NCBI GenBank assembly: GCA_937904325.1
Contig: CALGTK010000431.1
Coordinates: forward strand, 1-36,204
Reading direction: 5' to 3'
From: an uncultured Planctomyces sp.
GTDB taxonomy: Bacteria > Planctomycetota > Planctomycetia > Planctomycetales > Planctomycetaceae
Length of the DNA stretch: 36,204 bases
The notes beneath the pieces were generated by a model, which saw only the letters and a list, made by a program, of their open reading frames with translations, did not search any database and was not told where the DNA came from. This document shows, piece by piece, positions 1 to 36,204 of this stretch. The position numbers were made by a program, and so were the translations under genes. How positions within the stretch are numbered: position 1 is the first letter of the stretch; every line of letters starts with the position of its first letter.

Positions 1-1055
1 CTGTGCCCGCTAATAGCAACCACTTTCGCCGCTTCTCCTAGCTCGCGTCTGAGATCAATCTCCAGGGCGATCCTGGAGAGCCCTTCGCAAAGAGCCTTTG
101 AGTCACCCGCCTTTACGATGAGCCCAGTCTCTCCGTCCTTCACAATTTCTGGAATACCACCTTCATCGCTCACAACTGCGGGGAGGCCGGTCGCCATCGC
201 CTCGATCAGTGCTATCCCCAGCCCTTCGTCGATCGACGGAAAGACAAACACATCCATCGCAGCCAGAACCTCACCGACATCAGATCGGCTACCGGCCCAG
301 ATGATGCCCGGAACGTCTTTTGCTTCGGCATGCAACTTTTGCCGACTCGGTCCATCGCCAACCACGACTAACTTCGCACGAATGTCACGATGACGTTCAG
401 AGAATTTCCGCCAGGCACGAATCAGAACCTCGTGCCCTTTCTCAGGACGTAGAGTTCCGACTGTTCCAACTAAGATCTCATCAGCAGCAACTCCAAGGCT
501 CTCACGAACCGTCGAACGCGTCTCCGTTCGACCACCGATTTCCGCCAGATCAATGCAGTTATGAATCACATGGAAGCGTTCATCGGGAAGTCGAATTGAC
601 GACTGAGCAACCCGCTTCACACTGCACGAGCAACACACAACGCCATCTGCTTGACTGCACACAAGCCGGTCTAGAAGGCGATGGTGCCAGCGTTTCCAAC
701 GATTGTGGCCATGCTCTTCGATGATCACCGGACCGACGCCAGCAATTTTTGATGCTGCCGTCGTGTGAAGGTTCGTCAAAAACTGCCCACCATGAACAAT
801 CGACGGCCTTGTTTTTCTCAGCCAGGAAGCAAGTCGCAACGTCGTTTTTACACTATGCAACTTGCCTGAAACATTCAGTACATCAACCGGGATGCCGAGC
901 TCACGGACAGCGGGCACAAGATCGCCGTCGCCTCTGAAAAGACAAACACGGCATGGCACGTTCTGCTCAGCGAGCTCTTTAAGAACGGTATATCGCAACC
1001 GTTCAGCACCACCACGTCGTAAGGCACTATGAACAAAGGCAATTTCTCCACTCAT
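1..1055 (-). CDS. GT4-family glycosyltransferase, C-terminus cut by window edge
   Basis: I translated this frame by hand; it stays open to the left edge, giving 351 visible codons. The N-terminus begins MSGEIAFVHSALRRGGAERL, with the Gly-rich donor-side loop usual for GT-B enzymes. The C-terminal half has the nucleotide-sugar motif FPSIDEGLGIALIEAMATG, whose E-x7-E pattern marks the GT4 family, followed by an IPEIV-DGETGLIV segment. GT4 enzymes transfer a sugar from a nucleotide-sugar donor, retaining anomeric configuration, usually on the cytoplasmic side of the membrane. The ATG overlaps the stop of the upstream glycosyltransferase by 4 bp (ATGA), so translation is probably coupled. It is the last visible member of a four-gene operon and probably adds one sugar to an exopolysaccharide repeat unit. 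Donor and acceptor cannot be read from sequence. Confidence 0.9.
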   Translation of the reverse strand, partial: MSGEIAFVHSALRRGGAERLRYTVLKELAEQNVPCRVCLFRGDGDLVPAVRELGIPVDVLNVSGKLHSVKTTLRLASWLRKTRPSIVHGGQFLTNLHTTAASKIAGVGPVIIEEHGHNRWKRWHHRLLDRLVCSQADGVVCCSCSVKRVAQSSIRLPDERFHVIHNCIDLAEIGGRTETRSTVRESLGVAADEILVGTVGTLRPEKGHEVLIRAWRKFSERHRDIRAKLVVVGDGPSRQKLHAEAKDVPGIIWAGSRSDVGEVLAAMDVFVFPSIDEGLGIALIEAMATGLPAVVSDEGGIPEIVKDGETGLIVKAGDSKALCEGLSRIALEIDLRRELGEAAKVVAISGH

Positions 1056-2275
1056 GCGGCTGCCCTCGTTTCTGCCGGGGAGTTGCCAGTCATCTCACCA
1101 TAAATACGAAGATAGTCATTCGCGCCGTCGACGAGCCCAAAGTTCTGTTCAGCCACATTACGACAGCGTTCCCCTAACTCAGGATCCTGAAGCAACTTCA
1201 CAAGCCGCTCAACAGCAGCCTGCCATGAGCTTTCGTCGTCTTGCCGGATGACCACGCCAACGCGGTTGCTTTGCAGAATCTCTGACACGTCTCCGACACC
1301 ATCCGTCGCAACAACCGGCAAGCCACATGCTAGATACTCGCCAAGTTTCGTCGGACAGGACGCCACTTTCGCTTCTGTTGGTTTTACGAAACACAGCCCA
1401 ACATCAGCGGCAGACAACTCGGCTGGAACAGCTTCTGGCGAAACTCTGGAAATCTCCAAACACGTGGTTGGCAAGCCTGCATTTTCAGCAGCGGCAACCA
1501 CCTGGTCACGATTGCTGCCAGTCAAAATCCGGAACGACGCGTCAGGCCACGTCGACTTCAACATTGCAGCGAACCGAAACATTTCTTCTGCCAGGTAGCC
1601 GAGCCCCAACGTGCCGGCAGATACTACGTTGAGAGTCCGCGTACTTGATGCAACGCTGCCCGAGCCTTCCACATCCTCATGTTGCCTCTTGAATCGTTCG
1701 AGGTCTACACAGGTCGGAATCACATCGATTGGTACGCTCACTCCAGTTTCGACAAGATGGCGTTTACCGGCATATGTCAACGAAACAATGTGGGCGGCGT
1801 CACGAAACAGTTTTTGTTCCAGACCGTGAGCCACTTTGAACATCCATGGATGCCGGATCGTGCCTTTGTCGCGTTTTTCGAGCGACCACAATCCTCGCAT
1901 ATCGTAGAGAAAGCGAACGCTGTCACTCTTGAGTTTCCTGCCGAGCGTCCCTGCCAGAAAACTTCGACAATGGACGATATCAACAGCTTCGCGAGCAACA
2001 ATGCGTCGAGCACATGCCAGAGCGCTACTCCGGTCAAACCAGAAACCGATACTTCTCAAACGTTTCCAGGCCTTGATCGGGTACCAGCGAATTCCAGCCG
2101 CGAACAACTCTTCCGATGCCTTGGCAAAGTCGATCGCATCGTCTCGCTCGAACGTAATCAAGTGACACGAACGCAGCGAGTGCTGCATCTGCTCCAGGTA
2201 ACGAACGACCTGCGACACAATGAGCGGATCGGAAATACTCGCCGACGCGATATACAACACGGAAGGAGCCGTCAC
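1052..2275 (-). CDS. GT4-type glycosyltransferase
   Basis: This encodes 407 residues from a GTG start. That start overlaps the previous gene's TGA by 4 bp (GTGA), which supports it and suggests translational coupling. The fold looks GT-B: an N-terminal acceptor half of about 190 residues, then a C-terminal donor half with VVSAGTLGLGYLAEEM and an active-site stretch near residues 290-335 (VKPTEAKVASCPTKLGEYLA, then CGLPVVATDGVGDVSEIL). The Lys-Leu-Gly-Glu-Tyr core is a common variant of the GT4 E-x7-E region. It has no signal peptide or obvious membrane span, so it is probably a cytoplasmic or peripheral membrane enzyme acting on a lipid-linked sugar. Its neighbours on both sides are glycosyltransferases, so it most likely adds one residue of the same repeat unit. 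The sugar specificity is unknown. Confidence 0.88.
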   Translation of the reverse strand: MTAPSVLYIASASISDPLIVSQVVRYLEQMQHSLRSCHLITFERDDAIDFAKASEELFAAGIRWYPIKAWKRLRSIGFWFDRSSALACARRIVAREAVDIVHCRSFLAGTLGRKLKSDSVRFLYDMRGLWSLEKRDKGTIRHPWMFKVAHGLEQKLFRDAAHIVSLTYAGKRHLVETGVSVPIDVIPTCVDLERFKRQHEDVEGSGSVASSTRTLNVVSAGTLGLGYLAEEMFRFAAMLKSTWPDASFRILTGSNRDQVVAAAENAGLPTTCLEISRVSPEAVPAELSAADVGLCFVKPTEAKVASCPTKLGEYLACGLPVVATDGVGDVSEILQSNRVGVVIRQDDESSWQAAVERLVKLLQDPELGERCRNVAEQNFGLVDGANDYLRIYGEMTGNSPAETRAAA

Positions 2276-3396
2276 GCTACAGACCTCCCTGCTCTGCCGG
2301 CGGCTTTAGACGGTGCAACCCTGAATTCGTCGACAGTCTCGCGGATTGCAGCCTCGAGTTTTGGCCCGATGACATTAATGGCAAATCGTTGCTCGACGTC
2401 GCGACGTGCAGCGGCGGCTATCGTGTTTCGGAGTTCCGGTCGCTCGATCAAAGTTGACAAACAGTCGACCCATTCATCCTGAGTTGTCGCGAGGAATCCA
2501 GTACGCCCATGTTCGACAAGCTCAAGGTTGTAACCGATTGCCGTGCCGACTCCTGGCACGCCAGCAGCCATGTACTGTCGAAGCTTGCAGCCACTCTTGC
2601 CTTTGCTCCACTCTTCGAGCGGCAGCGGCATGATACCGATATCCAGATCGTGAAACTGCTGAACTTCCTGATCGAAATTCCAGTCGACGAGCTCTGCCCG
2701 AACTCCTTCCGACTCGAACTTTCCGCCGATCACCCGCAAAACGACATTCGGAAATCGATCACAAACAGTTCGCAATGCTTCCTCAATCAACGTCAGATAC
2801 TTTGCGGTCGACGAACTACCGACCCATCCAATGACGGTTTTTGACCCATTCGCATGCGGCGTTCGCGGAACCAACCGTTCCGTATTTTCAGCTTCAGGAA
2901 CAACTGTCACCGCAGAATTGAACTCTCGCGCAAAGTCCGCGAGAAATTCGTTTGGCACAACAACTCTGCTGGCAAGAGCTGCCACCTGACCAACTCGGCG
3001 AGTCGATTTGAGATAGTCGAGAAATGGATGACTGACGCTCTTTTTGTGTATGTGAATGGCATCGTCAAAATCGAAAATCACAGGAACATTACCCGTTCGC
3101 AGTAACTGTTCGATTATCGGCGGCCCGTATGGAAACGCTCCTTTAAGGACGTAAACAAGATCGTACTTCCGAGCCCTCAACAGAGCTGAAACCCGACGCG
3201 CAAAACCACCGGCAAGCATCCGGCTTTTATCGAGATACATACCCGCCGAACGCGCTGCTGCGTAGTCACTCTCGCGAATCAGTGGTTCGACATCACATTC
3301 GACACCGGCTTCCTCAAGCCACGGTACGAGCTGATAAACCCGATATCGCGGGCTTGGAGCCTGACGCGGGTACTGAACAAGAAAAAGAACTCTCAT
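2272..3396 (-). CDS. GT4-type glycosyltransferase
   Basis: I place the start at the ATG at 3396, giving 374 residues beginning MRVLFLVQYPRQAPSPRYRV. A 19-residue upstream extension would need a TTG start and would overlap the previous gene, so it is less likely. The N-terminal beta-strand and Ser/Pro-Arg loop are typical of GT-B enzymes that bind undecaprenyl-linked acceptors. The C-terminal half contains VIGWVGSSSTAKYL, then GIMPLPLEEWSKGKSGCKLR and QYMAAGVPGVGTAIGYNLEL, with ELVEHGRTGFLA after it. The classical second Glu of the E-x7-E motif is replaced by the K-L-R-Q-Y-M-A-A-G form seen in many planctomycete and cyanobacterial relatives. The gene lies 46 bp downstream of one glycosyltransferase and overlaps the next by 4 bp, so all are probably one transcript. 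Substrate unknown. Confidence 0.87.
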   Translation of the reverse strand: MRVLFLVQYPRQAPSPRYRVYQLVPWLEEAGVECDVEPLIRESDYAAARSAGMYLDKSRMLAGGFARRVSALLRARKYDLVYVLKGAFPYGPPIIEQLLRTGNVPVIFDFDDAIHIHKKSVSHPFLDYLKSTRRVGQVAALASRVVVPNEFLADFAREFNSAVTVVPEAENTERLVPRTPHANGSKTVIGWVGSSSTAKYLTLIEEALRTVCDRFPNVVLRVIGGKFESEGVRAELVDWNFDQEVQQFHDLDIGIMPLPLEEWSKGKSGCKLRQYMAAGVPGVGTAIGYNLELVEHGRTGFLATTQDEWVDCLSTLIERPELRNTIAAAARRDVEQRFAINVIGPKLEAAIRETVDEFRVAPSKAAGRAGRSVA

Positions 3397-3442
3397 AAGA
3401 AACTGACCGCTCTGAATGAATTCAACATAAATTGCAGAAATC

Positions 3443-4681
3443 TCAAGCCGCAACAGCCGACTGCTGTACCCCTAACAGCCTGTCGTAAACATCAAGAGTC
3501 GCATCGATGACCAGCCGCTCGTCAAACAACGTCTGAACTCGCGATCGACCGGCTCGACCAAACTTCCGCATCAACAGCCAGTCGCTCGTCAACTCGGTTA
3601 CTGCATCTGCAAGCGCTCTGGAATCCTTCGCCGGAACGCGCAAACCGTTCTCGCGGTCAACGACGACTTCACGACAACCCGGCACATCAGTCGCAATAAT
3701 CGGCAGGCCGCACGCTCCCGCCTCCAGGAGAGCCCGTGGCGTCCCTTCCCGATAAGAAGGCAGAACAACAAGATGCGACTGCTCAAGCACAGTTCGCACG
3801 TCAGCAACGTGCCCATGAAATTCGAGGCCGGAAATAGATCGCCAAGCGTCCAATGTGGCCTGCGGCACGGCCGAACGATTCCCGGAATCCACTTCGCCAC
3901 ACACAACGAACCGAATTCGACGAGTTGTCTGTGACAGCACGGTTCGAGCAGCCTCGACAAACTCGTATATCCCTTTTTCCCTGATCAACCGCCCAACGAA
4001 AGTGACCACCAATTCGTCGGGTGCGACCATCGATTCTGTAACCGTCTGAAACCTGCTGAGATCAACACCGGACCCGCGCGTCGAAACCGCCTGATCGCGC
4101 ACGCTCTGATTTGAAGCGGCGATAACCGAGAGATCGTCTTCGTTCTGAAACATCGGGCAAACGTCATTTCCGGACAAAGCCCATGAGTACCATTTCAACG
4201 CTGCTTCACGAGCCACACCACGAACACCGGCCTTTGACTGAGACAGCACAAAGTAGGGCAATCCGGTGACGGAATTCACAATGGCTGGAATCTTCCGCAC
4301 CCGAGCGACCGCCGTTCCATACAACACAGGCTTCACCGTGAAGTGGTGCACTAAATCCGGCCCAATCCGGCGGTATATGTAATCCAGAGACCTCATCGCG
4401 TTGAGTTCAGACAAAGGATTAATACTGCGACGAGTCAGGCCCCAGTCATGCCATGTAACGCCAGCAGAACGAATTTCATTGTCGCAGCCATCGGACGTTC
4501 CAACCGCATGAACGTCATACCCACGATCGATCAACGCCGTGGCAAGATTCATTCTGAAATTCAAAATATTCCAGCCGGTATTCGAGACCAGGACGACACG
4601 CTGACGCACTTTGCTGTGACTCCATTCACGACCGGCCCGGTTTCTTATGGTATGAACCGGCGCATCGTGCAACTCGGCCAT
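3443..4681 (-). CDS. GT4-family glycosyltransferase (PglA/CapM-like)
   Basis: This encodes 412 residues. The ATG is preceded by AAAGGAG, a good ribosome binding site with short spacing. After about 25 residues of polar leader comes VVLVSNTGWNILNFRMNLAT, the start typical of PglA/CapM/WbuB-like GT4 enzymes, which commonly add HexNAc-type sugars to lipid carriers. The donor half has VTFVGRLIREKGIYEFVEAA, followed by LPSYREGTPRALLEAGACGL with a complete E-x7-E motif. The sequence then continues PIIATDVPGCREVV, and the end contains DERLVIDATLDVYDRLL. It is the first gene of the leftward operon, so its promoter should lie in the 4682-5171 region shared with the divergent export genes. It may act early in repeat-unit assembly; that is an inference from position and family. 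Confidence 0.9.
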   Translation of the reverse strand: MAELHDAPVHTIRNRAGREWSHSKVRQRVVLVSNTGWNILNFRMNLATALIDRGYDVHAVGTSDGCDNEIRSAGVTWHDWGLTRRSINPLSELNAMRSLDYIYRRIGPDLVHHFTVKPVLYGTAVARVRKIPAIVNSVTGLPYFVLSQSKAGVRGVAREAALKWYSWALSGNDVCPMFQNEDDLSVIAASNQSVRDQAVSTRGSGVDLSRFQTVTESMVAPDELVVTFVGRLIREKGIYEFVEAARTVLSQTTRRIRFVVCGEVDSGNRSAVPQATLDAWRSISGLEFHGHVADVRTVLEQSHLVVLPSYREGTPRALLEAGACGLPIIATDVPGCREVVVDRENGLRVPAKDSRALADAVTELTSDWLLMRKFGRAGRSRVQTLFDERLVIDATLDVYDRLLGVQQSAVAA

Positions 4682-5195
4682 CCGCTCCTTTACCGGTCAC
4701 GACAAACGACGAACCGACAACATATCCAGTGGAGCGATTGAACTCGAATTCAGCGAAACGAGTCAAGATCGGTAACTTTAGAAATGACGTCGCCGAGCTA
4801 ACGCGAACAACTCTTCGACAATCGCAAAAAATCATATAGCTTTAATTTCGCAAAGTAATTATCCAGTACGCACTAAACGTGATCAGCACACCATGACCAA
4901 TTCCAGTTCTCGCCATTTGAAATAGCATCTGCTGATCTCATCAATTTCACTGCTTATGAGTGATCTCCCATTTCTCGTTGGTTCAAAGCAGCTCATCCAA
5001 CTTCGAACATCGCGTGTCGAACGAAAATCGGCATTCGCCCGCTTCAACTCACCAATCACTCCGCGTCGCAACTTCCCGAACCGTCGTCAACCAATTCGCT
5101 GGAAAATCGCAGCCACCAACGCCTGCTTATTTCTTTTAAAAGTTGACTGCACGCACCACATCAAGTTGCCCATGCACACATCCCCAAGCATCACA
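4682..5195. promoter_or_regulatory. Divergent intergenic region of the polysaccharide locus
   Basis: This stretch of about 500 bp separates the leftward glycosyltransferase operon from the rightward export operon, so promoters for both should lie here. The most AT-rich part, about 4822-4862, contains TATATGATT and AATTAAAGC on the minus strand, but I cannot assign -35/-10 boxes with proper spacing. The frame of the export gene stays open upstream to 4956. That extension lacks lipoprotein or signal character and is probably untranslated leader. Confidence 0.35.
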
Positions 5196-6293
5196 ATGAC
5201 AAGACTCCAGATTACATGGACATTCAGACGATCGGTGCTTTCCGCACTCCTGACATTCGTTTTTTCAGGATGCCAAAGTGGGCTGTCGTATCGAGCGGTT
5301 GACCTCCCGACTGAGCTCGCAGCACGTCCAGTATTCAGCGGGCAGCAATTCGACCTCAGCCAATTGGGAAATACTGGCGCAGGAGCTGATCTGATTCAGC
5401 CGCAAGACATTCTGAAAGTTCTGGTCACATCAGGCAACGACGAAGATGAACCCAAAGAATCCGAACTCAGTGTCACTCAAGAAGGCACGATCGATGTCTC
5501 CTATGTTGGCCGGATCCAGGTCGCAGGTTTAACGGAATCGCAAGCGGCTGATGCGGTCCGCAGTGCCTGCGTTCAGCGACAAATCTTCATGCGTCCCTCC
5601 GTCTCTGTCATGTTTGCTAAAAAGCACACGCACCATGTAACAGTCGGAGGTGCCGTCGAAACGCCGGGCAAATACGAAATCCGTGCAAGCGCCAGCACAC
5701 TCGCAACCGCTGTGCTTGCGGCTGGAGGCCTCTCCGAAAAGGCAAGCTCTCAAATCACTGTTCACCAACCCGGTAGTCGTACAGTCGCCTCTGCGGGGAA
5801 CGGCCAAATCCTTCAGACCGGATTTGAGTCATCCACTAAAGCCACATCCCCAAAAATTCTGCAGGTCAATTTACAGTCTCCGGCCACGGCGCAAGCCGCA
5901 TCAAAAGACAGCCTGCCGGACGGAACCGTTATCACTGTCAGAGAGCAACCCGCCCGGTACGTGACCGTGATGGGCCTGACAGGAAACCGGAATATCGAAA
6001 TGCCCTACGACCGCGAGTACCGCATCCTGGATGCACTTGCACAAGCTGGTGGGCCTCGATTTTCTCCGTGGATCGCGAACAAGCTGAAAATCGTGCGACC
6101 ACACCCGCAGACCGGAGAAGCGGTCGCCATTCGTGTGCGGCTCGGTGAAGCTCAAAACAACCGCGAAGCCAACATCCCTCTGGCACCAGGTGATGTCGTC
6201 AACGTTGAAGAAACACCACTGACATTCACCCTCAGCACAATCAGTGCACTGGTCGGAGTCGGACGCAACGCTCTGACTGCTGGCGCATTTTAA
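5196..6293 (+). CDS. Polysaccharide export lipoprotein (Wza/OPX family)
   Basis: From the ATG at 5196 the product is 365 residues with a lipoprotein signal peptide: Arg-rich n-region, hydrophobic core SVLSALLTFVF and lipobox FSGC with Cys at residue 26. An ATG at 5172 would also keep the signal; the open frame back to 4956 would bury it. A polysaccharide-export domain follows (about residues 60-140, with LIQPQDILKV and GTIDVSYVGRIQVAG). Next comes an SLBB domain (VTVGGAVETPGKYEI, about 147-190) and a second near 255-300 (VTVMGLTGNRNIEMPY). OPX proteins form the outer-membrane exit channel for capsule or exopolysaccharide and partner with a Wzc-type protein, which is the next gene 24 bp downstream. 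The C-terminus (STISALVGVGRNALTAGAF) could form the short amphipathic membrane-spanning segment. Length is normal for the family. Confidence 0.92.
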   Translation: MTRLQITWTFRRSVLSALLTFVFSGCQSGLSYRAVDLPTELAARPVFSGQQFDLSQLGNTGAGADLIQPQDILKVLVTSGNDEDEPKESELSVTQEGTIDVSYVGRIQVAGLTESQAADAVRSACVQRQIFMRPSVSVMFAKKHTHHVTVGGAVETPGKYEIRASASTLATAVLAAGGLSEKASSQITVHQPGSRTVASAGNGQILQTGFESSTKATSPKILQVNLQSPATAQAASKDSLPDGTVITVREQPARYVTVMGLTGNRNIEMPYDREYRILDALAQAGGPRFSPWIANKLKIVRPHPQTGEAVAIRVRLGEAQNNREANIPLAPGDVVNVEETPLTFTLSTISALVGVGRNALTAGAF

Positions 6294-6317
6294 TAATCAT
6301 TTACCAGACAACGCTTC

Positions 6318-8621
6318 ATGAGCACACCCACAGCCGAATCGACGATACGAAACTCCGAAATGGAGCACACGTTTCGACAAACGCTGCGATTCCTGCACGC
6401 CATCTGGCGACGGAAGCACATCGTTATCGCCGCCGTTCTGGTCAGTGCAATCTTTGGAGGACTGAAGGTTTCATCAATCGAACCGGAGCCAACAACTTAC
6501 GAATCCAGCGGCTCCGTACTTTTACACCAGATTAATCCCGACCAGCGGGGCAACTCACTGGTCGGCGGCGGTGCACCAGTCGACGCCTTTCGTGAAATTC
6601 TGCTCAGTGGAACTGTCATTGAGGCAGCTATCGCAAAACTTGATAAGACGCCGCCAGAGCTGGATTCAAGTATCCCGAAGGAACAGTGGCCCACACAATT
6701 GCGCAGAATTCTGACTGTCAACGCTGGAAGGAACTCCGCCATTCACCTGCGCTGCGTCTCACTCGCCCCGGAAACGCCGGCGGCGGTGATCAATGCAATG
6801 ATCGCAGCGTCGCAGGAATTCTTAGACCGTACGCAAATCAATATGTCGGTCGCGATGGTCGATTCCCTGGACAAAGAGCGACTTGCTCTTGAAGAAAAAC
6901 TCTTCACCAAAGAACGCGATCTATTTAGCGCTCAACAAGCCATCGGCGGACTGAGCGTAGGTCGCGACGAAACCGACAAACACCCACTCGTTGAACGCAC
7001 GTTGGCACTGAACAAGTCGTATCTTGAAGCACAGTCACGACGCGTCTCCATGCAGGCAGCACTGGCAGCAATCGAAGAGACACTTAAAACCGGAAGCGAC
7101 CTGACACCTCACCTGAAACCTCTGGCAGACTTACTTGGCGATGAGCGTCTCAAATCGATCGGACAATCGACTGACGAAGAAGTCACCACAACGATTCGGC
7201 AGGAAATCGTTGACGCCCAGAGAAAGCTCGCCGAGAGTAGAAGTTTTTACGGCCCCAACCATCCTCGAATGATCAAACTGACGCAGTCACTGCATCAGAA
7301 CCAGCTTTATCTGGCATACGCACAGGCACAGAAGTCGGCGCAGTGGAGCAGCCTGAAAGACCCTGCCATCGCCTCACAGATTCACACCCTCGTTAAAGAC
7401 GCAGTTTCTGTAGAACAGCAACGTGAGAACGCAATCCGGCAGATTTACGACGAGGCTGAAAAGGAAGCCATTCAACTTAACGGCCAACTCGCAGAAATTG
7501 AAATCGCGAGACGCGAAGTCGATTTACTTCGCGAGATGCACACCATGGTACTGACGCGTCTGACTGGAATTAACGTAAATCGTGACGGAGCCAGTATGAA
7601 GCTGTTTGTCATGGATCGCCCCCCCCTGCTCGGTAAAAAAGTCCCACAGGCATCCACAGCAAAGATCTTACCGCTGTTCATATTTGCCGGACTCCTCGCC
7701 GGAATCACCATTGTCTACATCATCGATACACTCGACGATCGATTCCGCTCACCAGAGGAACTCAAACAGCAGCTTGGCCTGGAAGTTCTTGGAGTCATCA
7801 GCAACATCCCAGACCAAAGTGGCGTCGGTATCGACGCTTTGCTTGTACACTCGACTCCCAACGCAGTCGAAAGCGAAGCGTTTCGATCGCTGCGAACGGC
7901 CATCGTTTTTGCTGACGAAGAGCGGCAGCGTTTGGCCATTACCAGTTCGGAGCCTCACGATGGCAAAACTACAGTTCTGGGCAACCTTGCCGTTACCTAT
8001 GCGATGTCAGGAAAACGCACGCTGATTATTGACGCCGATCTGCGAAGCCCCGGCTTGACTCGCATGTTCAATATGCGAGGCCTCAAGGGACTCTCGCGAA
8101 TTCTAAAATCAGCAGATCCAATCGCCGAATCTGCCCCGGAATCAATCCGTGAAACCGGACTGGAATACCTGGACATCCTCCCATGCGGACCAAAGCCTTC
8201 GAACCCGTCTGAGTTACTCAGCTCTCCACGAATGTCAGAACTTGTCGCGTGGGCCGACGACAACTACGACCAGATTCTGATCGACTGCCCACCAATCCTG
8301 GCCGCCAGCGACGCGTCCATCGTTGGACGACTTGTCGACGGTCTTGCTCTCGTCGTGCAACCAAAAAAGAACCGTCGAAAGCTCGTTCTGCGTGCTGCCG
8401 AAGTCCTGAAAACTTCAGGAGTCGATATTGCAGGAGTCATTGCCAATCGAATCGGCGGCTCGCGTGATGGATACGGCTATGGATATGGAAACGGTTATGG
8501 GTACGGCTATGGGTACGGCGATGACGACCATGACGGCAAACCGACCGAAAGTACTGGCTCGGCGTCCCAGAAATCGCGTTCAACAACCAATTCCAATGAA
8601 GCCTCTCGCCGAGCCGCCTGA
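6318..8621 (+). CDS. Wzc-like chain-length determinant and tyrosine autokinase (BY-kinase)
   Basis: The 767-residue product has the full polysaccharide co-polymerase plus BY-kinase layout. A first membrane span lies at about residues 34-51. A long periplasmic Wzz/GNVR region with coiled-coil character follows, and a second span lies at about 450-472 (PLFIFAGLLAGITIVYII). The cytoplasmic kinase has Walker A SSEPHDGKTT (about 541-550), Walker A' TLIIDADLRSPG (about 568) and Walker B QILIDCPP (about 652). The loop is HDGKTT instead of the usual GEGKT. The C-terminus carries a run of alternating Tyr and Gly (about 715-734), the expected autophosphorylation cluster. These proteins set chain length and cycle with the OPX channel through Tyr phosphorylation. 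The gene is 24 bp after the exporter, so the two are almost certainly cotranscribed. Confidence 0.95.
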   Translation: MSTPTAESTIRNSEMEHTFRQTLRFLHAIWRRKHIVIAAVLVSAIFGGLKVSSIEPEPTTYESSGSVLLHQINPDQRGNSLVGGGAPVDAFREILLSGTVIEAAIAKLDKTPPELDSSIPKEQWPTQLRRILTVNAGRNSAIHLRCVSLAPETPAAVINAMIAASQEFLDRTQINMSVAMVDSLDKERLALEEKLFTKERDLFSAQQAIGGLSVGRDETDKHPLVERTLALNKSYLEAQSRRVSMQAALAAIEETLKTGSDLTPHLKPLADLLGDERLKSIGQSTDEEVTTTIRQEIVDAQRKLAESRSFYGPNHPRMIKLTQSLHQNQLYLAYAQAQKSAQWSSLKDPAIASQIHTLVKDAVSVEQQRENAIRQIYDEAEKEAIQLNGQLAEIEIARREVDLLREMHTMVLTRLTGINVNRDGASMKLFVMDRPPLLGKKVPQASTAKILPLFIFAGLLAGITIVYIIDTLDDRFRSPEELKQQLGLEVLGVISNIPDQSGVGIDALLVHSTPNAVESEAFRSLRTAIVFADEERQRLAITSSEPHDGKTTVLGNLAVTYAMSGKRTLIIDADLRSPGLTRMFNMRGLKGLSRILKSADPIAESAPESIRETGLEYLDILPCGPKPSNPSELLSSPRMSELVAWADDNYDQILIDCPPILAASDASIVGRLVDGLALVVQPKKNRRKLVLRAAEVLKTSGVDIAGVIANRIGGSRDGYGYGYGNGYGYGYGYGDDDHDGKPTESTGSASQKSRSTTNSNEASRRAA

Positions 8622-8744
8622 AAAGGCTGAACCCCAGCAAAGCCTGCATTTACGAACTCAAGGTTTTTGGGAATTCCGGCCGCATTCGTTCTGCCACTAT
8701 TTGTCCACTAACGTCGCGTAAGCCCCGGATGCTGGAGCACAGGA

Positions 8745-11381
8745 ATGCCCACGACCTGCCCTTCAAATCACACTAGCCAGGAAAGCCCTTGCCACCGCCT
8801 GCTCATGCAGCTGTTTGATGCAGGAATGCTCGCCATTCTCGTCGTTGCCCCTCTCTGCATGGGCGGCCGCCACCCACTGGGCGAATTCGTCTTCGTCTCA
8901 TTAGTCGCGTTCCTGACATCGCTCTGGTTAATGGGGCAATGTTTGATCGACCGAGCGAAGTATACCTGCAGCGGTGTTGAAGGACTGCTGATCGCAGGCG
9001 TCGTGCTCGTCGGAGCCCAACTGATCAGCGTGCCGCAATCACTGCTGGCCATCGTGTCCCCCGGCCTGGCAGATGCCCTGCCGCTGTGGTCATCTGGACC
9101 GGCTACTGTCGCCGAAAGTTCCTGGAATACGATCTCCATCGCGCCGCACGAAACCATGTCTGGACTGTCATTATTCATCGCATACGGAATGCTCTTCACA
9201 GTCCTTGTTCAAAGATTGCGATCAATCGACGATGCAGAACGGATGTTGAAACTTGTCGCCATTGCAACGCTCAGTATGGCGGGCGTCGGTCTGGCCCAAT
9301 ACTTCTTTGGCAACGGTCGATTTCTATGGGTCTACGATCACCCGTTCCGCGACAGTTCCAGCACGGTAATGGGAACATTCCAGAACCGAAATCACTTCGC
9401 TCACTTTATGTCGCTGGGGATTGGAGCTCTGATCTGGTGGGTTTGGAAAAGTTGCCAGACGACTTCGATGCCCGAGCATCGGCCAAATCAAACTCAATGG
9501 AACCAGCCACCAACGGGAGCGGCCGCCGGACAACTACGAATTTCTTTGCTGTTTATCGCGCTGGGCCTGTGCGGAGTCGCCGTACTCTTCTCATTGTCAC
9601 GTGCGGGCATCGCTGTCTTCGCTGGAGCATCGCTGGTTTGTGCCTTAATCCTCGGAGCCAAATCACTAATCGGCCGTAAGGCAATCGGAGCAATTCTGGC
9701 AGTAACTGTTCTCACCGGGATCGGAGCGATCCTTTACGGAACACAGTCGCTGGAGACGCGTTTCGAATCGCTCATAGACGCCGGTTCCCTGCAGGAAGCG
9801 TCCAGTGGCCGACGACAAATCTGGGCAGCAGTCATGCGCGGCATTCCTGAATTTATCGGTACGGGAAGCGGAGTGGGCACACATCGGTACGTTTATCCGC
9901 GGTACATCTCCGGTGACCACCGAGCTGAATACAGCCACGCGGAAAATGGCTATCTGCAGGTTCTACTCGAAACAGGAATCGCGGGGGCAAGTCTGCTCGC
10001 GCTTGGAATTCTGATCTGCGGAATCTGGTGCCTCAAAGCTTTCCGAAATTCGAAATCTGAACGTCATGCGGCATGTCTTGCTGCAGTCGCGGCCGGCATC
10101 GCGGCCAGCATTGCCCACTCAGTCGTCGACTTCGTGTGGTACATCCCGGCCTGCGTCTCAATGACAATTTTCCTGCTCGCCATTGCGTGGCGTCTGAATC
10201 AACCTGGCAACGATACCCTCACCGATCGGGGAATAGTCCTGCCTCGTTTCGCCTGGTGCGGAGCGGCCATAGTATTTTCAGGCGTCGCTTATCTCATGCT
10301 GGTAACTCACTCAGACGCGGCTCTTGCTAACAGTCATTGGGACAGCTTTCATCGCCTGTCCCTGGCAGAGGCCGACCTTGAGTTTGGAGACTCAGAAGAA
10401 ACGCTTGATCTGCGAATTGAACACCTTGAAAAGTTACTTTCAATCGACGCAGCAAACCCGAGAGCTCATCTGAATCTGGCAAGCCTGCTAAGGCTCAAGT
10501 TTGACGCCGAACAAAGTAAGAGTGGCATCCCGATGCCACTGGCCCAAATCCGGGACGCTGCCAATACGTCCCCATTTGAAACACGCGAAGCTCTGGATTT
10601 GTGGCTCGGGAAAATCCTTTCAGATCGTCGAGACTATCTGGACCGCTCATTGGCCCATGCCCGCCAGGCGGTCGTACTTTGCCCGATGCAGGGTGAAGCC
10701 TACATCTTTATGGCCGAACTGAATTTTCTACGAGAATCCAACCGTGAAAACGAACTGGCTCTAATCGACCAGGCACTCAAGACTCGCCCGGAAGCTCCGC
10801 CGGTTCTCGTTACCGCGGGCCGCGAGGCGCTGCTGGCCGGCGACAACGAAGCCGGACTGACCCACTTCAAGAAAGTATTCACACTCGGAGGCCAGTACCA
10901 GTGGCTTGTCATTCAGGCATTGGGCCGACAGGACGCTGACTTCTTCTTCGAACAGTTTTCATTTGACGATACCGCATTGACGAGCTTACGAAACCACTAT
11001 GCCGGGCTGGGCAACCATGAGCAAAGCCAGATCGTCGGTACAAAGCTCGCAAAAGATCTCGTCGAACAAGCAACTTCGGAAACTGGAGTCGCGGCCGCAC
11101 TCACATGGAGTCGCGCACAGGATGCCTTTACTTTCCTGAAAGACGAACGCAACGCTCTTCAGGCCGCGCGAAACGCCGTCGCTGCCAACCCTCACGAATA
11201 CGCCCTGCGCAAGAATCTCGTCAACCTGCTGGTCGCTCAGAAAAAGTTCGACGAAGCCGTGCCGCTCCTCGAGTGGTGCCTCAAGCAGTACCCTGACAAT
11301 TCCACACTGAAAGAAACCCTGTTCCAGGCCCGCTCCCAGATCCAACAGGCATCCTTCACGACGGAAACGACCGAGCGTTAG
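8745..11381 (+). CDS. O-antigen ligase/Wzy-type polymerase with C-terminal TPR domain
   Basis: The 878-residue product starts at an ATG preceded by GGAG with about 7-nt spacing. The first 510 residues or so hold many hydrophobic spans (for example DAGMLAILVVAPLCM, SLLFIALGLCGVAVLF and AIGAILAVTVLTGIGAILYG). The Wzy_C/O-antigen-ligase region includes VMGTFQNRNHFAHFMSLGIG and SGRRQIWAAVMRGIPEF, and then an exoplasmic-loop-like stretch with GTGSGVGTHRYVYPRY and EYSHAENGYLQVLLETGIAG. These Arg and His loop motifs are typical of ligases and polymerases that use undecaprenyl-linked glycans. From about residue 545 the protein is soluble and helical with TPR-like units (NPRAHLNLASLLRL, HLEKLLSID, EAYIFMAELNFLRE, NPHEYALRKNLVNLL). 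It follows the Wzc-like kinase by 123 bp and probably polymerises or ligates the exopolysaccharide. Polymerase versus ligase cannot be separated from sequence. Confidence 0.88.
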   Translation: MPTTCPSNHTSQESPCHRLLMQLFDAGMLAILVVAPLCMGGRHPLGEFVFVSLVAFLTSLWLMGQCLIDRAKYTCSGVEGLLIAGVVLVGAQLISVPQSLLAIVSPGLADALPLWSSGPATVAESSWNTISIAPHETMSGLSLFIAYGMLFTVLVQRLRSIDDAERMLKLVAIATLSMAGVGLAQYFFGNGRFLWVYDHPFRDSSSTVMGTFQNRNHFAHFMSLGIGALIWWVWKSCQTTSMPEHRPNQTQWNQPPTGAAAGQLRISLLFIALGLCGVAVLFSLSRAGIAVFAGASLVCALILGAKSLIGRKAIGAILAVTVLTGIGAILYGTQSLETRFESLIDAGSLQEASSGRRQIWAAVMRGIPEFIGTGSGVGTHRYVYPRYISGDHRAEYSHAENGYLQVLLETGIAGASLLALGILICGIWCLKAFRNSKSERHAACLAAVAAGIAASIAHSVVDFVWYIPACVSMTIFLLAIAWRLNQPGNDTLTDRGIVLPRFAWCGAAIVFSGVAYLMLVTHSDAALANSHWDSFHRLSLAEADLEFGDSEETLDLRIEHLEKLLSIDAANPRAHLNLASLLRLKFDAEQSKSGIPMPLAQIRDAANTSPFETREALDLWLGKILSDRRDYLDRSLAHARQAVVLCPMQGEAYIFMAELNFLRESNRENELALIDQALKTRPEAPPVLVTAGREALLAGDNEAGLTHFKKVFTLGGQYQWLVIQALGRQDADFFFEQFSFDDTALTSLRNHYAGLGNHEQSQIVGTKLAKDLVEQATSETGVAAALTWSRAQDAFTFLKDERNALQAARNAVAANPHEYALRKNLVNLLVAQKKFDEAVPLLEWCLKQYPDNSTLKETLFQARSQIQQASFTTETTER

Positions 11382-12192
11382 GCAGTCACTGCAACGAGGC
11401 ACAGACTGTGCTGGTCATTCGCAGCACCTGGCGGTATCGGAACCGGCTTCCTGCAAGCAATCAGTACAAAGACAGACTGATGCAAAGCATCGCCGCTCCT
11501 TTCGCAGGCCGCTGACTGAGTACCGTTGGCAGGAATGACTCCGGCAAACGTCTGGAAGCAACGATCCGTGCTCACCAATCAAAGCCTGCGATAAATTTAC
11601 AAATCTCAGGAGCGAAGAACGGGCAGGCAACAACCAGCCTCTCCCCCACACAACTCGGTTAAACCGGTCTAACGACGGCCCACGATCGAACTGGTTGCTG
11701 ACGTTCTGAAGACCGTAAGCGCTGACCAATTCGAACAACGACGAAATACGGCCTCGACAACACCCATGTACAACGAGGGAAAGGCATTGTTGTCATCAAG
11801 GGTGGCGAAACGATCTGCAAATTCGAGGATATTAAATCCACATCCGTCTCAAACGGCATCCTGGGTAATCAGACCAGTCATTGCTAACGCTCAGTGGAAA
11901 AACAGCAGATTTCGACTTTAAAACAACTCCAGTATCCGTCCGGCGAATTTCTTAAATCGCACTGTATCGCTTTAGCGGGAACTGAGCTGCACATTAACCC
12001 ACACTTTAAAAAATCATGCTCGGCTGGACGTCTTTTCATCAACTTCAGAGACCTGGCAAGGTCAATCCTCTAAACTCACCTGAGATAAAACTAACTGCTC
12101 GTTTCGACGATCGCTCGCGTTCTGGACGCTTGCCTGAGACGATGGGACGTTTACAGACGCTAATTTGAATATTGGTGGACGTGGCCAACGAC
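11382..12192. other. 811-bp gap without a convincing gene
   Basis: All frames here are short and none shows a start with a ribosome binding site plus protein-like composition. One frame, open from 11726 to a TAA at 11885-11887 but without a start, reads protein-like in its middle (GKGIVVIKGGETICKFED), so it may be a decayed gene end. A short inverted repeat GCACA-GAC-TGTGC at 11399-11411 follows the polymerase gene but lacks a T-run, so it is not a clear terminator. Promoters for the downstream cytochrome/DUF1501 genes should lie in the right part, but I cannot point to boxes. Confidence 0.4.
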
Positions 12193-14547
12193 ATGTTGAA
12201 TTTACGAAAGTTTCTGACATGGAAAAGCATTGCGAGGTGCTTACTCGTGGCAACCTTGCCGCATTTCATGTCCGTCGCTGTGGCGAAGGATCAGCGTGAC
12301 GATAAAAAGCGGCTGACGTTTGAGAAGGACGTCGCACCGATTCTCGCGAATCATTGTCTGCAGTGTCACGGCGGAGAGAAACGAGAAGCTGGCCTGGATG
12401 TCAGGCGACGGTTCACACTTCTCAGCGGTGGAGACAGCGGCGCTGCAATTGTCGCCGGCAAGCCGAAACTGAGTCTTTTGATTGAGATGATCGATGCAGG
12501 GCTAATGCCGCCCGAAGATAAACCTCGGCTGCCATCTAAAACAATCTCTGTCCTGCGTCAGTGGATTGCAACAGGGGCCGCAACCACTGGTGAGAAGGAA
12601 CCGCCACTGAAGAATGACGCTCCCGGACAAGGAGACACGTCGTTCAGTGACGAGGCACGGAAACACTGGGCGTTTCAACCAATTCGCAGAATAACGCCGC
12701 CTCGAGTTGAGAATGTTGACTGGCTGCAGACGCCGGTCGACTCATTCATCCTTGCCAGGCTCGAACAACGAACCTGGCAACCCGCTCCGTCCGCATCGCG
12801 CGAGGAGCTGATTCGCCGAATCCATTTCGACCTGGTCGGTCTGCCGCCTCAGCCAGAAGACATCGCGGCCTTTGTTAACAACTCATCGCCGGATGCTTAC
12901 ACGCGACTGGTAGATCGTCTACTGGCCAGTCCGCACTACGGCGAGCGGTGGGCTCAGCACTGGCTGGACGTCGTCCGTTTCGCCGAGACCGAAGGCTTCG
13001 AATATGACCGGCACCTGCCCGACGCATGGAGGTATAGAGATTACGTCATCAACTCGTTAAACGATGACAAGCCGTTCGACCAGTTTGTTACCGAGCAGAT
13101 CGCAGGCGACGAAATAGCACCGAACGATACCCAGCATTCGGCGGCCGTCATTCTTCATCGGCTCGGCGCCGTTCGCCGAAATGCCGGCAACCCGGATATC
13201 GCTCTCAGCCGAAATGAAGTACTGACCGAGCGAACAAACATCATCGGCGAAGCGTTCCTGGGACTAACCGTCGGCTGCGCCCGCTGCCACAACCACAAGC
13301 TCGAACCGATCACGCAGAAAGACTACTACCGACTGCAGGCTTACTTCGCGGCCACCGAAGAAAACAACATCCTGCTGGCTCCCGCTGAAGAAATGCAGTC
13401 GTGGGAAAAGCAATCGAAAGAGATCAACGCGCAAATCAAAAAGTTAAAGACAGAAGTCAACACAGCGACTGGAGCAAAGAAGGCCGAACTGGAAAACCAG
13501 CTCTTCGAAGTTGCCTACACGCTGCCAACGCGGCCGGCAACGATTCCCAGCATCCGCAATGATCATGAACACCGCACGGCGATGCACGTTCTGCGGCGAG
13601 GTGTCTGGGAGCAGAAAGGTGTCGCCGTTGGCCCTCGACCTCTGAGCATTCTCGTGCCAGCTTCAGAACCTGAACTGGCTGCAGACATCCAGAAACCTCG
13701 CACCCAACTCGCCAGATGGATCACTGACGACAGACATCCGCTGACTGCCCGTGTCATCGTGAATCGTTTATGGCAGCACCACTTTGGATCAGGCCTGGTC
13801 AAAACGGCAAACGATTTCGGTACCCACGGCGCATCGCCAAGCCATCCTGGACTACTCGACTGGCTGGCGCAGACATTGATCGACAACGACTGGAAATGGA
13901 AATCCATTCATCGTCAGATCGTTCTCAGCAGTACCTATCGACAAAGTAGCCAGCACCCTTTCGCGGCCGGACTTTCAAAGACCGATCCGGAAAATCGTTT
14001 CTGCTGGCGTGTGAACCGCCGACGTCTGTCCGCTGAGGAAATTCGCGACGCCATGCTGGCAGCCTCCGGCAGAATCAATCCTCAGTTACGCGGTCGCAGC
14101 GTGATGGTGCCAGTTGAACGAGAACTCATCAATCTTCTTTACAAGCCAACTCAATGGGTCGTGGCCAAAGATGCCGCGGCACATGATCGCCGGTCGATTT
14201 ATCTGATTGCCAAACGAAACCTTCGCCTGCCGTTTATGGAAGCGTTCGATGCTCCTGCGCTGCAGACAAGTTGTTCGGCCCGGGAATCCAGCACGCACGC
14301 GCCGCAGGCTCTTGAACTTCTCAACGGACGCTTCTCCAACGAAGTGGCAGTTGCGTTTGCAAAGAGACTGACTGCAGAATGCGCCGGTCAAACAGAAAAA
14401 ATCGTCGAGCGAGCCTACCAACTTGCAGTTGGCCGAGCGCCATCCGACAAAGAACACAGGCTGTCGCTTGAGTTTCTGCAGGACCAGCCACTAACGGAAT
14501 TCGCACTTGCTATCTTCAACCTTCACGGATTCGTTTATGTCCGGTAA
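12193..14547 (+). CDS. PSCyt1-DUF1549-DUF1553 cytochrome-type protein
   Basis: I prefer the ATG at 12193 (784 residues) over the TTG at 12172, because it gives a compact signal peptide (KSIARCLLVATLPHFMSVAVA). The mature protein begins with a planctomycete cytochrome C domain: DVAPILANHCLQCHGGEKRE with a CxxCH haem site (Cys55, Cys58, His59) and a likely distal Met in DAGLMPPEDKPRL. DUF1549 (about 155-365) contains FDLVGLPPQPEDI and the conserved HYGERWAQHWLDVVRFAETE. A second CARCH motif (VGCARCHNHKLEPI) ends it. A short Lys/Glu-rich helical linker precedes DUF1553 (about 490-740; RWITDDRHPLTARVIVNRLW, STYRQSS, ALELLNGRF). These proteins are exported and probably take part in redox chemistry or carbohydrate breakdown; their exact function is not established. 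The stop overlaps the DUF1501 start by 11 bp, indicating one operon. Confidence 0.9.
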   Translation: MLNLRKFLTWKSIARCLLVATLPHFMSVAVAKDQRDDKKRLTFEKDVAPILANHCLQCHGGEKREAGLDVRRRFTLLSGGDSGAAIVAGKPKLSLLIEMIDAGLMPPEDKPRLPSKTISVLRQWIATGAATTGEKEPPLKNDAPGQGDTSFSDEARKHWAFQPIRRITPPRVENVDWLQTPVDSFILARLEQRTWQPAPSASREELIRRIHFDLVGLPPQPEDIAAFVNNSSPDAYTRLVDRLLASPHYGERWAQHWLDVVRFAETEGFEYDRHLPDAWRYRDYVINSLNDDKPFDQFVTEQIAGDEIAPNDTQHSAAVILHRLGAVRRNAGNPDIALSRNEVLTERTNIIGEAFLGLTVGCARCHNHKLEPITQKDYYRLQAYFAATEENNILLAPAEEMQSWEKQSKEINAQIKKLKTEVNTATGAKKAELENQLFEVAYTLPTRPATIPSIRNDHEHRTAMHVLRRGVWEQKGVAVGPRPLSILVPASEPELAADIQKPRTQLARWITDDRHPLTARVIVNRLWQHHFGSGLVKTANDFGTHGASPSHPGLLDWLAQTLIDNDWKWKSIHRQIVLSSTYRQSSQHPFAAGLSKTDPENRFCWRVNRRRLSAEEIRDAMLAASGRINPQLRGRSVMVPVERELINLLYKPTQWVVAKDAAAHDRRSIYLIAKRNLRLPFMEAFDAPALQTSCSARESSTHAPQALELLNGRFSNEVAVAFAKRLTAECAGQTEKIVERAYQLAVGRAPSDKEHRLSLEFLQDQPLTEFALAIFNLHGFVYVR

Positions 14548-15964
14548 CGAACATCCTGAGCAGGTCAGCGGTCTCGACCGTCGTCAATTTCTGCGGAACT
14601 CGTTTTGTGGATTCGGTGGCATCGCACTGACGTCAATGCTTCATGACGAAGCCGCACAATCACACGCAGCCAGCCCATTGTCAGCTCGGCAGCCGCCCAT
14701 TCAGCCAGCAGCTCGCAACGTTATCTTCCTCTTCATGGCTGGAGGACCAAGCCAGTTAGAAACATTCGATCATAAACCGCTGCTCAACAAGCTCCACGGC
14801 CAACCGCGACCAAAGGAGTTCGGCGAGGCCAGGTACCAGTTCATTAAGAATGACGCAAAACTGCTCGGCACGAAACGCTCGTTCCGCAAGTACGGCGAAA
14901 GCGGCATTGAAGTTTCTGACCTGTTTCCTCGAATCAGTACCTGCGTCGACGACATCGCTGTGGTGCGATCGTGTTTCGGCGACCAGGTTGTTCATTCCGC
15001 AGCGCAGTACGAGTTGTTTTCCGGCCGCACGGTTCCCGGTTTTCCGAGCATGGGTTCCTGGGGACTTTACGGGCTGGGAGCGGAAACAAGTTCACTGCCC
15101 GCTTACGTCGTCATGCCCGACCCACTCGGAGCACTGGAAGCCGGCCAGCCGATGTACATGAACGGTTTTCTGCCAGCGGCCTATCAACCGACGATGTTTC
15201 GGCCGGGGAAGAAGCCAGTGCTCAACCTCGATCTGCCTCCGCACATCGATATGAAGCAACGTCAGCGAACACTGCAACTCGTCCGAAACTTAAACGAAGC
15301 CACACTTCAAACCGGTGACGATGAACTGGAAGCTCGGCTTAAGTCATACGAACTCGCCGCCAGAATGCAGACTCGTGCACCCGAAATCTTTGACCTTCGG
15401 CAGGAGACCAAAGAAACCCTGGACCTCTACGGAGTCGGCCAGCAGCCCACCGATGATTACGGAAGACGTTGCCTGATGGCTCGGCGGCTTGTCGAAAACG
15501 GCGTTCGTTTCACTTGCGTCGTCTCGGGCGGCGGCCCCGGCAACATGCAGTGGGACGCTCACGCCGATATCGAAGAGAACCATCTGAGAAAGGCTTCTGA
15601 AACAGACCGCCCCGTTGCCGGCCTGCTCAAAGATCTGAAACGTCGAGGCCTGCTCGACGAAACACTGGTCCTGTGGGGTGGCGAATTTGGACGCTCTCCG
15701 GAGGCTCAGGGCAACGGACGAGACCATCACAACCTTGGATTCTCGATGTTCATGGCTGGAGGCGGCATCAAAGGCGGAACAGTCGTTGGAGCCACCGACG
15801 ACATCGGCCTTCGCGCTGTCGAGTCACCTCATCACTTCCGTGACATCCACGCGACGATGCTTCATCAGCTTGGCCTCGACCAGCACAAACTCACCTACCG
15901 ACACCTCGGCCGTGACGAACGCCTCACATTCCTCGAAGGCAATGTCATCAAAGAAATCGTCTGA
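14537..15964 (+). CDS. DUF1501 Tat-exported protein (first of two)
   Basis: The chosen ATG at 14537 overlaps the end of the PSCyt1/DUF1553 gene by 11 bp and gives 475 residues with a twin-arginine signal, LDRRQFLRNSFCGFGG (Arg pair at 15-16). A frame extension to a TTG at 14507 would push the Tat motif deeper and is unlikely. DUF1501 is related to the alkaline phosphatase/sulfatase-like fold. Its hallmarks are visible: NVIFLFMAGGPSQLETFDHK near the start of the mature protein, GIEVSDLFPRISTCVDDIAV, RRLVENGVRFTCVV, WDAHADIEENH, and LVLWGGEFGRSPEAQGNGRDHH followed by FSMFMAGGGIKGG. The Asp/His-rich DAH and GRDHH motifs could bind metal. The partner of DUF1549/DUF1553 proteins in planctomycetes is very often a DUF1501 protein, but the substrate is not known. 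It is probably periplasmic. Confidence 0.92.
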   Translation: MSGNEHPEQVSGLDRRQFLRNSFCGFGGIALTSMLHDEAAQSHAASPLSARQPPIQPAARNVIFLFMAGGPSQLETFDHKPLLNKLHGQPRPKEFGEARYQFIKNDAKLLGTKRSFRKYGESGIEVSDLFPRISTCVDDIAVVRSCFGDQVVHSAAQYELFSGRTVPGFPSMGSWGLYGLGAETSSLPAYVVMPDPLGALEAGQPMYMNGFLPAAYQPTMFRPGKKPVLNLDLPPHIDMKQRQRTLQLVRNLNEATLQTGDDELEARLKSYELAARMQTRAPEIFDLRQETKETLDLYGVGQQPTDDYGRRCLMARRLVENGVRFTCVVSGGGPGNMQWDAHADIEENHLRKASETDRPVAGLLKDLKRRGLLDETLVLWGGEFGRSPEAQGNGRDHHNLGFSMFMAGGGIKGGTVVGATDDIGLRAVESPHHFRDIHATMLHQLGLDQHKLTYRHLGRDERLTFLEGNVIKEIV

Positions 15965-16154
15965 CACCGACAGTGGATGCGACGCCAAAGCACCACACCG
16001 GCGTGAGCCAATCTCTCTGATCGGAATCAGGCAGTACGCATGTTAGACTCTGAGCAACTGCGAACTCTTACACAGCTAAATCTCACAACGCCCCAGGACT
16101 CAAGGCCTGCCGTCAGCCACGTTCGCCCGACAGCTTTTGAGGATTCAAGTGCCC

Positions 16155-17627
16155 ATGTCAGTGCAATCAAGACTCGCCAGTATGAATTCCGTTCCGCATT
16201 TCGAGTCGGCACTTAGCCGACGTGACATGCTGCTTAGAAGCGGGGCTGGTTTTGGTGGTCTCGCGCTGACAGACCTGCTGAGCCGTGACGTCGGCCCCAG
16301 TCTGCAAGCGGCTGATACCAGAGATGAATCGCCGGCGGCTCCGAAATTGGCGGCGGGATTCCCTCATGCAAAGAACGTAATCTTCCTCTTCATGGAAGGT
16401 GGACCTTCGCACATGGATCTCTTCGATCCAAAACCGTTACTAACTAAGATGGCCGGTCAGCCGCTGCCGAAGTCGTTTAAGCCAGTCATCACTCCGATGG
16501 GCGAGTACAATGCTCCGCTACTCGCTCCAAAACGCAAATGGAAGCAGCACGGCGAGAGCGGATTGTGGGTTTCAGACTGGCTGCCGCACACGGCGACATG
16601 TGCCGACGACATCGCCGTTCTACGAGGCTGCTGGACGAACGGTATCAACCATTCCGGCGGCGTCTGCCAGATGAACACCGGAGTCTTCACCGCCGGTCGG
16701 CCATCGCTCGGGGCATGGGTCAGCTACGGACTCGGCACGGAGAACCAGAACCTGCCCTCGTTCGTCGTGATTCCTGACAAACCCTCCGATCCGGTGAACG
16801 GTCCTCGCAACTGGGGCTCCGGTTTCATGCCCGCGGCTTACCAGGGAACGAGACTCAAGTCCGGAACAGAACCAATCGCCAATCTGAAAACTCCCAAGGG
16901 CATCACTCCGAAACGCCAACGGGCAAAGCTCGAATTCCTCACCGAACTGAACCGCGAACACGCCAAAACGCGACCTCAACAGAGTGAACTGGAAGCCCGC
17001 ATCGCCAGCTACGAACTTGCTTTCCGAATGCAGGCAACGGCTCCTGAAGCAGTCGAACTCAGCCAGGAAACGGATGAGACGCAGAAACTGTACGGAATCG
17101 AAAGCGGAGCCAACACCAGCACCTTCGGGCGAAACTGCCTGCTGGCCCGGAGACTTGTCGAGCGGGGCGTCCGGTTCGTCCAGCTTTACCACGGAACAGG
17201 CAGCAAGTGGGACGCTCACTCGGCCATCGAAAAAAATCACACAACCAACTGCGGCGAGAGCGACAAACCGGTCGCCGGCCTGTTGAAAGATCTCAAGCGT
17301 CGAGGACTGCTGGATTCAACGCTGGTCGTGTGGGGCGGTGAGTTTGGTCGTACACCAATGAGCGAAAAGGGCGACGGCCGCGACCACAACGCAACAGGTT
17401 TCACCATGTGGATGGCCGGAGCCGGTATCAAAGGCGGACAAACCATCGGCGAGACCGACGAACTAGGCCTGCACGCCATCGAGGACCGCATGCACGTCCA
17501 CGATCTCCACTCGACAATCCTCTACATGCTCGGCCTTGACCACATGGAAGTTGTCTACAAATACAAAGGTCGCCCGGAACGTCCGACACTCAACGAAGGC
17601 TCCCCATGCCTGAAGCTGTTCGGGTAA
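16155..17627 (+). CDS. DUF1501 Tat-exported protein (second of two)
   Basis: From the ATG at 16155, preceded by GAGGA, the product is 490 residues. The frame is open to a TTG at 16137, but that adds only MRIQVP before the ATG. The twin-arginine signal is LSRRDMLLRSGAGFGGLALT (Arg pair at 22-23). The same family motifs as in the gene before it are present: NVIFLFMEGGPSHMDLFDPK, SGLWVSDWLPHTATCADDIA, WDAHSAIEKNH, TLVVWGGEFGRTPMSEKGDG with RDHN after it, and MAGAGIKGGQTIGETDELGL. The two DUF1501 proteins are clearly paralogous yet well diverged, so the duplication is not recent. It lies 190 bp after the first DUF1501 gene on the same strand. It is probably an exported, metal-dependent hydrolase-like protein working with the PSCyt1/DUF1553 protein; function unproven. 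Confidence 0.92.
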   Translation: MSVQSRLASMNSVPHFESALSRRDMLLRSGAGFGGLALTDLLSRDVGPSLQAADTRDESPAAPKLAAGFPHAKNVIFLFMEGGPSHMDLFDPKPLLTKMAGQPLPKSFKPVITPMGEYNAPLLAPKRKWKQHGESGLWVSDWLPHTATCADDIAVLRGCWTNGINHSGGVCQMNTGVFTAGRPSLGAWVSYGLGTENQNLPSFVVIPDKPSDPVNGPRNWGSGFMPAAYQGTRLKSGTEPIANLKTPKGITPKRQRAKLEFLTELNREHAKTRPQQSELEARIASYELAFRMQATAPEAVELSQETDETQKLYGIESGANTSTFGRNCLLARRLVERGVRFVQLYHGTGSKWDAHSAIEKNHTTNCGESDKPVAGLLKDLKRRGLLDSTLVVWGGEFGRTPMSEKGDGRDHNATGFTMWMAGAGIKGGQTIGETDELGLHAIEDRMHVHDLHSTILYMLGLDHMEVVYKYKGRPERPTLNEGSPCLKLFG

Positions 17628-18019
17628 GAAGCCGCACTCTTCAGACAACTCACCGAAATGTTTCGAAACGATGAGGGCGTAAAACCTGCCGGGCTAACAA
17701 AGCGTCTTCACAGTCAGAGGGTCTTCAAAAATCATACGAGCACTCTGACTTCTTCCGCAGTAAGTTCGCGAGGAAGCTGATGCTTCTGGCGGACGAAGAC
17801 GGAAAGTAGTGAGTCGGCCCGCGAGTCGTGGAGCAATGTTTCGCGACGACCGACTCCCCTCAGCGAAGGCGAATTGAACTTTATCACACCGAACCCGACT
17901 TCTTTCAACTCGCTGAAAACGGCGCGAAGTCAGGTGCTAGTTTGCTCTCACCAATTCAAAACCACGGTATCAATATACTGTCGCCCCCAACTCGCCCCTA
18001 TTTCGGCACTCCTTCAGTC
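17628..18019. other. Gap between DUF1501 gene and IS3 remnant
   Basis: About 390 bp without a recognised gene. A frame open from 17828 runs into the IS3 homology, but its first 64 codons do not resemble a transposase and probably represent host sequence fused to a truncated element. A short end-like stretch before a TAG at about 17807 (FFRSKFARKLMLLADEDGK) has no start and no recognised match. I see no terminator with a T-run after the DUF1501 stop. Confidence 0.35.
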
Positions 18020-18810
18020 CGGCTGAATTCTCGCTTACTTCGCGCGATGCGAGCCCTGGCCAGACAACGGCCGAGGTTCGGAACCGAGCGAATTCATGAC
18101 CTGCTGGTGAAGCGTCACTGGCGAGTCAATCACAAGCGAGTACATCGACTTTGGAAACGAGAGAACATGCAAGTCCCGAAAAAGCAGCATCGAAAGCGGC
18201 GTTTTTCGGGTTGCAGTGAGAATAGCTGTGTCCGTCACCGTGCTGAATACAAGGACCACGTCTAGTCGTACGACTTTGTGACGGATCGGCCGGAAGATGG
18301 CCGTCAGTTTCGGATTCTGGTTGTCGTCGATGAGTACACTCGTGAATGCTTGGCGCTTGAAGCAGCACGTTCATTCACCTCGCAGGATGTGGTCGGCATG
18401 CTGCAGTATCTTTTTGCGGTTCGAGGCACTCCTCAGCATATTCGTAGTGACAATGGCCCCGAGTTCGTTGCCGCCGTCATTCGCGACTGGCTGCGGCGTT
18501 CCGATGTCGGGCCGTTGTTCATTGCCAAAGAAAGCCCCTGAGAGAACGGCTACGTCGAGTCATTTAATGGCAAGCTTCGTGACGAGCTCTTGAACCGGGA
18601 ATTGTTTTTGAGCATGGAAGAAGCACGCTGGGTGATCGATCGCTGGCAGTTGAATTACAACCATCGTCGTATCCACAGTGCATTAGACTACCAAACCCCC
18701 GCCGCCTACGCGGCCGACTGTGTTCATCCGGCTTCGGCTTCCAGAACACAGTCGAACTACATAACCCCGATTCTCTCACTCGTACTGGATCAAAGTCTGG
18801 GGGGTGATCA
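18020..18810 (+). pseudogene. IS3-family transposase OrfB, truncated with two in-frame stops
   Basis: A single frame contains the main parts of an IS3 OrfB transposase. First comes a helix-turn-helix region (ARQRPRFGTERIHDLLVKRH, then RVNHKRVHRLW). The rve integrase core follows, with Asp in ILVVVDEYTRECLAL, Asp in IRSDNGPEFV and Glu in GYVESFNGKLRDELL, completing the DDE triad. The tail is NYNHRRIHSALDYQTPAAYA. The frame is broken twice without a shift: TAG at 18263-18265 (EYKDHV*SYDF) and TGA at 18539-18541 (KESP*ENGYVESF). Relatives have Trp at both sites, so each is explained by one G-to-A change in TGG. The usual N-terminal OrfB segment and OrfA are absent. After the conserved tail the frame runs on past the element to 19012, so the native stop is lost or lay outside. 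It cannot make active transposase as read. Confidence 0.85.
18020..18810 (+). mobile_element. IS3-family insertion sequence remnant
   Basis: The right boundary probably lies near 18810, where ACTGGATCAAAGTCTGGGGGGTGATCA-like sequence (18784-18810) resembles an IS3 right end finishing in CA with a G-run. I could not find its inverted partner to the left, between 17628 and 18032, and no OrfA is present, so the left half is missing. No target-site duplication can be recognised. The left limit is the point where transposase similarity begins. Confidence 0.65.
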
Positions 18811-18894
18811 GCCGTCTACACAATTATTTCAAGTATCCATTCCAAGTGGGCAATCGCATCCAAATCACGCGTGTCAGCCCGGTGCTGTGCTTCG

Positions 18895-19398
18895 TCAGGC
18901 GTCTAAGGTGGATGGCACGTCTTTTACCGCTGCGAGCCCGTCGCAGTTTAGCCTTCTCTTTACCAGAATTCCGATTATACAACCGGAGCACGCCCCGAAA
19001 CCACCGGCGTAAAAGTTGCCAAACGGCATTTCTCCAAAAGGAAACCCTGCACCCCCCAGGAAACTGGTCGCACCGACAACCAGTCCCACCGCGGGCGCGA
19101 CTTGAGGCCTTTCCATGACACAGGCCACGAGGGCCGCTGCAATCCCGACAGAAACGCCCCCTATTGCAAACATCGGAGCGTGACCGGCAAAATACATCGA
19201 GCCGTAGATTACAGCCCCAAACAGGCTGGCGGCGATTATGCTACCGATTGATTGACCGCGAGCTGAGTTGGCGGTATCCAAGAATCCCATAACAACCATG
19301 AGCCCAAATATCCACAAATAGCCAAAGATCAGTCCCATCTTCAGACCGACAACTGCACCCGGACCTATCGCTCTTTTGATGCGTGCTCCAATGCTCAT
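18895..19398 (-). CDS. Small hypothetical multi-pass membrane protein
   Basis: This encodes 167 residues from an ATG. I do not recognise the family. The sequence is rich in Gly, Ala and aromatic residues with about four hydrophobic stretches: GLIFGYLWIFGLMVVMGFL, IIAASLFGAVIYGSMYFAG with APMFAIGGVSVGIAAALVAC, VAPAVGLVVGATSFLGGAG, and GGFGACSGCIIGILV. The N-terminal IGARIKRAIGPG and C-terminal VKRRLNCDG are positively charged, so both ends may face the cytoplasm. The gene ends 84 bp from the inferred right end of the IS3 remnant and diverges from the small membrane gene at 19588. The upstream sequence has only a weak ribosome binding site. Coding is supported by long, evenly placed hydrophobic segments rather than by similarity. 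Confidence 0.6.
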   Translation of the reverse strand: MSIGARIKRAIGPGAVVGLKMGLIFGYLWIFGLMVVMGFLDTANSARGQSIGSIIAASLFGAVIYGSMYFAGHAPMFAIGGVSVGIAAALVACVMERPQVAPAVGLVVGATSFLGGAGFPFGEMPFGNFYAGGFGACSGCIIGILVKRRLNCDGLAAVKDVPSTLDA

Positions 19399-19587
19399 GA
19401 TGTAGCTTTCTTAAAAAATTCGAGACGTGACTTTGAATAGAACCGTCAATCGGTCAGCCGATTAACATGCGTGAATTCCCATCTGAAGTGCAAAGCCGGT
19501 TTTGTTGAGAGTTTCCAGTGGAGTTGGATAGCTGAGTCTTTTTCATGGTCGATTCTTGAGTCGCGCGTTCACGCATGCAAGGGAGCG

Positions 19588-19830
19588 ATGCCACCAGCGG
19601 CGGCAGGGCTGATCATTTTATCTGGCATCGGCGTGTGGGTTGCGGGCTGCCACCAGTACCTCATGGGTAAGGCTCAGCCTGGCTGGAAAGCGATCTACGG
19701 AATGGTATTCCCTCTCGGCCTGATCGCTCTTGCTCTGTTGCCAGATGTAAGGAAACGAGAAGCCGTCAGCGGGACATCGCAAAAACAAATCAGCACGCCG
19801 TCGTCGGAGTTACGACGAGTACGAAGATGA
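19588..19830 (+). CDS. Small two-span membrane protein, hypothetical
   Basis: The ATG at 19588 is preceded by AAGGGAG at good distance, so I choose it over the longer frame from 19471, whose first 39 residues look non-coding. The 80-residue product has two hydrophobic segments, AAAGLIILSGIGVWVAGCHQ and YGMVFPLGLIALALLPDV, separated by a short polar loop YLMGKAQPGWKA. A basic, Ser/Thr-rich tail follows (VRKREAVSGTSQKQISTPSS). No family is recognised. It diverges from the 167-residue membrane gene, about 190 bp apart, and converges on the WD40 gene ending at 19866. The strong ribosome binding site and span layout support it, but it is short. Confidence 0.5.
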   Translation: MPPAAAGLIILSGIGVWVAGCHQYLMGKAQPGWKAIYGMVFPLGLIALALLPDVRKREAVSGTSQKQISTPSSELRRVRR

Positions 19831-19865
19831 ATGACCGCACCGTCCGCCCGAACTAAGCGTCAGTC

Positions 19866-20948
19866 TTACATTGAAGCTGCGACATTCACTTCTGGCAGAG
19901 TGAGAATGTGAATCTTTGCAGTACCGCCGGCATACTCTCCGTCTTTGAGCGGGCGGCCGTTGGCGTTTCTGGAGTCCGACATTGTGAAGGCGAGGCGGTG
20001 GCCGTCGGGATGGATGGCGATGCTGCGGCCGTTTGTTAGTTTGCTGCCGGTGTAGAATGGTTTTTCTTCGCCTGGTTTCCAGAAGAAGAGTTTGCCCTTA
20101 CCGGGGAAGGCGCTGGCGGTGCCGACGATGAAGCCGTCGGGATGGAACCAGACGTCGTATATGAAGCCGTCCTGCGTGTCGCCCGGAACGAGTTCGTGGA
20201 GTTGCTTGCCGGATTTCCAGTCGAAGAGCTGTAAGACTGGGCTTCCTTTGGCGAAGCCGCCGCTGGGTTCTTTCATACCTCCGGCGATGAGTTGGGAGCC
20301 TTCTTTGTTGAATTCGAGAGTTCGGACGCCGCCGCAATCCTGGATGTGGTTGAGCTGGTAGAGGCCGACGGCTTCGAACTCTCGGAGCTGTTTACCGGTT
20401 GCGGTGTCGAATTCCCGAATCGTGCCGTGGAAGTCTCCGACGACGAATGATTCTCCGTTCGGGTGAAACGCCAGGCTGAATACTTCGTGCGGCAGGTCGG
20501 TCGTCTGGCGGATGAGTTTCCCGTCGACTGTCGAGAGAATTCGAATCGTGGAATCGTTCCCGCCGATCGCGATCAGATTGCCGTCGGGTGAGACGGCAAT
20601 CGCTCGGATCCACCCGGCAAGGGAATTGGGAGCCGTCCAGAGCGGATCGGTGGCGGTCTCAGATGAGTAATCCCAGCAGCTCAGTCGTCCCCAGGAATCA
20701 CCAGTTAAGCACTGGTTGTTCTCGCCGGTGAAGGCGAGGCATTGCAGCCAGCCGTTGTGGCCGGTGAACGAGGGCAGCAGTTCGTACGAGTCGTCTTTGA
20801 CTGCCCAGCGTTGGATCGTCGCGTCGTAGCCAACTCCGACGAGAAACTTTCCGCACGGAGTGAATCGAGATTGCCAGAGCTGCCGCTCGTACTCGAGCGT
20901 CTCGCCCTGCTGTGGCTCGTACCGTTTGAGAAGTTCCTCGGCCGTCAT
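19866..20948 (-). CDS. WD40 beta-propeller protein, 360 aa
   Basis: The ATG is preceded by GAGGAGCC at about 8 nt, a strong site. The protein has no signal peptide or membrane span, so it is probably cytoplasmic. After a short N-terminal helix (MTAEELLKRYEPQQGETLEY) it consists of WD40-type units of about 42 residues, for example LPSFTGHNGWLQCLAFTGEN, GWIRAIAVSPDGNLIAIGGN with DSTIRILS, LPHEVFSLAFHPNGESFVVG with DFHGTIREFD, and RSIAIHPDGHRLAFTMS. The count fits one seven-bladed propeller. WD40 propellers are protein-binding scaffolds; no catalytic site is expected. It is the last gene of a leftward group after the PSCyt/DUF1592 and DUF1552 genes, 165 bp from the latter. A long hairpin lies in that gap, so it may be transcribed with them or separately. 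Confidence 0.85.
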   Translation of the reverse strand: MTAEELLKRYEPQQGETLEYERQLWQSRFTPCGKFLVGVGYDATIQRWAVKDDSYELLPSFTGHNGWLQCLAFTGENNQCLTGDSWGRLSCWDYSSETATDPLWTAPNSLAGWIRAIAVSPDGNLIAIGGNDSTIRILSTVDGKLIRQTTDLPHEVFSLAFHPNGESFVVGDFHGTIREFDTATGKQLREFEAVGLYQLNHIQDCGGVRTLEFNKEGSQLIAGGMKEPSGGFAKGSPVLQLFDWKSGKQLHELVPGDTQDGFIYDVWFHPDGFIVGTASAFPGKGKLFFWKPGEEKPFYTGSKLTNGRSIAIHPDGHRLAFTMSDSRNANGRPLKDGEYAGGTAKIHILTLPEVNVAASM

Positions 20949-21000
20949 TTCGTGGCTCCTCGAAGTATTAGAGCGGCTAAGATTCAGGTGTAGAGAAGTC

Positions 21001-21079
21001 GGTAACCCGAAGCGTCAGCGAGGGATGTTCGAGTTTGCCCCTTGAATATCAGAATCCCTCGCTGACGCGTCGGGTTACC
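21001..21079. repeat. Long inverted repeat (25-bp arms, 29-bp loop)
   Basis: The left arm at 21001-21025 (GGTAACCCGAAGCGTCAGCG then AGGGA) and the right arm at 21055-21079 are reverse complements with one mismatch at arm position 11 (A against C). They enclose 29 bp. I saw no other copy in this window. The hairpin lies between the DUF1552 gene and the start of the WD40 gene, both leftward. There is no T-run after either arm, so it is not a simple intrinsic terminator. It could end or attenuate the DUF1552 transcript, or be a REP-like dispersed element. Confidence 0.85.
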
Positions 21080-21113
21080 TTTAGTAAAACACTACGCATA
21101 TTTCACATTCGAT

Positions 21114-22433
21114 CTAGGTCAGCCCGGTTAGAGGGCCATCACCGCAGAAACCGGGGTTGCCGAACGTTTTGACTTCGTGACCAAAACTGTGGGCAAGAGA
21201 CAGCAGCAGGCGGTTGTGCGGTACGTTTTTAAATTTCAATGCCTGTCCGGTTTTGAAGTCCGAGCCACCGCCCAGCAGGACGAACGGGATGTTGTTGAGC
21301 GTGTGCGAGTTGCCTTTACCAAGTTCGTTGCCCCAGACGATTTGCGTGTTGTCGAGCAGGCTGCCGGGGCCGCCAGGTTCCGGTGTTTCGCTCAGCCGTT
21401 TGACCAGATAGGCCAGCTGCTCGGCGTACCATGTGTTGATCTTCGTCAGTTTTTCCTGGGCATCCTTGTTGTCGTCTCCCTCGTGCGAAAGTGAATGCTG
21501 ACCTTCTTCGATGCCTAACCACCTCATCCGTGCCTGACCGACGGAGTTGGTGTATTGCAGAGTGGCGACCCGCGAGAAATCTGAAACGAAGCTGTTGACC
21601 ATCAGGTCGATCTGCATTTTGCTGATCTGTGGAATGTTGTCGTTGTCTTCTCGGACGCCTTGTTCGATTTCCGGGATTGTGTGACCCGTTTCGGTTTCAG
21701 GTACGGCCTTGAGTTGTAATTCCATCTCGCGAACGAACGTTGCCTGTTCGTCGAGAAGATGTCGGTCTTCTGCGCTGACGGTCCCTCTCAGTTTTTTAAG
21801 GTCAGATTGCACATCGTCAAGAATGCTGGACAGAGACTCGCGATCCTGCACCTGTCCGTAGAGCTTTTCGAACATCTCGTACGGGTTGTCGATCGGGGCA
21901 ACCGGCTTGTTGGCTCCCGCATAGCTCATCCGAGTCCAGGTGTCGGCTCGGTCAGGAACCATGACTCCGAACTCGAGCGAACCGAACCGTGTTTTTGTTT
22001 CGGGGCTGGCCTGGAAGACGTTTTTCAATTTCTGGTCAAGCGAGATTCCAGTCGACCATCCAGCGGGAGTGTGCGAGCCGCCCTGGATGTTGCCTGGGAA
22101 AAGCTCAATACCAGTAAGCAAGCACGCCATGCCTCGCATGTGACTGTCGCCGTCACCTTTGACTTTGTCACAAACGCCGTTCAGGACAAGCATTTGATCG
22201 CGGTAAGGTTCCAGCGGTTTCAGAATTGGCTTGATGTCGAAGTCCGGCCCCTGCCGGTCCGGCCAGAACTCCTTCTGAACGGTCCCGTTCGGACTGAACA
22301 TCACAACGAAGCGTTTTTTCCGTGACGTGCTGCCGGCGAAACCGAGGCTTGGAAGATTCGTGAGAAACGGCAGCGCGGCTGCGTTCAGTCCAAGAGTCTT
22401 AAGAAACCGTCGTCGTGAAGTGGAGCGTGGCAT
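21114..22433 (-). CDS. DUF1552 Tat-exported protein
   Basis: The 439-residue product begins with a twin-arginine signal, [19 protein letters not shown] (Arg at 7-9). DUF1552 is distantly related to the DUF1501/phosphatase-like fold. Family features seen here include [52 protein letters not shown] and [20 protein letters not shown] near the C-terminus, where DUF1501 proteins have their WGGEFGR motif. The length is typical. In planctomycetes and verrucomicrobia DUF1552 genes usually follow a PSCyt/DUF1592-family gene, as here with 57 bp between them, which suggests one complex or pathway in the periplasm. The substrate is unknown. The sequence before the ATG is a tandem duplication and contains no ribosome binding site; no better in-frame start is apparent. 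Confidence 0.92.
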
Positions 22434-22477
22434 GGCGGGGCTTTGTGCGAGTGGCGGGGCTTTGTGCGAGTGGCGGG
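22433..22477. repeat. 19-bp tandem duplication at the DUF1552 start codon
   Basis: Two perfect copies of TGGCGGGGCTTTGTGCGAG (22433-22451 and 22452-22470) are followed by seven bases of a third (22471-22477). The first base of the first copy is part of the DUF1552 start codon, so the repeat fills the place where a ribosome binding site would be. Confidence 0.9.
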
Positions 22478-22490
22478 ATTCAATGTAGGA

Positions 22491-24803
22491 CTATTTGGCG
22501 GCAGTCTCTACGGATGGGGCATCTGCAGGCGGGTGATCGAACGCCGAAACCGTGGCGATTTCGGCGAGCAAGACGTTGACGTTGAATTCACTGCTGACGA
22601 ATAAGTCTCTCAGCTTTTCCTTCTGACCGGAACCGTAAGCCTGGATCGGCTGTTTGACAACATGTTGAAAAAGTTGCTCGACAAACGCGAGATGAACTTC
22701 GTCACTGTTGGCCAGAAATTCTCCAAGTTCTTTCGCTCCTGAAAACTTTGCCAGCTCGCCCGATTGTTGCAGGTACGAGCCGGAAGCGTCGATGTCTCGA
22801 TTCTTCTCTTTCTTGCGGAAGCGGCCAGCCGCGTCAAAGTTTTCCAGAGCGTAACCAAGCGGATTAATCATCTCATGACAAGATCGACAGACAAGATGGT
22901 CGGTCTGCAGAGCCACTCGCTGCCGTGTTGTCAGATCCGGATGCAATTTCGAAGGAACCGGCGTGATCGCTGTAGCCGGTGGTTTAAGAGAACGACCGAG
23001 AATACTTCTGGACAGGAACACGCCTCGATGAATCGGTGAGCTGACGTTGTGGTAGGCAAAGCCGCTCATCAGAAAAGGATGAGACAGAATGCCGGAGCGA
23101 GCTTCGGGTTCAAACGCGATTTTCTGAAACTTTACGTCGTTCGGGATGTCTGCCCCGTAGAACTGGCCGAGTCGCCCGCTGAGAAAGATTTCGTTACTAA
23201 GCAGGAGTTGGCGAAGATCGGGCTTCTCTTGCGATACGAAGTCGTCAATCGTCAGTTCAAGCGACGTGCGAAGATCGGACAACAACGCTCGGTCAAATCC
23301 TGCGAACTGTTCTGTGTCCTTCGAGATGTCGGTCAGGTGGTCGAGCTTCAGCCAGTAGTGAAAGAATTCCCGCAGTTTCATTTTTGTGCGAGGATCATTC
23401 ACCATGCGGGCGGCGTGACGCGAAACCTTAATTCGATTATCGAGCGAGTTGCCGTTTGCCCCGTTCCAGAGTTGGCTATCAGGCGGGCAGTCCCACAAAC
23501 CGAATGACAATCGGGAAGCGAAGTTGAATGTGTCGTTCTGACCGCCGATTTCCCGGTACAGGAATCTCGGAGACTTGAGAGCCAGCATCACCACTCGACG
23601 GACTGCAGTTTCTTCGTCTTCCGTTTTCTGAAACTGACTGTCGATATAAAGCTGCTTGTGCTCGTCGGTCAGTCGATGCCGAAGTGCTCGCTCAACGAAT
23701 CGCTCGCAGAACAATCGAAGTTTCTTAGAACGGTCGCCTTTGCCGGGACGGCTGCCGGATAGTCGATTAAGATCGTCAAAGACCTTCGTGGCAACTTCGA
23801 TTGCTGCCGAAGTTGTGGCCGTATCCCATTCTTTCGAGACAGATGTTCCGCGAGTGTAACCTTCGCTGCGGTCGTCGGGAGGAAAGGGTGTCTCGACCGT
23901 CAAGACTTCTGCGTATCGCGTCGGTGTCAGAAATCGCTCCGGGATCGGTTCTTCGATTTTGTGTGGAGCTTTCCATCTCAGGCGGATCTCCCCGGACTTG
24001 CCGTTGAACTTCGAAAATTCAAGCCGCAGTGGATACGGTCGGCCACCGATCATAAATATCGTCTGGCGATACTCCGCGTCGTTTCCTGAACGCACTTTCC
24101 CATCGATGAATGGAACTTGTGAATGGTTCAGCCAGAACTGAAAACCGTTGTCTGTCTGGATAACGAATTCATAGTTACCGGTTTCCGGAGCGATCACGGA
24201 TCCCTGCCATCGAATTGAAAACTCTTCTTTCTTCTCAAACTTGCTTTCAGCAGGAACATCTTCTCCAAAGTCGAAATCGATCAATGTATCGACGCGTTTG
24301 AAGTCGAGTGCTTTATCCTTTTGATATCGGCCGGACGCGAAGTACTCAGCCTGCAGGCCTCGTTTGTCGTCGAACGTTCGTCCGCCACGAAAGAGGCCAA
24401 TCAGGTCGGCAACTGCGTTGCGGTATTGCGTGTTCGTAAGACGAGCCAGCTTAATCCTGGGAGGCTGAATCCGAGCCTGTGCAACCGGCGAATAAAATGA
24501 ATCATAGATGTAGGCCGCGACGGCTTCGGCATCTTCGCCAGTGCAAACGTCCGATTCACCTTCGGGCATCGTTTCTGTGATGAGTCGTGCTAAGTCAACA
24601 AGTGGACGATCGCCAGCGAGCGCTGCGGGATAGTTGTCGGCAGTTCCCTGGCCGTCGTCACCGTGGCACGATGCGCACAGTTTTGCGTAGAGCGGTTTGC
24701 CGGGATATTCGTCAGCGGCCGTTGTTCTTTGCTCAAACAAGGCGAAGCCGGCTGCTGCGAAAAGAAACGTGTGCAACCAGGCTGCCAGCAAGTTATGGGG
24801 CAT
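22491..24803 (-). CDS. PSCyt/DUF1587-PA14-DUF1595-DUF1592-DUF1588-DUF1585 protein
   Basis: I choose the ATG at 24803 (770 residues) because it gives a clean signal peptide (NLLAAWLHTFLFAAAGFALF); an ATG at 24839 or a TTG at 24869 are alternatives. The mature N-terminus is a cytochrome c domain, LYAKLCASCHGDDGQGTADN, with CxxCH at about 43-47. A DUF1587-like segment follows (LARLTNTQYRNAVADLIGLF). About residues 145-285 form a PA14 domain, a carbohydrate-binding beta-sandwich (IRWQGSVIAPETGNYEFVIQ, then TDNGFQFWLN). DUF1595, DUF1592 (FFHYWLKLDHLTDI) and DUF1588 (SSPIHRGVFLSRSILGRSL) follow. A second haem-type motif, CRSCHEMINPLGYALENFDA, lies near residue 637, and DUF1585 ends the protein. It is probably an exported redox protein that binds carbohydrate. 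It precedes the DUF1552 gene by 57 bp in the usual pairing. Confidence 0.92.
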   Translation of the reverse strand: MPHNLLAAWLHTFLFAAAGFALFEQRTTAADEYPGKPLYAKLCASCHGDDGQGTADNYPAALAGDRPLVDLARLITETMPEGESDVCTGEDAEAVAAYIYDSFYSPVAQARIQPPRIKLARLTNTQYRNAVADLIGLFRGGRTFDDKRGLQAEYFASGRYQKDKALDFKRVDTLIDFDFGEDVPAESKFEKKEEFSIRWQGSVIAPETGNYEFVIQTDNGFQFWLNHSQVPFIDGKVRSGNDAEYRQTIFMIGGRPYPLRLEFSKFNGKSGEIRLRWKAPHKIEEPIPERFLTPTRYAEVLTVETPFPPDDRSEGYTRGTSVSKEWDTATTSAAIEVATKVFDDLNRLSGSRPGKGDRSKKLRLFCERFVERALRHRLTDEHKQLYIDSQFQKTEDEETAVRRVVMLALKSPRFLYREIGGQNDTFNFASRLSFGLWDCPPDSQLWNGANGNSLDNRIKVSRHAARMVNDPRTKMKLREFFHYWLKLDHLTDISKDTEQFAGFDRALLSDLRTSLELTIDDFVSQEKPDLRQLLLSNEIFLSGRLGQFYGADIPNDVKFQKIAFEPEARSGILSHPFLMSGFAYHNVSSPIHRGVFLSRSILGRSLKPPATAITPVPSKLHPDLTTRQRVALQTDHLVCRSCHEMINPLGYALENFDAAGRFRKKEKNRDIDASGSYLQQSGELAKFSGAKELGEFLANSDEVHLAFVEQLFQHVVKQPIQAYGSGQKEKLRDLFVSSEFNVNVLLAEIATVSAFDHPPADAPSVETAAK

Positions 24804-24960
24804 CGAAAACTGAGACCGTTCGGTAAGGAAGAGCGGCATTGCTTCGTACCATGACGAACATTGCCGCAAAGCAGGAGAGAATGTGACACTTGACGCGGTG
24901 GATTGTTGCGCTAACCACCAGAGCCGTTCAAGTGAATCGGCCGGTCGGCACCTTGCCAGC

Positions 24961-24994
24961 GGAGTAACTCATGCAGAGGAGTAACTCATGCAGA
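24961..24994. repeat. 17-bp tandem duplication
   Basis: Two perfect copies of GGAGTAACTCATGCAGA (24961-24977 and 24978-24994) are followed by GG. They lie directly beyond the TAG stop (24997-24999) of the leftward receiver-HATPase gene, between it and the PSCyt/DUF1592 gene, whose upstream region they may belong to. Confidence 0.9.
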
Positions 24995-24996
24995 GG

Positions 24997-25884
24997 CTAC
25001 GGCTGGGTCCGCTTGCGGAACATCGTGATCTCGCTGGCGTTGTCGTTAAACGAAACCTCGTCCATGAATGTTCTGATCAGCAACAAGCCTCGGCCACTCA
25101 CGCGTTGAAGGTTGACCGGTTCGCAAGGGTCAGGCAGCGAAGCTGGATCAAATCCTTGTCCTTCATCCCGGATCGTCCAACGACAGCCTTCACGATTAAA
25201 CTCGGCCGTCACGTAAGCCTTGCGGCTGGCGTAGGGCTCCTGCTTCCGCCGCTCGTCGCCGAGCTTCTGGTAGGTATTGTCCTTTAATTCGCGGAGCGTT
25301 GAGTCAAGTTCAAGATTGCCATGCTCGATGGCGTTAATCAGTCCTTCCTGGAGAGCTGTCGAGACTCGGACAATGTCTGATTCGTCGCAGACACCGAGTT
25401 GTCGCATGTGCCCCTGCATGACCATGATCAACGGTCGGAGTGCGCCAATTTCGTTACCCAGTTCAAACTTCATGCTGACGCTTGTCAGGCTTTCGAGAAT
25501 CCGTTGTTCGGCACGTTCCGACGACGCGACTGACAGCACGCTGTTAACGGTTTCTTCAAGATCTCGTGAAAGGTTCTTTTTCGGAACGTAGCTGGCCGCT
25601 CCGGCTTTGAGTGCAGAAACGGCAACCTCTTCATTGCCATGAGCCGTCATTAGAATAACGGGGACATGCCGGTGCAGCTTGCGGATCTGCTTTACAAGTT
25701 CCAGCCCGTCGACCTCGGGCATTTGCAGATCGGTGACAACGACGTCGGGCAGATCGCCTGCCAGCAGATCGAGAGCCTCGCGACCATCACACGCGAACGC
25801 GACTTCAAGATCGCAGTTCTTCAGGCAGCCCCCCGCCAGCTTTCGATCGACGACCGAGTCGTCAACAATCAGCACGGTTGTCAT
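24997..25884 (-). CDS. Receiver domain fused to RsbW-like HATPase
   Basis: This encodes 295 residues; the ATG is preceded by AAAGG at about 8 nt. Residues 1-120 are a CheY-like receiver with the acidic pair in LIVDDS (8-9), phospho-acceptor Asp52 in VVVTDLQMPEVDG, Thr80 in LMTAHG and Lys at 102-103. A helical linker (about 121-150) leads to a GHKL ATPase of the HATPase_c_2/RsbW type: N-box ALQEGLINAIEHGN (Glu180, Asn184, His188), G1 box DEGQGFDP (240-247) and G2 box GRGLLLIRTFMDEV (from 265). There is no H-box, so it is not an ordinary histidine kinase. RsbW-type domains phosphorylate anti-sigma-antagonist proteins or bind a sigma factor. Phosphorylation of the receiver probably controls that activity. 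No sigma factor or antagonist gene is nearby. It is divergent from the TPR gene. Confidence 0.9.
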   Translation of the reverse strand: MTTVLIVDDSVVDRKLAGGCLKNCDLEVAFACDGREALDLLAGDLPDVVVTDLQMPEVDGLELVKQIRKLHRHVPVILMTAHGNEEVAVSALKAGAASYVPKKNLSRDLEETVNSVLSVASSERAEQRILESLTSVSMKFELGNEIGALRPLIMVMQGHMRQLGVCDESDIVRVSTALQEGLINAIEHGNLELDSTLRELKDNTYQKLGDERRKQEPYASRKAYVTAEFNREGCRWTIRDEGQGFDPASLPDPCEPVNLQRVSGRGLLLIRTFMDEVSFNDNASEITMFRKRTQP

Positions 25885-26244
25885 GATATCAGCCTTTCTC
25901 AGACAGACTCACGCAACGCAACTCTGCTGCGTTTGGTGGACAACCCGTCAATCAACAGATTCTTCGACATATCAAATAAAAGGTTAAAAATTCGATGGTG
26001 GCACAGCCTGCACGCTGCGGCGTCACCGAAGAACACATTGTTGAGTCGTAAACAGCGGAAAACAAGCGGTGAAACTGGATTTAACAAGGACTATTGGTCG
26101 CAATCCCCACGGATCGCTAAGCTACGGAGCCTGAAACTTTTACAGAGTCTTCTGCAAATGCCCGTGTCTCGTCACTTCTGTTCGTCGAGATTCGTGAAGG
26201 AAGGCTCTGCCCCGGAAGGATCTGCTTCACAAGAGGAGAGCGTC
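25885..26244. promoter_or_regulatory. Divergent intergenic region between regulator and TPR gene
   Basis: These 360 bp should hold promoters for both divergent genes. AT-rich sequence around 25972-25990 (ATATCAAATAAAAGGTTAAAAATTCG region) is the best candidate area, but I cannot assign spaced boxes. The TPR reading frame stays open through this stretch and into the antisense of the receiver gene, which is chance. The strong ribosome binding site before 26245 argues against that extension. Confidence 0.35.
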
Positions 26245-28503
26245 ATGGCCAGACCGTTACAGGAATTCGCACTGGCAATGTCAGTCGTTGTCGTATTTTC
26301 ATCTGTCCTTCCAGCTGCTGAGGAAGACCGCGGCTCTTCGGTTTTCGAAGGTCGTCCTTACCAGTTGCAAAGACTCGACGAGCCGGCTCCCCTGCTCGTC
26401 CCTGTCAATCCTCGAACCGTCGAATTAGACCAACGAAACACTGCAGCTGCCTGGTTTATGACCGGACGACTACACCAGCAGCGTGAGCGTTTTGCCGAGG
26501 CCTTGAAGGCTTACGAAAAATCAGCCGCAATCCAACCCGGCAGTATCGAAATTATCCGGGCTATGATCGACATGGCCTTGCGTCTGAATCAGGGCGAGAA
26601 AGCTCTGAAATACGCAATCGACGCCGTCAAACTCGACCCGGATGATTTTCAGTTGCTTCGGCAGTTGGGTGTCGAAATGGTTCGCGGCAGAAAGCTCGAC
26701 CAGGCAATTAAGTATCTTGAGCAGGCTCGCAACTCGCCAAAGCTGAAAGAGCTGAGTGGGTTCTACGTCCTGATTAACCGCGACCTGGGAATTATTTACA
26801 AAGGACTGGGAGAAATTGAAAAGGCCGCCGATGCCTACGAGATCGTGCTGTCAGCGTTGCTTGATCCCAACAAGTATGGCCTCGATCGTCGAACCCGCGA
26901 CGAGCTTCAAAAACATAAAAGCACATCTTACGAACAAATCGGCCAGGTGTTTCTTCAGGCCAAACGAAACGATCGGGCACTGACTGCTCTCGAAATGGCC
27001 AGCACGCAGCGAAACGGCAAGCCAGGCGGCATTAACTACCTTCTGGCCCAGCTTTACTTCCAGAAGGAAGACTACACTGCGGCGCAGAAGCAGATCGATA
27101 TTTTCTTCGGCTCGAAACTGGTCAAGGGGCGTGGACCTTACCGACTTCTGCAACAAATCCTCGTCAAAACAGAACAGGAAGATTCATTGGCGACTCGCCT
27201 TGAAGAGCTGGTAAAAAACGATCCGACCAACCGTGAAGTAAAAGCATTCCTTGCGGAAGCCTATTTGGAACAAGATCGCCTCGAAGAAGCTGAAGAAATA
27301 TTTACGGCGACATTGAAAGATGGCCCATCGCCGGCAGCGTATCTGGGGCTGGCTCAAATCTATCGCCGGCAGATGAAAGCCGCGGATTTGCTGGAGAATA
27401 TCTCCAAATTTTATGTCCAGGTCTGGCAGCAACGTCCTCTTCCAGAACCACTCGCAACGGAACTGGAAGTCTTGCAGAAAGACAAGACGTTCCAGGACGA
27501 CTTCCTCAAGATCATCCGAGAGCAAACCACCGACGGTGCTCACGCCGAACATTTCGGAAAACTGCTCTTCGTCGCTGAAGTCGTCGAAGGAGCTGAACGC
27601 ACGGAAGATGCCGCGGAACTCTACCGACTCGCTCTGAAGGCGAACCCTGCTCAAGCAGCTACTGTCTACCGAGCACTGGGTGAGCTCTTCATGGCAGCAG
27701 AACTTTACACCGAAGCCGCTGCCGTCTACCGGGAAGCTGCAGACAAGCCATTACTTCAAGGAGCGAAACCCGACAATCTTTTGCGTCTGGCGTTAGCCTT
27801 GGAACTTTCAGGCGAAACCGATCCAGCACTTGAAGCATTGGCGGACGCTATAAAACTGGTGCCAGGCGGACACCCACTTCTCGCCTTCCGCGAAGCGTGG
27901 ATTTACTACCACGCCCATCGCATGACTGCCGCTGCTAAAAAGTTCGAAAGCTTTATTGCAAAATACCCGAAGTCTGAACCATGGACGAAGCAGGCAAAAT
28001 TCAGCCTGTCGGCTGTTTACGTTCAGCTTGGAGATTTTAAACGCGGCGAAGACATCCTCGAAAAATTCCTCGCCGAAAACCCAGACGACATCGGAGTCAA
28101 TAACGACCTTGGATATCTGTACGCTGACCAGGGAAAGAATCTGGAAAAAGCTCGCAAAATGATCCAGAAGGCCGTTGATGCCGAACCTGAAAATGCAGCC
28201 TACCTCGACAGTCTGGGCTGGGTGCTGTTCAAGCTTGGCAACTACAAAGAGGCTATTAGCTGGCTGACAAAAGCAACAGATCTTGAAACAGGAAATGATG
28301 CCACAATCTGGGAACACCTTGGCGATTGCTACAACGCTATCAAAGATGCCAGGGAAGCGAAGAAGGCATGGAACAAAGCTCTTGAACTCGTCAAAGAAGA
28401 CACCCACCCCGACGAGGAGTTGATCAAACGCGTCGAAGAAAAATTAAAAACCCAGAAGTCGGATATCGGCAAAGTGAAATCTGAATCAACCGACGAACCA
28501 TAA
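26245..28503 (+). CDS. Secreted TPR-repeat protein
   Basis: The ATG at 26245 is preceded by AGAGGAG, giving 752 residues; the same frame is open to 25666, but that part overlaps the receiver gene antisense. A signal peptide is visible (LQEFALAMSVVVVFSSVLPA then AEED), so the protein is probably exported. The rest is mostly TPR helices of 34 residues, for example NTAAAWFMTGRLHQQRERFA, EALKAYEKSAAIQPGSIEII, EKALKYAIDAVKLDPDDFQL and AAYLDSLGWVLFKLGNYKEA; I count at least ten units. The C-terminal pair, VNNDLGYLYADQGKNLEKAR and the unit after it, is a common form in exported bacterial TPR proteins. The C-terminus is charged (EEKLKTQKSDIGKVKSEST). TPRs mediate protein binding, so it is probably a periplasmic scaffold. 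It lies 70 bp upstream of ruvB. Confidence 0.88.
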   Translation: MARPLQEFALAMSVVVVFSSVLPAAEEDRGSSVFEGRPYQLQRLDEPAPLLVPVNPRTVELDQRNTAAAWFMTGRLHQQRERFAEALKAYEKSAAIQPGSIEIIRAMIDMALRLNQGEKALKYAIDAVKLDPDDFQLLRQLGVEMVRGRKLDQAIKYLEQARNSPKLKELSGFYVLINRDLGIIYKGLGEIEKAADAYEIVLSALLDPNKYGLDRRTRDELQKHKSTSYEQIGQVFLQAKRNDRALTALEMASTQRNGKPGGINYLLAQLYFQKEDYTAAQKQIDIFFGSKLVKGRGPYRLLQQILVKTEQEDSLATRLEELVKNDPTNREVKAFLAEAYLEQDRLEEAEEIFTATLKDGPSPAAYLGLAQIYRRQMKAADLLENISKFYVQVWQQRPLPEPLATELEVLQKDKTFQDDFLKIIREQTTDGAHAEHFGKLLFVAEVVEGAERTEDAAELYRLALKANPAQAATVYRALGELFMAAELYTEAAAVYREAADKPLLQGAKPDNLLRLALALELSGETDPALEALADAIKLVPGGHPLLAFREAWIYYHAHRMTAAAKKFESFIAKYPKSEPWTKQAKFSLSAVYVQLGDFKRGEDILEKFLAENPDDIGVNNDLGYLYADQGKNLEKARKMIQKAVDAEPENAAYLDSLGWVLFKLGNYKEAISWLTKATDLETGNDATIWEHLGDCYNAIKDAREAKKAWNKALELVKEDTHPDEELIKRVEEKLKTQKSDIGKVKSESTDEP

Positions 28504-28573
28504 CAGGCAACAGGAATGCACAGTCACAGCGGCATGACTTTCGACAAATCACGGGACGGAAACTGGCAGCAGG

Positions 28574-29650
28574 ATGGCACGCGAAAAGACGTTTCAAAGT
28601 TCTGACGACGACGAAGATCCCGAGCCATTTCGATCGTCTTTCGACATTAACGATGAGCAGTTCGACGACACACTCCGGCCGCAACGGCTATGCGATGTTG
28701 TTGGCCAACGCAAAGTCGTTAACCGCCTGCAGATCATGATCGACGCCGCACGTATGCGCAGCGAGCCCCTTGGGCATCTACTCCTCGACGGTCCGCCCGG
28801 ACTTGGGAAGACTACCTTCGCAACAGTGCTCCCTCGTGAGCTTGGCACCGAATGTCTGATTACATCTGGTCCATTGCTCGCCGCTCCGAAAGATCTGCTG
28901 CCGCACATCACCAATGCCGGAAAAGGTTCCGTTCTATTCATCGACGAAATTCATCGCATGGCTCCGGCGGTCGAAGAATTCATCTACCCGGTGATGGAAG
29001 ATTTCCGTGTCGACATCACGCTGGGTGAGGGGATGAACGCCCGCACGATCAATATGCAAATCGAACCATTCACGGTGATTGGCGCGACGACCCGGAGCGG
29101 CATGTTAACAGCGCCATTACGTGACCGTTTTGTAAATCGCCTTCATCTTGACTACTACGAACTGGAAGAACTCGCCGAAATTATTCGCCGCAACGCGGCG
29201 AAGATGAAAGTGGAGATCGACGAAGAGTCCGCCGCAGAGCTCGCCATCCGTGCCCGCGGCACGCCGCGAATCGCCAATAACCTGCTGAGTTGGGTTCGCG
29301 ACTTCGCAATGGTCAAAGCAAAGGGAGTCATCACGAAACAGGTTGCTGAAGACGCGCTTATCATGCAGGAAGTCGACCGGCTTGGCCTGGAAGAACCCGA
29401 CCGAAAGTATCTGCAAACGCTCGTAAAAATCTTCGCTGGCGGCCCGGCCGGTATCCAGGCAATCGGCCACAGCATCAATGTCCCGATTGACACACTGGAA
29501 GACGAAATCGAACCCTTCCTCCTCCGCAACGGCCTCATCCAACGCACACCTCGAGGCCGAATTATCACAGCCATCGGCCTCGAACACATCGGTATGTCAC
29601 TGCCCGGGAACGGAGCCGACGGTGATTCGGCATCCGGCCAGTTGTTCTAA
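28574..29650 (+). CDS. ruvB: Holliday junction branch migration helicase RuvB
   Basis: RuvB is the AAA+ motor that, with RuvA, drives branch migration of Holliday junctions during recombinational repair. The 358-residue product has Walker A GPPGLGKTT (73-81), Walker B LFIDE (121-125), the arginine-finger motif ATTRSG (Arg174, the same position as in E. coli RuvB by my count) and sensor 2 RGTPRIANNLL (from 228). The C-terminal winged helix ends in the usual RTPRGRIIT block. A 30-residue acidic, disordered-looking N-terminus (SSDDDEDPEPFRSS) precedes the core. The normally conserved Gly after DRF is Val here (DRFVNRLHL, about 184-192). ruvA and ruvC are not adjacent. It probably shares a transcript with the TPR gene 70 bp upstream. 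Confidence 0.96.
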   Translation: MAREKTFQSSDDDEDPEPFRSSFDINDEQFDDTLRPQRLCDVVGQRKVVNRLQIMIDAARMRSEPLGHLLLDGPPGLGKTTFATVLPRELGTECLITSGPLLAAPKDLLPHITNAGKGSVLFIDEIHRMAPAVEEFIYPVMEDFRVDITLGEGMNARTINMQIEPFTVIGATTRSGMLTAPLRDRFVNRLHLDYYELEELAEIIRRNAAKMKVEIDEESAAELAIRARGTPRIANNLLSWVRDFAMVKAKGVITKQVAEDALIMQEVDRLGLEEPDRKYLQTLVKIFAGGPAGIQAIGHSINVPIDTLEDEIEPFLLRNGLIQRTPRGRIITAIGLEHIGMSLPGNGADGDSASGQLF

Positions 29651-30192
29651 CACCCTTAAATTGACGTTATTGACGTTGTAGTTCTGTGGCGCGACAACCA
29701 GGCATCGCAAATCTTTCAAGCTTCACTTCGTACTCTGTGTTTTACCTCGTCCGACAAGTAAGCGTGGTTATTGGCGTAAAATTCCCCGACACGCTGACAG
29801 AGTCTGTTTGTATTTCGCCAAATGATATCGACTTCCATAACGTCTCTTTGCAAATAACCAATCAGGAAGAACGTTGGACATGCGGTACACGGACGACGAA
29901 TCTAGCTCATCCAGATGAAAGGCTTGCTGGCGGTTGTGCTGCCAGTTGCCGGTAGAGATGCAAGGGTTACTCCGAACGCTGCGACTAGCGACCAGTCTGT
30001 GGACACACGGCAAACATCCGTTGACTCGCCAAGGTCTTGTCCAGTGATCATGAACAGACCTCAGGATTTGCTGCGCGTCAATCTGGGGGTGTTCGACGGA
30101 GATTTTTTTGCCCCTGCGGGCACCGTTAATCCCGGAAACCTGTAGGGCAAACATCATCGACGTGCCAACAAGTTCCGTAAGTTGACTTATCT
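29651..30192. other. 542-bp gap between convergent ruvB and giant WD40 gene
   Basis: The two flanking genes converge here, so terminators are expected. I see no strong hairpin with a T-run. A direct 8-base repeat TTGACGTT occurs at about 29661-29677. Short frames at 29686-29955 (plus) and 29768-30157 (minus) overlap, lack ribosome binding sites and have no recognisable composition. I found no tRNA-like arms. Confidence 0.4.
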
Positions 30193-33100
30193 TCAGTTCT
30201 GTGCGGCAACCGGCAGCAACACGAAGTACGCCTGCGAGTTTGAACAGGTAACAAGTACCTGCTCCCCCCCCGGAGCGTAAGTCGCTGACCAGGCAACCGC
30301 CGGAGCGGTGACATCGAACAAAGGCTTGCCATCAGCCAGGTTCCAGACACGCACGCTTCCCGAATGACCGCACGAAAGCAGCTTCGTCCCGGCTGCGTTA
30401 AATCCGACCCGGTACACGGCAGATGGGTGGCCAGTCAGGGTTTGAGTGATTGCTCCTGTGGCAACGTTCCAGACTCGAACATCCTGGTCCTTTCCGCCGG
30501 TGGCGATCAGCTGACCGTTGGGGCTGAACCCAAGCGTATAAACGGGCGAGCGGGCTGCGGCGTCCTTCGGAGCGAGAGATTTCACAGCCGCTCCGGTCAC
30601 CGTGCTCCACAACCTCACTGTTCCATCCAGACCGCCTGAAACGATCTGTGAACCATCGGCGTTGAAGGCCACCTGATAGACAGCTCCTTCGTGTCCCTGA
30701 ATCTGCCGCAGTTGATTGCCGGCTGCCAGATCCCACTGACGAACGGTCGCGTCGTTTCCGGCCGAAACAATCGTCTTTCCGTCTGGAGCAAATGCGACGT
30801 CGTAAACCGCTCCGGTGTGACCGGCGAACGACTTGACAGCTACCGGCGAGGCCCATGCCCAGAGGCTGACATGTTTGTCGGCACCTCCGGTCATCAGCTC
30901 TTGTCCGGATGGCGAGAACGCTACCTGACTGAACGCTGCTTCGCTCTTCAGTTCGTGCAGCAGTTTTCCTTCAGTCGGATCGAAGACCTGAAGCAGTCCG
31001 GTCTCCCCAGCAGCGCTCAGCCGAGTTCCCTGTGGTCCGTAGCCGACATCCTGGACGGCCGCCGCTGTTTCGATCTTTGTCGTCGCGGCTCCGTCGGCAA
31101 TAGTCCACTGATAAACGAACTTGTCGACACTGCCGGCAGCCAGCAGCGTGTTGTCAGGCGAAACGGAAAGCGACGTCAACACGTCGGTGGCACCGGAAAA
31201 CTTACGGACTTCGGCTCCGTCGAGGCTCCACAATGTCGCGGTCTTGTCGGCTCCTGCGGAAACGAACTGTGTTCCGGTGCCGACAAACGCAACGTCGTTG
31301 CAGCCACCTTCGTGAGACGCAATCACCTTTGTCGCAGACGGCGTCCACACGCGGACAGACTTGTCGCTGCCCCCGGTGACCAGTTGCGTTCCCTGCTTTG
31401 TGAATAAGACGTCGGCCACCACTCCTTCGTGTCCGGCGAATCGCTCAAGCGGAAGGCCAGCCGCGACGTCCCAGACTCGAACGAATCCATCGTCGCATGT
31501 TGCAGCGACTCGGCTGCCGTCAGCATTGACGCTGACGCTCTGCACGATGTCCGGGTGAGTGAGTTTGGCTACGTCAGCCACGGGTGCTGTGACTGCCGCC
31601 ACGGGAACGTCCCAGGCGAGGACGGTTTTGTCGGCTCCCCCGGCAAACAGTTTCTTGCCATCACCGCTCACAGAGATGCTCAAGGCCGCTTTAGTGAAGC
31701 CTGCAAACATGGCCAGTTGAGTTCCGTCGTCCAGCTTCCATTGCCGAACAGTTTTGTCGACCCCGCACGTGAACAGCGACGTGCCAGCCGGCGCGAAGGC
31801 GACGGAAGTGACCGCTCCTTCGTGGCCAGCCAGAAGACTGACGAACGACGTCCGATGAACAGTGGCCGAATTCGCTGTGTCTGGAACCAGAATCGTTCGC
31901 TGATCTGGCGCGAATGCGAGGCGCGTGATCGGAGCAGCCTGGATAATCACCTCGAGCAGCCGAGCATCGGTTGCATCATGAAGCTGAATGCGTCCGTCTT
32001 CAGTTCCCACTGCAAACCGAGTTCCATCTGCACAGTATCGGACGCGATGACCTTCGGCCTCCGTCTTGAACTGAGCCGTCGCAGGGACAGGAGTTACAGG
32101 CAAAGTGGCTGGCAGATCCCAGACAAACACCTCCGCCTGAGACGTAGCGACAACCTGCTTTCCGTCGGGTCGAACGGCTGCACTGGCAATTCCAGTCGTG
32201 GGCCCTGCCAGCTGTCCAACTGGAGTTCCGTCGGCCGACCACAATCGCACAACCTTGTCGCTGCCAACTGTCGCGACAAGTGAAGTCGGTCCAACCGATT
32301 GGGCCGCAAGATCGGTGACGGAGGCTACATCGGCAATCACGATGCGTGTCGCGTTAACGGACCACAGCCGCACTGAGTTGTCCGCTCCGCCCGAGACGAC
32401 GGTCGCTGGTCCCGCGAAGTCGACGCTCGCGACGGCCGCTTCGTGTCCGGCAAACCTCTGCAGCTCTCTGCCGGTGGCGACATCCCAGACTCTCACAAAC
32501 TTGTCATCAGCTCCGGCGGCGATTCGTGAACCATCTGCGGAAACGCTAACCGACTTTACGGGTGAACCGTGAGTGAACGTCGCTGCCGCGGCCATTGGGG
32601 CATCACTGGCTGCCGTCGGCATTTCCCAGAAATAAACTGCCCCATCAGCACTCGCTGCGGCAACGACCGGCTTCGCGGCCGGACCACTGACATCAACGGA
32701 AGTCACTGCGGCCTTCGGGCCGGAGAACAGATTCAATGCGGTCGATGCGAATTCGATCGGCGATTCTGTAGCGAGTGTCCAGGTGCGAACAAACAGATCC
32801 GCGCCACCCGTTATAAGCTGCTTCCCGTCTGGTGTGAACACGACGCTGTTTGCTCCGTTTTTGTGAGCATCGAGCACGGTGATCAGTGAACGTCTGAGAA
32901 TCGAGCCAGCATTGCCGTTTCCACTGGCGAGAATCGTCCGTCCGTCCGTAGCGACAGCGAGCGAACCGATCGGAACGAGTTCTGCATTCGCTGCCGGCGC
33001 TGGACCGACCGGGCCGAGTTCCTCAAGCAGGCGTCCGCTTTTCGCGCTAAGTAGTCGAACGCGGTTGTCTGCGCAGCCAGTCGCCAGAACCTGATCGGCC

Positions 33101-36100
33101 GCCGTAAACTTCAGCGAATGAATTGGGCTGGCCACTTCCGTCATGAACGCGGCCTTGCCATCAGGGCTCCAGGCAAGCAGCTTGCCATCGGCGACCGATG
33201 CGGCGATCAGACTTCCGTCTGCATTCGACGTAACCGACAAAACGGCGTCAGCAGCTCCCGCTAAATCGACGATGGGCTCACCGGTGACACTCCAGATTCT
33301 CGCGAGTTTGTCGGCTCCCGCGGTGACAAGCTGAAACGAATTCGTAATTTTGAGCAGAGCCAGATCACTCGCGGGGCCCTGGTGAGCCACGACGACTCGC
33401 TGCGCAGCAAGCGTCCAGAGCCGTCCGGTTTTGTCCTCGCTGCCGGACAGGATCGTCTTGCCATCTGCCGCGAAATCGATCGAGTGGCTCGCCCCGGCGT
33501 GACCGACAAGCCGCTCCAGTTCCTGACCGCTGGCGATGTCGAAAATACGGACGATGCCGTCGTCTCCACTTGTCGCGAGTCTGGAAGCGTCGCCACTCAG
33601 GGAAACGTTTGTAATCGCAACTGGCACGGAATATTCGGCCGTCGCGGCGATCGGCTGACCGGCGACGACAGCGTTTGCGGCTGGCAGTTTCCAAAGCCTC
33701 GCAGTTTTTTCCGTCCCCCCTGCGATCGCTGTCAGCCCGTCGGCTGACACAGCAACATCAGCGACGGCACCTGTCATGCCGGCCAGCATGAGCTCGGTCT
33801 TTCCGTTGGCCGCGTTCCATAGTCGGACGGTCTTGTCTTCGCCGCCGCTCAGCAGCCACTTCCCGTTGGGATGCCAGGCGAGGCCGTTGACGGCACCCTC
33901 GTGTCCGGCGATCAAGCGGTCAAGCGAGAGCGTCCGCAACTCCGCCGTGTTTCCGGCGGAAACGGCGAGCGAATTTCCATCTGAGCCGAACGCAAGGTCC
34001 GAGGGCACGACCGCCAGTGTCAGGTCCTCACCGAGAACAGGCTCAGAACCAACGAACACTCGCACATGCATGTCCGCCCCGCCGACGGCCAGCCGCGACC
34101 CGTCAACGTTGAAGCAAAGTCCGGTGATGGCTGCCGGCGTTTCGATCGTCTGAGCCAGCTTGCCATCTGCCAGGGTCCAGACGTAGACATTCTTGTCGGC
34201 CCCGCCGGCAGCAATTTTCGTGCGATCGCGAGTCGCAGTAACTCGCGACAAAGCTCCCGTACTGCCGGAAAACGTGCGAACGGGCTTTCCAGTCTCATCC
34301 CACAGCTTCGCCGTCTGGTCTTCTCCAGCGGTCAGCAGGTTCTGCTTCCCAGCGACATTGACAACGTCGAGGTCATGGATGACGCCTTCGTGAGCAACCA
34401 CAACGGACTGCGCAGAGCCCGTCCATATGCGAGCCGTCCTGTCGGCTCCTCCCGAAAGCACTGTTCCGCCGTCGGCAGTCAATGCGACTTCGTGGACGAC
34501 TCCGGTGTGTCCACTCAGCCGCTCAAGTTCCAGTCCAGTCGTGGTGTCCCACAGCCGCACGATGCCATCGGCAGAGGAAGTCGCAATGCGGTTTCCATCT
34601 GTCGATGCGGCCGCGGAGTGAACAGCGGCCGGGTGAGTCAGCCTGACCTGAACGACGGCGTCCGTAAGGCTCCAGACGTGGACCGTCTTGTCGGCGCTTG
34701 AGGCGATGACACCAGTGCCGTCGGCAGTAAGAGCCACCGAGGTCACTTCGCCGGTGGGACCAGCGAACGGTTTCGAAGTTTCGTTAGCGATCGTCCAGAG
34801 TCGAACGGTCTTGTCAGCCCCACCGGAGAGAATCTGCGTGCCGGCTGCGTTCCAGGCCAGGCCTGTTACCGCGCCTATGTGGCCGGTCAGCTGTTTTGCC
34901 AGGGCAACTCGAAAGACCTGACCAGAGTTGTTCGCGGCACCAGCTACGATCGTTTCTTCGCTGGCCGCAAACGCGGCACCTCGGAGTACGACAGCCCCCG
35001 TCGGGAAGTGCTGGAGCAGCGGCCCTTTTGCGTCCCAGACTCGCAGTCCGTCCGCTCCGGTCGCCGCCACGCGCGAACCACTCGGCGAAAACGCGACGCC
35101 GGTCAGCGCGGCGGGGGCACCTTCAAGTGTCGCCGCAGCAGATCCATTTGCGACCGTGTATATCTTTACAGCGGGGTCGGCACCGGTAACTACGATTTGT
35201 GTACCGTTCGGTGAAAACGCGATGCTCGACACAGCAACGGGATGAGTGATCGTCCGCACGGCAGCGCCCGTGGCCGAATTCCAAAGCTTGACAGTTTTGT
35301 CTGCCGAGCCTGAAGCCAGCGTCGTGCCGGTCAGAGCCAGGCTGATGATTGCTGCGGTGTGCCCCGAAATCTCACGCAGAGGTTTGACTTTCTTTGTTTC
35401 CTCATCGGGCTTCGCCACCGGGTCCCATTGGCGGACAAATTTGTCGGTTCCGCCGGAGATGACCTGAGTCCCCACTCCCACAGCAAGAACGGCGGACACT
35501 ACCGAGCCGTGCTCGAAGATCGCCGTTTGTTTTCCATCGGCGACGGTCCACAGGCGAGCCGTTCCGTCAGCTCCGCCGGTCGCGATATGAGTGCCGGTGT
35601 TCGAGAACGAGACGGCGTTGACAGCTCCCTTGTGACCGACCAGTGCCCGCACGAATTTGCCGTCTGCAACCTGAGAAATCCTCACCGTTCCATCGGCTGA
35701 CGCCGTCGCCATCAGCGTGCCTTTCGGATCGACAGCAACATCCGTGACCGGCATCGTGTGCCCCGCGACAGTCGTGGGAGCGATCGGCAGATTCCAGATT
35801 CGGATCGTGCCGTCGGCACCCGCCGAGGCAATCTGTTTGCCATCCGGTCGAAATGCGACATCGTGGACGGCGCCTGCGTGGCCGGCAAGACTCAGACGAT
35901 CTGACCCATCCGCCGCGTTCCACAACTTGATGAGGCCGGTTTCACTGCCGCTTGCTACCAGCGATTTGTCTTTGCTCAATGCGAGCGTTGCGACGGCTCC
36001 AGACTGGCCAGCCAGTGCCTTCGGTGCGGTTGCCGCTCCGGCTGCATTCATCACAGTAAGCTGCACTTTCCCAGCCGCATCGCCTGTTACAGCGATGGTT

Positions 36101-36204
36101 CCGTCGGCGGAGAGTTCGACAGCCTGAACCGCCATGGTATGGCCGGCCAGCGATCGCGGAGCCACCTGCGGCAGAGTCCAGGTGCGCAGTGTCCCGTCGG
36201 CTCC
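30193..36204 (-). CDS. Giant WD40-repeat protein, N-terminus cut by window edge
   Basis: The frame is open from the right edge to a TAA at 30193-30195, giving 2003 visible residues. The apparent start at 36165 is a GTG inside a blade, because sense codons (GADGTLRTWTLPQ) continue to the edge. Nearly the whole sequence is WD40 blades of about 40 residues with the pattern GH-x-GAV-x-V-A-F-DG-x-SGGADKTVRLW; I count roughly 47. From 35877 leftward, blades group into repeating blocks of eight (35877-34879, 34878-33901, 33900-32863, 32862-31822, 31821-30817), then five C-terminal blades. The last blade ends YFVLLPVAAQN. WD40 propellers are scaffolds; this would make several linked propellers. Planctomycete relatives sometimes carry an N-terminal cytochrome or signal peptide, but that part is outside the window. 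The gene is convergent with ruvB. Confidence 0.93.
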   Translation of the reverse strand, partial: GADGTLRTWTLPQVAPRSLAGHTMAVQAVELSADGTIAVTGDAAGKVQLTVMNAAGAATAPKALAGQSGAVATLALSKDKSLVASGSETGLIKLWNAADGSDRLSLAGHAGAVHDVAFRPDGKQIASAGADGTIRIWNLPIAPTTVAGHTMPVTDVAVDPKGTLMATASADGTVRISQVADGKFVRALVGHKGAVNAVSFSNTGTHIATGGADGTARLWTVADGKQTAIFEHGSVVSAVLAVGVGTQVISGGTDKFVRQWDPVAKPDEETKKVKPLREISGHTAAIISLALTGTTLASGSADKTVKLWNSATGAAVRTITHPVAVSSIAFSPNGTQIVVTGADPAVKIYTVANGSAAATLEGAPAALTGVAFSPSGSRVAATGADGLRVWDAKGPLLQHFPTGAVVLRGAAFAASEETIVAGAANNSGQVFRVALAKQLTGHIGAVTGLAWNAAGTQILSGGADKTVRLWTIANETSKPFAGPTGEVTSVALTADGTGVIASSADKTVHVWSLTDAVVQVRLTHPAAVHSAAASTDGNRIATSSADGIVRLWDTTTGLELERLSGHTGVVHEVALTADGGTVLSGGADRTARIWTGSAQSVVVAHEGVIHDLDVVNVAGKQNLLTAGEDQTAKLWDETGKPVRTFSGSTGALSRVTATRDRTKIAAGGADKNVYVWTLADGKLAQTIETPAAITGLCFNVDGSRLAVGGADMHVRVFVGSEPVLGEDLTLAVVPSDLAFGSDGNSLAVSAGNTAELRTLSLDRLIAGHEGAVNGLAWHPNGKWLLSGGEDKTVRLWNAANGKTELMLAGMTGAVADVAVSADGLTAIAGGTEKTARLWKLPAANAVVAGQPIAATAEYSVPVAITNVSLSGDASRLATSGDDGIVRIFDIASGQELERLVGHAGASHSIDFAADGKTILSGSEDKTGRLWTLAAQRVVVAHQGPASDLALLKITNSFQLVTAGADKLARIWSVTGEPIVDLAGAADAVLSVTSNADGSLIAASVADGKLLAWSPDGKAAFMTEVASPIHSLKFTAADQVLATGCADNRVRLLSAKSGRLLEELGPVGPAPAANAELVPIGSLAVATDGRTILASGNGNAGSILRRSLITVLDAHKNGANSVVFTPDGKQLITGGADLFVRTWTLATESPIEFASTALNLFSGPKAAVTSVDVSGPAAKPVVAAASADGAVYFWEMPTAASDAPMAAAATFTHGSPVKSVSVSADGSRIAAGADDKFVRVWDVATGRELQRFAGHEAAVASVDFAGPATVVSGGADNSVRLWSVNATRIVIADVASVTDLAAQSVGPTSLVATVGSDKVVRLWSADGTPVGQLAGPTTGIASAAVRPDGKQVVATSQAEVFVWDLPATLPVTPVPATAQFKTEAEGHRVRYCADGTRFAVGTEDGRIQLHDATDARLLEVIIQAAPITRLAFAPDQRTILVPDTANSATVHRTSFVSLLAGHEGAVTSVAFAPAGTSLFTCGVDKTVRQWKLDDGTQLAMFAGFTKAALSISVSGDGKKLFAGGADKTVLAWDVPVAAVTAPVADVAKLTHPDIVQSVSVNADGSRVAATCDDGFVRVWDVAAGLPLERFAGHEGVVADVLFTKQGTQLVTGGSDKSVRVWTPSATKVIASHEGGCNDVAFVGTGTQFVSAGADKTATLWSLDGAEVRKFSGATDVLTSLSVSPDNTLLAAGSVDKFVYQWTIADGAATTKIETAAAVQDVGYGPQGTRLSAAGETGLLQVFDPTEGKLLHELKSEAAFSQVAFSPSGQELMTGGADKHVSLWAWASPVAVKSFAGHTGAVYDVAFAPDGKTIVSAGNDATVRQWDLAAGNQLRQIQGHEGAVYQVAFNADGSQIVSGGLDGTVRLWSTVTGAAVKSLAPKDAAARSPVYTLGFSPNGQLIATGGKDQDVRVWNVATGAITQTLTGHPSAVYRVGFNAAGTKLLSCGHSGSVRVWNLADGKPLFDVTAPAVAWSATYAPGGEQVLVTCSNSQAYFVLLPVAAQN
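30817..35877 (-). repeat. Five eight-blade WD40 super-repeats (about 1 kb each)
   Basis: Block borders are set by the closing Gly/Ala-His codons at 34879, 33901, 32863, 31822 and 30817. Block lengths are 333, 326, 346, 347 and 335 residues. Position-specific features recur: the eighth blade lacks the Asp/Trp signature and ends in an Arg/Leu-rich form (VFRVALAKQLTGH, LRTLSLDRLIAGH, LRRSLITVLDAH, VHRTSFVSLLAGH). The third ends GLELERLSGH, GQELERLVGH, GRELQRFAGH or GLPLERFAGH. The fourth ends SVVVAHEG, RVVVAHQG, RIVIADV or KVIASHEG. The third- and fourth-blade marks are clear only in the last four blocks. Confidence 0.75.

Follow-up and report, generated by a model that had tools for sequence, protein, structure and literature searches.

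Propeller blades are almost always sequential in the protein chain (PMC6805158). In Utp21, both chain ends close one ring, strand d of the N-terminus being paired with the final strand c (PMC3897721), and in the bacterial proteins WRAP and PkwA single near-identical blades have been amplified in sequential order (PMC6805158, PMC9218822). In planctomycetes, sections of one report have noted WD40 genes adjoining DUF1501 (PMC5587647), and the role of the PSCyt/PSD/DUF1501 clusters is given as unknown in parts of another (PMC5615132). A search of the open-access literature has revealed no description of nested, discontinuous or intertwined propeller towers, or of planctomycete giant WD40 proteins built in this way, which is weak evidence of absence.

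The analysed window, 36,204 nucleotides from an uncultured Planctomyces sp., is the whole of one contig (C431) of its genome, and includes a gene for a giant, putatively exported protein that is very probably a hairpin of seven-bladed WD40 propellers, in which the N-terminal limb would supply three blades and the C-terminal limb four to every ring but the one at the tip. The open reading frame (36204-30196, minus strand) encodes 2003 residues and is open at the contig end, the edge of which cuts the frame, so that the 5' end of the gene is missing. Repeats of the GH...WD type, of about 42 residues and matching PF00400, are present in the protein, and the best Pfam matches are all WD40-type propeller families (WD40, PF00400, E 2.4e-250, 21 stretches). 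Segmentation with a cyclic 42-column blade profile gave 48 WD40 units, including 47 full or nearly full blades (30196..36204, minus strand), and a BLASTP comparison of the protein with itself returned only the trivial match. A RuvB Holliday-junction helicase gene (window 28574-29650) converges on the giant gene, with a short spacer between the two.

An earlier note on this DNA had described an eight-blade rhythm in the protein and had suggested that eight-blade blocks of some 1 kb were duplicated. The mean blade similarity at lag 8 in the window protein was clearly raised (z = 7.8, with 0 of 20,000 permutations as high), lags 16 and 24 were also raised (z 3.4 and 4.0), a lesser peak was found at lag 4 (z 3.0), and the signal at lag 7 was absent (z -0.95). 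The best match was located at a multiple-of-eight offset in 27 of 46 blades, with 4.9 expected. The rhythm is therefore real, but it is confined to window blades 10-44. In a tree of window units 10-45, blades clustered by position modulo 8, as the note had proposed for blades at the same place in a block (15 changes versus 26.0 after shuffling, z -7.6), but clustering modulo 4 was at least as good (7 changes versus 20.5, z -8.5), and no clustering modulo 7 was found. Since the tree clusters modulo 4 at least as well as modulo 8, the base period of the C-terminal half is four and the eight is two copies of it; the 1-kb block is supported for this half as such a double unit. Similarity at lag 1 was under the average (z -1.1), at variance with single-blade tandem copying of the WRAP kind. 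One of the two arrangements previously suggested, here a C-terminal half built as a chain of eight-bladed propellers, would agree with the period of eight, and eight-bladed WD40 propellers exist, e.g. Tako8 (PMC6327176), but a base period of four argues against it.

The missing N-terminal half could be studied in the homologue L038 (JAQBVJ010000003.1, Planctomycetota bacterium), found in a GTDB genome search and 70% identical over the entire window protein. The L038 gene is complete (2988 aa), has at its start a putative signal peptide, recognised by eye, and contains 71 units, namely an N-terminal strand d plus 70 blades. Window unit k aligns with L038 unit k+23, unbroken over 48 units, and 23 of the 71 L038 units correspond to the part before the contig end. 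Units 5-28 of L038 repeat with a period of six and units 33-66 with a period of eight. Blade trees of L038, L060 and L065 revealed periods of three and six in the N-terminal limb and of four and eight in the C-terminal limb, with no period of seven in either limb of these three proteins. According to the homologue, window blades 1-5 belong to the period-six array. Given this period and the alignment of window and L038 units, the first block claimed earlier (residues about 109-440, window about 35880-34885) is outside the eight-array and extends across the last part of the six-array into the tip.

Relatives were gathered by profile searches with the full-length protein and with its C-terminal part, and they were found mostly in the window's own family, with 74 of the order's 162 genomes positive at E <= 1e-70 and only a few more elsewhere in the phylum. 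The blade total was 21, 28, 35, 42, 56 or 70 in all 71 complete or nearly complete homologues, which are largely members of a single family and not independent of one another; 65 of these counts were exact by program and six were scored by eye, reaching a multiple of seven after removal of an artefact from a signal peptide, an insert of low complexity or a split blade. The homologues carry different numbers of blocks of six and of eight blades, yet the total stays a multiple of seven. Several of the four-ring members (L108, L109, L113, L131 and those of genomes G118, G125-G128 and G132) have an in-frame stop near the end of the C-terminal profile match and, as this stop falls inside the match, they are without the usual P-A-A-A-R tail. 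The eight-ring homologue L061 carries a non-WD40 insertion of about 157 residues in its outermost ring (frame residues 2278-2435).

These totals, together with the period of six in the N-terminal half, are against the chain of eight-bladed propellers. They would suit ordinary seven-bladed propellers, each contiguous and strung one after the other as in known tandem WD40 proteins, in which case the periods of six and eight would be duplication accidents, and the closest solved sequence is indeed the tandem 7+7 protein 2ymu. However, a linear string predicts the period of seven that is lacking in both halves of the three proteins tested, and the six-blocks of one half and the eight-blocks of the other would break the sevens unless they were added together.

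In the hairpin preferred here, the chain on its outward pass would contribute three blades to each ring, would then form a whole ring from consecutive blades at the hairpin tip, and on its return would add four blades to each ring, every ring but the tip being closed twice by strand exchange, strand c of one limb with strand d of the other. This 3+4 layout would give a period of three in the N-terminal half (six for ring pairs), of four in the C-terminal half (eight) and a total of exactly 7n, and the complete homologue L038 would have n = 10 rings.

Strand c-d connectors without the usual turn are found at every third unit in the N-terminal limb and at every fourth unit in the C-terminal limb. 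The left connectors are of the kind L-P-x-x-A-P-x-x-L-A-G-H, and the right ones of the kind T-P-S-A-T-K-V-I-V or R-x-S-L-x-x-L-x. Two position-specific marks noticed earlier (R-x-S-L...G/A-H and V/I-V/I-x-A-H) proved real in the window protein, and they are right-hand connectors, that is, predicted crossing points. In 47 proteins, the c-d turn glycine was present in 27 of 269 predicted crossings versus 670 of 972 connectors elsewhere (Fisher 2e-71), a test that is independent only for the proteins other than the dozen on which the connector rule was derived; by side, it was found in 4 of 137 left (3%) and 23 of 132 right crossings (17%), and in 69% elsewhere. The stretch between the innermost connectors is seven blades long at the tip of the inspected homologues with n = 3, 4, 5, 6 and 8. 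When the crossing rule was applied to L038, the outermost ring consisted of d1, 2, abc3, d66, 67-70 and abc71, the next ring of d3, 4, 5, abc6, d62, 63-65 and abc66, and the contiguous ring of d27, 28-33 and abc34, all ten rings being seven-bladed. Long c-d insertions at window units 21, 29, 37 and 45 were also considered as ring exits and were rejected, as the outer ring would get six blades; the turnless short connectors give seven in every ring.

The second arrangement of the earlier note, seven-bladed propellers joined by one divergent linker blade, takes its support from window blades 11, 19, 27 and 35, which are without the D/W signature. The presumed eighth blade corresponds, nevertheless, to a ring-to-ring c-d crossing unit, and a second connector of the crossing type is located four units away in every block. 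Linker blades would also give 8k blades per limb instead of a 7n total and would leave the period of six of the other limb unexplained, so that this arrangement is given very little credence.

Under the hairpin layout, the parts of the window protein (all on the minus strand) would be distributed as follows. The end of the N-terminal limb, of period three/six (35794..36204), is assigned by homology to L038 units 24-27 and by the clustering modulo 3 and 6 in the L038 N-limb tree; it would contain the left half of ring 9 (residues 13-137), with c-d crossings at residues about 10-20 and about 137-147. The central contiguous seven-bladed ring at the hairpin tip (34909..35793) is predicted from the connector pattern and from an AlphaFold2 model of 34414-36174, and would comprise residues about 138-432, with strand d of unit 4, units 5-10 and strands a-b-c of unit 11. 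The right half of ring 9 (34417..34908, residues about 433-596) would open the C-terminal limb, as suggested by the connectors at units 11 and 15 and by the modelled ring spanning both fragment ends. By their connectors, the right halves of the outer rings would follow: ring 8 (33934..34416, units 15 and 19), with its left half largely outside the contig, ring 7 (33409..33933, units 19 and 23), ring 6 (32905..33408, units 23 and 27), ring 5 (32350..32904, units 27 and 31), ring 4 (31855..32349, units 31 and 35), ring 3 (31342..31854, units 35 and 39) and ring 2 (30859..31341, units 39 and 43, with a conserved W-A-x-A-S-P connector). The right half of the outermost ring 1 (30196..30858) ends in a C-terminus conserved in the family, and its final strand c would be paired with strand d at the N-terminus of the protein, which is outside the contig.

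The layout of the tip, a contiguous ring (fragment residues about 129-425) and a discontinuous ring from both ends, was set down before the model was seen. The AlphaFold2 prediction of this fragment (window 34414-36174, 587 aa), carried out with an alignment of two sequences in which L038 was the only other one, reached a pLDDT of 88.4 and a pTM of 0.82, with three of the five models lower (67-76), and two rings are predicted at the tip. All 50 matches listed by VIA for the model were WD40 chains, with 276-292 residues aligned and rmsd of 1.5-2.0, and in the matches listed the aligned model range begins at residues 1-12 and finishes at 585-587. The 286-residue seven-bladed designer protein 7big was aligned over 284 residues (Z 42.7, VIA). 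As the residues aligned, about one ring's worth, are spread over a range of about 1-587, the matched ring is not contiguous in the model; contiguous rings would give ranges of about half the model. This discontinuity was read from the first and last aligned residues, the split point not being seen directly. As predicted, a seven-bladed ring at the tip would thus be built from both fragment ends.

Closure of a ring by seven blades is accordingly found in the prediction for one tip ring, the 7n counts being the evidence elsewhere, and the matched ring was not closed by eight blades. With 284 of 286 residues matched to a seven-bladed chain, a chain of eight-bladed propellers is considered highly improbable. 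The linear string is also disfavored, because closure of the fragment into two contiguous rings was possible, but the ring that was matched takes in both ends instead. Sequential alignment of the tip model to 2ymu, Pwp2 and Aip1 with Foldseek gave TM-scores of 0.25-0.29 and rmsd of about 25, a poor superposition on tandem 7+7 proteins that is expected if the ring register differs, and this string is regarded as unlikely, although less so than the other two alternatives.

For the hairpin, the outer rings were also approached in L038. An AlphaFold2 model of a four-ring fragment (L038 12119-15628) was poor (pLDDT 55, pTM 0.30) and carries no weight either way, so the outer rings are proposed from sequence. 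Similarity matrices of the left and right half-rings of L038 were correlated in hairpin pairing (Mantel r 0.64, p 0.002) and less in parallel pairing (0.18), a signal that is mainly odd/even alternation, as the hairpin pairing shifted by two gives r 0.70. Covariation in 47 three-ring homologues (effective number 25) was weak and underpowered: two of the five predicted c-d pairs ranked first (c13-d6 and c17-d3), three did not, and the positive control was barely raised.

The gene order in L038 is a giant WD40 gene (2511-aa frame, L112), PSCyt2/PSD1, a PSCyt1 gene with WD40 (1672 aa) and the 2988-aa giant WD40 gene. Another contig of the window's genome (C228, L115) contains DUF1501, a giant of 56 blades and PSCyt2/PSD1, and a PSCyt1-WD40 gene begins on it. 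As this last gene is broken off at the end of C228 and the next giant is truncated at window position 36204, C228 is probably located just upstream, the two contigs being neighbours across an assembly gap perhaps caused by the repeats. The upstream giants, L112 (whole, with 56 blades after inspection) and L115:3962-11527, represent a further WD40 giant in the same cluster, with 56 blades (8 x 7), and two towers of different height would be encoded per cluster in the genomes of the homologue and of the window. Similar gene orders were found at L069 and L070. An open-frame scan revealed no PSCyt/DUF1501-type neighbours (no CxxCH proteins) at L060, L061, L064 and L065, and the association with the cytochrome cluster is thus not universal. 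From the gene order and the putative signal peptide, a likely role of the giant protein is that of a rigid extracytoplasmic scaffold for docking the neighbouring PSCyt1, PSCyt2/PSD1 and DUF1501 proteins, which is the weakest part of the interpretation. Elsewhere in the window, an exopolysaccharide cluster (1052-11381) combines three genes for glycosyltransferases with Poly_export/SLBB, a gene resembling Wzz/ParA and an O-antigen ligase that carries TPRs. At 12172-17627, a further PSCyt1/PSCyt2/PSD1 gene precedes two of the DUF1501 type. On the minus strand (19866-24869), a gene for a 360-aa WD40 protein adjoins DUF1552 and a PA14/PSD4/PSCyt3 gene, in what is again a cytochrome-type cluster of planctomycetes.

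The architecture probably represents a new class, a zipper topology in which a chain of about 3000 residues would make ten seven-bladed rings in two passes, three blades out and four back, and would grow or shrink only by matched 3+4 (or 6+8) insertions at two separate places of the gene. If this is true, most rings are common to two distant chain segments, a new way to build large repeat proteins. Two testable questions arise: how so long a chain folds if both limbs are required for most of its rings, and how duplications at two separate places of the gene keep pace with each other, so that the blade total remains a multiple of seven. The case also cautions that a sequence period need not equal the ring size.

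Among known systems, the planctomycete PSCyt/PSD/DUF1501 clusters resemble this locus in their genes, which are neighbours of the giant WD40 family; in the sections of the two cluster reports mentioned above (PMC5587647, PMC5615132), giant proteins or their architecture are not described. WRAP and the highly repetitive bacterial WD40 protein PkwA are the nearest by sequence and share the amplification of bacterial blades in one chain, but in the giant protein the repeat unit is a two-ring half-block of six or eight diverged blades. Utp21, Aip1 and the Npun_R6612 WRAP (2YMU) have two seven-bladed propellers per chain, and the 2ymu ring aligned to the tip model by VIA runs from chain residue 4 to 577. 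In these three proteins each propeller is contiguous (blades 1-7 and 8-14), the crossing is made by the D-A loops of blades 7/8 and 14/1, and only one strand is exchanged. The discontinuous matched ring and the Foldseek scores are at variance with seven consecutive blades per propeller, and, as to the terminal d-c pairing, the matched ring joins the two ends of the modelled fragment, which are not the natural termini of the protein. The giant protein would differ from them, according to the hairpin model, in sharing groups of three and four blades through c-d crossings in up to ten rings.
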